NCBI RefSeq assembly: GCF_025152575.1
Contig: NZ_CP102293.1
Span: 806,001 to 870,000 of the forward strand
Length of the DNA: 64,000 nucleotides
Source: Subdoligranulum variabile
GTDB taxonomy: Bacteria > Bacillota > Clostridia > Oscillospirales > Ruminococcaceae
Reading direction: 5' to 3'
Part shown: positions 1 through 64,000 of the stretch, piece by piece
Position numbering within the stretch: position 1 is the stretch's first letter
How the letters are laid out: each line of letters begins with the position of its first letter
Notes under the pieces: model-generated
Seen by the model: the letters and a program-made list of their open reading frames with translations, nothing else
Told to the model about the DNA's origin: nothing
The model's database searches: none
Program-made: the position numbers and the translations under genes

Positions 1-374
1 GGCCAGCTGCCGCTGCCCCGGTTGAGGTAGAGTGTCAGGCTGTCCACACCGTCGGCCAGCAGGGCAATGGAGGCCGACATGGCCCCCGTAAAGATGGCGA
101 TGAACAGCGCAATGATGAGCACCACCACCCCCAGCGCGATGGTGCGGCGGCGCTGCCGCTGTTTGAACAGCGGCGTCAGGGATTTGAGGTTGGTGGTCTG
201 GGTTTTGTCGGGCGTCGGGGGCGTTGCGGAAGGTTCACCGCGCCGTACCGGCTGCGGTGTGCGCAGCCCGATGTCTCCGCTGGTACCGGGGATGGGTTTG
301 GTGGAGGTATGCCCCTGTTCCCGCGCCAGCATCCGCTGCCGGCGTTCCTGGCGTTCCTTTTCGGCTTTGTTCAC
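1..374 (-). CDS. N-terminal part of a single-pass membrane protein, function unknown (runs off the window)
   Basis: Only the first 124 codons are in the window. The GTG start at 374 is preceded by AGGAGGG nine bases upstream. A basic, glutamine- and arginine-rich cytoplasmic segment of about 85 residues is followed by one hydrophobic helix (roughly residues 88-110), after which the chain continues outside the cell. The layout (cytosolic tail, one helix, extracytoplasmic body) resembles the DUF5711 group of clostridial envelope proteins, but too little is visible to assign it. It lies 30 bp downstream of truA on the same strand and is probably the last or a late gene of that operon. Confidence 0.6.
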   Translation of the reverse strand, partial: MNKAEKERQERRQRMLAREQGHTSTKPIPGTSGDIGLRTPQPVRRGEPSATPPTPDKTQTTNLKSLTPLFKQRQRRRTIALGVVVLIIALFIAIFTGAMSASIALLADGVDSLTLYLNRGSGSW

Positions 375-404
375 GAGGGGCTTCCCTCCTTTCCGGGTAG
401 TGCG

Positions 405-1154
405 TTACAGGTCCGGGTAGGCCACATCTTCGAGAAACAGCCCCTTGGCAGGCAGCGTCGGGCCGGCCTGGCGGCGGTCCCGGCTCTGCAGCAGGGCGGG
501 GATGGAATCCGGCGTGCGCTTGTGCAGCCCGGCTTCCACCAGCGTTCCCGCCAGGATACGGACCATATTGTACAGGTAACCGTCGGCAGTGACGGTAATG
601 ACAAAACGGTCACCGCAGCGGGACACCGTGCACCGGGAGATGGTACGCACGGTATCACCGTGGGCAGCGACCGAAGAACCCGACGCACACAGCGCCAGGA
701 AGTCATGGGTACCGACGAACTGCGCGGCCGCCGCCTGCATGGCGGCAAGGTCCAGCGGCTGGGCTACCCGGTGACAGGTGTCCAGCGTAAAGGGGTCGTC
801 GATACGTGCATTGAGGATGTGGTAGCAGTAGGTTTTTTCGTGGGCGGCGTAGCGGGCGTGGAAACCCTCCGGCACCGCCTGCACCGCCAGGGCACGGATG
901 TCCGGCGGCAGATGGGCGTTGAGCGCCGGCACGATCTTTTCTGCCGGAACTCTGCCAGTATAGCAGAAACTGAGCGCGAAACGCCGCGCATGAACGCCTG
1001 CATCGGTGCGGGAGCAGCCTTTTACGTCGGGGCGGCTGCCCAGGACCGCCTGCATGGCGTCCTGCAGCACGGCGCAGACGGTGGGGGCGTTGGGCTGCAC
1101 CTGAAATCCCGCATAGTTTGTCCCCTTATAGGTGATCCACAAAAGATACGTCAT
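405..1154 (-). CDS. truA: tRNA pseudouridine(38-40) synthase TruA
   Basis: This 249-residue protein isomerises uridines 38, 39 and 40 in the anticodon arm of tRNAs to pseudouridine. It opens with the family start MTYLLWITYKGTNYAGFQ. It carries the signature SRTDAGVHA with the catalytic aspartate at residue 51, and a C-terminal NMVRILAGTL segment typical of TruA. Its length matches the family (about 245-270). The ATG overlaps the ecfT stop codon in an ATGA motif, so translation is coupled to the ECF transporter genes. An ecfA1-ecfA2-ecfT-truA order is common in Firmicutes, which supports both calls. Confidence 0.96.
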   Translation of the reverse strand: MTYLLWITYKGTNYAGFQVQPNAPTVCAVLQDAMQAVLGSRPDVKGCSRTDAGVHARRFALSFCYTGRVPAEKIVPALNAHLPPDIRALAVQAVPEGFHARYAAHEKTYCYHILNARIDDPFTLDTCHRVAQPLDLAAMQAAAAQFVGTHDFLALCASGSSVAAHGDTVRTISRCTVSRCGDRFVITVTADGYLYNMVRILAGTLVEAGLHKRTPDSIPALLQSRDRRQAGPTLPAKGLFLEDVAYPDL

Positions 1155-1972
1155 CCTACCAGCCCCGGCACAAAAAAGCGTGTGGAAACGATGACCGCCA
1201 GCGCAACGGCCAGCACCACGGCGCAGCGGGCGTCGGCGGCGGTGAACCGCAGCTGCTTGAGGCGGGTACGGCCCTCACCGCCGTGGTAGCAGCGGCATTC
1301 CATGGCCATGGCCAGCTCGTCGGCCCGACGGAAGGCCGAGATGAACAGCGGAATAAGGATGGGCACCAGCGCCTTGATGCGCTGGGTGAACTTGCCGGTG
1401 TCCAGCATGGCGCCGCGGGCCTTCTGGGCGTTCATGATCTTCTCGGTCTCCTCGATAAGGGTGGGGATGAACCGCAGGGCAATGGTCATCATCATGGCCA
1501 GCTCATGCACCGGGAAGTGCACCTTTTCCAGCGGCCGGAGCAGATTTTCGATGGCATCCGTCAGGACGATGGGGCTGGTGGTGTAGGTCAGCAGGCTGGT
1601 GCCCGCAATGAGGGCGCAGACCCGCACCGCCAGCAGGATGGCATAGCGCACACCCTCGGCGTAGATTTTGAAGACCCAGAAATGCATCAGCGGTTCCCCC
1701 TGCCCCGTGACGAAGAAGAGGTTGAGCACCGCCGTGAAGATGACGATGGGCACGATGGGTTTGAGGCTGCGCAGGATCAGTTTGCCGGGGATCCGGGCTA
1801 CCCGGTAGAGCACGGCCAGCAGCAGCAGGGACAGGGCAATGCCCAGGGGATTGGCCGCCACGAAGAGCACCACGATATAGGCGATGGTGGCGATGAGTTT
1901 GAGCCGCGGGTCACATTGATGGATGACCGAACGTCCGGGATAGTATTGCCCGATGGTAATGTCTTTGAGCAT
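1151..1972 (-). CDS. ecfT: Energy-coupling factor transporter transmembrane subunit EcfT
   Basis: This 273-residue integral membrane protein is the shared scaffold of group II ECF vitamin and metal transporters, coupling ATP hydrolysis by EcfA1/EcfA2 to interchangeable S-components. The N-terminus (YYPGRSVIHQCDPRLKL) is a family signature. Several hydrophobic helices follow, and the two cytoplasmic coupling motifs appear as QKARG and an alanine/arginine-containing AFRRADELA stretch near the C-terminus. The ATG directly follows the ecfA2 stop, and truA overlaps the 3' end. One possible S-component partner is encoded at 60.6-61.2 kb, since this module is usually shared. Confidence 0.95.
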   Translation of the reverse strand: MLKDITIGQYYPGRSVIHQCDPRLKLIATIAYIVVLFVAANPLGIALSLLLLAVLYRVARIPGKLILRSLKPIVPIVIFTAVLNLFFVTGQGEPLMHFWVFKIYAEGVRYAILLAVRVCALIAGTSLLTYTTSPIVLTDAIENLLRPLEKVHFPVHELAMMMTIALRFIPTLIEETEKIMNAQKARGAMLDTGKFTQRIKALVPILIPLFISAFRRADELAMAMECRCYHGGEGRTRLKQLRFTAADARCAVVLAVALAVIVSTRFFVPGLVG

Positions 1973-2848
1973 TTACTCCACCCCCTTGTTCTGTCTGGCG
2001 GCCAGGGCTTTCTGGATGGTCTTGACTGCATAGGGAATGGTGTAGACGTCGGTGGGGATATCCAGGCCCATCTTGCGCAGTTTGAGGAAGATCTGGGTCA
2101 CCTGGGGCACCGAAAGCCCCAGATCCAGCAGTTCCTGGGCACGGGCAAAGACCTTTTCCACCGTGTCGTACATGGCGATGCCCGCCTTGTGCAGTACCAG
2201 CACCCGGTTGGCGTATTTGGCGATATCCTCCATGGAGTGGCTGACCAGCAGCACGGTGATACCGGTTTTTTCGTGGTAGGCCTTGATCTGGCCGAGAATG
2301 GTGTCCCGGCCTTCGGGGTCGAGGCCCGCGGCGGGTTCATCCAGCACCAGCACCCGGGGCTGCATGGCCATGACGCCGGCAATGGCTACCCGGCGCTTCT
2401 GGCCGCCGGACAGCTCGAAGGGGCTTTTTTCCAGCAGTTCGTCGCTGAGACCCACAAAAGCCGCCGCTTCCTTGACGCGGCGCTGGATCTCGGCTTCGTC
2501 CAGACCCATATTCCGCGGACCGTAGGCGATGTCCTTGGCGCAGGTCTCCTCGAAAAGCTGGTACTCGGGGTACTGCATGACCAGGCCCACCAGGAACCGG
2601 AAGGAGCGCAGGTCCGCGCCGGGAGCCCACAGGTCCTTGCCGTCCACCAGCACCCGGCCCGACGTGGGACGGTTGATGCCGTTGAAATGGCTGATGAGGG
2701 TGGACTTGCCGCTGCCGGTAGAGCCGATGATGCCCACGAAGTCCCCTTCCTCCACCGAGAAGGATACGTCGTCCAGCGCGGTGGTGGCATCCGGCATGCC
2801 GGGGTTGTATACATATTTCAGATGTTCAACACGAATGATCTCTGACAC
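1973..2848 (-). CDS. ecfA2: ECF transporter ATP-binding protein EcfA2
   Basis: This 291-residue ABC ATPase starts at GTG 2848 behind GGAAAGGA; the open frame continues upstream but has no site there. It has Walker A GSTGSGKST (residues 42-50), a Q-loop (VMQYPEYQLFEET), the signature ELSGGQKRR, Walker B VLVLDEPAAGLD and an H-loop (SHSMED). The sequence VMQYPEYQLFEETVxxDI-like pattern and the position between ecfA1 and ecfT identify it as the second ATPase of the heterodimer. It drives substrate import through EcfT. Confidence 0.95.
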   Translation of the reverse strand: MSEIIRVEHLKYVYNPGMPDATTALDDVSFSVEEGDFVGIIGSTGSGKSTLISHFNGINRPTSGRVLVDGKDLWAPGADLRSFRFLVGLVMQYPEYQLFEETCAKDIAYGPRNMGLDEAEIQRRVKEAAAFVGLSDELLEKSPFELSGGQKRRVAIAGVMAMQPRVLVLDEPAAGLDPEGRDTILGQIKAYHEKTGITVLLVSHSMEDIAKYANRVLVLHKAGIAMYDTVEKVFARAQELLDLGLSVPQVTQIFLKLRKMGLDIPTDVYTIPYAVKTIQKALAARQNKGVE

Positions 2849-2924
2849 AGTTGATTCCTTTCCCGCGGAATACCGCCCGGTTCTGCACCGGTGCCGTTTC
2901 CGCCCTGTAGGGGATGATGGTTTT

Positions 2925-3770
2925 TCAGTCCTTGAGCAGTTGGAACAGTTCCTCGGCGCAGCGGTCGGGGGTGATGACGTTCTCCGGCATGGGGATGCCG
3001 GCCTTGACCAGTTCATCCCGCAGTTCCGCGGCCTGGGGCACATCCAGATGATAGCTGTGCAGCCGCTCGGTCTGGCTGAAGACCTGCTCGGGGGTGCCCT
3101 CCATGACGATGCGGCCCCGGCTCATGACCAGTACCCGGTCGGCCTGGGCGGCCTCCTCCATATAGTGGGTGATGGAGACGATGGTGATGCCGGCCTCCCG
3201 CAGCTGGCGGATGGTCCGCATGACCTGGGCGCGGCCATGGGGATCCAGCATGGCGGTGGCCTCGTCCAGCACCAGGCAGTCGGGGCGCATGGCAATGACC
3301 CCCGCAATGGCCACCCGCTGTTTCTGACCTCCCGACAGTTTGTAGGGCGCAGCATCCCGTTTTTCGTAGATGCCCGCCAGCTTCATGGCTTCGTCGATGC
3401 GGGTGCGGATCTCGGCCGGCGGTACGCCCAGATTTTCCGGCGCAAAGGCCACGTCCTCCTCCACGATGGTGGCGACGATCTGGTTGTCGGGGTTCTGGAA
3501 CACCATGCCCACCTTCTGGCGGATGTCATAGAGGTGTTCCTCGTTGCGGGTGTCCATGTCCTCCACCAGCACGGTGCCGGTCTCGGGCAGAAGAATGGCG
3601 TTCAGGTGCTTGGCCAGCGTGCTCTTGCCGCAGCCGTTGGCCCCCAGCACCGCCACAAATTCCCCGCGGTGCAGGTCCATGCTGACCCCGTCCACCGCGT
3701 AGCGCGGCTGGTCGGGATCATAGCGGAATTTTACCTCCTGTACGCGGAGCATGGGTGTTTCGGTAGGCAT
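2925..3770 (-). CDS. ecfA1: ECF transporter ATP-binding protein EcfA1
   Basis: This 281-residue ABC ATPase is the partner of EcfA2. The ATG at 3770 is preceded by GGGAGAAG and starts two bases after the methyltransferase stop. A longer frame to 3785 would overlap that gene and lacks a ribosome binding site. Motifs are Walker A GANGCGKST (residues 43-51), Q-loop VFQNPDNQIVATIVEEDVAF (an EcfA1 hallmark), signature KLSGGQKQR and Walker B LVLDEATAMLD. A 76-bp gap separates it from ecfA2. Confidence 0.95.
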   Translation of the reverse strand: MPTETPMLRVQEVKFRYDPDQPRYAVDGVSMDLHRGEFVAVLGANGCGKSTLAKHLNAILLPETGTVLVEDMDTRNEEHLYDIRQKVGMVFQNPDNQIVATIVEEDVAFAPENLGVPPAEIRTRIDEAMKLAGIYEKRDAAPYKLSGGQKQRVAIAGVIAMRPDCLVLDEATAMLDPHGRAQVMRTIRQLREAGITIVSITHYMEEAAQADRVLVMSRGRIVMEGTPEQVFSQTERLHSYHLDVPQAAELRDELVKAGIPMPENVITPDRCAEELFQLLKD

Positions 3771-3772
3771 AA

Positions 3773-4636
3773 TCACTTCTCCCAAATGGCGGTGGCACCG
3801 CAGGGCACCACGCCGCCGGTGGCCGAGACCGGCAGACCGATCTCGTCGCAGTGGGTATGACCGCCCTGCACGGGGCAGAGGGTCGTTTTGACGATGTATT
3901 CCATCACCGCCGGGCTGAGGCCCTCGGTGTAGGAGTTGATGGCGAAGAACAGCGGATCGTCGCTGAGGACCTGCTCGGTGAGGGCGATGAGGTCGTAGAC
4001 ATTGTCCTCCAGCTTCCAGATCTCACCGCCGGGCCCCCGCCCGTAGCTGGGCGGGTCCATGATGACGCCGTCATACTTGTTGCCGCGGCGGATCTCCCGC
4101 TGGACAAATTTGGCGCAGTCATCCACGATCCAGCGGCAGGGCCGGTCGGCCAGATGGCTGGCCGCGGCGTTTTCCCGCGCCCAGGCCACCATACCTTTGC
4201 TGGCGTCCACATGGGTCACGCTGGCCCCTGCGGCCAGGCAGGCCAGGGTTGCGCCGCCGGTGTAGCCGAAGAGGTTGAGCACCTTGATGGGACGGCCCGC
4301 TTGCCGTATTTTTTCCTGATACCAGGCCCAGTTGACGGCCTGTTCCGGGAATACGCCGGTATGCTTGAAGCCGGTGGGACTGACGATAAGCGTCAGGTCC
4401 TGCCAGTGGATCTGCCATTTCTGGGGCAGCTTTTTGTGATAGTTCCACTGGCCGCCGCCCTTGGCGGAGCGGTAGTAGATGGCGTCGGCCTTGGCCCACA
4501 GCGGGCTGGTCTCGGCATTTTTCCAGATGACCTGCGGGTCGGGGCGGATCAGCAGCGTGCTGCCCCAGCGCTCCAGCCGGTTGTGGTTGGTGGCGTCCAG
4601 CAGTTCATAATCCCGCCAGGTATCGGCAGGGCGCAT
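3773..4636 (-). CDS. Class I SAM-dependent methyltransferase, RlmI/RlmK-like (probable rRNA methyltransferase)
   Basis: This 287-residue protein belongs to the PF10672-type methyltransferases related to the 23S rRNA enzymes RlmI and RlmK. The SAM-binding loop reads VLNLFGYTGGATLACLAAGA and an acidic strand end (THVDAS) follows. The catalytic motif DPPSYGRGP is the usual DPPxF/Y-type loop of base methyltransferases. The N-terminal PUA domain of full RlmI is absent, so this is the short form found in Firmicutes. The target position cannot be read from sequence. It lies between glmM and ecfA1 with 16- and 2-bp gaps, in one operon. Confidence 0.82.
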   Translation of the reverse strand: MRPADTWRDYELLDATNHNRLERWGSTLLIRPDPQVIWKNAETSPLWAKADAIYYRSAKGGGQWNYHKKLPQKWQIHWQDLTLIVSPTGFKHTGVFPEQAVNWAWYQEKIRQAGRPIKVLNLFGYTGGATLACLAAGASVTHVDASKGMVAWARENAAASHLADRPCRWIVDDCAKFVQREIRRGNKYDGVIMDPPSYGRGPGGEIWKLEDNVYDLIALTEQVLSDDPLFFAINSYTEGLSPAVMEYIVKTTLCPVQGGHTHCDEIGLPVSATGGVVPCGATAIWEK

Positions 4637-4652
4637 AGGCGATTCTCCTTCC

Positions 4653-6023
4653 TTACTTGTCGAGGATGCGCTGGCGGATCATATCCGCGATGCGGTCGGC
4701 GCTGGTCTGGATGGCGGCATGGTCTTCGCCCTCCACCATGACCCGGATCTTGGGCTCGGTGCCGGAAACGCGCACCAGCACACGGCCCATGCCCATCAGG
4801 CTCTGCTGCTGGCTCTCGATGAAGCCGGCAATATATTCATCCTCTTTGTAGGCCTGTTTCTGTTCCTTGTTGGCCGTCAGGTTGATGAGCACCTGGGGGA
4901 ACTTGGTGTACACCCCGTTGAGGTCGCTCATCTTGGTGGCCGGGTTTTCCGCCTTCTTGCGGGCCAGCACTTTCAGCAGCTTGCCGGCGGTCAGCTCGCC
5001 GTCACCGGTGGTGGAATGATGCAGGAAGATCACGTGGCCGCTCTGCTCACCGCCGATGGCGTAGCCCCGGGCCCGCATCTCCTCCAGCACGTACCGGTCG
5101 CCCACCGCCGTGCGGGCGGTCTCAATGCCCAGGGCCTCCATATGCTTCATAAAGCCCAGGTTGGACATGACGGTCACCACCACGGTGTTGCCGTCCAGGC
5201 GGCCGCGCTCCTTCATATCAGCGCCCACCAGGGCGATGATCTTGTCGCCGTCCATCTCGGCGCCGTTTTCGTCGCAGCCCAGGCAGCGGTCGGCGTCGCC
5301 GTCAAAGGCAATGCCGCAGTCATAGCCGCCTTCCTTGACGGCAGCTTCCAGCGCTTCCAGATGGGTGGAACCGCAGCCGTCGTTCACCGAAACACCGTCC
5401 TGCAGGGTACCCATGAAGCCGCACTCGCAGCCCAGGCGGGGGAACAGTTTCTGGGCCACCGCCGCGGAGGCACCGTTGGCGCAGTCAAACAGCACTTTCA
5501 GGCCGGTGAGGTCGGCATCGATGTGCTCCTGCAGGAAATCCACATAGTCGTCGATGCCGGTGCGGCACATATGGATGCGGCCGATGTCGGCACCCTCCGC
5601 CAGACGGATGTCGGCGCAGTTGTTGAAGACATGGGCCTCGATCTGGTCCTCCACCTCGTCGGGGAGCTTGTAGCCGTCCCCCTTGAAGATCTTGATGCCG
5701 TTGAATTCCATGGGGTTATGGGAGGCCGAGATCATGATGCCGGCGTCGGCATGGTACTTGCGCACCAGGTAGGCCACGCCGGGGGTGGGGATCACGCCCA
5801 GCAGGTCCACGTCGGCACCCACGCTGCACAGGCCCGCCGCCAGGGTGGACTCCAGCATGTCGCCGGAGACCCGGGTGTCCTTGCCGATGAGGATCTTGGG
5901 ACGGTGCCCGTCCAGGCGGGTCAGCACCGCCGCAGTGCCGCGGCCGATCTGCAGCGCCAGTTCACAGGTAAGGTCCTTGCCCGCCACGCCGCGGACGCCG
6001 TCGGTTCCAAACAGTTTACCCAT
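4653..6023 (-). CDS. glmM: Phosphoglucosamine mutase GlmM
   Basis: It converts glucosamine-6-phosphate to glucosamine-1-phosphate, the precursor of UDP-GlcNAc and hence of peptidoglycan. The protein is 456 residues from ATG 6023, which has AAAGGA upstream; an upstream extension of the frame to 6107 overlaps ruvB and is not used. It opens with MGKLFGTDGVRG. The phosphorylated serine lies in SASHNP (Ser101), the Mg-binding loop is DGDADR and the phosphate-binding loop is RVSGTEPKIRVM. Length and motifs are standard. Confidence 0.97.
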   Translation of the reverse strand: MGKLFGTDGVRGVAGKDLTCELALQIGRGTAAVLTRLDGHRPKILIGKDTRVSGDMLESTLAAGLCSVGADVDLLGVIPTPGVAYLVRKYHADAGIMISASHNPMEFNGIKIFKGDGYKLPDEVEDQIEAHVFNNCADIRLAEGADIGRIHMCRTGIDDYVDFLQEHIDADLTGLKVLFDCANGASAAVAQKLFPRLGCECGFMGTLQDGVSVNDGCGSTHLEALEAAVKEGGYDCGIAFDGDADRCLGCDENGAEMDGDKIIALVGADMKERGRLDGNTVVVTVMSNLGFMKHMEALGIETARTAVGDRYVLEEMRARGYAIGGEQSGHVIFLHHSTTGDGELTAGKLLKVLARKKAENPATKMSDLNGVYTKFPQVLINLTANKEQKQAYKEDEYIAGFIESQQQSLMGMGRVLVRVSGTEPKIRVMVEGEDHAAIQTSADRIADMIRQRILDK

Positions 6024-6103
6024 AGTATCAGGTCCTTTCGTACTCAAATCGTTTTTTCCTATTCTATGCGCCCGGCCTGTCCGCCGGTGCGGATCTGTCG
6101 TGC

Positions 6104-7156
6104 TCAAAACATACTCTGCTGGCCGTCGTCTTCATCAAACCGGCGGGGCACCGCCATATGCAGATGCTCGTAGGCCAGCCGGGTCACGCAGCGCCCCCGC
6201 GGGGTGCGGGTCAGCATGCCCATCTGCATCAGATAGGGTTCGCAGAGGTCCTCCAGGGTGACGCTCTCCTCCCCCAGAGCCGCCGCCAGGGTCTCCAGCC
6301 CCACCGGCCCGCCGCCGTACATCTCGATGATGGCGCGCAGCAGGCTGCGGTCCAGCTCGTCCAGGCCCATCTCGTCGATGTCCATCCACTTGCGGGCTTC
6401 CACGGCGGTCTCCTCGTCGATGGTGCCGTCCCCCTGCACGGTGGCAAAATCCCGCACCCGCTTGAGCAGACGGTTGGCGATACGGGGCGTACCGCGGCTG
6501 CAGCGGGCCAGTTCCAGGGCCCCTTCCTCGGTGATGGGGATCCCCAGAATGCCGGCGCTGCGGGTGATGATCTGTGCCAGTTCCTTGGGGCTGTAGGGCT
6601 CCAGCTTGAGCAGGATGCCGAAGCGGTCCCGCAGCGGCCCGGTGAGCTGCCCGGCCCGGGTGGTGGCGCCGATCAGCGTGAACCGGGGCAGGTTGATGCG
6701 GATGCTCTGGGCACTGGGGCCTTTGCCGATCATGATATCCAGGGCATAGTCCTCCAAAGCCGGGTAGAGCACCTCCTCCACCTGGCGGGAAAGGCGGTGG
6801 ATCTCGTCAATAAAAAGGACGTCCCCCTCCTGCAGATTGGTCAGCAGGGCGGCCAGGTCACCAGGCTTCTCGATGGCAGGGCCCGAGGTGATGCGGATCT
6901 GTACCCCCATCTCCTGGGCCACAATGCCGGCCAGGGTGGTTTTGCCCAGGCCCGGCGGGCCGTAGAGCAGGATGTGGTCCATGGGCTCGCCACGCTGCTG
7001 GGCTGCCCGCAGATAGACCCGCAGGTTGCCCTTGGCCTTTTCCTGGCCCACATAGTCGTCCAGGGTTTTGGGGCGCAGGCTGATCTCTTCCGCGTCGGCA
7101 GGCAGGGCGTCGGGGCTGACCAGCCGGCTGGGATCTACGGTGTATTCCTGATTCAT
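6104..7156 (-). CDS. ruvB: Holliday junction branch migration ATPase RuvB
   Basis: This 350-residue AAA+ motor pulls DNA through the RuvA tetramer during branch migration. It has Walker [10 protein letters not shown] (residues 66-74), Walker [11 protein letters not shown], sensor 1 (LIGATTRAG) and the RuvB winged-helix C-terminus with the PRGR segment. It lies 18 bp downstream of ruvA. The order ruvC-ruvA-ruvB is the classical operon, here extended by glmM about 80 bp downstream. Confidence 0.97.
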
Positions 7157-7174
7157 AGCGGTCTGTCCCCTCCT

Positions 7175-7780
7175 TTACCGGGCGCGCGACAGGCTGCGCA
7201 GCGCCACTTTGATGATGTCCTGCACGGACAGGGTCTCGTCCACCCGGGCCACGGCCGCCGCCGCGTCGGAGGGTGTATAGCCCAGGCTGACCAGAGCCGC
7301 CACCGCCTGGGCAGGGGCAGAACTGGGCATGGGCGCCGAGAGGTCCGCCCCGCCGAAGCCGGTGCCGTCGGCCAGGCCCTTGCCCACCTTGTCCTTCAGT
7401 TCCAGGGTGATGCGCTGGGCCAGCTTCGGTCCCACGCCCGAGGCCTTGGTAAAGGCCTTGTGGTCGCCGGAGGAGGCCGCCAGGGCGATTTTTTCGGGGC
7501 TCATCACCGAGAGGATGGCCAGGCCCGCCTTGGGTCCCACGCCGGAGACGGCGGTGAGCATCTTGAAACAGTCCCGCTGTTCCTCGGTGGCAAAGCCGTA
7601 GAGGGAGACATCGTTCTCGCTGACGTTCATGACGGTGTAGACCGTGCCCTCCTGCCCCGGGGCGGGCAGCGCCTCGCCGGTGGTGGCAGGGATCTGCACG
7701 GCATATCCCACCCCGCCGCAGCTGATGACGGCGGTGTCCAGCGTCTTTTTCAGAATTTTGCCGGTCAGGCAATAGATCAT
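7175..7780 (-). CDS. ruvA: Holliday junction DNA-binding protein RuvA
   Basis: This 201-residue protein forms the tetramer that holds the four-way junction flat and recruits RuvB. The N-terminal OB fold begins MIYCLTGKI. Helix-hairpin-helix motifs are seen at SGVGPKAGLAIL and ASGVGPKLAQRI. An alanine-rich linker leads to the C-terminal RuvB-binding domain (LVSLGYTPSDAAAAVARV). It lies 35 bp downstream of ruvC. Confidence 0.96.
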   Translation of the reverse strand: MIYCLTGKILKKTLDTAVISCGGVGYAVQIPATTGEALPAPGQEGTVYTVMNVSENDVSLYGFATEEQRDCFKMLTAVSGVGPKAGLAILSVMSPEKIALAASSGDHKAFTKASGVGPKLAQRITLELKDKVGKGLADGTGFGGADLSAPMPSSAPAQAVAALVSLGYTPSDAAAAVARVDETLSVQDIIKVALRSLSRAR

Positions 7781-7815
7781 GGTATCCTTCCTTGCTGTTC
7801 AAAGGGGCACGGCGC

Positions 7816-8313
7816 TCAGCGCGGCTGCGTGCCCATCAGGCGGCTGCGGCTGCAATGGCAATGGGCAATGGCCATGCCCAGCGCGTCCGCCGTGTCGTCG
7901 GGTTTGGGGATGGTTTCCAGGTGCAGCATCATGCGGGTCATCTCCTGGATCTGCTTTTTCACGGCCTTGCCGTATCCGGTGATGGCCTGTTTGACCTGCA
8001 TAGGGGTGTATTCGTAGATCGGCACACCGCACTGGGCAGCCGCCAGCAGGATCACCCCGCGGGCTTCCGCCACACCGATGACGGTGGTCTGGTTGTGCTG
8101 GTAGTACAGTTTTTCGATGGAGAGCGCCTCCGGCGCATACCGGCGGCAGACATCCAGCACCGAGTCGTAGATCTCGCACAGGCGCTGTTCAAAGGGGGTA
8201 TCCTTCTCCGTGAGGATGGCGCCGTAGCCGATAGGGGAAAACCGGTTTCCCACATACTCCACGACCCCCCAGCCCACGATGGCATACCCGGGATCAATGC
8301 CCAGTACCCGCAA
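7816..8313 (-). CDS. ruvC: Crossover junction endodeoxyribonuclease RuvC
   Basis: This nuclease resolves Holliday junctions. I start it at the TTG at 8313, which sits seven bases after a strong GGGGAGGTG. This gives 165 residues, the normal RuvC length, beginning LRVLGIDPGYA with the first catalytic aspartate at residue 7. The open frame goes on to 8400 but would run back through the promoter. The other acidic residues lie in SIEKLYYQHN and in the C-terminal DDTADALGMA segment. It is the first gene of the ruv-glm-ecf-truA operon. Confidence 0.95.
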   Translation of the reverse strand: MRVLGIDPGYAIVGWGVVEYVGNRFSPIGYGAILTEKDTPFEQRLCEIYDSVLDVCRRYAPEALSIEKLYYQHNQTTVIGVAEARGVILLAAAQCGVPIYEYTPMQVKQAITGYGKAVKKQIQEMTRMMLHLETIPKPDDTADALGMAIAHCHCSRSRLMGTQPR

Positions 8314-8343
8314 CTTTCTACACCTCCCCACTTTAACCGATAT

Positions 8344-8372
8344 AGTATACCACAAAATCCTGATGCCGTCCA
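8344..8372 (-). promoter_or_regulatory. Promoter of the ruvCAB-glmM operon
   Basis: On the minus strand TGGACG (8372-8367) and TATACT (8349-8344) are separated by exactly 17 bp, with an extended TGG before the -10 box. It lies about 30 bp upstream of the ruvC start. Confidence 0.75.
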
Positions 8373-8420
8373 CCGTGCATTCCGGCTTTTTGTTTTCCAT
8401 AAAACCTCAATGCATCGTTA

Positions 8421-8450
8421 TTTTCAAAAAAAGTTGATTTTTTTTGAAAA
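8421..8450. repeat. Perfect AT-only inverted repeat between ruvC and tRNA-Val
   Basis: The arms TTTTCAAAAAAA and TTTTTTTGAAAA (12 bp each) flank a 6-bp centre. It is not a GC-stem terminator. It lies between two divergent promoters, 6 bp upstream of the tRNA -35 box. Confidence 0.6.
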
Positions 8451-8456
8451 AAGGGG

Positions 8457-8485
8457 TTGATTTTTTCGTTCGGGTTTGGTATGAT
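8457..8485 (+). promoter_or_regulatory. Promoter of tRNA-Val
   Basis: TTGATT (8457-8462) and TATGAT (8480-8485) are spaced by 17 bp, with an extended TGG before the -10. The tRNA starts 37 bp downstream of the -10. Confidence 0.8.
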
Positions 8486-8521
8486 TATTGGCGTCGCAAG
8501 AAGCGCGGCGCCCAAGAACAT

Positions 8522-8597
8522 GGACGGTTAGCTCAGCTGGTAGAGCATCTGCTTGACGTGCAGGAGGTCACAGGTTCGAGTCCTGTACCGTCCACCA
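8522..8597 (+). tRNA. tRNA-Val (anticodon GAC)
   Basis: A full cloverleaf can be drawn. The acceptor stem GGACGGT pairs with ACCGTCC. The D-arm is GCTC...GAGC. The anticodon stem TCTGC/GCAGG encloses the loop TTGACGT with anticodon GAC, and the T-arm contains GGTTCGAGTCC. The 3' CCA is encoded in the DNA (8595-8597). It is a single-gene transcript with its own promoter and terminator. Confidence 0.97.
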
Positions 8598-8603
8598 AAT
8601 CAG

Positions 8604-8632
8604 TCCGGAACGAAAGTTCCGGGCTTTTTTAT
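8604..8632 (+). terminator. Intrinsic terminator of tRNA-Val
   Basis: The stem CCGGAAC/GTTCCGG with a GAAA tetraloop is followed by GGCTTTTTTATTTTT, seven bases after the tRNA 3' end. Confidence 0.9.
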
Positions 8633-8649
8633 TTTTGTATGTCACAAAA

Positions 8650-8691
8650 GAGCAGCGGCGTGCAGGCTTTCAGGCTTGCACGCCGCTGTGG
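8650..8691 (-). terminator. Intrinsic terminator of the CNNM-family gene
   Basis: The 12-bp perfect stem CAGCGGCGTGCA/TGCACGCCGCTG (8653-8664 and 8677-8688) is followed on the minus strand by CTCTTTTGTG. It lies just after the stop of the gene at 8704. Confidence 0.8.
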
Positions 8692-8703
8692 TTTTATGGT
8701 CAA

Positions 8704-10023
8704 TTATTGAGCGCGGCGGTTTTCCCGCTCCCGGTGCTCCCGGCGGTCCCCCTTGCGGGGTTCCTCCTCCGGCGGGCGGCGGGTCAGGCGGACCTCCTGC
8801 ACGCGGCGGTGGCTCACACGGGTCACCGTGCCGTCGCAGTCGCCCCACACAAAGTGGTCCCCCACCTTGGGCAGACGGCCCAGCTTTTCCTGCACCAGGC
8901 CACTGATGGCGATGGCGTCGATCTCCTCCTGGTCCTTGATGGAGAGTTCCTCGGCCACATCGTCGATGCCGGCGGCGCCGGACACCAGCCAGCTGCCGTC
9001 GCTCTGCTGGTGGATCTCCTCCACGACGTCGTCATGTTCATCCCAGATCTCGCCCACCAGCTCCTCCAGGATATCCTCCAGCGTGATGATGCCGGCGGTG
9101 CCGCCGTATTCATCCACCACGACGGCCATATGGTGCTTGCTTTCCCGCAGGGTCAGCAGCAGGCTGGAAATCTGGGTGGCGGTGGTGGTGTACAGCGTCG
9201 GGCTCACGAGGTTTTCCAGTTTCACCTCTTTGACGTTGCCCTTGCGCAGCGCCGCGAAGCAGTCCTTCTCATGCACCACGCCGATGATATTGTCGATGGT
9301 CTCGTGGTAGACCGGCAGGCGGGAATACCCGCTCTCGGCAAACATATCCACGACCTCTTCCATTGGCGTGTCGTCCTCCACGGCCACCACATCCACGCGG
9401 GGCGTCAGGACGTCCTCCACTTCCACGTCATCGAATTCGATGGCGCTGCGGATCAGCTCGCTCTCCCGGTCGGTCAGCTCGCCGTCCTTTTCGGCCTCAC
9501 TGACCATGGTGACGAGCTCACCTTCGGTGATGGTGTCCCGCTCACCTTTGTAAAAACGCTTGGCGAGGAAGTTTTTCCACTGTCCGAAGATCCAGTTCAG
9601 CGGGGTGAACACCGTGACCAGCACGCTGAGGGTGGGCGCAAAGCTCAGCGCCAGCGATTCCGGCATCTCCTTGGCCATACTCTTGGGGGTGATCTCACCA
9701 AAGGTGAGCACCACCAGGGTCAGCACAACGGTGGATACCGTGGGGCCGTACGCTCCGCCCAGCACCTGGGTGAAAAGCACCGTGCCGATGGAGGACGCGC
9801 CGATGTTGACGATATTGTTGCCGATGAGGATGGTGCTGAGCAGGCTGTCGTACCGCTCGGCCAGCGAGAGGACCTTGGCGGCCTGCCGGTCGCCTGCGTC
9901 GGCGCGGCTGCGCAGACGGATCAGGTTCAAGGAAGAATACGCGGTTTCGGCCGAAGAAAAGAAGGCCGACATGCACACCAGTACAACCAGTGCCACGATC
10001 ATAAATATACTGCCATCGTCCAT
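8704..10023 (-). CDS. CNNM/HlyC/CorC-family membrane protein with CBS pair (hemolysin-like, possible Mg/Co transport)
   Basis: The protein has 439 residues from the ATG at 10023. Domain order is a CNNM membrane domain with three to four helices in the first ~190 residues (start MDDGSIFMIVALVVLVC, then SSAETAYSSLN, a family motif). A CBS-domain pair follows (about 205-330, with the LTPRVDVVAVEDD and VVDEYGGTAGIITLEDILEE motifs). A C-terminal CorC_HlyC domain (about 345-425) ends in an arginine/glutamate-rich tail. Family members are linked to magnesium efflux or homeostasis; the 'hemolysin' name is historical. The ribosome binding site is weak, so a slightly earlier start is possible. Confidence 0.88.
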   Translation of the reverse strand: MDDGSIFMIVALVVLVCMSAFFSSAETAYSSLNLIRLRSRADAGDRQAAKVLSLAERYDSLLSTILIGNNIVNIGASSIGTVLFTQVLGGAYGPTVSTVVLTLVVLTFGEITPKSMAKEMPESLALSFAPTLSVLVTVFTPLNWIFGQWKNFLAKRFYKGERDTITEGELVTMVSEAEKDGELTDRESELIRSAIEFDDVEVEDVLTPRVDVVAVEDDTPMEEVVDMFAESGYSRLPVYHETIDNIIGVVHEKDCFAALRKGNVKEVKLENLVSPTLYTTTATQISSLLLTLRESKHHMAVVVDEYGGTAGIITLEDILEELVGEIWDEHDDVVEEIHQQSDGSWLVSGAAGIDDVAEELSIKDQEEIDAIAISGLVQEKLGRLPKVGDHFVWGDCDGTVTRVSHRRVQEVRLTRRPPEEEPRKGDRREHRERENRRAQ

Positions 10024-10103
10024 TGGGGAAACTACCAACTCTACTTTCTGTATTGAAATTTTATGCGCCCTGCAAAAAGTACAGTGAACGCATATTGTAA
10101 TGT

Positions 10104-10132
10104 ATGATACCATATTTCTCTGCAAAACGCAA
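10104..10132 (-). promoter_or_regulatory. Promoter of the CNNM-family gene
   Basis: On the minus strand TTGCGT (10132-10127) and TATCAT (10109-10104) are 17 bp apart, with an extended TGG before the -10. Confidence 0.7.
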
Positions 10133-10227
10133 GATGACCGGCACGGGAGGCGCAAAACGCGCAAATCCGCCAAAAGACGGTTTCCTTCCTGCAAAAAGAA
10201 GCGCCGGGATGCACAAATCCTGCCGCA

Positions 10228-10256
10228 TTGCGTCCCAAGCGGCCGCGTGCTATAAT
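10228..10256 (+). promoter_or_regulatory. Promoter of the GT-C-like gene pair at 10.3-14.4 kb
   Basis: TTGCGT (10228-10233), 17 bp, TATAAT (10251-10256). The start codon with AAGGAGG lies 38 bp downstream of the -10. Confidence 0.8.
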
Positions 10257-10294
10257 AAGGTGTATTTTTGTATTCCCGGACAAGGAGGCCCCTG

Positions 10295-12055
10295 ATGAAT
10301 TCCCTTTCCACCCTTTGCCGGCGGCACCGCCGGCTGCTGCTGGCGGCCGGATACCTGCTGATCCTGGCTTTTGCCGTGATGTATCTGCGCGTCACCATCA
10401 GCGTACCGCCTGAGGGCGACGACAAACTGACCCTGAACAAATGGATGTTCGATTTCAACCGCATGTCCTTCTGGGAATACCTCTGGCGGGACCTGGGCGA
10501 ACGGCTGGAATATTTTACCCTGCATCAGGTCCGGTTTTTCCCGTTCCATTACCCCTCGGCGTTTTCGCTGCTGTTTTTCGGCAATCTGACCAGCTACCGG
10601 CTGTATATCATCGCCGTGACCGCCGCGGCCGGGTTCCTGACCAGCCGGGTGATCGCAAAACTCAGCCGCAGCAACGCGATGGCATTGGGCTGTTTTGCGC
10701 TGGGACTGGCGTTGGCTCCGCTTTACAATGAGGGCATGTACAGCTACTACGCTGTCCCCCAGAAGGCCCTGTTCTGGGCCATGGCGGGCTGGCTGTGCCT
10801 GCTGCGGCTGGAGGATACCGGTCATCGCCGCTGGGGCGTGGCTGCCGGGGTGCTGGCCTTTGTTTCCTGCGGCACCTACGAGATCGGCTACATGTACACC
10901 GTGATCGCCGTGGTGCTGTGGGTGGTGCTCCGCCGCAGCCTGAAAAAGGGCCTGCTGGGCTGTGCGCCCACGCTGGCCGGCACCGCTGTGGCCCTGGCCT
11001 TCCATCTGGGCTGTTCCCGGGGCACCGGTTCCACCGGCAACGCCCTGGCCCTGAACCTGCCCGAGATTGCCCGGGTCACGGTACAGCAGATGGCCGCCTC
11101 CATCCCCTTCCTCAATCCCCTGCTGCAGGAGCAGGATCCCGGCGTCATCACCGGCGGCGACAAGCTCTGGCCGCTGCTGCTGGGCCTTGTGGTGGGACTG
11201 GCGCTCTGTTTTGCCGCCCCGCGGTGGAAGACCCGCTCCAAAACGCTGGGCGGTCTGGCCCTGCTGGGCCTGGCGCTCTGGGCCGGTCCGGCGCTGCTGC
11301 TGGCCTGTTCCGAGCGATACCAGCAGCCGGAAGCCATCACCTGGAAGTGGGGCTACATCCCGGCTGCGGCCAGTTCTGTGGGCCTGGCCTTGCTGCTGGC
11401 GGCCCTGGTGGCCCTGCTGGCCGGTGCCCTGTCCCGCCTGCCCCGGGTGCCCGGCGTGCTGCTGCGGCTGGCACTGACGGGGCTCATTGCCGTGGGCCTC
11501 TGCGCCAACGGTGCCTACACCCGCGCCTGCCTGCGCAACCATCATGCCCAGAACCTGGACAACTATTACTTCTTTGTGGATACCATCTCGGCCGGGCTGG
11601 CGGATGCCGTCACCGGCGATGATCTGATCCTCTGCAACGAAAACGTCTGGGGCAGCAACCCCGACGCGGAGTCCAACTTCTTCAGCCGGTTCACGGGACG
11701 GGAGCTCCACGCCCAGGTGATGGGCGCCGGGGAAGTGCCCGACGATCTGACCGGCTCTGTGTACGGCTACCAGACCTACCGCAACTATGGCGGCTACGAT
11801 CTGGCCTGGTGCGGCCGCGCCCAGGACACCACCGGCGAGTTGCTGGACACCCTGCAGGTTTATGTGCAGGGCGCTGTGGTGCCCGACAACGCGGTGATCA
11901 AATACAAGGTCCGTCTGCCGGACGGCACCGAGGAAGCCCGGGCCATCTGCCTGCTGGACTGCGACAAGACCCCGCGCAACGCCAAGGGGGACTATCTTGC
12001 CACGGTGGAGGACTCCTCCATCCTCAACGCCAAGATCATGATCTGGGACGGCTGA
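10295..12055 (+). CDS. Large polytopic membrane protein, GT-C glycosyltransferase-like
   Basis: The protein has 586 residues from ATG 10295, preceded by AAGGAGG. An N-terminal helix (residues 13-36) leads to an extracytoplasmic loop containing an acidic pair (PPEGDDKL). About ten more hydrophobic helices follow up to residue ~415, and then a soluble domain of ~170 residues. This is the plan of GT-C membrane glycosyltransferases, in which an acidic residue in the first outer loop is catalytic. The closest group I can suggest is DUF6056. The substrate is unknown; the next gene is of the same general class, so the two probably act together on a surface glycan or teichoic acid. Confidence 0.7.
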   Translation: MNSLSTLCRRHRRLLLAAGYLLILAFAVMYLRVTISVPPEGDDKLTLNKWMFDFNRMSFWEYLWRDLGERLEYFTLHQVRFFPFHYPSAFSLLFFGNLTSYRLYIIAVTAAAGFLTSRVIAKLSRSNAMALGCFALGLALAPLYNEGMYSYYAVPQKALFWAMAGWLCLLRLEDTGHRRWGVAAGVLAFVSCGTYEIGYMYTVIAVVLWVVLRRSLKKGLLGCAPTLAGTAVALAFHLGCSRGTGSTGNALALNLPEIARVTVQQMAASIPFLNPLLQEQDPGVITGGDKLWPLLLGLVVGLALCFAAPRWKTRSKTLGGLALLGLALWAGPALLLACSERYQQPEAITWKWGYIPAAASSVGLALLLAALVALLAGALSRLPRVPGVLLRLALTGLIAVGLCANGAYTRACLRNHHAQNLDNYYFFVDTISAGLADAVTGDDLILCNENVWGSNPDAESNFFSRFTGRELHAQVMGAGEVPDDLTGSVYGYQTYRNYGGYDLAWCGRAQDTTGELLDTLQVYVQGAVVPDNAVIKYKVRLPDGTEEARAICLLDCDKTPRNAKGDYLATVEDSSILNAKIMIWDG

Positions 12056-12077
12056 GTCCTGAAAAGAGGTTACAACG

Positions 12078-14420
12078 ATGCAACACCTGGTTTCCCTGCT
12101 GCGGAAAAACAAGCTGTTCGCCGCTCTCCTGGCGGTGGAACTGGCGGTGACGGTCTGGCTGGCGGTGACGGTCTGGCTGGCGGCAGGGCTGTTCGGGCCG
12201 GCGTACACCCTGGCGCTGACCCCCGACACCTTTGCCAACAATTTTTCCGGCATTGCCGCCCTCAGCGAGGACGGCGGCGCCCTGCAGATCTGGAATGACA
12301 GCGGTTTTACCACCGACAAGGAGATCACCTTTTCCTCGGCCGGCACGGCACTGCCTTCCGGCGCCTACGAGGTGACGGTGGACTACTTTTCCTGCCAGAC
12401 CCCCGACGCTCCCACCTTCAGTGTGCAGCAGAGTGCCGGGTCGCTGACCTTCTCCTCTGAAAAGACGCCTTCCGCCGTGCAAGCCGACGCCCTGACCCTG
12501 GATGACGGCCACCGCACGGTCTCCACCCGACTGTGGGTCAGCTCCGGCGCCAGACTGCAGGACCTGACCGCCACCCTGCATTATGGGGAAGGGCAGCTCT
12601 ATCTGTACGGCATCCGCTTTACCGAACAGCCCATCTACCGGCTGACCCGCCTGGTCTGCTTTGTCTTCTTCTTTGCCGTGGTGGATTTTCTCGGCTGGCT
12701 GCTCTTTGCCTGCACCGGTGCCCAGGGCGCCCCCCGACGCCGCGCCCTGCGGCTGCCGCTGGCTCTGCTGGGCATCACGGTGCTGGCCTGTCTGCCGCTC
12801 TTCAGCGACCATCTCTATTTCGGCCACGACCTGCGCTACCACCTGCAGCGCATCACCGCCATGGCCGCCGAGTTGTCCTACGGGCAGTTCCCGGTGCGCA
12901 TTACCACTACCACTCTGAACGGCTACGGCTACATCAACCCGCTGTGCTACTGTGAACTGTTTTTGCTGCTGCCTGCCCTGCTGTACAACGCCTGGCTGCC
13001 GCTGCGCACCTGCTACCAGGTGTACATCTTTGGGGTGACGCTGGCAGCCTGCGGCTTCAGCTATCTCTGCTTTGCCCGGATCTCCGGCAGCCGCCGCGGC
13101 GGTGTGCTGGGCGCCGCCCTCTATACGCTGTCGACCTACCGGCTGGTCTGCGTCTATTTCCGCGCCGCGGTGGGAGAATACACCGCCATGAGTTTCCTGC
13201 CGCTGGTGCTGCTGGGCGTCTACGAGATCTACACCTGCGAAAAGCCCCGTTTTGCCCAGTGGGCGCCCCTGGCCTTCGGCATGGCGGCTCTGGTGCAAAG
13301 CCATCTGATCTCCACCGAACTCACCGGCGCTTTTCTCCTGCTGTTCTGCCTGCTGCGGCTGCGGCAGACGCTGCGCCCCGCCCGCCTGCTGGCCTGGTGC
13401 AAGGCCGCCCTGCTGGCTTTCGGGCTGAGCGCCTGGTTCCTGTTCCCCTTCATCTCCACCAGCCTCTCGGTACCGCTGCAGGTCAACGAGGGTCTGCCCG
13501 GCAAGCCCCAGAGTGAGGGTCTGACCCTGATGCAGCTGCTCAATCCCTTTGGCCCCGGCTTCGGCGGCACCTCGTCGGGCACCTCCACCGACATGAGCCT
13601 GACACTCGGCCTGCCTCTGGTGCTGGGTGTGGCCCTGGTGGTCTTCTGCCTGTTCCGCCGCGACCGGTGGGAGCTCCCCCCCGCCCTGCGGCTGACAGCC
13701 GGGCTGGGCACCCTGGCGGTGATCCTCTCCCTGCAGATTTTCCCCTGGGATTTCCTGGAAAGCTGGGTGGGCAGCGGCATCGCCAAGCTGACCGGCACCT
13801 TCCAGTATCCCTGGCGGTTTCTGGCGCTGGCCACCCTGCTGTTCTGTGCCGCCACCCTGCTGGCGCTGCGGCTGGCGGGGCAGCACCGGCCGCAGATGCT
13901 CCGGCTGGGGACCTTTGTGCTGGCGGCCTGCACGGTGCTGAGCGTGAGCGTCTTCCAGATGCAGCTGCTCACCTGTTCGGAGCTGACCGGCAACACCATC
14001 AGCCGGGACGACACCCGGGACGTGGGCCTGGGCGAATATATGATCGACGGGTGCAGTATCTATGAAACGATCTGGGCCCAGCCCAAACCCGGCAGCGAGG
14101 AACTGACGCTGACCGGCTACGAGAAAAAGCAGGGCGTCGCCTATCTGAGTGTGGAGAACGCAGGCGGCGATGCCGACATCTCGGTGCCCATCTTCAACTA
14201 CGGCCATTACACGGCCGCCGATACCGCCACCGGCACTGCGGTTCCCTTCACCAGCGGCGAGAATGCCCGCATTGTGCTGACGATCCCCGCCGGATACAAC
14301 GGCACCATCGCCATCGCCTGGCACAGTCCCCTGTGGTGGCGCGGATGCGAGCTGCTCTCCCTGCTGTGCGCCGCCGGCAGCCTGCTCTGCTGGCTGGTAC
14401 GGCGCCGCGCCCGGTCCTGA
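12078..14420 (+). CDS. Large polytopic membrane protein, YfhO/GT-C-like
   Basis: The 780-residue protein has an N-terminal helix and a jelly-roll-like extracytoplasmic segment of about 160 residues. About twelve hydrophobic helices span residues ~185-610. A C-terminal outer domain and a last helix with a basic tail complete it. It looks like the YfhO-type membrane proteins that help glycosylate lipoteichoic acid or other envelope polymers. The motif YGYINPLCYCE after FGHDLRYHLQRI is the first outer loop with acidic and basic residues. It lies 22 bp after the upstream gene, clearly in one operon, and is followed by a strong terminator. Confidence 0.68.
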   Translation: MQHLVSLLRKNKLFAALLAVELAVTVWLAVTVWLAAGLFGPAYTLALTPDTFANNFSGIAALSEDGGALQIWNDSGFTTDKEITFSSAGTALPSGAYEVTVDYFSCQTPDAPTFSVQQSAGSLTFSSEKTPSAVQADALTLDDGHRTVSTRLWVSSGARLQDLTATLHYGEGQLYLYGIRFTEQPIYRLTRLVCFVFFFAVVDFLGWLLFACTGAQGAPRRRALRLPLALLGITVLACLPLFSDHLYFGHDLRYHLQRITAMAAELSYGQFPVRITTTTLNGYGYINPLCYCELFLLLPALLYNAWLPLRTCYQVYIFGVTLAACGFSYLCFARISGSRRGGVLGAALYTLSTYRLVCVYFRAAVGEYTAMSFLPLVLLGVYEIYTCEKPRFAQWAPLAFGMAALVQSHLISTELTGAFLLLFCLLRLRQTLRPARLLAWCKAALLAFGLSAWFLFPFISTSLSVPLQVNEGLPGKPQSEGLTLMQLLNPFGPGFGGTSSGTSTDMSLTLGLPLVLGVALVVFCLFRRDRWELPPALRLTAGLGTLAVILSLQIFPWDFLESWVGSGIAKLTGTFQYPWRFLALATLLFCAATLLALRLAGQHRPQMLRLGTFVLAACTVLSVSVFQMQLLTCSELTGNTISRDDTRDVGLGEYMIDGCSIYETIWAQPKPGSEELTLTGYEKKQGVAYLSVENAGGDADISVPIFNYGHYTAADTATGTAVPFTSGENARIVLTIPAGYNGTIAIAWHSPLWWRGCELLSLLCAAGSLLCWLVRRRARS
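12141..12176 (+). repeat. Perfect in-frame 18-bp tandem duplication
   Basis: The unit CTGGCGGTGACGGTCTGG occurs twice head to tail and doubles LAVTVW inside the first membrane helix of the 12078 gene. A third, partial copy starts at 12177. Confidence 0.9.
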
Positions 14421-14432
14421 CCTTCGCTTTTG

Positions 14433-14466
14433 CCCGCCCTCCGGCATGCCGGAGGGCGGTTTTTCT
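14433..14466 (+). terminator. Intrinsic terminator of the 10.3-14.4 kb operon
   Basis: The 11-bp perfect stem CCGCCCTCCGG/CCGGAGGGCGG with a CATG loop is followed by TTTTT. Confidence 0.92.
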
Positions 14467-14617
14467 GCAGCCGTTTTTCTCAAAAAATTTTACAAAGATT
14501 GCAACAGTTTTCCATTCTGCGTCGTTATAGTATACAGAAGCCCAATTTATGGCATAGCATCGCCAAGTCGTACAAATTCCGGCAAAACGCACCGGATTTT
14601 CTTGTCGTCTTTTCCGC

Positions 14618-14647
14618 TTGCTTTTGCCGCGGTTTTCGGCGTATAAT
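14618..14647 (+). promoter_or_regulatory. Promoter of the PAP2 phosphatase gene
   Basis: TTGCTT (14618-14623), 18 bp, TATAAT (14642-14647). The stretch from 14467 to here (about 150 bp, AT-rich) has no gene that I can support. Confidence 0.75.
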
Positions 14648-14699
14648 GGTACATCGCCATAGGTATGCTGTTTCGTTTGGAAGATAAAAGGAGTTTCCT

Positions 14700-15380
14700 A
14701 TGCGTAACTGGTGTATGCGTCATCCTGTATGGTTCATGGCGCTGTATGCATTATTTTATTTGCTCTGTTTCCATTTTCTGGAGAAGACCATTCTGGTGCC
14801 GGATCTGTGGGTCCACTGCCGCCTGGATGACCTGATCCCCTTCTGCAAATATGCGATCATTCCCTATGTGATGTGGTTCCCGTGGATCCCGTTCACGCTG
14901 TTTTACATACTGCGGCATGCCCCGCGGTCGGATTTCTGGCGGCTCTGCCTGCCCCTGTTCGCTGGCATGACATTGTCGCTGCTGTTCTACGTGATGGTTC
15001 CCAACGGGCTGGCGCTGCGTCCCCACAGCATTGCCGGCAACGACATTTTTGCCGAGGCAGTGCGCACCCTCTACCGCCACGACACCCCCACCAACGTCTG
15101 CCCTTCCATCCATGTGTTCAACTCGGTGACGCTGATGCTGGCCTACTACCGCTGCAGCTGCTTCGACGCGCCTCGCCGCCGCTGGATGCGCCCGGCCGCC
15201 GCAGGGCTCTGTCTGGCCATCACCCTTTCCACCATGCTGCTCAAGCAGCACAGTGTGATCGATGTGGTGTTCGGCATCCTGCTGGCCCTGGCGCTGGATT
15301 ACCTCGCCGCCGTGGTGGAGACCGAAACCTCGCCCCTGCATCACCGCCACCGCAAAGAGCGTCTGCCCGAATGGTGGTAA
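14700..15380 (+). CDS. PAP2-family membrane phosphatase
   Basis: This 226-residue integral membrane protein has six predicted helices and an AAAAGGAG site before its ATG. The PAP2 motifs are recognisable: the second as NVCPSIHVFNS (P-S-x-H) and the third as KQHSVIDVVFG (H-x3-D). The enzyme would remove a phosphate from a lipid phosphate such as phosphatidate or undecaprenyl pyrophosphate, or transfer inositol phosphate. Placement beside glycan genes favours a polyprenyl-phosphate recycling role, but that is inference. The gene originally shared a bidirectional terminator with the convergent operon at 16.7 kb; an IS now lies in that terminator. Confidence 0.82.
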   Translation: MRNWCMRHPVWFMALYALFYLLCFHFLEKTILVPDLWVHCRLDDLIPFCKYAIIPYVMWFPWIPFTLFYILRHAPRSDFWRLCLPLFAGMTLSLLFYVMVPNGLALRPHSIAGNDIFAEAVRTLYRHDTPTNVCPSIHVFNSVTLMLAYYRCSCFDAPRRRWMRPAAAGLCLAITLSTMLLKQHSVIDVVFGILLALALDYLAAVVETETSPLHHRHRKERLPEWW

Positions 15381-15390
15381 ATACAAAAAA

Positions 15391-15404
15391 TCCCCGACGG
15401 AAAT
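15391..15404. terminator. Left half of a bidirectional terminator split by the IS3 element (right half 16719-16736)
   Basis: Joining 15385-15404 to 16722-16736 regenerates A-tract, CCCCGaCGG, loop AAATC, CCGcCGGGG and TTTTGTTTT: a nine-pair stem with one mismatch and U-tracts on both sides. It would end both the PAP2 gene and the convergent flippase operon. The IS lies in the loop, flanked by the duplicated triplet AAT (15402-15404 and 16719-16721). Confidence 0.8.
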
Positions 15405-15437
15405 TGAACAGGTCCAGTAAAAACGGACAGTGACAAA

Positions 15438-15482
15438 ATACCCCCTGATGTAGGAAAATGTAAGTACTACATCAGGGGGTAT
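15438..15482 (+). promoter_or_regulatory. Perfect 16-bp hairpin covering the orfA ribosome binding site
   Basis: ATACCCCCTGATGTAG (15438-15453) and CTACATCAGGGGGTAT (15467-15482) are perfect complements around a 13-nt loop. The 3' arm contains AGGGGG, the only Shine-Dalgarno sequence for the orfA ATG at 15487. A transcript entering the IS from outside would fold this hairpin and hide the site, as in known protections of IS10 and IS50 against read-through. Confidence 0.7.
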
Positions 15483-15486
15483 TGTC

Positions 15487-15801
15487 ATGAATAAACGAAA
15501 TTACACACACATTCAAGAACTGTTGCCTCGAATCAAGGCAATGCTGGCAGAAGGAAAAACACAGCGGGAAGTGGCGGAGTACTATGGATTTAAAGACAAA
15601 TATGTGGTGAAGCAACTGTTGACACGGGAACGCCGAAAAGAGCGGAAGCTGGAAGCAGGGATTATTCCGCGGTCGAAAGGACGGCCAAGGAAGAATGCTG
15701 TGCCAAGAGACATCATAGCGGAGCAGGCATATGAGATCCAGCGTTTGAAAATGGAGAATGAATTGCTGCGGGATTTTCTGCAATCCACAGGAAGGAAGTG
15801 A
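15487..15801 (+). CDS. IS3-family transposase OrfA (helix-turn-helix protein)
   Basis: This 104-residue protein has an N-terminal helix-turn-helix (KTQREVAEYYGFKDKYVVKQL) and a C-terminal leucine-zipper-like stretch (YEIQRLKMENELLRDFL). This is the normal plan for IS3 OrfA, which binds the IS ends and is joined to OrfB by -1 frameshifting. Its stop overlaps the GTG of orfB. Its RBS is inside the hairpin described separately. Confidence 0.9.
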   Translation: MNKRNYTHIQELLPRIKAMLAEGKTQREVAEYYGFKDKYVVKQLLTRERRKERKLEAGIIPRSKGRPRKNAVPRDIIAEQAYEIQRLKMENELLRDFLQSTGRK

Positions 15802-16658
15802 GAGCAAAAGCGAAGTATGCGGTGATTTACCGCCACAGGAAAGAGTCCCCTATACTGGTTATGTGCAAATTTTTTTCGGTGTCCAGAAGCGGATATTACA
15901 GCTTTGTAAGGCGAATGGACCGTCCGGAGAAGGATGCTGGCCTTGCCGAAACGATCCGGCAGCAGCAAAGCAAATGCTTTCATACTTACGGTTACCGGCG
16001 GATGTGGCAATGGCTGAAGGAAAACAAAGGTATTTACCATAATCCCAAGACAATTCTGCGTGTCATGCAAAAATACGGCCTGTTGGCGGAGATTCGCCGC
16101 CGCAGGAAATGGAAACAGATGGGCCAGCAGGTATACAAATACGAGAATCTTCTCAACCGGGACTTTCACGCTGAAGCCCCGAACAGCAAATGGGTGACCG
16201 ATATTTCCTATATTAAGACCAAACAAGGTGTATTGTATCTGTCTATGATCCGTGATCTGTACGACAACAGTATTGTGTCCTACAAGACTGCGACACAGCA
16301 AACGGTGAACCTGGTCCTTGACACCATTCGCCAAGCAGTGCGCAGAGAAAAGAAGAAGGCCGCTGCGGAGTTGCAGCTCCACAGCGACCAAGGCTTTCAA
16401 TACACATCCCAAGCATATTTCAAGCTAACTCAACAATACGGCATTACGCCTTCGATGTCAAGACGTGGAAACCCGTATGACAACGCAATGGCGGAAAACT
16501 TTTTCTCTATCCTAAAAACAGAGTGCATCTACCGCCACAAACCGGCAACCTTCTCTGAAGCAAATGAAATGATTGACCGCTATATCCATTTTTACAACTA
16601 CGAGCGTATCCAAAGTAAAACAGGAGTAGCGCCGCTGACGCTGCGCCACTCCTGCTAA
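15798..16658 (+). CDS. IS3-family transposase OrfB (DDE integrase)
   Basis: This 286-residue protein has an HTH_21 segment near the N-terminus (HTYGYRRMWQWLKE) and an rve integrase core. The catalytic triad is visible as WVTDISY, HSDQGFQYTS and, 35 residues on, ENFFSILKTE. It ends with the family tail YERIQSKTGVAPLTLR. The start is a GTG overlapping the orfA stop. In the family OrfB mainly works as an OrfAB frameshift fusion; the frames here are in the required -1 relation. Confidence 0.93.
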   Translation: MRAKAKYAVIYRHRKESPILVMCKFFSVSRSGYYSFVRRMDRPEKDAGLAETIRQQQSKCFHTYGYRRMWQWLKENKGIYHNPKTILRVMQKYGLLAEIRRRRKWKQMGQQVYKYENLLNRDFHAEAPNSKWVTDISYIKTKQGVLYLSMIRDLYDNSIVSYKTATQQTVNLVLDTIRQAVRREKKKAAAELQLHSDQGFQYTSQAYFKLTQQYGITPSMSRRGNPYDNAMAENFFSILKTECIYRHKPATFSEANEMIDRYIHFYNYERIQSKTGVAPLTLRHSC

Positions 16659-16746
16659 AACTGAATATTCCTACACCCGGGGCTTTTTTGTGCTGTCTGC
16701 ACAATCTGGGGCGGTTCAAATCCCGCCGGGGTTTTGTTTTGTTCTT

Positions 16747-17094
16747 TTACAGCGCGTAGACCAGAATTCCCACAATGATGAGGGCCAGCGCCAGAATCTT
16801 TCTGGGGTTCATCTTCTCATGGAAAATGGTAATACCAAAGATCGTCACATACAGGTAGCCGGTGGCCTCCAGTACAGGACCCACATTCAGCGGCACCCCC
16901 TTGTAGGCCAGCATCGTCAGCAGCGTGCAGCCCACAAAAAGGCCATACCCCAGCAAGACCCGCCAGTCGGTATACTCGGCCAGCAGGGATTTGTGTTCCC
17001 GCACGGCGGCCTTTTTGAGCAGTACCTGGGACACCGATGCCAGAAAGGTGCTGAAAAGGTAGAGCAATACATAGGGAAGCTGAGCCTGTGTCAT
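16747..17094 (-). CDS. Small EamA/SMR-like membrane protein, ArnF-like flippase subunit
   Basis: The 115-residue, four-helix membrane protein starts at ATG 17094 behind GGGGAGGA. The last helix pair (EKMNPRKILALALIIVGILVYAL) is the characteristic C-terminal EamA/SMR ending. It overlaps the next small transporter gene by four bases, and both overlap a polyprenyl-phosphate glycosyltransferase gene. Paired small subunits beside an ArnC-like enzyme are the arrangement of ArnE/ArnF, which flip undecaprenyl-phosphate aminoarabinose. A role as half of a heterodimeric lipid-sugar flippase is therefore likely; the sugar is inferred, not seen. Confidence 0.75.
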   Translation of the reverse strand: MTQAQLPYVLLYLFSTFLASVSQVLLKKAAVREHKSLLAEYTDWRVLLGYGLFVGCTLLTMLAYKGVPLNVGPVLEATGYLYVTIFGITIFHEKMNPRKILALALIIVGILVYAL

Positions 17095-17450
17095 GAGCAA
17101 TCCTCCCCTTCGTGGTCGGCCCGGACAAAGAGCACGATGCCAGCCACAATGATGACCGCCCCCAGGACCTGCCGCAGGGTAACGGTCTCGTCAAACAGGA
17201 GGAACCCCAGCAGAATGCCCCAGACAACGGTGACAGCCTTGTTGGCGTAGGCGGTGGTCAGCGGCAGATGTTTGATGACCTGCTGCCAGCCGAAGGCATA
17301 GACGACCAGCGCCGCCAGCATACCGCCGTAGAGCAGAAAGAACGGCACGCTGAGGAAGGCCTGCCGGGCCGCCAGTTTGCTGCAGACGCTGCTCATGGCG
17401 TAGATGCCCAGGAAGATATGCAGGATAAGGAACCATTTCGCCTGTTTCAC
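17091..17450 (-). CDS. Small EamA/SMR-like membrane protein, ArnE-like flippase subunit
   Basis: This 119-residue, four-helix protein has the glutamate-containing FLLFDETVTLRQVLGAVIIV segment of EamA/SMR transporters and a short charged tail. It overlaps the glycosyltransferase gene and the second small subunit by four bases each, so the three are translated together. The two subunits are only distantly similar, as expected for an obligate heterodimer with opposite membrane orientation. Confidence 0.75.
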   Translation of the reverse strand: MKQAKWFLILHIFLGIYAMSSVCSKLAARQAFLSVPFFLLYGGMLAALVVYAFGWQQVIKHLPLTTAYANKAVTVVWGILLGFLLFDETVTLRQVLGAVIIVAGIVLFVRADHEGEDCS

Positions 17451-18388
17451 CGGGACGCCTCCTCATGGTGCAGATACTCCCGTGCCACATACTGTGGCGC
17501 GTTGTTGGCGCACATATAGATGCGGCCCACATACTCCCCGATCAGGCCCAGGACAATGAGGATGATCCCGCCCAGAAGGAGCAGCAGTGCCGTGGTGGAA
17601 GCCCAGCCCAGCGGGGCGGTGTGGCGGGTGAAATGGCTGATGATGATGTAGATGATATAGAAGAAGCCTGCCACCGCCGACAGGGTGCCGAAATAGGTGG
17701 CGATGCGCAGCGGCTTGACCGAAAAGGAGGTAAACCCGTTCATCCACAGTCCCAGCAGCTTGCCCAGCGTATAGCCGGAGCGGCCCTCCTCCCGGGCACG
17801 GTGGTGCACCGACACATTGCAGATGTTCTTGGTGGTGCGCAGCACCAGACCGATCACATAGGGATAGCAGTGCTCATAGCGGATCATCTCGTCCATCACG
17901 AAGCGGCGGGCGGCAAAGTAGCTGTTGACCACCAGCTCGGGCGGCTTGCCCAGCATGATCTCGGTCATCTTGCTGTTCACCCAGCTGCCGAAATTGCGCC
18001 AGCCTGCCTGCCGCTTGTTGTCGTAGCTGGCATAGACCACGTCATACCCGGCCTGGATCTTTTCCAGCAGCTTGCCCACCTCGTCGGCGGGGGTCTGGCC
18101 GTCGTCGTCCAGGCAGATGATGATATCTCCGGTGCACTGGTGGAAACCGGCCATCAGGGCGGCATGCTGGCCGAAATTGCGGGCCAGGTCCACCCCCTGT
18201 ACATGGGGATCCGCCGCCACCAGGCTGCGGATGGTGCCCAGCGTGCCGTCCGGCGAACAGTCATTGACCAGCACGATTTCATAGTCATACTGGGGCATGG
18301 TGCGCATGGTATCGGTGACTTCCCGCACCACCCCGGCCAGCGTGTGTTCCGAGCGGTAGCAGGGAATCACATAGGATAGTTTCTGCAT
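17447..18388 (-). CDS. Polyprenyl-phosphate glycosyltransferase (GT2, ArnC/GtrB/DPM1-like)
   Basis: The 313-residue GT2 enzyme is built as a cytosolic GT-A domain (residues 1-225) followed by two hydrophobic helices (about 233-258 and 266-292). This is the plan of GtrB and ArnC. Nucleotide-sugar binding residues lie in VNDCSPDGT and the metal-binding cluster in CLDDDGQTPADE. An amphipathic SGYTLGKLLGLWMNGFTSFSVKPLR segment precedes the helices. It would move a sugar from an NDP-sugar to undecaprenyl phosphate on the inner leaflet. The small flippase pair downstream and GT-C proteins upstream complete the pathway. Confidence 0.9.
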   Translation of the reverse strand: MQKLSYVIPCYRSEHTLAGVVREVTDTMRTMPQYDYEIVLVNDCSPDGTLGTIRSLVAADPHVQGVDLARNFGQHAALMAGFHQCTGDIIICLDDDGQTPADEVGKLLEKIQAGYDVVYASYDNKRQAGWRNFGSWVNSKMTEIMLGKPPELVVNSYFAARRFVMDEMIRYEHCYPYVIGLVLRTTKNICNVSVHHRAREEGRSGYTLGKLLGLWMNGFTSFSVKPLRIATYFGTLSAVAGFFYIIYIIISHFTRHTAPLGWASTTALLLLLGGIILIVLGLIGEYVGRIYMCANNAPQYVAREYLHHEEASR

Positions 18389-18402
18389 ACGTTTTTCTCC
18401 CT

Positions 18403-19944
18403 TTATGACACGGCGTCCGGCCGTTCGTAGACCACCAGATCCCTGGTGGAGACAACCTCCTGCCAGCCGTCTGCCAGCAGACGGGCCTCCGCCTCGGTGC
18501 CATGGTTCACCATGGCATACCGGGAATAAATGGTCTGGGTCTCATCGGCCAGATAGGTATTCCAGTCAAACTCAATGCCCACACCCGCCGGCACCGCGTA
18601 AAGATAGCCATGGAAGACATCGTCGTCGTAGGCATAGGCCAGCGTATGATCCCAGGGATCGTCGCTGTCCCGTGCCTCCACACGCTGGGTGAGGGCGGTC
18701 TCCACGGCGGTGATCTGTTCCCCCATCTCGGCATTCCAGGTGGACAGGCTGCTGCGCTGTGCGTTCATGGGCAGCAGCAGGATCATCAGCACCGGCAGGT
18801 AGACCACAGCCTGGCGGGCATTTTCCACCGTGACAGCGCCCAGCATCAGCATGCAGAGCAGCGCCAGGTGCCGGGGGGCGATGTTGTACATAAAGACCAG
18901 CACCAGGGCGATGACGCCGGCACAGACCAGCGCACAGACCTTGAAACGGCAGGGCCGCCCGCGGCACAGATCATAGACCAGACAGCCCACAGTGACGAGC
19001 ACCATCACCACAAAGATCACACAGCCGGTACCCACATACTGGGGATCCCCCTGCAGGGTGGGCAGGATGCTGAGCCAGGCGGTATGCAGTTCCTTGGCAG
19101 CGCGGGTCAGCTCATAGCCCACCGCACCGGCCACATCGCCGGTGAGCAGCCGCTGCAGGCCGGAAAAATCCATGCCGCCGCCGCTGAAATAGGGCGCCGA
19201 GAGCTTGGTCATGGAAAACAGGGCCACCACAAAGCTGGCGGCCGCCGCAGCGCCGCAGAGGATCTTGCGGCGTTTCGTCCCCTGCCACAGCGCCGCCAGC
19301 GGGAAGGCCCAGAACAGCAGCGCATAGGGGCGGAAGATGGTTTCCAACGCGCAGGCGATCACCGCCACGGCGAACCAGCCGGGACGGAACCCGCGCAGCA
19401 GCGCCGCCGAGCTGCCCACGATGACCAGCGCCAGGGCGTAGTGCAGCGCCTCGGAAGAGCCGCAGAACACCAGGCTCAGCGGCACCCACAGGCAGACCAG
19501 TGTGAGGGCGCAGACCATCTGCTGCCAGACTTTCAGCCGGGCCGCGCGCACAAAGAACGCCATCCCCACAATGGTAAAGAAGATATTGCACCAGAACACC
19601 GTATTGACCCCGGCACCGAACAAAAAGCCCGGCAGGGCATACATCCAGATCAGGAAGGGGCCCCAGGTGCCGTACCGGCCGATGTCGGCGTGGCCCTCCT
19701 GATAGCCGAAATACCCCTGGGGCCCGCCATGGGTCAGTACACTGACCACCTGGCGGTTGTAGATGACCTCGTCATTGTCCATATTCGGGGCGATCCAGAC
19801 CTGATTCAGCGGCGTGCGGTAGGCCAGCGAATAAAACACCAGCAAAAACAGCACTGCCCCCAAAACGCAGAGCAGCGCGTTGGGGGTCTTTTGCAGCCAG
19901 GTTTTGCACCGGCGTACCAGTTTGTTATTCCGTACGGTCGCCAT
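18403..19944 (-). CDS. GT-C-type membrane glycosyltransferase (first of two paralogues)
   Basis: The 513-residue protein starts at ATG 19944, after GGGGAGGG, and overlaps the acetyltransferase gene by 20 bp. It has about eleven membrane helices. The first outer loop contains NMDNDEVIYNRQVVSVLTHG, with the acidic residues expected of a GT-C active site, followed by PQGYFGYQEGHADIG. The C-terminal ~110 residues form a soluble outer domain. Its sequence is clearly related to the gene at 20496. It probably transfers a sugar from a polyprenyl-phosphate donor to a surface polymer. Confidence 0.75.
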   Translation of the reverse strand: MATVRNNKLVRRCKTWLQKTPNALLCVLGAVLFLLVFYSLAYRTPLNQVWIAPNMDNDEVIYNRQVVSVLTHGGPQGYFGYQEGHADIGRYGTWGPFLIWMYALPGFLFGAGVNTVFWCNIFFTIVGMAFFVRAARLKVWQQMVCALTLVCLWVPLSLVFCGSSEALHYALALVIVGSSAALLRGFRPGWFAVAVIACALETIFRPYALLFWAFPLAALWQGTKRRKILCGAAAAASFVVALFSMTKLSAPYFSGGGMDFSGLQRLLTGDVAGAVGYELTRAAKELHTAWLSILPTLQGDPQYVGTGCVIFVVMVLVTVGCLVYDLCRGRPCRFKVCALVCAGVIALVLVFMYNIAPRHLALLCMLMLGAVTVENARQAVVYLPVLMILLLPMNAQRSSLSTWNAEMGEQITAVETALTQRVEARDSDDPWDHTLAYAYDDDVFHGYLYAVPAGVGIEFDWNTYLADETQTIYSRYAMVNHGTEAEARLLADGWQEVVSTRDLVVYERPDAVS

Positions 19945-20479
19945 TCCGGCCCTCCCCGGCCAGCTTGGCCATAAACACAACATCGCGGTACTGCCCGTCC
20001 AGCACTACCATATCCCGGCAGATTCCCTCCAGCACGAAGCCGGCCTTTTCATAGCTGCGGCGTGCAGGCAGATTTTCCGCCAGCAGCCGCAGACTGATCC
20101 GATGGAGCCCCAGCGTGGTAAAGCCAAAGTCGGTGAACAATCGGGCGGTCTCGGTGCCGAAGCCCTTGCCCCGGGCCGATTCCTCGCCGATGAAGATGCC
20201 GTACTCGGCGCTGCGGTTGGCGTGATCCACATCCCGGTAATAGACCGAACCCACCGGCCGGCCGTCGGTCTTGTCCTCGATGATATACTGCACCACCTGC
20301 CCGGTGGCCACCTTGGTGGCCAGCCAGTGCCGGTGCATCTCCGGGGTGAATTTTTCGCGGAAGATAAAGTTCTGCATCACCGACGGCGTGTTGCGCCAGG
20401 TCACAATGCGGCCGGTGTCCCCATCGGTGATGGGGCGCAGCACCACCAGCTGCCCGGTGATAACGGGAAGTTCCTGCAT
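19925..20479 (-). CDS. GNAT-family N-acetyltransferase (RimJ/PseH-like)
   Basis: The 184-residue protein starts at ATG 20479, which has AGAGGA at a good distance; ATGs at 20488 and 20509 are alternatives. The acetyl-CoA loop is GKGFGTETARL (R/Q-x-x-G-x-G/A type) and the fold ends with SYEKAGFVLEG, as in RimJ/RimL and PseH. It sits between two GT-C genes and downstream of a WecE-like aminotransferase. N-acetylation of the amino-sugar product is therefore the most attractive function, analogous to WecD or PseH, although ribosomal-protein-type GNATs look similar. Confidence 0.8.
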   Translation of the reverse strand: MQELPVITGQLVVLRPITDGDTGRIVTWRNTPSVMQNFIFREKFTPEMHRHWLATKVATGQVVQYIIEDKTDGRPVGSVYYRDVDHANRSAEYGIFIGEESARGKGFGTETARLFTDFGFTTLGLHRISLRLLAENLPARRSYEKAGFVLEGICRDMVVLDGQYRDVVFMAKLAGEGRNGDRTE

Positions 20480-20495
20480 ACGATTCATTCCTCTC

Positions 20496-21989
20496 TCATC
20501 CCCGCTCATACACGGTACAATACTGCCCCTGATGCAGGAGCGTCCATCCCTCGTCCAAAAGGCGCGCTTCCACCGCGCTGCCCGGGGAGGTCATCAGATA
20601 ACGGGAGCGGATGACATGGCTCCCGTCCTCAAGGTATCCTGCCTCGTCAAACTGCAGCCCCATGCCGTCCGGCACCGCGTAGAGCATGCCCACGTGGGCG
20701 GCATCCCCGAAGGAATAGGCCACGGTGTGATCCCAGGGATCGTCGCTCCGGATGGCCGCCTGACTCTCGGTCAGCGCAGCAGTGAGCTGCTGACTCTCCT
20801 GAGCGATGGCCTCCCGCCAGGAGGGCATGCCGAAGCCGCCCCCCGCCGTCAACCCCAGGATCCCCGCCGCCGTCAGGGCCAGGGTAACCGCCGCGGTTCC
20901 CAGGGCAGGGCGCGGACTTTCCAGCACCAGCGCCGCCAGCAGCAGGATATCCAGCACCAGCGTATGGCGGGAAGCCTCGGTGGTGCGGTACATCACCATG
21001 AGAGCCAGAAAAATCACGGCGGAAGCTGCCGCCGCACAGCCCTTCCAGAAAACCGGCCGCTTATGGCGCCGGTCCCACACAAGGCAGCCGACGGTCACCG
21101 CCAGCAGCAGCAAAAAGATCAGGTAGTAGCCGCCGCCTTCGCCCCGCAGCGCCCCGGCGATCTCCTGCCCCACCTGGGTGAAGGCGGTGCGCAGTTTGTC
21201 CGCCGTGTAGCGGACTGCCGAGAACACCTGCAGATGGGCCAGCATCTTGAGCGGTGCGGTATCCACGTTGGTGAAAAAGTAGGGTGCGTAGAATTTGGAC
21301 ATCAGCACCAGCGTCGCCGCCAGCGAAGCCAGTGCCCCCGTCCCGCAGCGCAGCAAGGCCCGCCGGTGCGGCCAGGCCAGCACCAGCGGATAGAGCCAAT
21401 AGACGGCATTATAGGGCCGGGCCAGGGTGGCCGCCGCGCAGAGGATGGCCAGCGCCGCCCAGGCCGGTTTGCGGCCAGTCCGACGCACCAGCACCGCCGT
21501 GCCGGTGATGGCCAGTGCCAGCGCATAGTGCAGCGGCTCCTGCATGGCGGAAAAAACATAGCGCACCGGCGCGTTCAGACAGGCCAGCACGACGCCGAAA
21601 GCCGCCTGCTGCCAGGCCTTGAGCCAGGCAGCCCGGGCAAAGACCAGCCAGCCCGCCGCCACGAAAAACAGGTTGCACCAAAGAAAAGCATTCTGTCCCC
21701 GGAAGAAAAAGCCGGGGATGGCGTACAGCCAGAAGATGGCCGGTCCCCAGGCCGCAAAGGTGCCGATGTCCGCATGGGATTCGTTGAAGCCGAAATACCC
21801 CTGGGGTGCACCGTATTCCACCACCGCCGACAGCTGTTTGCTGTAGACGACTTCGTCGCTCCAGGAGCTGGCAGGCAGGTAGATGCCGGTGACGGGGACC
21901 TTGTAGACCAGCCACTCATAGAGCAGCAAAAAGGCCAGCGCCGCCGCCAGGGTGGCCGCCGTGCCCGGCCAGAAGGATTTACTGCGCAT
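20496..21989 (-). CDS. GT-C-type membrane glycosyltransferase (second paralogue)
   Basis: The 497-residue polytopic protein has ASSWSDEVVYSKQLSAVVEYG in the first outer loop and then PQGYFGFNESHADIG, nearly the same landmarks as the 18403 gene. About eleven helices and a C-terminal outer domain of ~110 residues follow. The ATG at 21989 overlaps the wecE-like gene by 11 bp and has no good ribosome binding site, so translation is probably coupled. A GTG at 22004 is the alternative. The gene pair looks like an old tandem duplication. Confidence 0.74.
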   Translation of the reverse strand: MRSKSFWPGTAATLAAALAFLLLYEWLVYKVPVTGIYLPASSWSDEVVYSKQLSAVVEYGAPQGYFGFNESHADIGTFAAWGPAIFWLYAIPGFFFRGQNAFLWCNLFFVAAGWLVFARAAWLKAWQQAAFGVVLACLNAPVRYVFSAMQEPLHYALALAITGTAVLVRRTGRKPAWAALAILCAAATLARPYNAVYWLYPLVLAWPHRRALLRCGTGALASLAATLVLMSKFYAPYFFTNVDTAPLKMLAHLQVFSAVRYTADKLRTAFTQVGQEIAGALRGEGGGYYLIFLLLLAVTVGCLVWDRRHKRPVFWKGCAAAASAVIFLALMVMYRTTEASRHTLVLDILLLAALVLESPRPALGTAAVTLALTAAGILGLTAGGGFGMPSWREAIAQESQQLTAALTESQAAIRSDDPWDHTVAYSFGDAAHVGMLYAVPDGMGLQFDEAGYLEDGSHVIRSRYLMTSPGSAVEARLLDEGWTLLHQGQYCTVYERG

Positions 21990-23109
21990 AGAACGCAAAA
22001 ACACAGTCGATGACCCGGTTGCGGTCCTCTTCGGTCATGCCGTAGTAGAGGGGCAGCCGTACCAGCCGTTCGCTCTCCCGGGTGGTGTAGCGATCCTCCC
22101 CGTCAAAGCGGCCGAATTTGCGGCCCGCCGGGGCAGAGTGCAGCGGAATGTAGTGGAACACCGCCAGGATGCCGTTGTCCTTGAGATAGCGGATCAGCGC
22201 CGTGCGCTCCTCCAGATCCTTGCACTTGAGGTAGAACATATGGGCGTTGTGCACGCAGTCCTCCGGGATGGTCTGCAGCTCCACCTTGCCGGCCTGAGCC
22301 AGCGGTGCGAAAGCCGCACGGTAGGCATTCCAGGTAGCCATGCGGTTGTCGTTGATCTCGTCGGCGTGAAGCAGCTGGGCCCACAGATAGGCCGCGTTCA
22401 GCTCGCTGGGCAGATAGCTGTCGCCGAAGTCCACCCAGGTATACTTGTCCACCTGGCCGCGGAAGAACTTGGCACGGTTGGTGCCTTTTTCCCGCAGGAT
22501 CTCGGCCCGCTCGTTGTATGCGGGATTGTTGATGACCAGCGCGCCGCCCTCGCCCATGGAGTAGTTCTTGGTCTCGTGGAAGGAGTAGCAGCCGAAGTCG
22601 CCGATGGTGCCCAGCGCCTTGCCTTTATAGGTGCTCATGACGCCCTGGGCTGCATCCTCCACCACCATCAGGTTGTGGCGGTGGGCGATGTCCAGGATGG
22701 TGTCCATCTCGCAGGCGACGCCGGCGTAGTGCATGACGATGATGACCTTGGTGCGATCGGTGATGGCCGCCTCGATCTTGGTCTCATCGATGTTCATCGT
22801 GTCGGGGCGGATGTCCACAAACACGAGCTTGGCCCCGGCCAGCACCGCCGCCGTGGCCGTACTGGAGAAGGTGTAGCTGGGCAGGATGACTTCATCCCCC
22901 GGCTCCAGCCCGCACAGCAGCATGGCCATATCCAGCGCGGTGGTGCCGCTGGTGGTCAGCAGCACCTTCTGGGCGCCGAAGCGCTCCTCCATCCAGGCGT
23001 TGCACTGCTTGGTAAAGGCACCGTCTCCGCAGATCTTGTGGGAGTCGATGGCCTGCTTGACATATTCGATCTCGTCCCCGACACAGGGGGGCACGTTAAA
23101 AGGAATCAT
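21979..23109 (-). CDS. wecE: dTDP-4-amino-4,6-dideoxygalactose transaminase-like (WecE/RffA)
   Basis: The 376-residue DegT/DnrJ/EryC1-family enzyme starts at ATG 23109 behind AAGGAAGG. The PLP lysine is Lys181 in SFHETKNYSMGEGG. The remembered E. coli WecE sequence agrees along the whole length: the start MIPFNxPP, PDTMNIDETKIEAAITD, HYAGVACEMDTI, DAAQGVMSTYKG, EKGTNR and FFRGQVDKYTW are all shared. WecE aminates dTDP-4-keto-6-deoxyglucose to the Fuc4N precursor. It is the first gene of the minus-strand glycan operon and points to a 4-amino-4,6-dideoxy sugar as the building block. Confidence 0.92.
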   Translation of the reverse strand: MIPFNVPPCVGDEIEYVKQAIDSHKICGDGAFTKQCNAWMEERFGAQKVLLTTSGTTALDMAMLLCGLEPGDEVILPSYTFSSTATAAVLAGAKLVFVDIRPDTMNIDETKIEAAITDRTKVIIVMHYAGVACEMDTILDIAHRHNLMVVEDAAQGVMSTYKGKALGTIGDFGCYSFHETKNYSMGEGGALVINNPAYNERAEILREKGTNRAKFFRGQVDKYTWVDFGDSYLPSELNAAYLWAQLLHADEINDNRMATWNAYRAAFAPLAQAGKVELQTIPEDCVHNAHMFYLKCKDLEERTALIRYLKDNGILAVFHYIPLHSAPAGRKFGRFDGEDRYTTRESERLVRLPLYYGMTEEDRNRVIDCVFAFYAQ

Positions 23110-23152
23110 GAATAAGCCTTCCTTCCTGGGCAAAGATTCAACAATTATAAGC

Positions 23153-23181
23153 AGTATACCATATTCGGCCCGATTCTACAA
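23153..23181 (-). promoter_or_regulatory. Promoter of the wecE-glycosyltransferase-flippase operon
   Basis: On the minus strand TTGTAG (23181-23176), 17 bp, TATACT (23158-23153), with an extended TGG before the -10. It lies about 45 bp upstream of the wecE start. A second AT-rich -10-like sequence (TATAAT) lies just downstream. Confidence 0.7.
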
Positions 23182-23189
23182 CCTCCGAA

Positions 23190-23684
23190 TCATTCCCTGA
23201 CCCGGGCAGCGTTGTAGGCACGGATCATCAGTACCGCATACCACAGCAGCAGCACACTGAAGAGGATGAACGCCGTGGAGGAGACCACTGCCGGCCGGCC
23301 CAGCTGGTGCGCAACGGTGTAGACGGCCAGCGGCAGGGCGGCCACCCCCGGCATCAGGCGGTGGGGCATGCCGGCCTGGCGCAGCATGAGCACTGTGGTG
23401 AGAAGCAGGATCCAGAGGTCCAGGGACCGCAGCAGTGGCAGCAGCCAGACCCAGACGCCGCCGTTCTGGCTGCCGCAGAGGATCAGCTCCAGCACCAGCT
23501 GCGCCGCCCCGCATACCAGGGGCAGTACGGTGCGGCGGGCGATCAGCAGATAGCCCACCACCGCCAGCACCGTCAGGGAAAGCTCCTGCAGCTGGGTGTT
23601 GTCGGGCATGGCCAACATGGCCCGTCCGGCCGCCGAAATGCCCGCCAGAAGATAGGCAAGCGCCAATCGATTGCGTTTATCCAT
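23190..23684 (-). CDS. Small polytopic membrane protein of unknown function
   Basis: The 164-residue protein starts at ATG 23684 behind AGGAGA. Five hydrophobic helices fill nearly the whole chain, separated by short basic loops. I see no motif that places it in a family. It ends upstream of the wecE promoter on the same strand. It may be read alone or into the glycan operon. Confidence 0.6.
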   Translation of the reverse strand: MDKRNRLALAYLLAGISAAGRAMLAMPDNTQLQELSLTVLAVVGYLLIARRTVLPLVCGAAQLVLELILCGSQNGGVWVWLLPLLRSLDLWILLLTTVLMLRQAGMPHRLMPGVAALPLAVYTVAHQLGRPAVVSSTAFILFSVLLLWYAVLMIRAYNAARVRE

Positions 23685-23743
23685 AGGGATTCTCCTGTAC
23701 AAAATTCTTTGATTTTCCTAATCATAACACGAACCGACAGGGC

Positions 23744-23772
23744 TTGCAAGGAGGCGAAAGCCGGCGTATAAT
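23744..23772 (+). promoter_or_regulatory. Promoter of the aminotransferase gene
   Basis: TTGCAA (23744-23749), 17 bp, TATAAT (23767-23772), 36 bp before the ATG. Confidence 0.82.
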
Positions 23773-23808
23773 AGGGTTCATTCCCATTTTGGAAACGAGG
23801 TTTTTGGC

Positions 23809-24981
23809 ATGGAATTTTCCCATCGGTTGGAACTGTTCGGCCCCGAGATCTTTGCTGCCCTCAACGACAAGAAGGTCGCCCTGGAGGCCGAGGGCCGTCA
23901 TCTGTATAATTTAAGCGTGGGCACGCCGGATTTTGCGCCGGCGCCCCACATCAAGCAGGCGCTCATCGATGCCGCGCAGGACGACGAGAACTGGAAATAC
24001 AGCCTGCGCGATCTGCCCGAGCTGCTGCAGGCCGTCTGCGATTACTACCAGCGCCGCTTCGGGGTGGACAGCATCACCCCGGACAGGGTCATGAGTTTTT
24101 CCGGCAGCCAGGACGGCATCGGCCATTTGGGACTGGCGCTGTGCAACGACGGAGACGTGGTGCTGTTGCCCGACCCCTGCTATCCGGTGTTCATGACCGG
24201 CTGCATGCTGGGCGGCGCCAAGCCCTGGTACTACCGTCTGACCAGGGAAAACCACTTCCTGCCCGACGTATCCTCCATCCCCGAGGAGGTGGCCCGCGCC
24301 GCCAAGCTCATGCTGGTCAGCCTGCCGGCCAACCCGGTGGGCAGCATCGGCACTCCGGAGCTCTATGCCGAGATCGTGGCGTTCTGCCGCAAGTACGACA
24401 TTCTGCTGGTCCATGACAACGCCTACAGCGACATCATCTTTGACGGAGCCCACGGCGGCAGCATCTTCAACACGCCGGGCGCCGAGGAATGCGCGGTGGA
24501 GTTTTTCAGCCTGAGCAAGAGCTTCAACGTCACCGGTGCCCGCATCAGCTTCCTGGTGGGACGCCCCGATGTGGTGGCCGCCTGCAAGAAGCTGCGCACC
24601 CAGATCGACTTCGGCATGTTCCTGCCCATCCAGAAGGCAGCCATCGCTGCGCTCACCGGCCCGCTGGACGGCGTGCAGCGCCAGTGTGCCGAGTATCAGC
24701 GCCGCCGAGACGCCCTCTGCGGCGGCTTGCGCAGCATCGGCTGGAATGTGCCCGACAGCCATGGCAGCATGTTCGTATGGGCCCCCATTCCCGCCGGGTA
24801 TGAGAGCAGCATGGACTTCTGTCTGGAACTCATCGAGAAGGCCAATGTTATCTGCACCCCCGGTTCCAGCTTCGGCCCCAGCGGGGAAGGCTATGTCCGC
24901 TTCGCCCTGACCATGCCGGTGGAGAAGATCCGCCAGGCCGTGGAGGCCATCGCTGCCAGCGGCATGATCTGCCGCAGCTGA
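23809..24981 (+). CDS. Class I/II PLP-dependent aminotransferase
   Basis: The 390-residue protein has the fold-type I layout. The N-terminal substrate segment is NLSVGTPDFAP, the PLP phosphate region is SGSQDGIGHLGLAL, the cofactor aspartate is in HDNAYSDIIFDG, and the Schiff-base lysine is Lys237 in SLSKSFNVTGARISF. It most resembles the DapL/AlaA-type branch (LL-diaminopimelate, alanine or aspartate aminotransferase-like). Substrate cannot be fixed from sequence. It is a single-gene unit with its own promoter and terminator. Confidence 0.85.
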   Translation: MEFSHRLELFGPEIFAALNDKKVALEAEGRHLYNLSVGTPDFAPAPHIKQALIDAAQDDENWKYSLRDLPELLQAVCDYYQRRFGVDSITPDRVMSFSGSQDGIGHLGLALCNDGDVVLLPDPCYPVFMTGCMLGGAKPWYYRLTRENHFLPDVSSIPEEVARAAKLMLVSLPANPVGSIGTPELYAEIVAFCRKYDILLVHDNAYSDIIFDGAHGGSIFNTPGAEECAVEFFSLSKSFNVTGARISFLVGRPDVVAACKKLRTQIDFGMFLPIQKAAIAALTGPLDGVQRQCAEYQRRRDALCGGLRSIGWNVPDSHGSMFVWAPIPAGYESSMDFCLELIEKANVICTPGSSFGPSGEGYVRFALTMPVEKIRQAVEAIAASGMICRS

Positions 24982-25009
24982 TCCGTTTTCTTCCTTAATA
25001 AAACAAAAG

Positions 25010-25037
25010 CAGCCTACCGTAACCTCACGGTGGGCTG
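25010..25037 (+). terminator. Intrinsic terminator of the aminotransferase gene
   Basis: The stem CAGCCTACCGT/ACGGTGGGCTG (11 pairs, one G-T) is followed by TTTTTT. Confidence 0.88.
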
Positions 25038-25065
25038 TTTTTTCATACTCTCCCCTGGATTTTCT

Positions 25066-25434
25066 TCACTGACCATTTTCCCGTACCGCGGTGCGCAGTT
25101 CCTTCTGGATCGCCGGGGTGATCTCCACCCGCTTGAGCAGGGCGGCCAGCAGTTCAGGGAACTGGTCCGCCGGAAGCTGCTCTACGATCACTTCTGCCAG
25201 ATACTCCGCATGGGACAGCGCCGGTTCAAAGGTGCGCGCATAGGTCTTGCCGCTGCGGACAAACCCCACTTCCTTCAAGACGCCTTTCTCCATCAGGCTG
25301 TTGAGCATGGAAAAGATCGAACGCTCTTTCCATTTACGGTCCACGCAGGTGGAAACCACTTCGGTCTGGGCCATCGGGTGGTCCGCCTGCCAGAAGATCT
25401 CCATGATCTGCTGTTCACTTTTTGTCAGATGCAC
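25066..25434 (-). CDS. BlaI/MecI/CopY-family transcriptional repressor
   Basis: The 122-residue protein has an N-terminal winged helix (residues 1-75: LTKSEQQIMEIFW, then RSIFSMLNSLMEKGVL) and a C-terminal dimerisation helix region, the plan of BlaI and MecI. It starts at a GTG at 25434 with GGGAGAG upstream. No BlaR1-type sensor protease or beta-lactamase gene is adjacent, so its signal and targets are unknown. An inverted repeat over its own promoter suggests self-repression. Confidence 0.88.
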   Translation of the reverse strand: MHLTKSEQQIMEIFWQADHPMAQTEVVSTCVDRKWKERSIFSMLNSLMEKGVLKEVGFVRSGKTYARTFEPALSHAEYLAEVIVEQLPADQFPELLAALLKRVEITPAIQKELRTAVRENGQ

Positions 25435-25458
25435 GACAGTCTACTCTCCCTCGTTATA

Positions 25459-25497
25459 AGATACTTAGATAGTATCTGCTTTTGGTTGAAATGTCAA
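25459..25497 (-). promoter_or_regulatory. Promoter and probable operator of the BlaI-type gene
   Basis: On the minus strand TTGACA (25497-25492), 17 bp, TACTAT (25474-25469). The inverted repeat AGATACT-TAGAT-AGTATCT (25459-25477) covers the -10 box, the usual place for an autorepressor site. Confidence 0.75.
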
Positions 25498-25733
25498 TGC
25501 GTTTTGCACAATTTCTGTTGTCGATTCCTGTTATTTAATAATTTTTTCACATTTATTCATATTTCTTTATTCATATTTCCGACACAGCCGTATAACGATT
25601 TTGTATTTTAGCGTTGTATCGGATATTTATTCCAAAATCCTGCATATTGTTCCGGAATTTTGCATCCGTTTTTTCTGTGCGCATTCCAGAAACGCACACC
25701 ACATAATTCCATTTTCCGGCATGGATTTTCCGC
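25498..25733. other. AT-rich intergenic stretch with no gene
   Basis: About 235 bp of markedly AT-rich sequence lie between the repressor promoter and the 3' end of sigK. I find no supported coding frame, tRNA or hairpin terminator here. It may hold the sigK 3' untranslated region. Confidence 0.5.
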
Positions 25734-26103
25734 TCATTTTCCCCGACGGACGTTTTCACTGCCCCACCGGGCCGAAAGCGCCTGCAGCGCCCGCTTCTCC
25801 AGCCGGGAGATATAGCTCCGGCTGATGCCCATCTGCCCGGCGATTTCCTGCTGGGTGCAGGGCGGCCGACCATCCAGACCGTAGCGTCGGGTCAGCACCT
25901 GCTGCTCCCGCGGCGGCAGCGTTTCCAGCAGCTTGCGCAGCCGTGCCGCATCGGCGCGGCGCTCGCAGTCATCCTCCATCACCGCCGGGTCCGGCAAAGT
26001 GTCCGCCAGTGTCAGCTGCCCCTCGCTGCCCTCCAGCGGCTCCTGCAGGGAGAGTAGCGTCCCCTCCCGCCGGGTGCGCCGCAGCTCCATCCGCAGTTCA
26101 TTT
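25734..26103 (-). CDS. sigK: 3' half of the split sporulation sigma factor gene sigK (SpoIIIC-like part)
   Basis: This part encodes the last 121 residues of pro-sigma-K: the end of region 2/3 (NELRMELRRTRREGTLLSLQEPLEG), a linker, and region 4 with the -35-recognising helix-turn-helix (CTQQEIAGQMGISRSYISRLEKRAL). It has no start of its own that makes sense; an ATG at 26138 is in frame but lies inside the recombinase gene. The missing regions 1-2 are encoded 12.5 kb away at 38592-38939 on the same strand. Joining the two at AAT|GAA gives a single uninterrupted 237-residue protein. Confidence 0.93.
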
Positions 26104-27786
26104 GCTATCCTCTCCCCAAAGCGTCGGTTCCTGCTCATCGTCTGCCTCCTCCGCGCCCCACAGCACCACCCGGGCACGCTGACCGTCCCAGACCACCTTG
26201 CGCACCACCCCGCGGACAGCCGCCCGTTTCTGCTCCACCGTCATGCTGTCCACGCAGTCCCGGAAGGACGCAAGCCGCTGCCGCAGAAGGTCGAACTCCC
26301 TGTCGTTCAAGTTCCGGCGGACCTCCCGGTCTTCCAGCGCTCCGATCCGCTCCTGTAGTTCGGCCTGTCCGGCATGCAGCTCCTCGATACGCTTTTTGAG
26401 ATGGTCCAGGGCCGTACTGTCTCCGAAATCCGCCAGTGAATCCACCAGAGCCCGGATCTTCCGGTCATTTTCCGCCTGCTGCTGCCGCAGCTCCTCCAGC
26501 GGCCGTTCGGATTCGGTCCGGCCGGTATACAGCCCTTTGCTCTTTTCCAGCCGGGAGAGGAACCCGCTTTTCTCCCCTGTCAGTTCCCGGATCTGCGCCA
26601 GGACCGCCCCATCCAGAAGGTTGCCCTCTGCATTTTTGCCGTTGCACAGACGGCGCTTGCTGCGCTCCTTGCTCTTGCAGACGTAGTGGAAGATCCGTTT
26701 GCCCTCTGCCGTTTCCCGCCGGGAGAGCTTTGGGTACATCCGGCTGCCGCAGCGGCACCAGAGCAGACCGGTGAGCAGGGCCTCGTTGCTGCGGGGCTTG
26801 CGGTAGGCGTTGGACTTGTTGCGTTCCAGGGATTCCTGGACGCGGACCCAGGCCTTGCCCGGGATCAGTCCCGGATGCTGCCCCACCGATACGATCCACT
26901 CACAGACAGGCCGGTAGACGGTGGCCCGGCCCTTCTCCTGGTCGGTGCGGTTGTAGGCCAGGATACCCCGGACGCCGTCAAACTCCTCCGGTGCCGAGAA
27001 CAGCTCGGCCTGCTTCTCCAGAAAGTATTGGTAAGCATCCCGGTCTGCAATGAGATAGACCGGGTTCTGCAAAATTCCCCGTATGGAAAACCGGGTGAAG
27101 CTCCGTCCGTTTTTGGTGCGGATCTGCCGGCGCAGCAGTTCAGCCTCGGTCCCGGTGAGGGAGTCCGTCTCGCCGTACAGGTCGTAGATTTCCCGGACGA
27201 CCGCGGCTTCCTCGGGAAGGAGTCTGAGCCGGCAGGCCCGCTTGCTCCTGCCGTCCACCGTGACGGTCCTGACCGCCTCGGAGGTGTACCCGGTAGGGGT
27301 GGTGCCCCCCAGCCAACGCCCGGTCTTGGCCAGCTCGTGCATATTGTCCCGGATGCGCTCGGCGATGGTCTCCCGCTCCAGCTGGCTGAACACCGAGGCA
27401 ATGTACATCATGGCCCGCCCCATGGGACTGGATGTGTCGAAACTCTCCCGGATGGAGATAAAGTCGATGCCCAGCCGCCCCAGTTCCTCGATGAGGGCAG
27501 AAAAGTCGCTGATGTTGCGGCTGATCCGGTCCAGGCGGTAGACCACCACCGCCCGGAACCGGCGTTCCCGGGCGGCCTGCATCATCCGCCGGAAGTCCGG
27601 ACGGTTCAGATTGCCCCCGGAAAAACCCTCGTCCTCAAAGACGACGGCTCGGTCGGCCCAGGCATCTCCGAAGGCGGTGCGGATGTACGCCCTGCACAGC
27701 TCCACCTGGTTGCCGATGCTCTCCCCTTTGCCGGTAAAACGGGACTTCCGGGAGTAGATGGCAATGACATCCTGATTTCTGGGCAT
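26098..27786 (-). CDS. Large serine recombinase of the sigK element (SpoIVCA-like)
   Basis: The 562-residue protein starts at ATG 27786 with AGGAAGG upstream. The resolvase domain spans residues 1-150, with the nucleophilic Ser12 in AIYSRKS and YRLDRISRNISDF. A Recombinase domain follows (about 165-275: GGTTPTGYTSE, RFSIRGILQNPVY). A zinc ribbon comes next (CRCGSRM...YVCKSK...RLCNGK), then a coiled coil (about 400-490). Its TGA stop uses the base next to the recombination core AAATG, so the gene ends exactly at the element boundary. Position and family match SpoIVCA, which excises the skin element from sigK in the mother cell. Confidence 0.95.
   Translation of the reverse strand: MPRNQDVIAIYSRKSRFTGKGESIGNQVELCRAYIRTAFGDAWADRAVVFEDEGFSGGNLNRPDFRRMMQAARERRFRAVVVYRLDRISRNISDFSALIEELGRLGIDFISIRESFDTSSPMGRAMMYIASVFSQLERETIAERIRDNMHELAKTGRWLGGTTPTGYTSEAVRTVTVDGRSKRACRLRLLPEEAAVVREIYDLYGETDSLTGTEAELLRRQIRTKNGRSFTRFSIRGILQNPVYLIADRDAYQYFLEKQAELFSAPEEFDGVRGILAYNRTDQEKGRATVYRPVCEWIVSVGQHPGLIPGKAWVRVQESLERNKSNAYRKPRSNEALLTGLLWCRCGSRMYPKLSRRETAEGKRIFHYVCKSKERSKRRLCNGKNAEGNLLDGAVLAQIRELTGEKSGFLSRLEKSKGLYTGRTESERPLEELRQQQAENDRKIRALVDSLADFGDSTALDHLKKRIEELHAGQAELQERIGALEDREVRRNLNDREFDLLRQRLASFRDCVDSMTVEQKRAAVRGVVRKVVWDGQRARVVLWGAEEADDEQEPTLWGEDSK
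26099..26121 (-). other. Attachment site at the sigK 3'-half side
   Basis: On the minus strand the element end TTGGGGAGAGGATAGC is followed by core AAATG, then sigK sequence AACTGCGG. This is the attP left arm joined to the attB right arm. The core also supplies the recombinase stop codon (AAA TGA). Confidence 0.88.
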
Positions 27787-27812
27787 GGCGGATCGCCTTC
27801 CTTTCCATCCCC

Positions 27813-27860
27813 ATTGTATGAGGCGACAGGTCATAGAAGACAGGCTTTCCGCCATACAAT
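27813..27860. promoter_or_regulatory. Divergent sigma-E-like promoters for the recombinase (-) and the small ORF (+)
   Basis: A perfect CATACAAT occurs once on each strand. On minus it lies at 27820-27813 with GTCTTCTA 13 bp upstream. On plus it lies at 27853-27860 with GTCATAGA (27830-27837) 15 bp upstream. The known sigma-E consensus is close to GTCATATT-N13-15-CATACAAT. The two -35 regions overlap, so the promoters may compete or be jointly controlled. Confidence 0.7.
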
Positions 27861-27892
27861 GCACCAGACGACGGGAATCGGGAGGTGACCGG

Positions 27893-28099
27893 ATGAAAAA
27901 CAGCCCGCCCCTGCAGATGACCGTACAGTTTCCCCAAACCAGGGGCGGCAAGGAGGAACTGGCACAGCGGATTGCGGAACTCCACGCCGATTGCGTGCGC
28001 GCTGCCCTGAACCAGCTGAACTGCCCCGTGAAGCAGAAGCGGGAACTTCTGCAGGCGATAATCGACACGTACCGGAGTTTGCCGGACCCTCGCCCCTGA
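27893..28099 (+). CDS. Small helical protein divergent from the recombinase; candidate recombination directionality factor
   Basis: The 68-residue protein starts at ATG 27893, right after GGGAGGTGACC. The sequence is basic-acidic and mostly helical (KEELAQRIAELHADCVRAAL, then CPVKQKRELLQAIIDTYRSL), with no recognised domain. It stands divergent to the serine recombinase behind a sigma-E-like promoter. In the Clostridioides difficile skin element a small protein (CD1234) controls the direction of recombination. This ORF is in the right kind of place for such a job, but there is no sequence proof. Confidence 0.6.
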   Translation: MKNSPPLQMTVQFPQTRGGKEELAQRIAELHADCVRAALNQLNCPVKQKRELLQAIIDTYRSLPDPRP

Positions 28100-28143
28100 A
28101 TCCGCACCAGTCCCCGGTGAGCAAATGCCCGCCGGGGCTGTTG

Positions 28144-28172
28144 TTGAGGGAACCGGTCGGACATGCTATAAT
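28144..28172 (+). promoter_or_regulatory. Promoter of the TatD-like gene
   Basis: TTGAGG (28144-28149), 17 bp, TATAAT (28167-28172). This is a vegetative-type promoter inside the element. Confidence 0.75.
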
Positions 28173-28200
28173 AGAATCCATCAGAAAGGAGTGATGCCCT

Positions 28201-29136
28201 GTGATCGATACCCACATTCATCTTTCCCATTTCCTGTTTGACGCCCAGTTCCCCTATCTTGCGCTGGACCGCGACGGAAACGGCGTCATCCGGCAGGGGA
28301 CCCGCGAACAGCTGATCGAGGAGCTGCGCGCCGCGGGGATTTCCTGCTGCCTCGATCCCGGCATCGGCATCACCTCCAACGAAAAGCTGCTGGCGCTGGC
28401 GGAGCAGTGGCCGGGTTTTGTGTATGGGGCCGTGGGGGTACATCCCACCCGCACCTGGGAATACAAGACCTTGCTGCAGGGCAAGAAGCACACCGTACGG
28501 CTCCACTGGAACGAACGCCGGAAGCTGGATGAATTCCTGAAGCATCCCGCTGTAGTGGCTGTCGGGGAGACCGGCCTGGACTACCACCACCCCAGGAAAG
28601 AGCAGCACCGGCTGCGGCAGATGGCCTGGTTTCTCTACCAGCTCCGGCTGGCCCACCGGCACAGCCTGCCGCTGATCCTTCACATCCGGGAAGCCGACGC
28701 GGATGCGCTGCGCATCCTGAGGGGATGCCGGCACTGGCTGCACGGCGGGGTATGCCATTGCTTCTGCGGCACGCAGGAAACCGCCGCTGCCTATACCGCG
28801 CTGGGACTGAAGCTGGGCATCGGCGGTTCCCTGCTGATGAACAGCCCCCGAACCCATGGCCTGGAACAGGCCATTGTCTCCACCCCGCTGGAAAGTCTTC
28901 TGCTGGAGACAGACGGTCCCTATGTGCTGCCCTCCTGCCCGCAGCTGGACCAAAAGAAGCGGAGAAAGGTGCGCAACACCAGCCTGATCCTGCCGGCCGT
29001 GGCCGGGCGTATTGCGGAACTGAAGAAGATCCCGGTGGAAGAGGTGCTGCGGGTCACCTCGGAAAATGCCGTCCGCCTCTTCGGTCTGCCGGCACAGACA
29101 GCGGCCCCGGCAGCCCAGGAGCCCTGCAAAGGATGA
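28201..29136 (+). CDS. TatD-family metal-dependent hydrolase
   Basis: The 311-residue protein starts at GTG 28201 with AAAGGAG upstream. It follows the TatD TIM-barrel metallohydrolase plan: the first metal motif is IDTHIHLSHF, GETGLDYHH supplies the glutamate, ILHIREA and GVCHCFCG supply histidines, and LLETDGPYVLPS supplies the last aspartate. TatD proteins act as 3'-5' DNases or RNases in DNA repair or turnover. It is cargo of the sigK element and has its own promoter. A DNA-processing role tied to the element is possible but unproved. Confidence 0.88.
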   Translation: MIDTHIHLSHFLFDAQFPYLALDRDGNGVIRQGTREQLIEELRAAGISCCLDPGIGITSNEKLLALAEQWPGFVYGAVGVHPTRTWEYKTLLQGKKHTVRLHWNERRKLDEFLKHPAVVAVGETGLDYHHPRKEQHRLRQMAWFLYQLRLAHRHSLPLILHIREADADALRILRGCRHWLHGGVCHCFCGTQETAAAYTALGLKLGIGGSLLMNSPRTHGLEQAIVSTPLESLLLETDGPYVLPSCPQLDQKKRRKVRNTSLILPAVAGRIAELKKIPVEEVLRVTSENAVRLFGLPAQTAAPAAQEPCKG

Positions 29137-29171
29137 TGCCCGTACCGATTTTCGCCCTTGCCTGCACAACC

Positions 29172-29206
29172 AAAAAGACCGTGTCCCATCCGGGACACGG
29201 TCTTTT
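29172..29206. terminator. Bidirectional terminator between the TatD gene and the ech operon
   Basis: AAAGACCGTGTCCC-ATCC-GGGACACGGTCTTT is a 14-bp perfect stem with T-tract on plus and the matching A-tract giving a U-tract on minus. It ends both convergent units. Confidence 0.93.
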
Positions 29207-29210
29207 CTTA

Positions 29211-29651
29211 TCAGGTTTCGGGCTTGTCCGCCGGCGCAGCGGGCTTGGCGGCGGCAGCGCCGGCCGGTTTAGCGGCAGGTCTGGGGGTCGGCTTGGGCAG
29301 CGGCGTGGTGCGGGTGTAGGTGTCGCTGTGCCGGGTGGTGTCCGGCGTGGTGTAGCCGGGGACCATCTTCAGGCACTTTTTGGGGCAGACGTTCACACAG
29401 TTGCCGCACTGCACGCAGTCAAACCGCTGGATGGTCCAGGTGCCGGCAGCCCGGTCCACCGTCAGGGCGCCGGGCGGGCAGCTGCGGGCACACATACCGC
29501 AGCTGATACAGGATTCAATGTCGATCTCGATATGTCCGCGCATCCGTTCAGGATACTGGGCCGGCGCAAAGGGATAGCTGGTGGTGACCGGCTTGCTGAA
29601 CAGATTCTTCAGCGCGGTACCCGCAAAGGGCAGGAATTTCAATGATGCCAT
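29211..29651 (-). CDS. echF: Ech hydrogenase subunit EchF (two-[4Fe-4S] ferredoxin-like, NuoI homologue)
   Basis: The 146-residue protein starts at ATG 29651 behind AGAGGTGA. It contains two 4Fe-4S motifs, CISCGMCARSCPPG and CVQCGNCVNVCPKK, between about residues 48 and 95. A proline/alanine/lysine-rich tail of ~45 residues is unusual for the family. It would pass electrons from reduced ferredoxin to the EchC cluster. It is the last gene of the ech operon, 7 bp after echE. Confidence 0.92.
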   Translation of the reverse strand: MASLKFLPFAGTALKNLFSKPVTTSYPFAPAQYPERMRGHIEIDIESCISCGMCARSCPPGALTVDRAAGTWTIQRFDCVQCGNCVNVCPKKCLKMVPGYTTPDTTRHSDTYTRTTPLPKPTPRPAAKPAGAAAAKPAAPADKPET

Positions 29652-29658
29652 CTTGGTT

Positions 29659-30738
29659 TCACCTCTCGGTACAGCTGATGCAGGGGTCAATGGTCAGGAT
29701 CAGCAGCGGCACGTCAGCCAGCTGGCAGCCCTTGAGCATGTTCAGCATGGGCGGGATGTTGCTGGTGGTGGGGGTGCGCAGACGGAACCGTTCGATGAAC
29801 TTGGTGCCGTTGGCCTTCACATAGTAGATGGCCTCGCCCCGGGGCTGTTCGATGCGGGTGAAATACTCCCCCTGGGGGAAGCCCTTCACCGGTACCGCAA
29901 TGGGCCCCGCCGGGATCTTGGCCGCCGCTTGGCGGATGAGGTCAAAGGACTGGTGGATCTCCCGGATACGCACCTCACACCGGGCGTAGGAATCGCCCTC
30001 GGTGGCGGTGACGGGTTCCAGATCCAGTTCGCCGTAGGCCGCATAGCCCAGCTTGCGGGCGTCGTAGGAGACACCGCTGGCCCGCAGCATGGGGCCCACG
30101 GCTCCCATGAGGGTGGCATCCTCGGGGGTCAGCACCCCCAGCCCGTGCAGACGGGAGCCGGTGGTATAGTCCCGCAGGAAGGCGTCGGCGATGGGCTTGA
30201 GTTCCTTCTCCATATCATTGCAGGTGTCCACAATGTTCTTGAGCATGGTTTCGTCCATGTCCTTGAGTACGCCGCCGATGCAGTTCACCGAGAAGATCAC
30301 CCGGCCGCCGGTGGTGGCGTCGAACATGTCCAAGATCTTTTCCCGCAGCTTCCAACTCTCCATGAAGAGGCTCTCAAAGCCCATGGCGTCGGCCAGCAGG
30401 CCCAGCCACAGCAGATGGGAATGAATGCGGCTCATCTCCATCCAGATGGTGCGCAGATACCGGCCCCGGGGCGGCACCTCCACATTCATGATGTGCTCCA
30501 GCGTCTGGCAGTACCCCAGCCCGTGGCCGAAGCTGCAGATGCCGCAGACCCGCTCGGCAATGTAGACGTATTCCTTGAAATCCTTGGTCTCCACCAGTTT
30601 TTCCAGTCCGCGGTGGACAAACCCGATGCTGGGCACCGCTTCCACCACCACTTCGTCCTCCAGAACCAGGTCCAGGTGGATGGGTTCCGGCAGGACGGGA
30701 TGCTGCGGACCAAAGGGCACAATGCTTCGTTTCGCCAT
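29659..30738 (-). CDS. echE: Ech hydrogenase large subunit EchE ([NiFe] catalytic subunit)
   Basis: The 359-residue protein starts at ATG 30738 with AAGGGG upstream. Both nickel-ligand motifs are present: RVCGICSFGH (Cys65, Cys68) near the N-terminus and DPCISCTER (Cys353, Cys356) at the very end. The chain stops three residues after the last cysteine, so there is no C-terminal extension to be cut by a maturation protease, as in other Ech/group 4 enzymes. It oxidises or forms H2 in exchange with ferredoxin. All four cysteines being intact argues for function. Confidence 0.96.
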   Translation of the reverse strand: MAKRSIVPFGPQHPVLPEPIHLDLVLEDEVVVEAVPSIGFVHRGLEKLVETKDFKEYVYIAERVCGICSFGHGLGYCQTLEHIMNVEVPPRGRYLRTIWMEMSRIHSHLLWLGLLADAMGFESLFMESWKLREKILDMFDATTGGRVIFSVNCIGGVLKDMDETMLKNIVDTCNDMEKELKPIADAFLRDYTTGSRLHGLGVLTPEDATLMGAVGPMLRASGVSYDARKLGYAAYGELDLEPVTATEGDSYARCEVRIREIHQSFDLIRQAAAKIPAGPIAVPVKGFPQGEYFTRIEQPRGEAIYYVKANGTKFIERFRLRTPTTSNIPPMLNMLKGCQLADVPLLILTIDPCISCTER

Positions 30739-30742
30739 AGTC

Positions 30743-31090
30743 TTACCCCTTTTCCTTGAACGGCGTGGGCCGCGCAATGCGGTACAGCTTGTCGTGATAG
30801 TCGCCCTGGATGCTCTCGATCTTTACGCCGAACAGCTCTGCGGCCTCGTTTTCCTGCAGGAAAGCGCCGGGATACACCTGGGTGATGCTGGGCACCGTCT
30901 CGTCGGTGCCCAAAGTCAGACGCAGGGTGCGCATATCGTACCCTTTGGCAAAGGAGTAGCTCAGCTCATAGCCGTCGGGCAGACGGACCGCACACAACTG
31001 CACCACCCGCCAGCCGTCCATCTTGAACCGGATCACCTGGGGCATGAATTCCGCCATGGTGATGGGCTCGATCGTGTTGGCAGCTTCCAT
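30743..31090 (-). CDS. echD: Ech hydrogenase subunit EchD (NuoC homologue)
   Basis: The 115-residue soluble protein starts at ATG 31090, preceded by AAGGAGGAAGG. The family feature is the 30-kDa-subunit ending, here VYPGAFLQENEAAELFGVKIESIQGD, close to the E-x-R-E-x-x-D-x-x-G-I region of NuoC. It is a structural subunit bridging EchC and EchE. It sits 2 bp after echC and 4 bp before echE. Confidence 0.88.
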   Translation of the reverse strand: MEAANTIEPITMAEFMPQVIRFKMDGWRVVQLCAVRLPDGYELSYSFAKGYDMRTLRLTLGTDETVPSITQVYPGAFLQENEAAELFGVKIESIQGDYHDKLYRIARPTPFKEKG

Positions 31091-31092
31091 CG

Positions 31093-31551
31093 TCAGCCTT
31101 CCTCCTTTTTCTCTTCTTCTTTTTCCTCGGTGTAGTGGCTGCGCTTGTCCTCCAGGATCTCCAGCGCTTTCACCACACCGTCGATGATGGCCTGGGGCCG
31201 GGCCGCACAGCCCGGCACGTAGACGTCCACCGGGATGACCGTGTCGATGCCGCCCTTGATGTTGTAGCAGTCCTTGAAGACGCCGCCCGTGCAGGCACAG
31301 ATCCCCACGGCCACCACCACTTTTGGGTTGGGCATCTGTTCGTACAGCTGCCGTACCACCCCTTCGCACTGGCTGTTCACACCGCCGGTGATCAGCAGGA
31401 TGTCCGCCTGGAAGGGATCGCCGGTGTTGATGATGCCGAAACGTTCAATGTCGTATTTGGGCGTGGTGCAGGCCAGCACCTCAATATCGCACCCGTTGCA
31501 GCTGCTGGCGTCATAGTGCAGCATCCAAGGGGATTTTGCAAGTTTCTTCAT
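31093..31551 (-). CDS. echC: Ech hydrogenase small subunit EchC (NuoB homologue)
   Basis: The 152-residue protein carries the proximal [4Fe-4S] cluster: CNGCDIE (Cys18, Cys21), GICACTGG and VPGCAARP supply the cysteines. It is the short, NuoB-like small subunit without an export signal, so the enzyme is cytoplasmic-side. A highly acidic/basic tail (KEEEKKEEG) follows. It lies 19 bp after echB. Confidence 0.95.
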   Translation of the reverse strand: MKKLAKSPWMLHYDASSCNGCDIEVLACTTPKYDIERFGIINTGDPFQADILLITGGVNSQCEGVVRQLYEQMPNPKVVVAVGICACTGGVFKDCYNIKGGIDTVIPVDVYVPGCAARPQAIIDGVVKALEILEDKRSHYTEEKEEEKKEEG

Positions 31552-31570
31552 GGTAGTTTCGCCCCCTCAT

Positions 31571-32434
31571 TCAGCGTACCAGCATAAGGATCAGGCCGTT
31601 GAGCCCGCCGGTGAGCAGCGTGACCACCCAGCAGCCATCCAGCAGGGTGCGCCACTTGACGCGGGCGGCCACATTGTCCCACAAAATCTCCAGAAGATAC
31701 ACCACCAGGCAGGCCACAATGGCGATGGGCCAGCTCCACCAGTGTTCGTTGAGGAAAAACAGCGCCACGATGCCCAGCATGAGCACCATCTCGTAATATT
31801 CGGCGATATTCATCACCGCCAGGGTGGGACCGGCCATCTCGGTGGTGATGCCCTTGACCATCTCCTGGTGGGCATGGTGGCTGGTGGACAGATCAAAGGG
31901 CGACTTGCGCAGTTTGATGGCCGTAATGAACATGAAGCCCAGCAGGAAGCCAGGCATGGTCAGCACAGCGCTGTGGGACATCCGGATGATGTCCCCCACA
32001 TGGAAGCTGCCGGTGGCCAGATAGAACCCCACCGCCATGAGCAGGGTCAGAGGTTCGTAGGCCATCATCTGGATCATCTCCCGTCCGGCGCCCAGGGTGG
32101 AGAAAGGCGAGGAATCGCTGGACGCCGCCATGACCAGGAACATATCGGCGGTGGACAGGATGAACAGGCACATGAGAATATCCGCGCCCGCAAACAGCAT
32201 GGAGCCGGCCACCGCCAGGAAGATCAGATAGCTCAGGTTCAGCAGCATCTGCACACTGTTGACGGCGATCATCTGCTTGGAGAACAGCTTCTTCAGGTCA
32301 TAGAAAGGCTGCATCATGGGCGGCCCCTGACGGGCCTGCATCCGGGCGCTGACACGGCGGTCCAACCCGTCCAGCAGGGCGCCCACCAGGGGCGCCAGCA
32401 GCAGATACGCCAAAACCGAAACGACCGGCATCAT
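31571..32434 (-). CDS. echB: Ech hydrogenase membrane subunit EchB (NuoH homologue)
   Basis: The 287-residue integral membrane protein has about eight helices. The NuoH-like cytoplasmic loops QARQGPPMMQPFYDLKKLF and SPFDLSTSHHAHQEMVKG are both present. These loops join the membrane arm to the hydrogenase head. The start overlaps the echA stop as ATGA. A second ATG three bases on (32431) has better spacing to GGAGGTG. Confidence 0.94.
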   Translation of the reverse strand: MMPVVSVLAYLLLAPLVGALLDGLDRRVSARMQARQGPPMMQPFYDLKKLFSKQMIAVNSVQMLLNLSYLIFLAVAGSMLFAGADILMCLFILSTADMFLVMAASSDSSPFSTLGAGREMIQMMAYEPLTLLMAVGFYLATGSFHVGDIIRMSHSAVLTMPGFLLGFMFITAIKLRKSPFDLSTSHHAHQEMVKGITTEMAGPTLAVMNIAEYYEMVLMLGIVALFFLNEHWWSWPIAIVACLVVYLLEILWDNVAARVKWRTLLDGCWVVTLLTGGLNGLILMLVR

Positions 32435-34116
32435 ACCGCACCTCCTATGATCACACAGAGCATGACGATGAGAACCCCCGCCGAGATGATGACGCCCGGC
32501 CGCATGAGGCGGCGGCGCCCGAACTCAAACCGCAGGTACCAGTTGCTCAGATACAGATGTTCCGGTTCCCCGAAACTGTTGACAAAATAGGTGTTGTCGC
32601 CCTCGTTGATGCCGCCCATGTAGATGGGAACGTAGTCCCGGTGGGTGGAGCGTGTGAGCAGGAACATCAGGGACGGCACGAAGAGCACGCTGACCAGCAT
32701 GATGGCCATGGTGGTCAGCACGCTCATGGAAAGCACCTCATGGGCGGTGCCGAAGAGTTCCTGAATGATGGGGGTGACCACCCGGGAGGAAACCAGCGGG
32801 AACAGCAGGCAGAGTCCCAGGGTGGCTGCGGCGTGGATGTACATGGAGAAATACTGGTCCTTGCGGGTCACGTCGGTGACCTTGACCTTGGTGTGGTGCA
32901 GCGAGACCAGCTTGCACAGCCACTTGGTCCAGTACAGCATGGTGGTGGCGCTGCCGTAGGCCAGGAAGATGACCAGCAGGTAGTTGTCTGCGTCCACGAA
33001 GGCCCGCAGGGCCACCCACTTGGAGATCAGCATACCGAAGGGCGCCAGGTACATGCCCGCAATGCCGATGCCCATGATGTAGGTCAGCCGGGGCAGACGC
33101 AGCAGCAGGCCGTGCATGTCCTCAATGTCACGGGAGCCCAGGCTGTTCTCGATGGAGCCCACGGCCTGGAACAGCATGGATTTGCTTACCGAGTGGAAGA
33201 TCATCAGCAGCACCGCCGCCCAGATGGTTTCCTCGGCGCCGATGCCTGCACAGGCCACGATCAGGCCCAGGTTGGACACCGTGGAGAAAGCCAGCACCTT
33301 CTTGCCGTCGTTCTGGGCAATGGCCATCATGCTGGCCGCAATAAAGGTAAAGCCGCCGATGAAAGCCACCGTCATGCCGGTCATGTTGCCCGCCATGGCA
33401 GGGGCCAGCCGGATGAGCAGATAGACGCCTGCCTTGACCATGGTGGCGCTGTGCAGCAGCGCGCTGGAGGGTGTGGGTGCCACCATGGCCCCCAAAAGCC
33501 AGGAGGAGAAAGGCAGCTGAGCCGACTTGGTCAGGCCCGCAAAGGCCAGCAGCACCACCGGAATGGTGGCCTTTGCCGCCACCAGCTCATTGAGCTGCAC
33601 GGTATGCTGGGTGTGGGCCGCCACCACGATGGCAATGGCAAAGCCCAGGCCGCCCAGCAGGTTCATCCACAGGGCACGGAAGCTGTTGTGGACGGCTTCC
33701 TCGGTGCGGGTGTAGCCGATGAGCAGGAAGGAGATGACCGAGGTGATCTCCCAGAAGAAATACATCCAGACGAGATTTTCCGACAGGACCAGCCCAACCA
33801 TGGCCGCCAGGAAGAAGAACAGCATGGAGAAGAAAAATCCGCTGCGGTCCTGATATTCGGTATGGTGCTGGTGATAGGCTTTCATGTAGCCCACGGCGTA
33901 GATGCAGATGAGTCCGCCCACCAGGGCCACGATCATGATCATGAGCATGGACAGGCAGTCCAGCCGCAGATGGGTGGGAGATTCCACCGGGCAGGTCAGT
34001 TCCGACCAGGCCAGCAGCCCCGTCTGCCCCACCGAGAGCAGTACCACCGGATACTTTTTATACTTGATGCTCAGCACCACGATGAGGATCATCAGGGCAA
34101 ATTCCCCGGCCAGCAT
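32431..34116 (-). CDS. echA: Ech hydrogenase proton-translocating membrane subunit EchA (NuoL homologue), probably 5'-truncated
   Basis: From the first usable ATG (34116) the protein has 561 residues and about fourteen helices. Typical antiporter-like features are present: the glutamate in WMYFFWEITSVISFLLIGY, the lysine in FAGLTKSAQLPFSSWL, and HSATMVKAGVYLLIRL. It would pump ions with energy from H2/ferredoxin turnover. There is no ribosome binding site at 34116. The homologous reading frame seems to continue upstream (GEIPVIDHL), and family members usually have roughly 60-90 further N-terminal residues. Within about 50 bp the sequence turns into the 5'-truncated hypF of the opposite strand. 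The 5' end therefore looks lost. Confidence 0.85.
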   Translation of the reverse strand: MLAGEFALMILIVVLSIKYKKYPVVLLSVGQTGLLAWSELTCPVESPTHLRLDCLSMLMIMIVALVGGLICIYAVGYMKAYHQHHTEYQDRSGFFFSMLFFFLAAMVGLVLSENLVWMYFFWEITSVISFLLIGYTRTEEAVHNSFRALWMNLLGGLGFAIAIVVAAHTQHTVQLNELVAAKATIPVVLLAFAGLTKSAQLPFSSWLLGAMVAPTPSSALLHSATMVKAGVYLLIRLAPAMAGNMTGMTVAFIGGFTFIAASMMAIAQNDGKKVLAFSTVSNLGLIVACAGIGAEETIWAAVLLMIFHSVSKSMLFQAVGSIENSLGSRDIEDMHGLLLRLPRLTYIMGIGIAGMYLAPFGMLISKWVALRAFVDADNYLLVIFLAYGSATTMLYWTKWLCKLVSLHHTKVKVTDVTRKDQYFSMYIHAAATLGLCLLFPLVSSRVVTPIIQELFGTAHEVLSMSVLTTMAIMLVSVLFVPSLMFLLTRSTHRDYVPIYMGGINEGDNTYFVNSFGEPEHLYLSNWYLRFEFGRRRLMRPGVIISAGVLIVMLCVIIGGAV

Positions 34117-34119
34117 CAG

Positions 34120-36105
34120 ATGGTCGATGACGGGGATCTCGCCGCACAGGTCCAGGATGCCGCCCCCGACCTGGCCCCCTGCGACGCCTGCCTGCGGGAG
34201 ATGCAGGACCCCCACGGGCGGCGGTATCGCTACCCTTTTATCAACTGCACCGACTGCGGGCCCCGGTTTTCCATCATCCGCCGCCTGCCCTATGACCGCC
34301 CCGCCACCACCATGGCCGGGTTTGCCATGTGCCCCGACTGCGCCGCCGAATACGGTGACATCCGCAGCCGCCGCTACCACGCCCAGCCCAACTGCTGCCC
34401 GGTATGCGGTCCCCGGGCCATCTACCGGGACGCCGCAGGGAAACCCGTGGCGGGCGATCCCATCGCCCTGGCCCAGAAGGCCCTGGCCGCCGGGAAGATC
34501 GTGGCGGTGAAAGGCACCGGCGGCATCCATCTGGCCTGCCGGGCAGACAGTCCCGACGCTGTGGCCCGGCTGCGCCGCCGCAAACACCGGCCGGAAAAGC
34601 CTTTGGCCCTCATGGCCCGGGATCTTTCCACCGCCGCCCGGTTCTGCCGGTATACTGAGGAGGAGGCTGCCCTGCTGCAGAGTCCCCGCCGGCCCATCCT
34701 GCTGCTGGCCAAAAAAGATCCCACCGGGCAGACCTGGCTCAGCGCCACCACCCGGCTGGGGGTCATGCTGCCCTACACGCCGCTGCACATCCTGCTGCTG
34801 GATGGGACTTTCGGCGGACCGGATCTGCTGGTCATGACCAGTGCCAACCGGTCGGGCTGTCCGGTGCTCCTGGACAATGAGGACGCAGTGTCCGCTTTGC
34901 AGGGCATTGCAGACGGGTTTCTGCTCCATGACCGGCCCATCGCCAACCGGTGCGACGATTCCCTGGCCATGGTCTGGCGGGGCGCGCCGGTATTTTTCCG
35001 CCGCAGCCGGGGATATGCTCCCCAGCCCCTCCTGCTGGACCGGGATGTCACGGGGGTATTGGCCTTCGGTGCCGAACAGAAAGGTTCCTTTGCCGCCGGA
35101 CGGGGCCGTCACGCCTTTGTGAGCCAGTACATCGGGGACCTGAAAAATGCCGAGACGCTGGACCACTACTGCACCGCCCTCACCGGCACCCTGTCCCTGT
35201 TCGGGCTGCAGCCCACCGTCCTGGTGTGCGACCTGCACCCGGACTACGCCTCCACCCGGGAGGCGGAAGAGATGGCAGCCCGGCAGCACCTGCCGCTGCG
35301 GCGGGTCCAGCACCACTGGGCCCACATGGCCGCCTGCATGGCGGACAACCGTCTGGAGGGGCCGGTGTTCGGCCTGATCTGGGACGGCACCGGTCTGGGA
35401 GAGGACGGCTCCATCTGGGGCGGCGAGTACCTGGTGGGCGATTATCAGCACTACCACCGGGTGGGATCCCTCCGGCCGGTGGCACTGCCCGGAGGCGACG
35501 CCTGCATCGCCGGGATCGGCCGCACGGCTCTTTCCCTGGCTCTGGATGCCGGTTGTCCCGAGGCGGCGCCTGCCTTTGCCCGCCGGGAGGGCGTAACGGC
35601 GCTGCTGAAAAGCGGCTACCGCTGCGTACAGTCTTCCGGCATGGGGCGGCTTTTCGACGGGGTCTATTCCCTGCTCACCGGGCGTACCGACGCCGATTAC
35701 GACGGCCAGGCCCCCGCCCTGCTGGAAGCCTTGGCTGAAGGCGCTGACCCGGCCGATCTGTATAGTCCCGCTTATTATGAGGAGGACGGGGTGCGCCGTT
35801 TTGATACCCGTCCCCTGATCCGTGCGCTTTGCGCTGCCAAAACCGCCGGGACCGGTGCCGCCGCCCTGGCCGCAGGATTCCAGCAGGCCCTGTGCCGCAT
35901 GGCCTTGGACCAGTGCCGGACGCTGAACCCCGACGGACTGCCGGTGGTGCTTTCGGGGGGCGTATTTCTGAACCGGGCCTTGCTGGAGGGTGTCACCGCC
36001 CTGCTGGAAGGAGCCGGATACCGGGTGTACACCCACAGACGGGTCTCCCCTTCCGACGAAGGGCTGGCCCTGGGACAGCTGGCTATCGGCGCAGCCGGGC
36101 TGTGA
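34120..36105 (+). CDS. hypF: [NiFe] hydrogenase maturation carbamoyltransferase HypF, lacking its N-terminal acylphosphatase domain
   Basis: HypF makes the thiocarbamate used to build the cyanide ligands of the Ni-Fe centre. Recognisable sequence begins at PDLAPCDACLRE (about 34165). It then has both zinc fingers (CDAC...CTDC and CPDC...CPVC), the YrdC-like domain (AVKGTGGIHLACRA, then TSANRSGCPV) and the Kae1-like domain (HHWAHMAACM, DGTGLGEDGSIWGGE). The ~90-residue acylphosphatase domain expected in front is missing. The ATG at 34120 has no ribosome binding site. The gene is probably 5'-truncated at the same junction as echA. It is followed by hypC, hypD and hypE. Confidence 0.88.
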   Translation: MVDDGDLAAQVQDAAPDLAPCDACLREMQDPHGRRYRYPFINCTDCGPRFSIIRRLPYDRPATTMAGFAMCPDCAAEYGDIRSRRYHAQPNCCPVCGPRAIYRDAAGKPVAGDPIALAQKALAAGKIVAVKGTGGIHLACRADSPDAVARLRRRKHRPEKPLALMARDLSTAARFCRYTEEEAALLQSPRRPILLLAKKDPTGQTWLSATTRLGVMLPYTPLHILLLDGTFGGPDLLVMTSANRSGCPVLLDNEDAVSALQGIADGFLLHDRPIANRCDDSLAMVWRGAPVFFRRSRGYAPQPLLLDRDVTGVLAFGAEQKGSFAAGRGRHAFVSQYIGDLKNAETLDHYCTALTGTLSLFGLQPTVLVCDLHPDYASTREAEEMAARQHLPLRRVQHHWAHMAACMADNRLEGPVFGLIWDGTGLGEDGSIWGGEYLVGDYQHYHRVGSLRPVALPGGDACIAGIGRTALSLALDAGCPEAAPAFARREGVTALLKSGYRCVQSSGMGRLFDGVYSLLTGRTDADYDGQAPALLEALAEGADPADLYSPAYYEEDGVRRFDTRPLIRALCAAKTAGTGAAALAAGFQQALCRMALDQCRTLNPDGLPVVLSGGVFLNRALLEGVTALLEGAGYRVYTHRRVSPSDEGLALGQLAIGAAGL

Positions 36106-36134
36106 ACCGTATTTACCATAGGGAGGGTTGCTGC

Positions 36135-36359
36135 ATGTGTCTTGCAGTTCCGTTGAAGATCGTCTCGCTGGAAGGAGACGGAAAACATGCCGTGGGGGAA
36201 GCCGCCGGGTTGACCCAGAAAGTACGGGTGGATTTTCTGCCCGCCATCGCGGTGGGAGACTATGTGATGGTCCACGCGGGGTTTGCCATTGAAAAGCTGA
36301 CCCCCGAACAGGCCGCCGAAAATCTGGCCTGTATCGAGGAGGCCATCCATGCCCTCTGA
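36135..36359 (+). CDS. hypC: Hydrogenase maturation chaperone HypC
   Basis: The 74-residue protein starts at ATG 36135 behind GGGAGGG. It begins MCLAVPLKI with the conserved Cys2 that binds the Fe(CN)2CO unit, and keeps the VGDYVMVHAGFAIEKL OB-fold motif. It works with HypD to deliver iron to EchE. It overlaps hypD by 11 bp. Confidence 0.95.
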   Translation: MCLAVPLKIVSLEGDGKHAVGEAAGLTQKVRVDFLPAIAVGDYVMVHAGFAIEKLTPEQAAENLACIEEAIHAL

Positions 36360-37464
36360 TACCGCCTGGCTCAACGCCTTCCGCCACCCTGCCGGGGCGG
36401 CGGACCTGGTGCAGGACATCCGCCGCCGCATCGAACACCACGCCCCCGTGCGCATCATGGAGATCTGCGGCACCCACACCATGGCCATCGCCAAGGCGGG
36501 GCTGCGCAGTCTGCTGGCCCCCGGGGTGGAACTGATCTCCGGTCCGGGGTGCCCGGTCTGCGTGACCCCCGCCGGGGATATGGATGCCGCCCTGGAACTG
36601 AGTGGGAGGCCGGGCCTCATCGTGGCCACCTACGGAGATCTGCTGCGGGTGCCGGGCAGCGTGCGGGGAGACACCCTGCTGCGCCGCCGGGCCGCCGGAG
36701 CGGATGTACGCACCGTCTACTCCGCCGCCGACGCGGTGGACCTGGCCCGGGCCAACCCCGACCGGGAGGTGGTATTCCTGGGCGTGGGGTTTGAAACCAC
36801 CACCCCCGGCACCGCCGCCTGCGTGCTGGACGCCGCTGAAAGCGGTCTTGCCAATTTTTCAGTGTTTTGTCTGCTGAAGCGCACCGAACCGGCCCTGCGG
36901 GCCCTGCTGAGCGCCCCCGACTGCGGGGTGGACGCCCTGCTGTGCCCCGGCCATGTGGCTGCCGTCACCGGGGTGGACGCCTTCGCCTTCCTGCCCCGGG
37001 AGTACGGCCTGCCCGCCGTGGTCAGCGGCTTCGAGGCCGGGGATGTGCTGTATTCGGTGTGGCGGCTGGTGTGCATGGTCTGCGGCGGCACCCCTGCCCT
37101 GGAGAACGAGTATTCCCGGCTGGTGACCGCCGCAGGCAACACCGCCGCCCGGGCCGCCGCGGAGGCAGTCTTCCTGCCCGCGGACAGTCTGTGGCGGGGC
37201 CTGGGGGAGATCCCCGCCAGCGGCCTGGCACTGCGGCCGGAATATGCCCGCTTTGATGCCGCTGTCCGGTACGGACTGTCCCGTCGCCGGGGCACCGAGC
37301 CCCCGGGCTGCCGCTGCGGTTCGGTCATCCGGGGGGTGCTGCCCCCCGAGCAATGCCCGCTGTTCGGCAAGGTATGCCGCCCCGAGGACCCCGTAGGGCC
37401 CTGCATGGTGTCCAGCGAAGGGGCCTGCGCCGCCGCCTGGAAGTACCGCCCCGCCGACGCCTGA
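36349..37464 (+). CDS. hypD: Hydrogenase maturation factor HypD
   Basis: The 371-residue protein is the scaffold where the Fe(CN)2CO group is assembled. Conserved motifs are EICGTHTMAI, GPGCPVCVTP, GFETTTPGTA, CPGHVAAVTG and the C-terminal cysteine region of the [4Fe-4S] cluster (CRCGSVIRG...CPLFGKVCRPEDPVGPCMVSSEG). Length is normal for the family. Confidence 0.96.
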   Translation: MPSDTAWLNAFRHPAGAADLVQDIRRRIEHHAPVRIMEICGTHTMAIAKAGLRSLLAPGVELISGPGCPVCVTPAGDMDAALELSGRPGLIVATYGDLLRVPGSVRGDTLLRRRAAGADVRTVYSAADAVDLARANPDREVVFLGVGFETTTPGTAACVLDAAESGLANFSVFCLLKRTEPALRALLSAPDCGVDALLCPGHVAAVTGVDAFAFLPREYGLPAVVSGFEAGDVLYSVWRLVCMVCGGTPALENEYSRLVTAAGNTAARAAAEAVFLPADSLWRGLGEIPASGLALRPEYARFDAAVRYGLSRRRGTEPPGCRCGSVIRGVLPPEQCPLFGKVCRPEDPVGPCMVSSEGACAAAWKYRPADA

Positions 37465-37484
37465 ACCGTTAGGAGATGGAAACA

Positions 37485-38486
37485 ATGCAACCGATCATTA
37501 CCATGGATTACGGCAGCGGCGGTCTGCGCACCGCCGAACTTATTGACGAGATCCTGCTGCCTGCTTTCGGCAACGCCGCCCTCAACGATCTGGGCGACGG
37601 GGCCGTGCTGCCCGACCTGGGCGGCCAGCCGGTGTTCTCCACCGACAGTTTTGTGGTCACCCCCTGGAAGTTCCCGGGCGGGGACATCGGCAAACTGGCG
37701 GTGTGCGGCACCGTCAACGACCTGTGCATGGCCGGGGCCAGACCGCTGTATCTCAGTCTTTCCCTGATTCTGGAGGAAGGCCTGCCCACCGACGTGCTGC
37801 GCACGGTGGTGGACTCCATCGCCCGCACCGCCCGGGAGGCCGGTGTGCAGATCGTCACCGGGGACACCAAGGTGGTGGAACGGGGCGGTGCCGACGGGCT
37901 GTACATCAACACGGCGGGCATCGGCGTGCTGCGCGCCCCGGGGCTCGGACGGAAGGCCCTGCAGCCCGGGGACGCGGTGCTGGTCAGCGGCAGCGTGGGC
38001 TGCCACGGCGCCGCCGTCATGATGGCCCGGGGGGAACTGCCCATGGAGGGGAACCTTTCCAGCGACTGCCGTCCCCTCCACGAACTAAGCGCTGCCGCCC
38101 TGGCGGCCGGCGGGGTGCATCTGATGCGGGACCCCACCCGGGGCGGTGTGGCCACCACCCTGAACGAGTTTGTGGAGGACGGATCGCTGTGCATCGATCT
38201 GGAGGAGGACGCCATCCCGGTGGATGTGGCAGTGTCGGCTGCCTGCGATCTGCTGGGACTGGACCCGCTGTACGCAGCCTGCGAAGGCCGGATGCTGGCC
38301 GTGACCGCCTCCGAATCCGCTGACGCCGTGCTGGCGGCCCTCCGTGCCCTGCCCGGCGGGGAAGGCGCCTGCCGCATCGGCACCGTGGGTACCGAACGGC
38401 CCGGCAAGGTGGTGCTGCACACGCCGCTGGGCGGCAGCCGTATTCTGGGCAAACTCACCGGCGCCCAGCTGCCCCGCATCTGCTGA
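37485..38486 (+). CDS. hypE: Hydrogenase maturation dehydratase HypE
   Basis: The 333-residue protein uses ATG 37485, nine bases after AGGAG; an in-frame ATG at 37476 overlaps that site. It is a PurM-like ATP-dependent enzyme that dehydrates the HypF-bound carbamate. The motifs are MDYGSGG at the start, the FSTDSFVVTPWKFPGGDIG ATP region and the essential C-terminal cysteine in PRIC. With HypF, HypC and HypD it completes the iron-ligand pathway. HypA and HypB (nickel insertion) are not in the window. Confidence 0.96.
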   Translation: MQPIITMDYGSGGLRTAELIDEILLPAFGNAALNDLGDGAVLPDLGGQPVFSTDSFVVTPWKFPGGDIGKLAVCGTVNDLCMAGARPLYLSLSLILEEGLPTDVLRTVVDSIARTAREAGVQIVTGDTKVVERGGADGLYINTAGIGVLRAPGLGRKALQPGDAVLVSGSVGCHGAAVMMARGELPMEGNLSSDCRPLHELSAAALAAGGVHLMRDPTRGGVATTLNEFVEDGSLCIDLEEDAIPVDVAVSAACDLLGLDPLYAACEGRMLAVTASESADAVLAALRALPGGEGACRIGTVGTERPGKVVLHTPLGGSRILGKLTGAQLPRIC

Positions 38487-38495
38487 ACCCTTCCT

Positions 38496-38939
38496 TTATA
38501 AGCAAACAACACCCCGCAGGTCCTGCCTGGACCCGCGGGGTGTTGTGGTTTCGGGGTGATCGCTTCTGAAAAGTGTTGGGGTGAGGATAGCATTTTCAAT
38601 GCAGCGGCTGGCATAGCTGGAGAACTTGCTGGCACGCACCGGGTCAAAGGTATCCACCGCCTTGATGAGGCCGATGGTCCCGATGGAGATCAGATCGTCC
38701 TGGGAGGCGGTGGCGGCAAAGTATTTTTTTGTCACATGCGCTACCAGCCGCAGATTGTGGCGGATCAGCAGGTCCCGCGCTTCGGCCGCCCCGGCGCCCC
38801 CTGCGCGCAGTGCGGCAAACGCCTCCCTTTCCCGGGCGGGAGAGAGAGGCCGCGGAAAGGAACCGCTCTCCAGATGCAGCATCAGATACAGTACATGGCC
38901 GGCCGCCGCCTGCAGGAACAAACCCAGAATTTCCAACAT
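38496..38939 (-). CDS. sigK: 5' half of the split sporulation sigma factor gene sigK (SpoIVCB-like part)
   Basis: Codons 1-116 (38939-38592) encode a pro-sequence and regions 1.2-2. MLEILGLFLQAAAGHVLYLM resembles the membrane-associated pro-sequence of pro-sigma-K. FPRPLSPARERE, LIRHNLRLVAHVTKKY, DDLISIGTIGLIKAVDTFDP and SSYASRCIEN are core sigma motifs. After CIEN the frame enters the element and stops at 38496 with about 31 unrelated residues. Residue for residue, CIEN joined to NELRME-type sequence at 26099 restores the family sequence. The sigma factor acts late in the mother cell. Confidence 0.94.
   Translation of the reverse strand: MLEILGLFLQAAAGHVLYLMLHLESGSFPRPLSPAREREAFAALRAGGAGAAEARDLLIRHNLRLVAHVTKKYFAATASQDDLISIGTIGLIKAVDTFDPVRASKFSSYASRCIENAILTPTLFRSDHPETTTPRGSRQDLRGVVCL
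38506..38546. terminator. Strong stem-loop after hypE, next to the element end
   Basis: Arms 38506-38523 and 38529-38546 pair over 18 positions with one mismatch (ACAACACCCCGC and GGTCC blocks). The T-tract on plus is weak (TGTGGTTT). It should end the hyp operon and would also stop transcription leaving the sigK 5' half. Confidence 0.75.
38576..38599 (-). other. Attachment site at the sigK 5'-half side
   Basis: On the minus strand sigK sequence TTG is followed by A, core AAATG and the element arm CTATCCTCACCCCAA. This is the attB left arm joined to the attP right arm. The plus-strand element end reads TTGGGGTGAGGATAG, almost the same as the inverted arm at the other junction. Confidence 0.88.
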
Positions 38940-38958
38940 ACTACCCACCCCCTGGCTC

Positions 38959-38987
38959 ACTTTATGCCGGAATCGGGGCGAAAATAC
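38959..38987 (-). promoter_or_regulatory. Putative sigma-E-type promoter of sigK
   Basis: On the minus strand GTATTTT (38987-38981), 14 bp, CATAAAGT (38966-38959), about 20 bp before the sigK ATG. It fits the CATA-containing -10 boxes of mother-cell sigma factors only partly. No vegetative TATAAT-like box is nearby. Confidence 0.5.
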
Positions 38988-39047
38988 GCCGGATGCCGTC
39001 AAAAATCCCCGGCCAGGAACCGGAAGGTCCCGCCCGGGGATGAAAAT

Positions 39048-39926
39048 TCAGGTCCGCTGCCAGAGCAGCCGGTTGTCCGCAAACTGTACCGTGAGTCTGC
39101 CCGTATCTTTCAGCCAGGACAGGTAGGATTTCACCGTGCTGCCCACCAGCACGTACTGTTCAAAATTCATGGTCAGGCCGTAGTGGGCAAACAGCTTCTG
39201 GAGCAGCTCCTCAAAGCTCTGGGGAGTGCTGCACAGTTCGAGAATTTTCCCGGCGATCTCCTGTACCTTGTCGATGTTGTACTGGGCCAGCGGGGCGATG
39301 TCTTCGGTAGCGGCGGCATGGGCCGGCACAAACATCGCCGCCTGCATCGTTTTCACCTTTTCCAGCGTGTCCAGATAGGCCGCCACATCGTAGATGAAAC
39401 CGATCTGGTATTTGTCCAGCGTTTCCCTGCTGGACAGACAGTCCGCCAGATAGACCACATTTTCCGGCGTGCGGAACCCCACCATGGAGAAAAAGTGTCC
39501 CGGCAGCGGGATCAGTTCCCATCCGGCGGGCAGCGCCTCCCGGGTCAGCGGTTCGGCGCTGCTCTCCTGGGCCATGAGGAACTTGTGGCGCAGGTCCTTG
39601 CAGGGATACCCCCCGTACAGAAAGGCCGGTTCCAGCACCGGGTGGCGGGTAAAGCCGCACTCGATGCCGGGGGCGTAGATCCTGCAGCCGGTCTGTGCCT
39701 GCAGATATTTGTTGCCGCCGATGTGGTCAGCGTTGGAATGGGTGTTGTAGATGGCCGTCAGGTGCCAGCCGTTGGCGTCCAGCAGCTGGCGGACCTTGCG
39801 CCCGGCGTCCTTGTCGTTGCCGCTGTCGATGAGACAGACATCGGTGTCATTGCATTTGTACAGTCCGATCTTGGCCGGGCTCTGGATATAATAGCTGTTC
39901 TGGGAAACCTGCATCAGTTCATACAT
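39048..39926 (-). CDS. MBL-fold metallohydrolase
   Basis: The 292-residue protein starts at ATG 39926 behind GGAGAGGGGG. The metal motif is THSNADHIGG (an H-x-N-x-D-H variant with Asn in place of the second usual His), then PLPGHFFSM and a late histidine in VPAHAAA. The second half carries a helical C-terminal region that looks like a winged-helix (LEELLQ-type, SYLSWLKDTGRL). Such two-part proteins are seen among glyoxalase-II-like hydrolases. The substrate is unknown. Confidence 0.85.
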   Translation of the reverse strand: MYELMQVSQNSYYIQSPAKIGLYKCNDTDVCLIDSGNDKDAGRKVRQLLDANGWHLTAIYNTHSNADHIGGNKYLQAQTGCRIYAPGIECGFTRHPVLEPAFLYGGYPCKDLRHKFLMAQESSAEPLTREALPAGWELIPLPGHFFSMVGFRTPENVVYLADCLSSRETLDKYQIGFIYDVAAYLDTLEKVKTMQAAMFVPAHAAATEDIAPLAQYNIDKVQEIAGKILELCSTPQSFEELLQKLFAHYGLTMNFEQYVLVGSTVKSYLSWLKDTGRLTVQFADNRLLWQRT

Positions 39927-40020
39927 AAATGTATCCCCCTCTCCCGGCGGCTTTTCCCGCAGCCGCTCTACCGGTATTGTAGCGCATCCAGTCTCTCTCC
40001 ACAAGTCCTCCCTGTGCGGA

Positions 40021-40899
40021 TCACCCGGTGGTTCGGCGGCACAAAGCCAGAAAACGCTGCATTGATTCGGAGAGGTATTTTTCTTTATGCCAGGCCGCCA
40101 CCCGGTGACGGCGGAGCGCCTGTCCGTCGATGGGCCGCGTGCAGACGATGCCTGCCGCGGCAGCATTCTTGACGCGGGGTTCCGGCAGCACCGCCACCCC
40201 CAGTCCTTCGGCGGCCGCCTGGAGCAGCGCCTCGGTACTGACGCTCTCCCACACGATGTGCAGCGGCAAACCCTGCGCTTCCAGCGCACTCTGCAGGGCC
40301 GCCCGGGCGGTACTGCCCTCCTCCCGCACCAGAAGGGGCGCAGCGGACAGCTGTTCCAGCGTAACGGTCTGCCCGGCGGCAAGGGGGTCTGCAGGAGTCA
40401 TCACCGCACACAGCAGATCGGTGCCGATCTCCTCGGTATGGAGGTCGGGCAGGGAGGGCGTACTCTCCAGCAGTGCCAGATCCAGGCGGTTTTCACACAG
40501 GGCCGCCGTCAGCGTACCGCCGTTGGCCACCGTGACCTGGAGCTGGATGCCGGGATTTTCCTGGGCAAACCGGTGGGCCAGTCCGGGCAGCACCGTGCTG
40601 CCCAGGGTGACGGTGGCCCCAACCCGGACAATTCCCATGGAATCCCAGTTGCGCAGCCCGGTTTCGATGCGGTCGAAGGAATCCAGCAGATGCACCGCCT
40701 GGGGATAGAGCCGGCGGGCACATTCAGTGGGCGAAAGATGACGGTACATCCGCTCAAACAGCCGGGTCCCGTAGTACTGTTCCAGCTCCTGGATGGCCCG
40801 GGTCACGGCAGGCTGGGTCATGTGCAGTTCCTCCGCCGCATGGGTGGCATTCTCGGCCTGATAGACCGCCACGAAGATGCGCAGATGCCGTATGGTCAT
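40021..40899 (-). CDS. LysR-family transcriptional regulator
   Basis: The 292-residue protein has an N-terminal winged helix (residues 1-60: MTIRHLRIFVAVYQAENATH, then TQPAVTRAIQELEQ) and a periplasmic-binding-like effector domain (about 90-290). It is divergent from the chromate-type transporter genes with a 116-bp gap holding a palindrome. LysR proteins usually regulate the divergent neighbour, so it probably controls that transporter pair. The inducer is not evident. Confidence 0.93.
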   Translation of the reverse strand: MTIRHLRIFVAVYQAENATHAAEELHMTQPAVTRAIQELEQYYGTRLFERMYRHLSPTECARRLYPQAVHLLDSFDRIETGLRNWDSMGIVRVGATVTLGSTVLPGLAHRFAQENPGIQLQVTVANGGTLTAALCENRLDLALLESTPSLPDLHTEEIGTDLLCAVMTPADPLAAGQTVTLEQLSAAPLLVREEGSTARAALQSALEAQGLPLHIVWESVSTEALLQAAAEGLGVAVLPEPRVKNAAAAGIVCTRPIDGQALRRHRVAAWHKEKYLSESMQRFLALCRRTTG

Positions 40900-40928
40900 A
40901 GCCCTACTTCCTTTCCAACAAAAAACAC

Positions 40929-40981
40929 ATAACAGTTATAAAAAATCAGCATTTCACACCGGAGTCAATTTGCGGTATGAT
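40929..40981 (+). promoter_or_regulatory. Promoter of the transporter pair with candidate LysR site
   Basis: TTCACA (40953-40958), 17 bp, TATGAT (40976-40981). The perfect palindrome ATAACAGTTAT (40929-40939) lies upstream of the -35, a typical LysR activation-site position. Confidence 0.7.
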
Positions 40982-41015
40982 AGTTCCGGAGCAAAATCAA
41001 ACAAGGAGGAACCCT

Positions 41016-41603
41016 ATGGATCAGCATCCCCAACCCCAGACCCGCGCCGCGCGGCTGCGGGCCCTGTTTTTCAGCACCCTGTACATCAGCGCGTTTACCT
41101 TCGGCGGCGGTTTCGTCATCGTCACCTTCATGAAGCGCAAATTCGTGGATGAGCTGCACTGGATCGACGACCAGGAAATGCTGGATATGGCCGCCCTGGC
41201 CCAGTCTTCCCCCGGCGCCATCGCCGTCAACGCCGCCATCCTGGTGGGCTGGCATGTGGAAGGTCTGGCCGGCATGGTGGTCGCCGTGCTGGGCACCATC
41301 ATTCCGCCCATGGTCATCCTATCGGTGATTTCCTTCTTTTATGCGGCTTTCGCCACCAACACCTATGTGGCCTTAGTGCTCAAAGGCATGCAGGCCGGTG
41401 TGGCCGCCGTCATCCTGGACGTGGTCTGCGGTCTGGGCAGCGATGTGCTCAAGACCCGTTCGCCCATCTACATCGGTCTGATGGTGGTTGCTTTTGTGGC
41501 CAGCTTCGTATTCGATGTGAATGTCATCGTCATCATTCTGGCCGCTGCCGCCTTCGGCGTCGTGCGTGCCCTGTTCCAGAGCAGAAAGGCGGCCCGTTCA
41601 TGA
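41016..41603 (+). CDS. Chromate transporter-family (CHR) membrane protein, first half-subunit
   Basis: The 195-residue protein starts at ATG 41016 behind AAGGAGG. It has about six helices with the CHR motif AFTFGGGFVIVTFMKRKFV and the second FxxGxxxP-like segment SSPGAIAVNAAI. Short CHR proteins occur as pairs whose two chains form one transporter. Many such pairs in anaerobes are not proven to carry chromate, so the substrate is open. It overlaps the second gene by 4 bp (ATGA). Confidence 0.88.
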   Translation: MDQHPQPQTRAARLRALFFSTLYISAFTFGGGFVIVTFMKRKFVDELHWIDDQEMLDMAALAQSSPGAIAVNAAILVGWHVEGLAGMVVAVLGTIIPPMVILSVISFFYAAFATNTYVALVLKGMQAGVAAVILDVVCGLGSDVLKTRSPIYIGLMVVAFVASFVFDVNVIVIILAAAAFGVVRALFQSRKAARS

Positions 41604-42166
41604 TCTATTTTCAACTATTTTTCAGTTTTTTGCAAGTAGGACTTTTCAGCGTGGGCGGCGGCTATGCCGCCATGCCGCTGATCCAGAACCAGGTGGTGGA
41701 ACTCCACCCCTGGCTGACCCTGCAGGAATTCACCGACCTGATCACCATCGCCGAGATGACCCCCGGCCCCATCGCCGTCAACTCGGCCACCTTTGTGGGC
41801 ATCCGCATTGCCGGCATTCCCGGCGCCCTGATCGCCACCCTGGGCTGCATCACACCGGCGCTCATCCTGGTTTCCCTGCTGGCCTACGTATACAATAAGT
41901 ACAAAGACATCTCCCTTTTACAGAATGTACTTTCCTGCCTGCGCCCGGTGGTGGTAGCCCTGATCCTCGGCGCGGGACTGTCCATTCTCTCGCTGGTGCT
42001 CTTCAACGGCGAGACCCCTGCCCTGAACATCGTGGACTGGATCGGTGCCGGCAGCTTCGTGGTGGCCTTTGTGCTGCTGCGCAAATTCAAGTGGAACCCC
42101 ATCCTGACCATGTGCCTGTGCGGCGTGGCCGGTCTGGTGCTCCATCTGCTGCTGCCCGTCGCCTGA
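41600..42166 (+). CDS. Chromate transporter-family (CHR) membrane protein, second half-subunit
   Basis: The 188-residue protein has the same fold as its neighbour: FSVGGGYAAMPLIQNQVVE near the N-terminus and MTPGPIAVNSATFVG. The two genes are translated together through ATGA and give complementary halves of a full-length CHR transporter. A terminator follows at once. Confidence 0.88.
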   Translation: MIYFQLFFSFLQVGLFSVGGGYAAMPLIQNQVVELHPWLTLQEFTDLITIAEMTPGPIAVNSATFVGIRIAGIPGALIATLGCITPALILVSLLAYVYNKYKDISLLQNVLSCLRPVVVALILGAGLSILSLVLFNGETPALNIVDWIGAGSFVVAFVLLRKFKWNPILTMCLCGVAGLVLHLLLPVA

Positions 42167-42181
42167 CGGCCTGCCTTTGCG

Positions 42182-42210
42182 GCGCTCCCTTGCGGGGGCG
42201 TTTTTTGTTT
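42182..42210 (+). terminator. Intrinsic terminator of the CHR transporter pair
   Basis: The stem CGCTCCC-TTGC-GGGGGCG (one G-T pair) is followed by TTTTTTG. Confidence 0.85.
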
Positions 42211-42228
42211 GTCCGGGGATGGCTTGCC

Positions 42229-42258
42229 TTGTAGCCGCGGGGATGCCCATGCTATAAT
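42229..42258 (+). promoter_or_regulatory. Promoter of the EFR1-family gene
   Basis: TTGTAG (42229-42234), 18 bp, TATAAT (42253-42258), 45 bp before the ATG. Confidence 0.72.
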
Positions 42259-42303
42259 AGAAAATATCCTGCACATAATGTCCCATGCAAGAAAGGATCA
42301 ACT

Positions 42304-43035
42304 ATGATTTTCTATTTTTCCGGCACCGGCAACTCCCGCTGGGCAGCCCGGCGCCTGGCTGAACTTACCGGAGATACTGCCATCGACCTGGCCCGGCTGG
42401 ACAAGGCTCCCGACTGCTCCGGCGAGACCCGGATCGGGCTGGTTTTCCCGGTTTACGCCTGGGGTTTGCCCGAACCGGTGGAAACCTTCGCCCGGACGCT
42501 GCCCCGCACCGGCGCGTTCACCTTTGCGGTGGCCACCTGCGGGTCGGAAGCCGGTCATGCCCTGAAAAAACTGGACAGGCTGTTCCCGCTGCGCAGCAGT
42601 TACAGTCTGGTGATGCCCAACAATTATATCCTGGGTGCCGACCTGGACGACGAAGCCACCGCCCGCGCCAAGATCGACGCGGCGGAGAAAGAGCTGGCGG
42701 TCATCGCACGGGAAGTCGCCGCTGCCCAGCCGGTCTGCCGCGTCCGGGAGGGCAGTCTGGCGGCACTCAAATCCAGCGTGGTGCACTACGGCTTCAACCG
42801 GTTTGCCCGCAGCACCAAAGCCTTTTACGCCACCAACGCCTGCACCGGCTGCGGACGGTGTGCCAAAGACTGCCCGGCCGGGACCATCCGGCTGGAGAAC
42901 GGCCGCCCGGTATGGGGCGACAAGTGTTACCAGTGCCTGCGCTGCCTGCACAGCTGCCCCGTGCAGGCCATCCAGTACGGCAAGGGAACCGAAACCAAGG
43001 GCCGCTATACCATCGAACAGTACCGCCCGCTGTAA
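42304..43035 (+). CDS. EFR1-family protein (flavodoxin-like domain plus two 4Fe-4S clusters)
   Basis: The 243-residue protein starts with the flavodoxin phosphate loop IFYFSGTGNSRWAA. It has the AWGLPEPVETF segment of EFR1 proteins and two C-terminal cluster motifs, CTGCGRCAKDCPAG and CYQCLRCLHSCPVQA. It would carry electrons between flavin and low-potential Fe-S partners in the cytoplasm. These proteins are abundant in gut anaerobes and their partners are mostly unknown. Confidence 0.9.
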   Translation: MIFYFSGTGNSRWAARRLAELTGDTAIDLARLDKAPDCSGETRIGLVFPVYAWGLPEPVETFARTLPRTGAFTFAVATCGSEAGHALKKLDRLFPLRSSYSLVMPNNYILGADLDDEATARAKIDAAEKELAVIAREVAAAQPVCRVREGSLAALKSSVVHYGFNRFARSTKAFYATNACTGCGRCAKDCPAGTIRLENGRPVWGDKCYQCLRCLHSCPVQAIQYGKGTETKGRYTIEQYRPL

Positions 43036-43044
43036 GGCAAAACA

Positions 43045-43080
43045 AAAACGTCCCCGGACCATGGTCCGGGGACGTTTTTT
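43045..43080. terminator. Bidirectional terminator between convergent EFR1 and flavin reductase genes
   Basis: AAAACGTCCCCGGACC-AT-GGTCCGGGGACGTTTT is a 16-bp perfect stem, with U-tracts available in both directions. Confidence 0.95.
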
Positions 43081-43087
43081 CTTCTGG

Positions 43088-43648
43088 TTATTTCAGTGCT
43101 GCGCCGTCGCGGAAGGCGTTGCCCACCTTGTTGCCCAGTTTGCGGTAGACATGATGGATGGGATCAAAGGTGATGGGGTCCAGCTTGTCGGGGTCGATCT
43201 TTCCATCGGCATCCAGCACCGATTCGTCGGCACTGACGTTGACGATCTCCCCCACCAGGCGGCAGCTCTCGGGGTCATAGCTGACCAGACGGCATTCCAC
43301 CGCCATGGGCAATTCATCGATGACCGGCGCGTCCACAAACGCCGAGGGTGTGGTATGCCAGCCGGCCTTTTCCAGCTTGTTTGCCACCGTGTTGCCCGAG
43401 GCAATGCCCACATAGTCGCAGGCCACCACCTGGTCCGCCGTGGCCATGCTGACGGTAAACGCCTTGCGGGCCAGGATGTTGGCGGTAGTCTTGTGCCCCG
43501 CGCTGATGCACAGCGACAGCTGGGTGTCGTCACTGATGCCGCCCCAGGCCGCATTCATGGCGTCGGGGGTGCCATCCTCTCCATAGGTTGCCAGAATGAA
43601 CACCGGCTGGGGATAGGTCCAGGGTTTTGCACCGAAATTCTTACGCAT
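43088..43648 (-). CDS. Flavin reductase-family (FMN-binding split-barrel) protein
   Basis: The 186-residue protein starts at ATG 43648 behind GGAGGT. It has the family features PVFILATYGEDGTPDAMNAAWGGI and SLCISAGHKTTANI for FMN binding, and the VECRLVSY segment. It is a small NAD(P)H:flavin oxidoreductase or FMN-dependent protein; the partner enzyme is not visible. It stands convergent to the EFR1 gene. Confidence 0.88.
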   Translation of the reverse strand: MRKNFGAKPWTYPQPVFILATYGEDGTPDAMNAAWGGISDDTQLSLCISAGHKTTANILARKAFTVSMATADQVVACDYVGIASGNTVANKLEKAGWHTTPSAFVDAPVIDELPMAVECRLVSYDPESCRLVGEIVNVSADESVLDADGKIDPDKLDPITFDPIHHVYRKLGNKVGNAFRDGAALK

Positions 43649-43739
43649 AGTTTCATGACCTCCTGTATCCTGCGGCAGGAAGATGCGCTCCCTGCCCTTT
43701 CTTTCCATTATAGCACAGGAGGCAACCGTCCGTCCGCCT

Positions 43740-44297
43740 TCACGCCGAAAGTTTGCGCCCGATCCGGTTCACCGACCGGATGTACCCCAGCAGCAATTTC
43801 CAGCACCCGTACCCCAGGGCACAAAGCACCGCCCCTGTAATCAAACAGAGCAGGAAGGCCAGCGCCGGATTATCGACCCCGGCCACGGTGATATACTGCA
43901 CATAGGGAAGGTGAAGGCGCAGCACCTCGTCCACCAGTTTGACCGCCCCCAGCAGCGGCACCGCCAGCCCGCAGAGCAGAAAGACCGGTGCACAGATGCC
44001 CAGCGTGGGCAGGATAAGCAGACCGGACAGCCCCGCCAGACTGTAGTAGGCGAAAATCGCCAGGACACGCCCCCAGCTGAAACGGGTATCCCGGACGATC
44101 AGATCTCCCAGATAGGCCCGGGCCAGTTCCCGGGGTGCGCCCAGCCGCTGCAGGATCTGTTCCGGCGTCTGCCCGACACCGGACAGTTCCTGCATTTCGC
44201 TTTTGATTTCCTGCACGATATCCACCCGCTCCGAAACCGGCAGCGGCTTGAGATTCTTTTCGATCTGTTCCAGATAAGCATTCAGTCGGGCATCCAT
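43740..44297 (-). CDS. HAAS-domain (DUF1700-type) membrane protein
   Basis: The 185-residue protein begins with a HAAS alpha-helical domain (LNAYLEQIEKNLKPLPVSERVDIVQEIKSEM, shown only as landmarks around residues 5-35). Four hydrophobic helices follow. HAAS proteins are nearly always encoded next to a PadR regulator and are thought to act with it. Here the gene follows the PadR gene by 4 bp. Confidence 0.85.
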   Translation of the reverse strand: MDARLNAYLEQIEKNLKPLPVSERVDIVQEIKSEMQELSGVGQTPEQILQRLGAPRELARAYLGDLIVRDTRFSWGRVLAIFAYYSLAGLSGLLILPTLGICAPVFLLCGLAVPLLGAVKLVDEVLRLHLPYVQYITVAGVDNPALAFLLCLITGAVLCALGYGCWKLLLGYIRSVNRIGRKLSA

Positions 44298-44301
44298 ACC
44301 A

Positions 44302-44634
44302 TTACACTCCTTTGATTTCCTGAACGGCGGCCAGCAGGTCGCTCCATTCCTTCGACATCGCTTCCAGATATTCCTGCCCCGCCGCGGTCAGGGAATAATA
44401 TTTCCGCGGGGGCAGTCCCTCGGTGCTCTCCTGCCAGGCTGAGGAGATCCAGCCTTCCTTGAGCAGCCGCCGCAGCAGCGGATAGATCGTGTTCTCTTTG
44501 GCAGCGAGCAACGGGTATTTTTCCAGTGTACTGATGATCTCATATCCGTAGGAAGGCTGCCGCCGGATCATCAGCAAAATACAGAACTCCAGGGTTCCGC
44601 GCTTGATTTGGGATTTCCAGTCATCCAGGTTCAT
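44302..44634 (-). CDS. PadR-family transcriptional regulator
   Basis: The 110-residue protein starts at ATG 44634 behind AAGGAGG. It is a minimal PadR winged helix: KRGTLEFCILLMIRRQPSYG at the start, then NTIYPLLRRLLKEGWI and PPRKYYSLTAAGQEYL. With the HAAS gene it forms a two-gene unit that probably controls its own expression. Confidence 0.93.
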   Translation of the reverse strand: MNLDDWKSQIKRGTLEFCILLMIRRQPSYGYEIISTLEKYPLLAAKENTIYPLLRRLLKEGWISSAWQESTEGLPPRKYYSLTAAGQEYLEAMSKEWSDLLAAVQEIKGV

Positions 44635-44656
44635 CTGCCCTGCCTCCTTTGTATAC

Positions 44657-44685
44657 ATCGTACCACACAGTATATCTTTCGTCAA
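44657..44685 (-). promoter_or_regulatory. Promoter of the PadR-HAAS unit
   Basis: On the minus strand TTGACG (44685-44680), 17 bp, TACGAT (44662-44657), with an extended TGG before the -10. Confidence 0.78.
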
Positions 44686-44735
44686 CAGTATGCCGTACTT
44701 TTTACAACTTCCTTTTCCGCGCCGGACGGCCGGGC

Positions 44736-44765
44736 TTGCAGGGGCGGTTTCTTTCCTTGTATAAT
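44736..44765 (+). promoter_or_regulatory. Promoter of the RmlD-like gene
   Basis: TTGCAG (44736-44741), 18 bp, TATAAT (44760-44765), 45 bp before the ATG. Confidence 0.75.
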
Positions 44766-44810
44766 GGAGAAAAATCATGCCCCGGGCAGGGGCAGAACAG
44801 GAGTCATGGG

Positions 44811-45656
44811 ATGATGCGTGTTTTGTTGACCGGCGCCGGGGGATTCCTGGGTGCCCGGATTTTACAGCAGCTGGCCGGACGGCTGGAACTGCTGACCCTT
44901 CCCCACGGCCTGATGGCCCGGGCCGGGCAGGAGGAGCTCCGCGAGGCGGTGGCACGCCTGCATCCCGACGCCATCCTGCACACGGCGGCCCTCTCGGACA
45001 CCGGCTACTGTGAGGCACACCCGGAGGAATCTTACCGGGCCAACGTGGAGGTGCCCTTCTGGCTGGCGGAAGCGGCCCGTGCCGCCGGGGCCAAGCTCGT
45101 GGCGTTCAGTTCCGACCAGGTCTATGCCGGATTGCAGGAACACGGTCCTTTTACGGAAAATACGCCCCTCTCCCCCGCCAACGTCTACGGCCGCCACAAG
45201 CGGGAGGCCGAACAGCGGGTGCTGGACATCCTGCCCGGTGCCGTGCTGCTGCGGGCCACCTGGCTTTACGACCTGCCGGGCTATGGGCTGCCCATCCGGG
45301 GGAATCTGCCGCTGAACCTGCTGCGGGCCGCCCGCACCGGGGAAGTGCTGCGGTTTTCCCGCCGGGATTATCGCGGCGTGACCTACGCCCGCCAGGCCGT
45401 GGAGGCACTGCTGCCCGCCCTGGAACTGCCCGGGGGCGTGTACAATTTCGGCAGTGAAAACAATACCGATATGGTCACCACCGCCCGGCAGTTCTGCCAG
45501 GTGCTGGGGATCGACCCACCCCTGGAAGCCGCCGACTGGCCCCGCAGCCTGCTCATGGACACCACCAAAGCCCGCGCCGGCGGGCTGGCCTTTGACTCCA
45601 CCGCCGACGGCATCCGCCGCTGCGCGGCGGACTACGGCCTGGCCGGTCTGCTGTAA
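44811..45656 (+). CDS. RmlD-like NAD(P)-dependent sugar-nucleotide reductase (extended SDR)
   Basis: The 281-residue protein starts at ATG 44811, eight bases after AGGAG. It has the cofactor loop LLTGAGGFLGARIL, HTAALSDTGYCE, the FSSDQVYAG segment with the serine, and the active-site pair in NVYGRHKREAE (Y-x3-K). These are features of dTDP-4-dehydrorhamnose reductase and relatives. No other rhamnose genes are nearby, so the exact substrate is uncertain. Confidence 0.85.
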   Translation: MMRVLLTGAGGFLGARILQQLAGRLELLTLPHGLMARAGQEELREAVARLHPDAILHTAALSDTGYCEAHPEESYRANVEVPFWLAEAARAAGAKLVAFSSDQVYAGLQEHGPFTENTPLSPANVYGRHKREAEQRVLDILPGAVLLRATWLYDLPGYGLPIRGNLPLNLLRAARTGEVLRFSRRDYRGVTYARQAVEALLPALELPGGVYNFGSENNTDMVTTARQFCQVLGIDPPLEAADWPRSLLMDTTKARAGGLAFDSTADGIRRCAADYGLAGLL

Positions 45657-45674
45657 ACCTGGTAACCAAAAATA

Positions 45675-45708
45675 CGCCGCCCTCCCGGCTTGCAGCGGGA
45701 GGGCGGCG
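45675..45708. terminator. Bidirectional terminator between the RmlD-like and cohesin-like genes
   Basis: CGCCGCCCTCCCG (45675-45687) and CGGGAGGGCGGCG (45696-45708) form a 13-bp perfect stem. The U-tract is better on minus (TATTTTTGG). Confidence 0.88.
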
Positions 45709-45746
45709 TGCTTTGTAGTACCGCCGTGGGGAACGGCGTCAGAGGA

Positions 45747-46664
45747 TCAGCGGCTGCGGAAGCGGAGCACCGCAATGCCGATGAGGACGGCGACGGCCAG
45801 GCAGGCCACCGCGATGGCCACCGCCAGCGGCAGGTTTGTCGCCGGGGCGGCGGTCGTTTCTGCCTGTTCGGGGGTGGCAGGGGCCGGTGTGGCCGAAGGT
45901 GCTTCGGAAGGAGCCGGCGTGACAGTGGACTGCGGGGCCTCGGTGGGGTTGGGGGTTGCCTCAGCCGCCGCCTGGTTCGCACTGCCGGTGGGTTTCCGGC
46001 TGCCGGTGGTATTCGAAGGAGCAGAGGACTGCCCGGACACCGCAGGCGCCGCCGTGGATACCGGTGTGGTCGTCACGGCAGGCGTGGGGGTGGGGGTGCT
46101 CTGTACCGTCTGGGCAGAGGTGCTTTCGCTGCCGGAACTGCCGGAGGGGTTCTGGGTTGCTTCCGGAGCCGGGGTCTGCTCCCCGCTGCCCAGCGTCACT
46201 TCCACCGAGGCGGGGGCCACCGCCGGGGCGGCGGTCCTGCCGAAAGCCCCGTTGACCAGTTCCAGGGAATCCTCCACCAGGCGCACCGTGGCGGTGCTGC
46301 CTGCGGGGGCCTCCACCCGGATGCTGCCCAGAGAGGCCGTGCCGTCGGGGAAGAGTTCCTGCCCGCCGGCCACATAGACATTCATGCGGCCGGTGGCGGC
46401 GTCGTAGCGGTACTGCTGCACGCTGCCGGGCAGCGCGCTGTCAAAGGCAAACTCCGCCTGTACGGGATCGGTGCTCTCCACCGCAAAGCTCAGGCGCATG
46501 GCCTTGACGCCCTGCACGCTCTCGGCAGGAAGCTCCAGCCGCACCGAAGCGCCCTGGGCGGTGGCGGTCATTGTCACCGCACCGTCGGAAGTCTCCGCCG
46601 CAGCGGGAAGTGCCGCCACGGTCAGAGCCAGGCCCAGCAGCAGGGTGGCCAGAATTTTTTTCAT
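45747..46664 (-). CDS. Membrane-anchored surface protein with a cohesin-like domain
   Basis: The 305-residue protein has a signal peptide (residues 1-23) and a beta-sandwich domain of about 120 residues, with the cohesin-like pattern of an early acidic strand, SLGSIRVEAPAG and a final DSLELVNG strand. A long Ser/Thr/Pro/Ala linker (about 150-275) follows, then a C-terminal helix (LPLAVAIAVACLAVAVLIGIAV) and a basic RFRSR stop-transfer. It looks made to present one domain outside the cell. It lies 20 bp after a large secreted M60 protease that carries a dockerin-like segment, so the two may dock. The cohesin call is by pattern only. Confidence 0.7.
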   Translation of the reverse strand: MKKILATLLLGLALTVAALPAAAETSDGAVTMTATAQGASVRLELPAESVQGVKAMRLSFAVESTDPVQAEFAFDSALPGSVQQYRYDAATGRMNVYVAGGQELFPDGTASLGSIRVEAPAGSTATVRLVEDSLELVNGAFGRTAAPAVAPASVEVTLGSGEQTPAPEATQNPSGSSGSESTSAQTVQSTPTPTPAVTTTPVSTAAPAVSGQSSAPSNTTGSRKPTGSANQAAAEATPNPTEAPQSTVTPAPSEAPSATPAPATPEQAETTAAPATNLPLAVAIAVACLAVAVLIGIAVLRFRSR

Positions 46665-46684
46665 GATCGTCTCCTTGTTTGTGC

Positions 46685-49600
46685 TCAGTCCGCCTGGCTG
46701 CCCATGGTGAGGGGCGGCAGCGGGTCGGGCATCGTCACCGCCAGCGTATCGCTGGTCAGGCGCTGGCCCTCGTTGGTCGTGGCGTTGTCCACGCGGTAGA
46801 GTTCCACCCGCACCGTCTCGGGCATGGCCATGCCTTCCAGGTCCTGGGGTTCGATCCAGTAGACCCAGTAGCCTTCGCTGACTTCGCCCAGCTGGCCCTC
46901 CTTCGGGTCGGGCGCCAGAATGATCTGGTGAGCCACGATGCTGCCCTCGGCATCCACGCCGCCCACCACGTTGCCGTCCTGGTCGTAGAGCAGCACCACG
47001 TTGTAGGCGGGGTTGCCCTTGTAGCTGCCGGTGAAGACCAGCGAACCCTCGGGGATGGCCTGGCCGGTGCTCTCCTCATAGACATAGGGGGCCGACAGGG
47101 TGCCGATGCCGGTGGTCAGCAGCTCCACATTGTCGCCGGTGGGGCCCAGCACGTCCAGCTCGCTTACGGAAATCTCGCCGGCGGGCGCCTTGACCACCAG
47201 CCGCAGCTGCGCCGCGTCATAGGTGCAGACCCAGGGGTCGTTGTTCTCGTTGCGGAAGTAGACGGTGCTGACCTCGCCGCCGGCAAAGGTGCCGGTGGCC
47301 AGGGTCTGCCAGCTGCCGCCGGCCGCCGCGATCTGGATCTCATAGTCCCGGATGGGCGTGCCCTCGGTGACGGTGTACTTCAGGCCGGTGACCGCCAGGG
47401 TCTTGCCGAAGTTCAGCGTGATGACGGCCTCGCCGTTGGCCTGGCCGGTGTAGGTGGTGTTTTTCTTGTTGTCGATGACCTTGGTGATGGCCGAGACCGG
47501 CTCCGGTTCACAGGGGTCGTGCTCCCCGGCGTCGGGGGTGGTATCGGCTGCTGAAGTCATGTTGGTGGTCACCGTCCACTGACTCTTGTCGTAGCTGCCG
47601 TCATGACTGATCTTGACGGCGGGCAGCGTCAGCGGCTGGGAACGGTTCAGGAACTGGTCCACCGCCGTGATCTGGTAGGTGATGGTGCGGTTGTTCACGG
47701 TGGTGACGGTGTCGGCGTAGCTGCTGCCGGTGGTGAAGCCCACCACCTCGGTGCGGGGCTGGCCGTTCTCGTAGGTGATGCGGGCGATCTCGTAGCCCAG
47801 CAGCAGGTCGCCGGCATCGGTGGCCAGCGTCAGGTTCACCTGGTTGGGGGTGCGCTCATCCACCACGGCGGCGGTTTTGCCGGTGAGCACCGCCTTGTCT
47901 GCAAAGCTGGTGCTCTCGCTGTGGGTGAAGCGGTAGTTGCGGGAGGCATCGTTGCCGTAATACAGCGCACGGGTCTCCGGCTCAAACTGGGCCAGGTAGG
48001 CAGCCGTGGCGGCATCCGGCGTCATGCCCCAGCGGACAAAGAAGTCCGTCAGGTCCTTCTGGGCCGCCGCAGAGGCCAGCCGCATGAAGTTCTGGTCGGC
48101 ATCCCCGCCCAGCGTCAGCTTGATGCCGCCGGGGGCCGGGGCCTGAGCCGTATTGCGGGCATAGGTATCCACCCGGGCATAGAAACGGCTGGCAAACAGC
48201 TCCTCGTAGTTGTCGTAGATCTCGTACTCGTAGCCCTTGTCGTAGGCCAGGTGCAGCTGCCAGTACAGCCCCAGCTGGGTAAAGACATCGCTGGAATGGC
48301 CGGTGGTGCCGCTGGTGACCTTGCTGTAGATGGCGTCGTAGCCGAAGCGGACGCCCTCATGGGCCTGGGAGATCTGGGAGAAATAATTGTTGGTGACTTC
48401 CACCACGGCATAGCTGCCCTGGTTGATGTTGTGGCCGATCTCGTGGGCGATGCCCCAGCCGAAGAGGTCGCCGCTGCGGTAGCTGCCGTCCTCGTTCAGG
48501 GTGATGGGCTCGCCGCCGCCCAGACCGGGCACCGAATCCCAGCCGATGCCGATGTGGTTGCCGGCCGCATACATGAAGGCGCCGGCAAACATCCGCATAT
48601 ACCGGATGTTCAGATGCTGGGAGGGCAGACGGTTCTTGTCCCCCGCCCCGGCCAGGTCGGTCAGGCCCTTGTGCTGGTAGAACAGCGTCATCATCTGGTC
48701 CATGGCGTCCAGCGAACTGAGCAGGCGGGCGGCCTTGTCTGCCGTGGAACCGCTGCCCAGCCCCGCCAGCAGCTGGCTGACGGGCACCGAGTACATCATC
48801 TGATCCAGCATGATGTCGGTGGTGTTGAGGATGCAAGTCTGGGGCTCACAGGTACCGTGTTCGCCGTGCAGCTCGTCGTGACGGCTGTTCAGGGTGTCGT
48901 TCGCCGCTTCCAGGGCCGCCACATAGGCGGTGACGCGCTCCTTGCGCTGGCCCGGGTCGTCGATGCCGTAGAGGTCCAGCACGGGGATGGTTGCCCCGCC
49001 GCTGACCCGCACCGAGTAGCGGTCGTTGGCGTTGTCGCCGGTGAACTGCACATAGAGGGCGCCGCCATGTTCGGCATCAAAGGTGACCAGCTCGGGGACC
49101 ATGATCTCGTTGCGGCCCACCTTCAGCTGAATGGGCTGGGAGACCACTTCTCCCGATTCGGAATTGTACTGGGTCGCCACCAGCTGCAGCCAGGCGTTGG
49201 CACCGGTGGCCACATTGCTGCTGCCCACGTAGACGATGATCTCCTCACCGGCCTTGGCGGTGACGCCCAGGGGCTGCCAGGCGTTGAGCCCGGTGAAGCC
49301 CAGGTGGCCGTCCTTCTTGGCCGTGATGGTGGTATGCACCTCCACCACGTCGCTGAGGGTGGTGGTCAGCAGACTGCGGGCGTTGTCCAGCTCCCGCTGC
49401 AGGGCCTCCCGCTCGGGATGCAGCTCACCGCTGGCCTCGTCGGGGGTGTCCAGACGGGTCTGGAGCGCCTCGATGGTCTTCTCGTCCACGCCGCTGCGCA
49501 GCGTCACGTGCAGGTCGTCGTCATAGAGGGCCAGGATGTCGGCCTCCAGGCTGTCGTAGGCATAGAACCGCATCTCCGAGATGGAGACCGGCCGGTTGTT

Positions 49601-51871
49601 ATAGATGTATCCCACGCAGACACGCAGATAATCGGTGGTGACGCCGCCGGGGATCTTGATGGTGTAGTAGTTCTGGCTGCCGTCGCTGTGCTTGGCGATG
49701 GTCACGCCGGAAACCTGGTACTCCCGGCCGTCCTCCCCGCGGGCGTACAGACGGACGTTGCCGTAGGTGCCCCGGTCCTCGGAGGGAGACAGCGACAGGC
49801 TGCCGATGTGGTAGCGGGCGTCAAAGGTCACCCGCACACCGCCGTTGTCGGCATAGGCCGCGCCGTCATCCCAGTCGTCCAGACCGTACCAGGAGGTGAA
49901 ATCGTTGTCCACCACGCCCCAGGCGGTCTTGCCGGAATCCAGCGGGCTGTCCTTCATGTAGCCGGCCTCGTGGGTCACCGACGCAATGTGCGCCGTGACC
50001 TCTCCCGCCGCGCCGGCCGTGTTGATGAGTTTGTAGGCCGGCAGCTTCACCGGGCTGACGTTGGCCGTGGAAGCCGTGGAGGTCAGCGACGCGGGGCCTT
50101 CGCCCAGTTCGTTGACGCCGGTGACATAAACCTCGTAGCGGGTATTGTTTTCCAGATTCTGGATGGTGTAGCTGTTCTGGGCGATGCCGGTCACCTTGGT
50201 GAAGTCGGCATCCCCCTTCTTGCGGTAGTAGACATTGTAGGTGTCGGTGTCCTTCATGTCTTTCCAGGAGGCTTCGATGCGCTGGAACCGGCCGGTCAGG
50301 CGCAGGGCGTCGGGGGCTGCGGGCAGTTTGTCCGCCTTGGGCACCACGGTGATGGCCTCGCTGTAGCCGCTGCGCCACTCGCCGTTCACCGACTGCACCC
50401 GCACGGTGTAGGTCTGACCGTTCTGCACCTTTTTTCCGCCGAAAGAGGTCACCGCCAGGGTGTTGGCCGCGGTACGGACTGTCTCGGTCTTGTCACCCAG
50501 GGTGATCTCCACCTCGTAGCCGGTGACGTTCACCGCCGGATCCCAGGCCAGCGTGAAGGCCTGGCTTTCCGGTGCCGCGGTCAGACCGGTGGGAATGTCC
50601 ATGGTGGGCGCGGGGATGCGGGATTCCATATCGTTGAGGAATTCCACCTGGGAGATTTCGGCCAGGCTGCCGCCGCCCGAAACCGCCGTGATCTTGATGG
50701 TGACCTTCTTGACGGCGATCTGGCCGCCGAAGTCCACCGCAATGGAACCGTCGGGCTGTACGGTGGCCGCGCCCAGGAAACGGGCCAGCACAGAACCGCC
50801 CACCGTGATGGGCATGGTCTTGGTCTCCCCGTTTTCCTCGTACTCCACCATCACGGTGGCGCCGCTGACGGCGCTCTCCGCCGCGGGCGGGGTCTGGAGC
50901 ACCAGACCGGCCATGGGTACGGCGGCCTTGGCCGCCTTCTCAAAGTCAAAGCTAACCGTGACGGGGTTTTCCTCCGAGATGGCGCCGTCCGAAGCAGGCT
51001 TCAGTTCCACCGTGCTGCCGCCGGTCAGCAGGTCTTCCAGACTGCCGCTGACCACCTGGGTGGATTCCTCCTTCTCCAGCGTCATCAGGCTCTCGGGCAC
51101 CCGCACCAGTACCGAGGCGGCCGTGTCCCGGGTCTCCTCCAGGGAGGCCGCCAGCATCTGCAGGTCCACCAGGTCCGCCGCACCGCTGCGGTCCAGGTCG
51201 GCGCTGCCGGCCTGCCCGGCCTCGATGGCTTCGATCAGGACGTCGGTGTCCTGCCCGGTGAGCTGCCCGTCCCCATCCACATCACCGATGCGCAGGGCGC
51301 CGGGATGCAGACTGTCCGCCGTGTAGGTGTAGCCGGCCAGGAAACCGGTGTAGAGCTGCACACTGTACAGCAGCTCCCCCACTTCCAGGGTCTGGGTATA
51401 GGCCGCAAAGCCGCTGCCCTCTACCGTCAGGGTGTAGCTGCCCCGGGGTAGGCCCTTGAAACGGACCTCCTGCCGGGCAGGCTCGCTGCCGCCGGCGGCA
51501 GGCAGGATGATCTGCTGCGACCGCTCCGCAGGGCCGCTGAGGCGTACCGTGAAGTCGGCGTTCCCCTGCAGCGGCAGACCCGCCAGCAGCGTGACCGAAA
51601 CTTCCGCTGTATTCTGCGGGGCTTCCTCCGCCCCGGTTTCTTCCGATTCGTCTTCCTGCACAATCTCGGCCAGCAGTTCCGCTGCCGGCTCCTGTGCCGG
51701 TTCTTCCCCGGCGGGCAGTTCCGGCTCGGCTGCCGCGCTTTCCTGCGTGGCACTGCCCACCGTCTGCACGGCCGCTTCCGCGGCCAGTTCCTCCGCCAGG
51801 GCGGCCGGGCCCTGGGCCAGGATGCTCAGCAGCATGCAGCTGCTCAGCAAGGTGGCGATGGCTCTTTTCAC
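46685..51871 (-). CDS. Very large secreted M60-type metallopeptidase with dockerin-like, FN3 and F5/8-type C modules
   Basis: The protein has 1,728 residues from GTG 51871 (AAGGAAAGGA upstream). It has a signal peptide (1-27) and a Glu/Ala-rich stretch to ~85. A dockerin-like pair of calcium loops (DVDGDGQLTGQD at 197, DLDRSGAADLVD) spans about 190-250. FN3-like domains (e.g. PAAPDALRLTGRFQRIEASW) and F5/8-type C sugar-binding domains (DNDFTSWYGLDDWDDGAAY) follow. The peptidase core has zinc motif HEIGH at 1143-1147, then another FN3 and a C-terminal F5/8-type C domain. M60 enzymes cut O-glycosylated proteins such as mucin. No sortase signal or membrane anchor is present, so attachment may go through the dockerin. 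Confidence 0.88.
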   Translation of the reverse strand: MKRAIATLLSSCMLLSILAQGPAALAEELAAEAAVQTVGSATQESAAAEPELPAGEEPAQEPAAELLAEIVQEDESEETGAEEAPQNTAEVSVTLLAGLPLQGNADFTVRLSGPAERSQQIILPAAGGSEPARQEVRFKGLPRGSYTLTVEGSGFAAYTQTLEVGELLYSVQLYTGFLAGYTYTADSLHPGALRIGDVDGDGQLTGQDTDVLIEAIEAGQAGSADLDRSGAADLVDLQMLAASLEETRDTAASVLVRVPESLMTLEKEESTQVVSGSLEDLLTGGSTVELKPASDGAISEENPVTVSFDFEKAAKAAVPMAGLVLQTPPAAESAVSGATVMVEYEENGETKTMPITVGGSVLARFLGAATVQPDGSIAVDFGGQIAVKKVTIKITAVSGGGSLAEISQVEFLNDMESRIPAPTMDIPTGLTAAPESQAFTLAWDPAVNVTGYEVEITLGDKTETVRTAANTLAVTSFGGKKVQNGQTYTVRVQSVNGEWRSGYSEAITVVPKADKLPAAPDALRLTGRFQRIEASWKDMKDTDTYNVYYRKKGDADFTKVTGIAQNSYTIQNLENNTRYEVYVTGVNELGEGPASLTSTASTANVSPVKLPAYKLINTAGAAGEVTAHIASVTHEAGYMKDSPLDSGKTAWGVVDNDFTSWYGLDDWDDGAAYADNGGVRVTFDARYHIGSLSLSPSEDRGTYGNVRLYARGEDGREYQVSGVTIAKHSDGSQNYYTIKIPGGVTTDYLRVCVGYIYNNRPVSISEMRFYAYDSLEADILALYDDDLHVTLRSGVDEKTIEALQTRLDTPDEASGELHPEREALQRELDNARSLLTTTLSDVVEVHTTITAKKDGHLGFTGLNAWQPLGVTAKAGEEIIVYVGSSNVATGANAWLQLVATQYNSESGEVVSQPIQLKVGRNEIMVPELVTFDAEHGGALYVQFTGDNANDRYSVRVSGGATIPVLDLYGIDDPGQRKERVTAYVAALEAANDTLNSRHDELHGEHGTCEPQTCILNTTDIMLDQMMYSVPVSQLLAGLGSGSTADKAARLLSSLDAMDQMMTLFYQHKGLTDLAGAGDKNRLPSQHLNIRYMRMFAGAFMYAAGNHIGIGWDSVPGLGGGEPITLNEDGSYRSGDLFGWGIAHEIGHNINQGSYAVVEVTNNYFSQISQAHEGVRFGYDAIYSKVTSGTTGHSSDVFTQLGLYWQLHLAYDKGYEYEIYDNYEELFASRFYARVDTYARNTAQAPAPGGIKLTLGGDADQNFMRLASAAAQKDLTDFFVRWGMTPDAATAAYLAQFEPETRALYYGNDASRNYRFTHSESTSFADKAVLTGKTAAVVDERTPNQVNLTLATDAGDLLLGYEIARITYENGQPRTEVVGFTTGSSYADTVTTVNNRTITYQITAVDQFLNRSQPLTLPAVKISHDGSYDKSQWTVTTNMTSAADTTPDAGEHDPCEPEPVSAITKVIDNKKNTTYTGQANGEAVITLNFGKTLAVTGLKYTVTEGTPIRDYEIQIAAAGGSWQTLATGTFAGGEVSTVYFRNENNDPWVCTYDAAQLRLVVKAPAGEISVSELDVLGPTGDNVELLTTGIGTLSAPYVYEESTGQAIPEGSLVFTGSYKGNPAYNVVLLYDQDGNVVGGVDAEGSIVAHQIILAPDPKEGQLGEVSEGYWVYWIEPQDLEGMAMPETVRVELYRVDNATTNEGQRLTSDTLAVTMPDPLPPLTMGSQAD

Positions 51872-51977
51872 TTGATTCCGTCCTTTCCTTTCTGCGGGCG
51901 CCGCACCGCTGCGTTTCCTGCCAGAAGGCAAAAAACGCTGTATCGGTTTTGCGCCGGGTTGCTTGTATGCAGCGGCC

Positions 51978-52006
51978 ATTCTACTATAAAAGAACTAGGA
52001 AATCAA
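51978..52006 (-). promoter_or_regulatory. Promoter of the M60 peptidase operon
   Basis: On the minus strand TTGATT (52006-52001), 17 bp, TAGAAT (51983-51978). This leaves a ~105-nt leader. The AT-rich stretch 52007-52131 holds nothing else that I can support. Confidence 0.7.
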
Positions 52007-52131
52007 GCCTTTTTCGAAATTTGTTATAAAATAATTTTTTGACAGCTTTTATTTTTTTGGATTCATCGAAGCATCGTCTATTTAAAATTTCATGATTTTT
52101 TGCATTCTTTTGATTTTTCTGGTCAAAGGGC

Positions 52132-52178
52132 AAAAAAAGCGGCGTGCGCCTTCCCGGTGGAAGGCACACGCCGCTTTT
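52132..52178. terminator. Bidirectional terminator after the YfcC-family gene
   Basis: AAAAGCGGCGTG-c-GCCTTCC and GGAAGGC-a-CACGCCGCTTTT pair over about 19 positions with one mismatch. On minus this gives a U-tract for the YfcC gene. Confidence 0.9.
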
Positions 52179-52206
52179 CGGTTTCAGACTGCAGGGGAAA
52201 GCGCGA

Positions 52207-53724
52207 TCAGGCGAAGCCGATCATGACCGCCACCACCACGAAGATGGTGGACAGCACAAAGAGCATGCCCTGCATCTTGATCTGGAATTTGGCCCACTTG
52301 CCCCATTCCAGACGGGCCACGCCCAGCACGCCCAGCAGGCAGCCGGAGGTGGGCACGATGAGGTTGGTCAGGCCGTCGCCCAGCTGGTAGGCCAGCACGG
52401 CCACCTGGCGGGTGATGCCGGCCAGGTCGGCCAGAGGCGCCATGATGGGCATGGTGAGGGCCGCCTGCCCGGAGCCGGAGACCACCACGAAGTTGAACAG
52501 GCTCTGGAAGACATACATGAGCCAGGCCGCCAGCACGCCGGGCACACCACTGAGCAGGTTGCCCAGGGTGTAGAGGATGGTGTTCATGACGCTGGGGGTG
52601 GTGGGATCGGTACCGCCCAGCACGATGACGATGCCCTGGGCCATGCCCACCACCAGAGCAGCCCCCACCAGGTCGGCGGCGCCGCTCTGGAAGGAGGAGG
52701 CCATATCGGACGGCCGCATGCCGTTGAGATGGAAGATGCAGCCGATGATACCGGCCACCAGACCCATCACAAAGAACTGGGAGGCGATCTCGGGGATGTA
52801 GTAACCCTCCACCACAACGCCCCAGACGGTCCAGACGATGGTGACCAGGATGCTCACCAGCACCAGGCCCTGGCCCAGGGTGAAAGGCGCCGCGGCGGCA
52901 TCGCTCTGGGCCATCTGGTTGCGGTAGTAGGCGTCGCTCTCATAGGCCACCGAGGACTGGGGATTCTTCTTGATCTTGCGGGCGTAAGCCATGGTGAAGA
53001 GGACCCCCGCCAGGGTGAAGACGGCCCACATGACGATGCGGAATCCGGCACCGGACAGCACCGGCACCCCGGCAATGCCCTGGGCAATGGCCAGGCCGAA
53101 GGGGTTCATCCAGCTGGTGCCGAAGCCGATCTGGGTCGCCACATAGGTGACGCAGACCGCCACCACGGCGTCGTAGCCCATGGCGATGGTCAGCGGTACG
53201 ATGACCATGGCAAAGGGGATAGCCTCCTCCCCCATGCCGAAGACCGCACCGCCCAGGGAGAAGAGCGTGAACAGCACGGGGATCAGGATGATCTCCCGGC
53301 CTTTGGTCTTGCGGATCATGGCGTGGATGCCCGCATCCACCGCGCCGGTGCGCATAACGATGCCGAAGGCACCGCCGATGACCAGAATGAACGCCACAAT
53401 GCCCACAGCACTGCCGTTCTTATCGCCGGAGGTCAGGCCCTCGAACACATAGTTGAGCATGCCCTGGCCGCCGAAATCCTCGGTGCCGAAGAGAGGCACA
53501 CCGCTGCGCACCCGGTTGCCAGCCTCATCCACCGCATAGGTAAAGCTGTCCGCCACAATGACGGTGCGGGTCTTTTCGGTATCGCCCATCATGTAGCTGA
53601 TCTCCTGCGTCTGGAAGCTGCCCACCGGGATCAGGTAGGTCAGCACCGCGCACAGGACCACCACCGCAAAGATGATCACATAGGTATGCGGCATCTGGAT
53701 GGTCTTTTTCTTCTGTTTCTCCAC
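52207..53724 (-). CDS. YfcC-family transporter (C4-dicarboxylate/arginine/peptide uptake type)
   Basis: The 505-residue membrane protein starts at GTG 53724. It has about twelve helices. It begins with a basic MPHTYVIIFAVVVLCAVLTYLIP segment and has the family motifs GMGEEAIPFAMVIVPL, GFGTSWMNPFGLAIAQ and FVVVSGSGQAALTMPIMAPL. YfcC/ArcD-like proteins carry amino acids or small peptides. The divergent neighbour is a PepV-type dipeptidase, so uptake of a dipeptide followed by hydrolysis is likely. Confidence 0.9.
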   Translation of the reverse strand: MEKQKKKTIQMPHTYVIIFAVVVLCAVLTYLIPVGSFQTQEISYMMGDTEKTRTVIVADSFTYAVDEAGNRVRSGVPLFGTEDFGGQGMLNYVFEGLTSGDKNGSAVGIVAFILVIGGAFGIVMRTGAVDAGIHAMIRKTKGREIILIPVLFTLFSLGGAVFGMGEEAIPFAMVIVPLTIAMGYDAVVAVCVTYVATQIGFGTSWMNPFGLAIAQGIAGVPVLSGAGFRIVMWAVFTLAGVLFTMAYARKIKKNPQSSVAYESDAYYRNQMAQSDAAAAPFTLGQGLVLVSILVTIVWTVWGVVVEGYYIPEIASQFFVMGLVAGIIGCIFHLNGMRPSDMASSFQSGAADLVGAALVVGMAQGIVIVLGGTDPTTPSVMNTILYTLGNLLSGVPGVLAAWLMYVFQSLFNFVVVSGSGQAALTMPIMAPLADLAGITRQVAVLAYQLGDGLTNLIVPTSGCLLGVLGVARLEWGKWAKFQIKMQGMLFVLSTIFVVVAVMIGFA

Positions 53725-53802
53725 GATTCCTATCTCACTTCCTGCATAAAATTCGGCGCGGTATACATCTCTTGTACGGTACACCGCGCCAAGCGCTCCC
53801 CT

Positions 53803-53878
53803 ATAGTAGCGTAAAATGCAAGAAAATGCAATGCAAAATCCCAAATTATTTGCAAATATCCGCACAAGCCGGTATAAT
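53803..53878. promoter_or_regulatory. Divergent promoters of the YfcC and PepV genes
   Basis: Minus: TTGCAT (53831-53826), 17 bp, TACTAT (53808-53803). Plus: TTGCAA (53850-53855), 17 bp, TATAAT (53873-53878). The -35 boxes are 18 bp apart, so joint control is possible. Confidence 0.75.
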
Positions 53879-53927
53879 TATATTGTCTGTACCTTTTCGT
53901 ACAAGTTTGAACCACAGGAGACCTGTC

Positions 53928-55250
53928 ATGATGATGAACAATTACCGGGCCGAAATGATCGCCGCCATCAGCCGGCTGGTGGAGATCCCCTCGGTCTTTT
54001 CGGAAAGCACCGAATATCCCTTTGGTCCCGCCGTGGACCATTGTCTGGACGTGACCCTCTCGATGATGAAAGACCTGGGCTTCCGCACCTTCAAGGCCCC
54101 CGACGGCATGTACGGCTATGCCGAGACCGGTGAGGGCGAACTGTTCGGTGTGCTGTGCCATCTGGATGTGGTGCAGGCCCGCCGGGAGGACGGCTGGGAC
54201 CATGACCCCTTCCGGCCCATGGTGCAGGGGGACTGGCTCTGCGGCCGGGGCACCCAGGACGACAAGGGGCCTACGGTGGCCGCCGTCTATGCCCTGAAAT
54301 CCCTGCTGGATGAGGGACACGCACTGAACAAGCGGGTGCGGTTCATCTTCGGCATCGACGAGGAGACGATGTGGGATTCCATCCATGCCTACTGTGACCG
54401 GGAGGAGCGGCCGGCCAGCGGTTTTGTGCCGGATTCCACCTTCCCGCTGACCTACGCCGAAAAAGGTCTTCTGCAGCTGAAGCTGCGCTCCCCGAAGCCC
54501 TTTGCCCTGGCCTGCTCCGGCGGCGACAGCATGAACGCCGTATCTTCCCACGCCGAATGCCCGCGGGACGCCGCCGTGGAGCGGGCGCTGCGGGAACTGG
54601 AGCTGCCCTTCCATTTCACCGACGACCAGGTCTGCGCCGAGGGTCTGACCGCCCACGCCAAGAATCCCTGGAAAGGGGTCAGCGCCAACCTGAACCTGCT
54701 GCGGGCGCTGCGCAAGGCCGGGTACGAGCACGACGCCATCGCCTTTGCCTGCGATGTGCTGGACGGCAAGTTCCGGTTTGAGGGCTTTACCGACGAGGAT
54801 CTGTCGGACTTTTCCGGGCCGGTGACCGTCAATCTGGGCCAGTTCACCCTGGACGAACAGGGCGCTGTGCTGGGACTGGATCTCCGCCTGCCGGTGACCA
54901 TGGAGAAGGAGGACCTGATGGCCATTGTCCGCAGCAAGGCCGACGCCTACCACCTGACGGTGGAGGAGTTCGACTGGCTGCGGCCCATCCACGTGGCCCA
55001 GGACGGACCTCTGGTGACGAAGCTGCTCCAGGCGTACCGGGAGGTGACCGGCGACGCCAAGACCGAGCCCTATATCTCCGCCGGTGCCACCTTTGCCCGG
55101 GCCTTCGACAACTGCGTGGCCTTCGGCGCCAACATGCCCCACAGCCCCACCACCGAGCACCAGCCCAACGAGCGGATCTCTCTCATCAAGCTGATGCAGG
55201 CCGCCGAGGTCTACCGCCGCGCCTTCTCCTATCTGGTGGTGGTCGACTGA
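53928..55250 (+). CDS. pepV: M20-family dipeptidase, PepV/Sapep type
   Basis: The 440-residue protein starts at ATG 53928 behind AGGAG. Metal-binding motifs of M20 are seen at LCHLDVVQA and GTQDDKGPT (with the bridging Asp), then FGIDEETMWDS and a late histidine in TEHQPNE. The YAEKGLLQLKL region and long lid domain match PepV. It removes N-terminal residues from dipeptides in the cytoplasm. Two further ATG codons directly follow the first. Confidence 0.9.
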   Translation: MMMNNYRAEMIAAISRLVEIPSVFSESTEYPFGPAVDHCLDVTLSMMKDLGFRTFKAPDGMYGYAETGEGELFGVLCHLDVVQARREDGWDHDPFRPMVQGDWLCGRGTQDDKGPTVAAVYALKSLLDEGHALNKRVRFIFGIDEETMWDSIHAYCDREERPASGFVPDSTFPLTYAEKGLLQLKLRSPKPFALACSGGDSMNAVSSHAECPRDAAVERALRELELPFHFTDDQVCAEGLTAHAKNPWKGVSANLNLLRALRKAGYEHDAIAFACDVLDGKFRFEGFTDEDLSDFSGPVTVNLGQFTLDEQGAVLGLDLRLPVTMEKEDLMAIVRSKADAYHLTVEEFDWLRPIHVAQDGPLVTKLLQAYREVTGDAKTEPYISAGATFARAFDNCVAFGANMPHSPTTEHQPNERISLIKLMQAAEVYRRAFSYLVVVD

Positions 55251-55271
55251 CTCTTTTGGGAATACAGCAAT

Positions 55272-55303
55272 GCCCCCGGACCGCTGCGGCCCGGGGGCTT
55301 TTT
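55272..55303 (+). terminator. Intrinsic terminator of pepV
   Basis: GCCCCCGG and CCGGGGGC arms with an inner CCGC/GCGG pairing are followed by TTTTTC. Confidence 0.88.
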
Positions 55304-55321
55304 CTATCCTGCCAAGAACAA

Positions 55322-56587
55322 TCAGAACAGTTTGCGGCCCGCGGCGTACTTGGCGCAGGGGCGACCGTCCGACAGGTAGACGGTCCGCTCCACCCGCTCG
55401 GCCAGGGTGCAGGAACGGGTGGTGGGCAAATTGCTGTCGTCCAGGACTACGGCGTCGAATTTGTAGCCTGGCTCAAAACTGCCCACCTTGCCGAAGAAGG
55501 CACCGCCGCCCTTGGTGGCCATATAGAGGGCCTCGGGCATCGTCAGGGCGGGGGTTTCCTGATCCACCAGCCGCCAACGCAGCTTGGAACACTGGATAGC
55601 GTCTGTCATGGCCCGGAAAATCGACAGATGCGCGCCGCCGGCCACGTCGCTGCCCAGGCCTACCTTCTGCCCTTCCCGCAGATACTGCTTGATGGGGGCG
55701 ATGCCGGAGGAAACATTCATGTTGGACTGGGGGCAATGGGCGATGAAGACACCCTTTTCCTTCATCAGGGCGCGCTCCTCCTCCCCACTCCAGACGCAGT
55801 GGGCCATGATCGTGGGGCAGTCCCCGCCGAACAGGCCCGCCCGGGCGTAGGATTCGGCGTAGAACCGGGTACCGGGGCAGAGTTCCTGCACCCAGGCGAT
55901 CTCGGAGAGATTTTCCGACAGATGGGACTGCATGGGCGTGCCGAATTCCCGGTGCAGCTGTCCCAGACCGTTCATCAGCGCGTCGGTGCAGCTGGGGGTG
56001 AACCGCGGCGTCAGGATCGGCCGGACACAGGTGAACTCCCCGCTCTTCTCCAGCCAGCGGCGGGTCTCCGCCAGGGACTCCCCGGTGGTTTCCCGCAGGT
56101 AGTCGGGGCTGTTGCGGTCCATATTGACCTTGCCCACATAGCAGGGCAGTCCGGCCTTGTCCAGCATCTCCATGAGCTTCAGCGTCGCCGGACGGTGCAG
56201 CGTGGCAAAAATGCTGGCCCGGGTGGTGGTCGTGTGCAGCAGCCCATCCACAAAGATGCGGTAGGCCGCTTCTGCATAGGCTTCCTCGGCAAAACGGCTT
56301 TCCTCCGGGAAAGCGTTTTGCTCCAGCCAGTCCAGCAGTTCCATGTCCATGCCAAGCCCACGGTAGGCATACTGCCCCGCGTGCACGTGCAGATCTACCA
56401 GGCCCGGCAGGATCAGCTTGTCGCCGTAATCCTCCACCGGGATGCTCTGATACCCTTCGGGCAGCGTTTCAAAAATGCCCGCGACGGTGCCGTTTTCACA
56501 AACCAGATACGCCTGGGGATGCAGCTCCAGTTTTCCGCACTGGGGGGTATGGACAAGATTGCCTTTTATCGCAAAGGTGGTTTGCAT
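55322..56587 (-). CDS. guaD: Amidohydrolase, guanine deaminase-like
   Basis: The 421-residue protein is a metal-dependent TIM-barrel amidohydrolase: LPGLVDLHVHAGQYAYRG (H-x-H), SHLSENLSEIAWV, MAHCVWSGEEE and GLGSDVAGGAHLSIF. It matches the order of guanine deaminases, which turn guanine into xanthine. Other deaminases of the group (e.g. chlorohydrolase-like) are close, so the substrate is likely but not certain. It is convergent to pepV. Confidence 0.82.
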   Translation of the reverse strand: MQTTFAIKGNLVHTPQCGKLELHPQAYLVCENGTVAGIFETLPEGYQSIPVEDYGDKLILPGLVDLHVHAGQYAYRGLGMDMELLDWLEQNAFPEESRFAEEAYAEAAYRIFVDGLLHTTTTRASIFATLHRPATLKLMEMLDKAGLPCYVGKVNMDRNSPDYLRETTGESLAETRRWLEKSGEFTCVRPILTPRFTPSCTDALMNGLGQLHREFGTPMQSHLSENLSEIAWVQELCPGTRFYAESYARAGLFGGDCPTIMAHCVWSGEEERALMKEKGVFIAHCPQSNMNVSSGIAPIKQYLREGQKVGLGSDVAGGAHLSIFRAMTDAIQCSKLRWRLVDQETPALTMPEALYMATKGGGAFFGKVGSFEPGYKFDAVVLDDSNLPTTRSCTLAERVERTVYLSDGRPCAKYAAGRKLF

Positions 56588-56647
56588 GGGTTTTGCTCCT
56601 TTTGGATTGAGAAATTGTTTTACAGATCAGTGTATCACAATTTTCCA

Positions 56648-56686
56648 CAAAAAAGCAACCGTACGGCAAAAAGCCGCACGGTTACT
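56648..56686 (-). terminator. Intrinsic terminator of the lipoprotein gene
   Basis: On the minus strand AACCGTGCGGC-TTTTT-GCCGTACGGTT is followed by GCTTTTTTG. Confidence 0.88.
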
Positions 56687-56706
56687 CTGGATTTCAAGCG
56701 TTTTCT

Positions 56707-57900
56707 TCAATCGGTGACGGGTTCCGCCAGGGCAAAGCTGAAGCCCAGAAACAGGTTCGGCGAACCATCCTCCGTAAGAGGACATACCGCCCAACAGTCA
56801 TCGGGCAGGGGCACCCAGACCCGGGTCTCGGGCGCAATGTCAGGGTTGGGATATTGCAGCACATCGCTGCGCAGCACTTCCGGCGTCACCGCCACCGGCA
56901 CCGGGCGGGCCGCATCCCAGACCGACAGTGCCGCCCAGACAGGGTCATCCTGCCATTCCCCGATATAGGTGCCGTCAAGCAGCCGGGCAAAGAAATCGTT
57001 CAGCTGGTCACTCACCGACTGGAGCTGCTCCTCGCTCAGGCAGTTGCCCTCCGGGGGCTGCATGTACCGTTCGTACCGGTTCCGCGGCACCGGCCAGTCT
57101 CCCGGCAGTTCCTCGCAGGAGGTCATGGCGTATTCCGCCAGATTGTTGTCCCCGTCGTAGGTGCGGCGCTCGGTGACGGCAAAGGCCCGCACCTCCCCTA
57201 CCGCAAAGCCCAGGGCGTCCTGTTTGCGCCCTACCACCCGGGTGGCGGAAGTCAGATACACATTGTCCTTGCGGGTATCCGTCACATCCAGACTCCCCAG
57301 CTGCATCCAGGCACCGGGTTCCAGCCCCATGCCCTTCGCTGCATCATCTTCCAGGTCGCCGTCCATCGCAGAAAATCCGTTGATTTTGTCTTCCTCGTCA
57401 AAGGAGAACCGGAACTCGTGATCGCCCACGGGCAGCCCGGTAGCACCGGGCTCCGCGATGGTCAGCATTGCATACGGAGCCTCATACAGGCCGCCGCCCA
57501 CAGACACATCGGTGATGACCAGCCCGGTCAGGTCGGGCAGCGGCAGGCCGCTGTCCAGCAAAGAATCGGACAGAACGCTTTGCATCTTTTCGGTATCGTT
57601 CGTGTACAACGCCTCCACAAAGGCAAGGCCGTTATCGTGGCCGGCGGCGTTATTGGGCATAAACTGGCCGTCATACACATGGGGCGGCTGGGGCGTGGCA
57701 GGCAGCGTCAGCATCTCGTAGTCCAGCTGGGCGCTGGGGTCCGGTGTGGGGGTAGGCGCCGCGGTGGGCGTCGGCGTGGAGGCCGCCGTTGCCGCCGGGG
57801 TCTCCGTGGGCAGCGGTGTTGCCTCGGGGACGGACAACGATCCGCAGGCGGTCAGCGCCGCCAGCAGAAAAGCAGGGATTGCCAGAGGCAGTTTTCTCAT
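56707..57900 (-). CDS. Lipoprotein of unknown function
   Basis: The 397-residue protein starts at ATG 57900 (GGAGG upstream). It has a lipoprotein signal: a basic start, a hydrophobic core (LPLAIPAFLLAALTAC) and the lipobox LTAC. A Thr/Pro/Ala-rich linker of ~45 residues follows, then a folded domain I do not recognise. It is exported and tethered to the outer face of the membrane. It lies 23 bp downstream of the tyrosine phosphatase gene, with which it may be cotranscribed. Confidence 0.75.
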   Translation of the reverse strand: MRKLPLAIPAFLLAALTACGSLSVPEATPLPTETPAATAASTPTPTAAPTPTPDPSAQLDYEMLTLPATPQPPHVYDGQFMPNNAAGHDNGLAFVEALYTNDTEKMQSVLSDSLLDSGLPLPDLTGLVITDVSVGGGLYEAPYAMLTIAEPGATGLPVGDHEFRFSFDEEDKINGFSAMDGDLEDDAAKGMGLEPGAWMQLGSLDVTDTRKDNVYLTSATRVVGRKQDALGFAVGEVRAFAVTERRTYDGDNNLAEYAMTSCEELPGDWPVPRNRYERYMQPPEGNCLSEEQLQSVSDQLNDFFARLLDGTYIGEWQDDPVWAALSVWDAARPVPVAVTPEVLRSDVLQYPNPDIAPETRVWVPLPDDCWAVCPLTEDGSPNLFLGFSFALAEPVTD

Positions 57901-57923
57901 CACGGTACCCTCCTTCTTACAAT

Positions 57924-58373
57924 TTACAGAAGACTGCGCAGCAGCGCCGTGCAGCCTTCGTACACGTCCCGCCAGGTTGCCTCAAAATCGCCGGTGTACC
58001 AGGGGTCAGCCACCTCGCCGGGGCGGGCGGTGTAGTCCAGCAGGGCATGAATCTTCCCCGCCGGATCACCGCCGCAGATTCTGGTCATGTTGCGCAGATT
58101 GGCGTGATCCATCCCGATGAGCAGGTCATAGTGGGTGTAATCCGCCCGGGTCATCTGGCGGGCGGTCTTGCCGGCGCAGGAGATGCCGTGCTCGGCCAGT
58201 TTGCGCCGCGCCGGCGGATAGACCGGATTGCCGATCTCCTCGGTGCTGGTGGCGGCAGACGCAATCTCGAATGCAGCGGTCAGGCCCGCCTTCTCCACCA
58301 GATCTTTCATCACGAACTCGGCCATAGGGCTGCGGCAGATGTTGCCGTGACAAACAAACAGGATTTTGGTCAT
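57924..58373 (-). CDS. Low-molecular-weight protein-tyrosine phosphatase
   Basis: The 149-residue protein has the catalytic loop VCHGNICRSP (C-x5-R-S) at the start and the DP loop in ADPWYTGDFEATW, the complete signature of the family. It dephosphorylates protein tyrosines, in bacteria often those of capsule-controlling kinases. No tyrosine kinase is in the window. It lies 36 bp downstream of the AGCS gene. Confidence 0.94.
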   Translation of the reverse strand: MTKILFVCHGNICRSPMAEFVMKDLVEKAGLTAAFEIASAATSTEEIGNPVYPPARRKLAEHGISCAGKTARQMTRADYTHYDLLIGMDHANLRNMTRICGGDPAGKIHALLDYTARPGEVADPWYTGDFEATWRDVYEGCTALLRSLL

Positions 58374-58409
58374 GGGTTCATTCCTTTCTTTGCAAGTGGA
58401 ACCAAACCG

Positions 58410-59795
58410 TCAGGATTTCGGGGGCATACAGTTTTCCTCATAGTCCCGCAGGCTGGCCAGCGCCTTGGGCGCCAGCGGGAAGAGGGCGATCATATTGAAG
58501 ACCGTCATCAGGCCCACGCCCACGTCCCCCAGGTCCCACACAAACTGGTAGGCCGCCAGACCGCCCACAAACAGCATGACCAGTGCCAGAATCTTGTAGG
58601 CCAGCTGGGCGCCCCAGCGGTCGCCGAAGAGGTAGGCCACGTTGGAGCGGGCGTAGAAGAGAATACCCAGAAAGGTGGACAGGCTGAACAGCCAAAGGAT
58701 CACCGCAATGAAGACCACACCGAATTCTCCCAGGTGATAGTGCATGGCGGTCTGCAGCAGGTCCATTCCCTGCAGCCCATTGGTGAGTTCCGCGGGAGTC
58801 AGCAGCATGATCATGGCCGAGCAGCTGCAGAGGACCAGTGTATCGATAAATACGCCCAGCGCCTGCAAGAGCCCCGCCTTGGCCGGATGGTCGATGTGGG
58901 AGGCTGCCGCCGCGCAGGGGGCCGAACCGGAACCGGCCTCGTTGGAAAAAAGACCGCGCTTGGTGCCGTTCATGATGACGGCGCCGATGCCGCCGCCCGC
59001 CACCTGCCGCAGACCGAAGGCCTCGGCAAAGATACGCCCGAAGACACCGGGCAGCAGCGGCGCGTTTTTCACAATGATGAAGACCGTAATAAAAAAGTAG
59101 CAGGCCGCCATGACGGGGACCATAATGTCCAGCACCCGGACGGTGGCATTTTTGCGCAGCACGATCACCGCTGCTACCAGCACCAGGGCGATAGTGGAGT
59201 AGAGCGGCGGGATATGAAAGGCATTTTCAAAGGAAGCGGAGATGGAATTGCTGGTGACCTGGCTGATGCCGCACCAGCAGATAAGGCCCGACAGGGCAAA
59301 CAGCGATGCAACAACCGAACGGCGATGTTTTTGGGGGTGGAACAGCGCGTGGAGATAGTAGGCCGGGCCGCCGCGGTAGCCGCCGTAGAGGGGATCCTTT
59401 TCCTTATAGATCTGGGCCAGGGTTGCCTCGATGAACGCCGTGGAGGACCCCAGCAGGGCCATGATCCACATCCAGAACACCGCGCCGGCACCGCCGGCGG
59501 AGATGGCCGCCACCACGCCCACCAGGTTGCCCATACCCACCCGGCAGGCGGTGGAGACGATGAGCGCCTGCACGCCGGACAGCCCATGCTCGGTCTTTTT
59601 GTTGTTGGAAAGGGTGACCCGGACCATCTCGGGAAAAAGGCGGAAGGGCAGGAACCGGGTGCGCAGGGTAAAATAGAGCCCCGCCGGGACCAGGATCATC
59701 ACCAGCAGCGAAAGCCCCAGGGAACTGCCGCCGGGCAGCGGGATGGTGACAAGATCGCCCCAGAGCAGGGTATAAATGGCTTGGAACAGGGCCAT
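58410..59795 (-). CDS. AGCS-family sodium:alanine symporter
   Basis: The 461-residue membrane protein starts at ATG 59795 with AGAGGA upstream. It has about eleven helices and the family motifs ACRVGMGNLVGVVAAISAGG, GGPAYYLHALF and GLFSNEAGSGSAPCAAAA. It imports alanine or glycine with sodium. Longer in-frame starts run into the region before the promoter and have no site. Confidence 0.93.
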   Translation of the reverse strand: MALFQAIYTLLWGDLVTIPLPGGSSLGLSLLVMILVPAGLYFTLRTRFLPFRLFPEMVRVTLSNNKKTEHGLSGVQALIVSTACRVGMGNLVGVVAAISAGGAGAVFWMWIMALLGSSTAFIEATLAQIYKEKDPLYGGYRGGPAYYLHALFHPQKHRRSVVASLFALSGLICWCGISQVTSNSISASFENAFHIPPLYSTIALVLVAAVIVLRKNATVRVLDIMVPVMAACYFFITVFIIVKNAPLLPGVFGRIFAEAFGLRQVAGGGIGAVIMNGTKRGLFSNEAGSGSAPCAAAASHIDHPAKAGLLQALGVFIDTLVLCSCSAMIMLLTPAELTNGLQGMDLLQTAMHYHLGEFGVVFIAVILWLFSLSTFLGILFYARSNVAYLFGDRWGAQLAYKILALVMLFVGGLAAYQFVWDLGDVGVGLMTVFNMIALFPLAPKALASLRDYEENCMPPKS

Positions 59796-59881
59796 GAAAC
59801 AATTCCTCTCATTTTCTGCAGTGTAATGTAGAACATGTCCCATCAGTGTACCATAAACAGCCTTGTTTGGGAATGCCTTTT

Positions 59882-60535
59882 TTATACCTGGTGGCAAGCC
59901 TCGGGAATGCCGATGTCTGCCAGCAGCACCTCGCCGCAGTACGCCGCCCCCTGAGGTTCGGTGTGTACAGGCTTGCGGCTGTCAAAGCAGACCGTCAGGT
60001 CGGCCTGCACGGCGCCTTCGGCAGCTTCGCTGGTATCGGCGCAAAGACCACTGGGCAGATCCACCGCCAGCACAAAAGCCCCCGACGCCCTGGCCCGGTT
60101 CAGCAATCCGCAGGCTGCCTGCCCCGCCGGGCGCAGCGCTCCGTGGAAACCCGTGCCGTAGAGGGCATCCACCGCGGCCTGCCACCCCCGGGCGTCGGGC
60201 TGTTCCCCGGCAGACAACACCGTGACCGGCAGCTCCGCCAGCCATGCCCGGTTGGTACAGGCGTCCGGCGTTTTGGGTTCCCCTTCCGCCAGCCAGACAC
60301 TGACTTTCCAGCCCGCCTTGGCAGCCATCCGGGCGATGACAAACCCGTCGCCGCCGTTGTTGCCCTTGCCGGCCACCACCAGCAGCCGCCCCGGCGCCGG
60401 ACACCGGGCGGCCAGTTCCGCCCAGGCGGCCCGGCCCGCGTTTTCCATCATCTGGATGTACAAAAGGCCCGCTTCATTGGCCGCCTGCTCGATGCGCTTC
60501 ATCTGGTCGGCGGTGACGACGGCTTTATTTTTCAT
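59882..60535 (-). CDS. nnrE: NAD(P)H-hydrate epimerase (YjeF N-terminal domain)
   Basis: The 217-residue protein has TADQMKRIEQ, MENAGRAAW, VVAGKGNNGGDGFVIAR and VDLPSGLCADT, the YjeF_N signature. It epimerises damaged NAD(P)HX so that the dehydratase NnrD can repair it. In many bacteria both are fused; here only the epimerase domain is present, and the dehydratase is not in the window. Confidence 0.93.
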   Translation of the reverse strand: MKNKAVVTADQMKRIEQAANEAGLLYIQMMENAGRAAWAELAARCPAPGRLLVVAGKGNNGGDGFVIARMAAKAGWKVSVWLAEGEPKTPDACTNRAWLAELPVTVLSAGEQPDARGWQAAVDALYGTGFHGALRPAGQAACGLLNRARASGAFVLAVDLPSGLCADTSEAAEGAVQADLTVCFDSRKPVHTEPQGAAYCGEVLLADIGIPEACHQV

Positions 60536-60591
60536 AAGGTGTCCCTCCCTTTTTCTTGTATGGTATCATACCCTGCTGCGGAAATCCACAA

Positions 60592-60622
60592 AAAAAGTTC
60601 CGGGCCTTGCGGTCCGGAACAC
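60592..60622 (-). terminator. Intrinsic terminator of the ECF S-component gene
   Basis: On the minus strand GTTCCGG-ACC-GCAA-GGC-CCGGAAC is followed by TTTTTTT. Confidence 0.92.
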
Positions 60623-60631
60623 GGAAAGATA

Positions 60632-61243
60632 TCAGTTCAGTTTGAGATATTTGCGCACCGGCAGGGCGACGGCGCCCGCCACCACGCAGCAGATGATCCA
60701 CTCAATGACGGCCTGCACACCCACGAACATCACGATGAACATCAGGGCATTGGTGGCGCCCATGTTCTGGGCCGCGTCCTGCACGTAGGGAAGGTCGTAA
60801 AACAGCAGCACCAGCGCTCCCATAAAGAACACGGTGTTCAGCAGTGCCGTCAGCAGCCCGCCCGCAAAGCAGCAGAATTTTTCCCACTTGGGCAGCAGCT
60901 TGCACAGCGCCCGGAACAGCAGGGCCGCGCACAGTCCCATCAGGACGCGGGATACCACACACACCACAAAGGTTCCCGCCGGGCTGGCGCTGAACATCGC
61001 GGTGCTCAGAAGGCTTTTGCCTTCCATCGCCTGCAGGAAACTGGTGATGCCGAACGCGGCGCCCAGAATGGTCCCGGCCAGGGGTCCCATGGTCATGGCG
61101 CCGATGGCCACCGGTACCGACAGCAGCGACGCCGACAGCAGCCCGACCTGGAGATAGCCCAGGGGCGTATAGTTCATCACAAGGAGAATGGCCACCAGCA
61201 GCGCAAGCTGGGTGAGCCAACGGACGTTGGTACGCTTTTTCAT
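60632..61243 (-). CDS. ECF transporter S-component (substrate-binding membrane subunit)
   Basis: The 203-residue, six-helix membrane protein uses ATG 61243 with AGGAGG ten bases upstream; a TTG at 61249 is nearer to the site. The glycine-rich loop VPVAIGAMTMGPLAGTILGAAFG and the small-residue helix pattern are typical of S-components of the pantothenate-like group. It would bind one vitamin or metabolite and use the EcfA1-EcfA2-EcfT module at 1.1-3.8 kb. The substrate is not readable; no riboswitch is seen in its short leader. Confidence 0.82.
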   Translation of the reverse strand: MKKRTNVRWLTQLALLVAILLVMNYTPLGYLQVGLLSASLLSVPVAIGAMTMGPLAGTILGAAFGITSFLQAMEGKSLLSTAMFSASPAGTFVVCVVSRVLMGLCAALLFRALCKLLPKWEKFCCFAGGLLTALLNTVFFMGALVLLFYDLPYVQDAAQNMGATNALMFIVMFVGVQAVIEWIICCVVAGAVALPVRKYLKLN

Positions 61244-61322
61244 ATTCAATTTTCCTCCTGCTGCCGTCTCCTATACTTCGGGAGTACAGCGCAAATGTAC
61301 AGCCCGCAGGCTGCCAAATCAC

Positions 61323-61351
61323 AGTATAACGCAAAACCGGCCGCGTTACAA
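61323..61351 (-). promoter_or_regulatory. Promoter of the ECF S-component gene
   Basis: On the minus strand TTGTAA (61351-61346), 17 bp, TATACT (61328-61323). Confidence 0.78.
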
Positions 61352-61369
61352 GCGGCCGGCAGAAAATCT

Positions 61370-62029
61370 TTACAGTTTGTCCTGGAGCATAAGGTCCCGC
61401 ACCTCGTAGAGGTCGTGGCAGCAGCAGGTGTAGAGCTGGCGGATCTCGGCGTCGGGCTGGGCCAGATCGGGCACCATCACGGTCACCGCTCCCGCCGCAT
61501 GGCCGGCACGCACCCCGTTGAAGCTGTCTTCCAGCACCAGGCAGTCATGGATGTCCAGCCCCAGACGGCGGGCTGCCTCCAGGAAGATATCCGGCGCCGG
61601 TTTGCTGCGCTGCACGTCGGCACCGCAGACAATGTCGTGGAAATACCGCGCCGTGCCGGTGGTCTGCAGGTTCTGCTCGATCATATTCCGCGGGCTGGAA
61701 CTGGCCACGATCCGCGGCATGCCCCGGCTTTCCAGCAGTTCCAGCAGCTCCTTGAGCCCCGGCTTGCAGGGCACCCCCTGGGCAAAGCGCTCGTTGCCGA
61801 TCTGCCAGACCTTGTCCAGCATCCTGCGGGGGTCCACACCGGGGAAGTACTCCTTCACATGGTCGATGAGATACTGCCCCGCCAGACCGCGCCCGCTGGC
61901 ATAAAAGCTCTCGGTATCCGCCGGCATGGACACCCCCAGCGCCTCGCAGGCGGGCTCCCACAGGGTATCCCACAGACGTTCGGTGTCGAACATCAGGCCG
62001 TCCATATCAAAAATCACGCCTTTGACCAT
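61370..62029 (-). CDS. HAD-superfamily phosphatase (beta-phosphoglucomutase/PGMB-like subfamily)
   Basis: The 219-residue protein starts at ATG 62029 (AAAGGA upstream). HAD motifs are DMDGLMFDTERLW (nucleophile Asp in motif I), VASSSPRNMIE (motif II), KPAPDIFLEAA (motif III) and VLEDSFNGVRAG (motif IV). The helical cap between motifs I and II is the PGMB type. It acts on a small phosphorylated metabolite not known from sequence. Confidence 0.9.
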   Translation of the reverse strand: MVKGVIFDMDGLMFDTERLWDTLWEPACEALGVSMPADTESFYASGRGLAGQYLIDHVKEYFPGVDPRRMLDKVWQIGNERFAQGVPCKPGLKELLELLESRGMPRIVASSSPRNMIEQNLQTTGTARYFHDIVCGADVQRSKPAPDIFLEAARRLGLDIHDCLVLEDSFNGVRAGHAAGAVTVMVPDLAQPDAEIRQLYTCCCHDLYEVRDLMLQDKL

Positions 62030-62132
62030 ACAGGTGCCGTCCTTTCCATCCCGTAAAACCGTTTTTCGCACGCCCATTGTACCGCATTTTCCCCGGCCCG
62101 GCAAGAGATTTTTGTTCCGGTGAAATTGGGGC

Positions 62133-62161
62133 TTGTATTTACCGCTTTAGAGCGCTATAAT
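62133..62161 (+). promoter_or_regulatory. Promoter of ilvE
   Basis: TTGTAT (62133-62138), 17 bp, TATAAT (62156-62161). The ATG is 75 bp downstream of the -10. Confidence 0.8.
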
Positions 62162-62236
62162 TGGGTAAACTGCTTCCGGGTTGCTGTGCGGCGGCCCGCC
62201 TGGCGGCATTGTGATAAACTAGGGAGAGTGTAAATC

Positions 62237-63313
62237 ATGTTGGACATCAAAATCACCAGAACGACTGCGCCCAAGGCGAAGCCGCAGGACGAAAGCAAAT
62301 TGGGTTTCGGCAAGATCTTCAGCGATCATATGTTCCTGATGGATTATACCGAAGGCGAGGGCTGGCATGACGCCCGCATCGTCCCCTACGGCCCGTGGGA
62401 GATGGACCCCGCCACGACGGTCTTCCACTATGCGCAGGAGATCTTTGAGGGCATGAAGGCCTACCGTACCGCCGAGGGCAAGATCCAGCTGTTCCGCCCC
62501 GACTGCAACGCCAACCGCTACAACGATTCCGCCGACCGTCTGGGCATGCCCCCCATCCCACCGGAGGACTTCGTCCAGGCTGTGAAAGCCATTGTGGATG
62601 TGGATCGTGACTGGGTGCCCCATTCCGACGGCGCTTCGCTGTACATCCGCCCCTTCTGCATCGCCACCGATGTGGGCCTGGGCGTCCATGCGGCAAAGCA
62701 CTACCGCTTTGCCATTATCTGCTCGCCCTCCGGTGCCTACTACGCCGAGGGTCTAGATCCCGTCCGTATCTACGTCGAGGATGAGTACATCCGTGCCGCC
62801 CCGGGCCTGACCGGCTTCACCAAGTGCGGCGGCAACTACGCCGCTTCCATCAAGGCCGGCGAGCTGGCCGAGGAGCGCGGCTTCAGCCAGGTTCTGTGGC
62901 TGGACGGCGTGGAGAAGAAGTACGTCGAGGAAGTCGGCTCCATGAACATCATGTTCAAGATCGACGGCAAGATCTACACCGCCGCCTGCACCGGCACCGT
63001 CCTGCCCGGCGTCACCCGCCGCTCCATCATCGAGCTGCTGAAGGACTGGGGCTATGAGGTCATCGAAGGCAAGCTGGCCATCGCCGACGTCATGAAGGCT
63101 GCCGACGAGGGCAAGCTGGAAGAGGTCTTCGGCACCGGCACTGCCGCCGTGGTCTCCCCCGTCAAGGAACTGGACTGGGAGGGCAAGGTGGCCCACATCA
63201 GCGGCGGCAAGATCGGCGAGCTGACCCAGAAGCTCTACGACACGCTGACCGGCATCCAGTGGGGCAAGCTGCCTGACACCAAGGGCTGGATCGTTCCCGT
63301 GGAAGAGCAGTAA
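62237..63313 (+). CDS. ilvE: Branched-chain amino acid aminotransferase IlvE
   Basis: The 358-residue fold-type IV PLP enzyme has the PLP lysine at Lys196 in LTGFTKCGGNYAAS. It also shows HYAQEIFEGMKAYR, YIRPFCIATD and the VEEVGSMNIMFKI strand, with CTGTVLPGVTRRSIIELL near the end. It catalyses the last step in leucine, isoleucine and valine synthesis or the first in their breakdown. It matches the long, eukaryote-like IlvE class. It is a single-gene unit. Confidence 0.96.
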   Translation: MLDIKITRTTAPKAKPQDESKLGFGKIFSDHMFLMDYTEGEGWHDARIVPYGPWEMDPATTVFHYAQEIFEGMKAYRTAEGKIQLFRPDCNANRYNDSADRLGMPPIPPEDFVQAVKAIVDVDRDWVPHSDGASLYIRPFCIATDVGLGVHAAKHYRFAIICSPSGAYYAEGLDPVRIYVEDEYIRAAPGLTGFTKCGGNYAASIKAGELAEERGFSQVLWLDGVEKKYVEEVGSMNIMFKIDGKIYTAACTGTVLPGVTRRSIIELLKDWGYEVIEGKLAIADVMKAADEGKLEEVFGTGTAAVVSPVKELDWEGKVAHISGGKIGELTQKLYDTLTGIQWGKLPDTKGWIVPVEEQ

Positions 63314-63340
63314 ATCCGATTTTGTAAAATTCCAGTGTAA

Positions 63341-63384
63341 AAAAGCGCGCAGGGAAGCGAAAAAGGCTTCCCTGCGCGCTTTTT
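63341..63384 (+). terminator. Intrinsic terminator of ilvE
   Basis: The 17-bp stem AAAGCGCGCAGGGAAGC/GCTTCCCTGCGCGCTTT with a short A-rich loop is followed by TTTTTC. Confidence 0.93.
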
Positions 63385-63491
63385 CTTCAATTCTTTACAT
63401 TTTCTTAATACAGAATATGGTATACTGTTCACAACCCGGGACCGGTTTTCGGGCTGCTTTGCTTTTTTCTAATGATAAAAAGGATTTTTCC

Positions 63492-64000
63492 ATGAAACAT
63501 ATTCTGCAACTGCTGGACCGCACGGTCCGGCGCTGGGGTGCCCGCCCGGCCTTTGGCGACGAGCACGGCACTCTGACCTGGGCGGAGGTGGACTCCGCCG
63601 TGCAGCGCCTCGGCACCGCCCTGGCGGAGTACGCCGTACAGCACCGCCCGGTGGCCCTCTACCTGGACCACGAAGTGTCCTGTCTGCTGGCCATGCTGGG
63701 CACACTGGCCGCCGGCGGTTTTTACACCGTCCTGGATACCGCCCAGCCCCCTGAGCGGGTGCGGCGGATCACCGGCCAGCTGGAACCCGCTTTGCTGGTC
63801 ACCGATGCCGCCCACCGGGCGGCCGCCGACGCCCTGGGTCTTGTCTGCCCGGTGGTGGAGCTGGAGGAGGCACTGGCGGTGACACCGGACACCTTCCTGC
63901 TGCAGACGCTGCGGGAGCAGGCCATCGACACCGACCTGGCCTACGTCCTCTTCACCTCCGGTTCCACCGGTACCCCCAAGGGGGTGGCCATCCAGCACCG
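63492..64000 (+). CDS. AMP-binding (adenylate-forming) enzyme, N-terminal part (runs off the window)
   Basis: The first 169 codons are visible from ATG 63492 (AAAGGA upstream). The start resembles amino-acid adenylation domains (MKHILQLLDRTVRRWG, then TWAEVDSAVQRLG). The phosphate loop is LFTSGSTGTPKGVAIQHR, complete. It would activate an amino acid or carboxylate with ATP. A D-alanine ligase (DltA-like) or a small NRPS starting domain are both possible. The extended -10 sequence TGGTATACT (63418-63426) is the likely promoter. Confidence 0.85.
   Translation, partial: MKHILQLLDRTVRRWGARPAFGDEHGTLTWAEVDSAVQRLGTALAEYAVQHRPVALYLDHEVSCLLAMLGTLAAGGFYTVLDTAQPPERVRRITGQLEPALLVTDAAHRAAADALGLVCPVVELEEALAVTPDTFLLQTLREQAIDTDLAYVLFTSGSTGTPKGVAIQH

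Follow-up and report, generated by a model that had tools for sequence, protein, structure and literature searches.

Whether the sigK gene of Subdoligranulum variabile has been broken, or is interrupted by DNA that the mother cell can remove, is the question raised by this locus. In the window (the whole 64,000-nucleotide stretch of DNA analyzed) the SigK frame is split into two minus-strand halves with a 12,492-bp element between them (Table 1). The 5' half translates as MLEILGLFLQ...SRCIEN, with a Sigma70_r2 match (5.8e-15) at G000:844583-844768, where G000 is the organism's own genome. The 3' half, read from 26102, begins NELRMELRR... and ends with a stop codon at 25736-25734. The halves are co-oriented, and AAATG is present at both junctions (38595-38591 and 26103-26099). 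Joining at this short common core gives one sigK frame of 714 nt, i.e., 237 codons and a stop. The N-terminal extension of the product resembles a pro-sequence (by eye). The initial annotation had described a sigK split by a skin-type element with readable ends; the cores, the 237-codon join, and the empty site described below confirm the split and its ends. Its placement of the 3' half was also correct, except that the codon frame begins at 26102 rather than 26099. No other full-length sigK was found in the genome, where the remaining matches are two sigma factors with 45-47% identity.

Table 1. Features of the interrupted sigK locus (window positions)
Feature	Position	Strand	Remarks
sigK 3' half	25734..26102	-	122 codons; with stop codon
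attR core AAATG	26099..26103	-	overlaps recombinase stop codon
Large serine recombinase, 562 aa	26098..27786	-	resolvase, recombinase, and Zn-ribbon domains (PF00239, PF07508, PF13408)
Divergent promoter region	27813..27860	.	CATACAAT boxes, SigmaE-like -10; GACAGG boxes between
68-aa protein, candidate RDF	27893..28099	+	conserved family; previously unannotated
TatD-family hydrolase/nuclease	28201..29136	+	PF01026, 1.2e-58
Ech-type hydrogenase genes echF,E,D,C,B,A	29211..34173	-	echA without 5' end
Deletion junction	34163..34173	.	relatives carry ~1.65 kb more here
hypF without N-terminal acylphosphatase domain	34168..36105	+	TIGR00143 positions 97-739 of 741
hypC, hypD, hypE maturation genes	36135..38486	+	PF01455, PF01924, PF00586/PF02769
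attL core AAATG	38591..38595	-	junction, empty-site alignment, dyad
sigK 5' half	38592..38939	-	putative pro-sequence and region 2; 116 codons, frame open at junction
SigmaE-like -10 of sigK	38959..38966	-	CATAAAGT

The site is empty in a congener, G026, whose uninterrupted sigK is 92% (5' half) and 94% (3' half) identical to the split gene. Window positions 25501-26103 and 38591-38967 align to 10826-11400 and 11396-11772 of L079 from this congener, and the two alignments overlap by exactly 5 bp, the AAATG core. The search for an uninterrupted sigK in relatives that the initial annotation had proposed returned one match through the site in 27 of the 34 congeners searched (hand count). Both halves occur apart on one contig in G014 and on two contigs in G005; in G015 the 3' half adjoins a recombinase fragment at a contig end.

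Circularization of the element brings its ends together as GGGGAGAGGATAGCAA/ATGCTATCCTCACCCC, a dyad with 14 of 16 pairs matched. In 20,000 joins made at random from element DNA on either side of AAATG, matched pairs averaged 7.0 and peaked at 13, so none reached 14. Among 80 relative loci, attR was readable in 60 and attL in 14. The attR arm GAGGATAGCA before AATG is exact in 46 of the 60 and has at most one mismatch in 59; the attL arm CTATCCTC has at most one mismatch in 12 of its 14 sites.

The recombinase gene lies at one end of the element and finishes on the attachment core. The sigK 3' half lies within 500 nt downstream of the recombinase in 72 of the 80 closest relatives kept, and the relatives beside sigK come from several families. 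As for the eight exceptions, the sequence ends shortly past the recombinase (L082, L142), the 3' half is 1.4 and 4.5 kb away (L099, L106), the 5' half is inverted (L122), or no 3' half was seen near the recombinase (L134, L152, L157). Within the genus, just 3 of 35 genomes carry the recombinase at E <= 1e-80. A phage origin was considered, but the best match among those listed has 38% identity (Terrisporobacter phage TPELB_ph1); for a plasmid origin the corresponding value is 45% (Ruminococcus albus). A viral origin was pursued in IMG/VR, where two of 70 loci have 60% and 65% identity and the other 68 have at most 40%. The element thus belongs to a large, widespread family of sigK elements that have the recombinase, the attachment site, and a small partner protein in common.

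That partner, a 68-aa protein, was found in all 15 elements with the sigK 5' half in view. The recombinase is carried by 10/10 genomes with this protein versus 0/10 chosen genomes without it. Searches of Pfam, NCBIfam, PHROG, and PDB gave no match above cut-off or noise. Because it co-occurs with the recombinase and is syntenic in sigK elements, the protein is likely the recombinase's directionality factor (RDF).

The region between the divergent genes contains CATACAAT twice, at 27853-27860 (+) ahead of the candidate RDF gene and at 27820-27813 (-) ahead of the recombinase gene. For the RDF alignment and promoter count, 24 of 31 rows were kept; three were dropped because the match starts outside the open frame (L083, L094, L137) and four as near-copies of kept rows (L087, L097, L103, L151). 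The SigmaE-like -10 sequence CATANNNT occurs within 130 nt upstream of the invariant proline codon of the RDF in 15 of the 24 (mean 3.7 and maximum 9 in 300 shuffles), although some of these matches are at an atypical -10 distance, and it is absent in nine. Upstream of the recombinase, 67 of 81 rows were counted, i.e., those matching from residue 1 with enough DNA. Here SigmaA-like promoters are present in 43/67 relatives versus 17.3 by shuffling, beyond chance. SigmaE-like boxes are present in 15/67, not beyond chance (shuffle mean 6.8, maximum 16), so the proposed shared SigmaE promoter is peculiar to this element. CATANNNT also lies 26-27 nt before the sigK start in all eight Gemmiger upstream regions examined.

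The cargo is a hydrogenase island. The large subunit carries both CxxC metal-ligand motifs, RVCGICS and DPCISC, and its best solved matches are 6cfw (membrane-bound hydrogenase) and 7z0s (formate hydrogenlyase); the membrane subunits are NuoH- and NuoL-like. By the large-subunit motifs and the complex-I-like membrane subunits, the predicted enzyme is a group-4 (Ech/MBH-type) NiFe hydrogenase. The HypABCDEF set is incomplete: hypA and hypB are absent from the island and HypF is N-terminally truncated, with no match to PF00708, whereas the HypF of G008 has one. The ~1.65 kb that relatives have in addition comprises the echA start, hypA, hypB, and the HypF acylphosphatase domain, and the best HypA match elsewhere in the genome is below cut-off. 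With two maturation genes gone and echA and hypF both lacking their 5' ends through this deletion, the island is probably inactive. A functional hydrogenase that is shed by the mother cell was also considered, an idea weakened by the deletion and by the lack of a further HypA above cut-off. The Ech island was acquired horizontally.

We are confident that this is a skin-type element that is excised in the mother cell by the recombinase and the small protein, rebuilding sigK, and whose cargo is probably inactive. We infer that the element very probably excises itself. In the sporulating mother cell, the 562-aa recombinase and the directionality factor would recombine attL with attR at AAATG; the 12,492-bp element would leave as a circle, and the 237-codon gene would be restored. 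SigmaE, with SpoIIID, probably turns on the directionality factor, and perhaps SigmaE also drives the recombinase via the shared divergent promoter, which would be unusual for the family. Under such control only the mother cell would excise the element, which the chromosome of the forespore would retain. The hydrogenase island, gained horizontally, has later lost hypA, hypB, and two gene starts. The earlier view of an element of the same kind as skin is thus supported by the architecture, ends, recombinase, intact halves, empty sites, lack of another detected sigK, and several sporulation genes, but it was incomplete, as the large family and the hydrogenase cargo with its deletion had gone unnoticed.

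A conventional genomic island or mobilizable element, using sigK merely as its integration site and excising for transfer, with sigK repair incidental, is rather unlikely, though compatible with the skin-type reading. Pointing that way, the Gemmiger formicilis rows An812 and ATCC 27749 stand far apart in the recombinase tree (from which L123 was omitted for a stop in its translated match), and cargo varies, the G014 element carrying glycan-synthesis genes instead of a hydrogenase. Yet no conjugation or phage structural genes were found among the element proteins scanned. The PHROG scan covered 10 proteins (echD, echC, and hypC lay outside it), and only the recombinase has a clear phage role, as integrase (6.8e-109); the rest matched weakly or to unknown-function or metabolism families. 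The SigmaE-like box upstream of the small protein fits developmental excision.

Could the insertion instead be a fossil, never excised, in a lineage that no longer sporulates and whose sigK is heading for decay? Gemmiger/Subdoligranulum is described as non-spore-forming, and the hydrogenase cargo is damaged. A sigK-grade match is absent in 4 of the 34 congeners searched, several of these genomes being incomplete. One stop occurs inside the sigK match in 7 of the 27 read-through rows; in five, the frame runs to near the natural C-terminus (224-234 residues), and two congeners, G016 and G003, have a SigK shortened C-terminally to 211-212 residues. We nevertheless regard a fossil as quite improbable. 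Both sigK halves, the recombinase, the small protein, and the att dyad are all intact. Against G026, sigK has a dN of 0.046 and a dS of 0.44, both halves alike, and its dN to five outgroups is lower than that of the uninterrupted G026/G034 genes in 5/5 comparisons. Amino acid change is therefore no faster than in intact orthologues, and the split gene is, by these measures, under purifying selection, contrary to decay. Spo0A, SpoIIID, and SpoIVA are present in the genome, and across the genus SpoIIID occurs in 35/35 genomes and SpoIVA in 34/35. BofA matches in 34/35 genomes carry no weight, as the B. subtilis control gave none. An assembly artefact or chance frame match has practically no credibility and found no support, given a single contig with no N in the window, same-place splits with related recombinases in other genomes, and the empty site with its exact 5-bp overlap.

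Programmed excision of DNA from sigK is a textbook example, studied in detail in few organisms. A programmed excision also removes the hupL element of heterocyst-forming cyanobacteria; that excision too is tied to a hydrogenase, but there the element interrupts the gene, whereas here the hydrogenase is cargo. Clostridioides difficile SigmaK lacks a pro-sequence, unlike the protein here with its pro-sequence-like extension, and the recombinase of S. variabile differs from that of skinCd in having a SigmaE-like box instead of a SigmaA-type promoter. The element skinCd provides a precedent for two-protein excision, by the CD1231 recombinase and the CD1234 RDF (PMC5025042). As here, the large serine recombinase gene immediately precedes the sigK 3' half; its SigmaA-type promoter resembles those predicted in 43/67 relatives, and CD1234, a 72-aa protein under SigmaE and SpoIIID, is small like our candidate (PMC5025042). 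The B. subtilis skin (SpoIVCA) likewise splits sigK, and its core AATGA lies within the AAATGA of attR/attB here (PMC10745906). The same text describes a 48-kb, phage-like element whose recombinase adjoins the 5' half in the opposite direction (PMC10745906); here the element is 12.5 kb with no phage structural genes found, and the recombinase adjoins the 3' half. Two B. cereus elements, island IV (in the sigK gene of biovar anthracis) and gin (in the gerE gene of ATCC10987), are developmentally excised and carry non-phage cargo (PMC10745906; PMC5595907), as predicted here. By those descriptions they differ in insertion site or gene and carry restriction-modification or other cargo, not a hydrogenase.

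By its cargo, the element is a further case of a non-prophage skin element. Dozens of gut genomes share this sigK-splitting logic and a single conserved recombinase-partner-site module. The small protein represents a concrete, testable candidate RDF family that may also be of use as a tool. Congeners differ in whether this very site is occupied or empty and so provide natural experiments on whether skin elements have a regulatory role or are merely tolerated. On balance, we favor the view that gut Clostridia harbor a large family of cargo islands that are specific to sigK, move horizontally, and share one conserved module: a serine recombinase, a small directionality factor that had not been named before and is controlled in a SigmaE-type manner, and an invariant dyad attachment site. 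Metabolic genes on such islands, for instance hydrogenases or glycan-synthesis clusters, would be kept in the vegetative and germ line but lost from every mother cell, and the SigmaK of the lineage would have been made dependent on the islands.

Both halves of sigK lie where the initial annotation placed them, on a common strand and in the same order, and they join in frame at the core AAATG to give 237 codons. The intervening element is 12,492 bp long, in a genome assembled as one contig of 3,244,954 bp. Joined to each other, the element ends read GGGGAGAGGATAGCAA/ATGCTATCCTCACCCC, with 14 of 16 pairs complementary; 20,000 random joins of element DNA had a mean of 7.0 pairs and a maximum of 13, none reaching 14. 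The close relative G026 carries an uninterrupted sigK at the equivalent locus on one contig, and its alignments to both flanks overlap by exactly the 5 core bases. More widely, the proposed search of relatives found the site crossed in a single match in 27 of 34 congeners (inferred genus, Gemmiger). The claim of a skin-type element is thus supported, and its anatomy places it in a known kind; sigK elements are described from B. subtilis, the B. cereus group, C. difficile, C. tetani, a C. perfringens phage and Alicyclobacillus (PMC5025042, PMC10745906, PMC13141910, PMC5595907).

Features of the split sigK locus and its element (window coordinates)
Feature	Position	Strand	Remark
sigK 5' half	38939-38592	-	
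echFEDCBA + hypFCDE	29.2-38.5 kb		element cargo
Small protein ORF	27893-28099	+	68 codons; divergent from recombinase
Large serine recombinase	26098-27786	-	562 aa
Recombinase stop codon TGA	26100-26098	-	on attachment core
sigK 3' half	26102-25734	-	

A recombinase-alignment scan of genome_contigs (one genome per species, 84,980 species) recovered 450 relatives, and the best 80 were analysed. Among these 80, the sigK 3' half starts within 500 nt downstream of the recombinase in 72, and in 14 the two overlap or almost touch, as in the window. Directly before AATG, 46 of the 60 attR sites read match the arm GAGGATAGCA perfectly and 59 differ from it at no more than one base. Of the 14 attL sites read, 7 match the attL arm CTATCCTC perfectly and 12 differ from it at no more than one base. 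Hosts of the best 80 include Oscillospiraceae, Acutalibacteraceae, Lachnospiraceae, Christensenellaceae and Erysipelotrichaceae (Holdemania, Traorella). In one strain of Faecalibacterium longum (L088), a member of a genus not known to form spores, the recombinase lies immediately before the sigK 3' half. At another locus (L122) an inverted sigK 5' half lies downstream of a recombinase relative, representing either an oppositely arranged element or an inversion. Within the genus, the recombinase was detected in 3 of 35 genomes (E <= 1e-80). In the recombinase tree the window's enzyme clusters with that of G. formicilis An812 and other Oscillospiraceae and Acutalibacteraceae (9 rows, support 99/90), and that of G. 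formicilis ATCC 27749 falls in a distant part; the genus has therefore either gained elements of this kind two or more times or exchanged them.

The sigK state of the 34 congeners was tallied by hand. The halves are 29 kb apart on one contig in G014 (An812) and on two contigs in G005; in G015 the 3' half adjoins a partial recombinase where the contig ends. No sigK-grade match was found in G009, G013, G021 and G032, several of which are incomplete. Seven of the read-through rows have a stop inside the match: five of these frames finish close to the normal end of the protein, and those of G016 and G003 stop prematurely after 211-212 residues. In these two uninterrupted genes (L018, L034) the stop directly follows GISRSYV/FGISRSYV, leaving SigK about 20 residues shorter. 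G001 has an intact sigK plus a lone second 3' half on another contig (L044, G001:C863:7880-8245; 12.5 kb), on which no recombinase match was found; this copy reflects either a mixed assembly or a relic.

In the window's own genome, the sigK search matched, besides the two halves, only two more distant sigma factors. Pairwise dN/dS against G026 is about 0.1 for each half, and in all five outgroup comparisons dN of the split sigK is below that of two intact close orthologues. Because most of this divergence may predate the insertion, these data speak against strong relaxation, not against very recent loss. Spo0A is present in this genome, and SpoIIID and SpoIVA were found in 35 and 34, respectively, of the 35 genomes of the genus.

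The small protein is read as a candidate recombination directionality factor, given its linkage to sigK elements, its co-occurrence with the recombinase and an upstream CATANNNT. Its gene was found in all 15 loci, among the best 80, in which the recombinase is preceded by a sigK 5' half of matching orientation, and in 13 of the other 65, where up to 10 kb upstream was covered. Independently of this sampling, a search of 117 genomes from the whole order detected it in 11 (one match with an internal stop); the recombinase is present in 10/10 of the positive genomes other than the window's own versus 0/10 hand-chosen negative ones. The alignment holds 24 relatives of 63-84 residues. The profile matches 520 database proteins, and among the 120 listed the only name shown is "hypothetical protein". 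We identified CATANNNT, the SigmaE-type -10 pattern, no more than 130 nt ahead of the invariant proline codon in 15 of the 24 members (shuffles: mean 3.7, maximum 9). The proposed role is by analogy with C. difficile CD1234, a 72-residue protein under SigmaE/SpoIIID control and required for excision (PMC5025042). On one contig of another genome (G106:C1), a small-protein match (206229, one internal stop) and a recombinase (270787) lie 64 kb apart, so the sigK element there may be very large.

SigmaA-like promoters were predicted before the recombinase in 43 of 67 relatives (shuffles 17.3), like the SigmaA-type promoter published for the C. difficile recombinase CD1231 (PMC5025042). Upstream of the window's recombinase no good SigmaA-like site was found (best, 5 mismatches); CATACAAT lies 34 nt upstream, facing the identical octamer of the small-protein gene. 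This suggests a shared divergent SigmaE promoter, in this element alone, since SigmaE-like boxes before the recombinase are within chance across the family (15/67; shuffle mean 6.8, maximum 16). In all eight Gemmiger sequences inspected, sigK itself has CATANNNT 26-27 nt upstream of its start.

The same ech/hyp island occurs in congeners G014, G008, G009 and G030 with 80-90% DNA identity over long stretches, on contigs without matched sigK halves and thus in a context unlike the window's. Between G014 and the window dN is 0.29 for SigK and 0.02-0.09 for the tested island genes, and no HypD match was found in the 7 congeners whose sigK is most similar to the window's; the island was therefore acquired horizontally. 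G009 (93% complete, 3% contaminated) has it twice, on two contigs (L072, L073). In relatives the region from echA to hypF is longer by about 1.65 kb, a stretch comprising the echA start, hypA, hypB and the HypF acylphosphatase domain (domains confirmed in G008). The window lacks this stretch, probably deleted across a short microhomology, though an assembly error at that point may also account for its absence. A search of the genome for NiFe large subunits matched the element's copy and nothing else, and no other HypA was found above the cut-off. On these grounds the encoded hydrogenase is unlikely to be active.

In G014 (G. formicilis An812) the element is 28.9 kb long and occupies the identical insertion site, with a recombinase 79% identical to the window's. 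Its cargo includes glycosyltransferases and other glycan-synthesis genes (8 proteins scanned, 6 with a family); IstA/IstB-like transposition genes were also seen by eye (L039-L040, G014:C13). The contrast with the window's hydrogenase indicates that sigK-element cargo varies within the genus. Phage genes were searched for in the window's element alone.

Sporulation-gene elements with non-phage cargo have been published (PMC5595907, PMC10745906). Among open-licence PMC articles we found neither a hydrogenase inside a sigK element nor sigK elements in Gemmiger. The mechanism is already known; this analysis adds a family of such elements, a candidate for the directionality factor and a hydrogenase cargo that is damaged.
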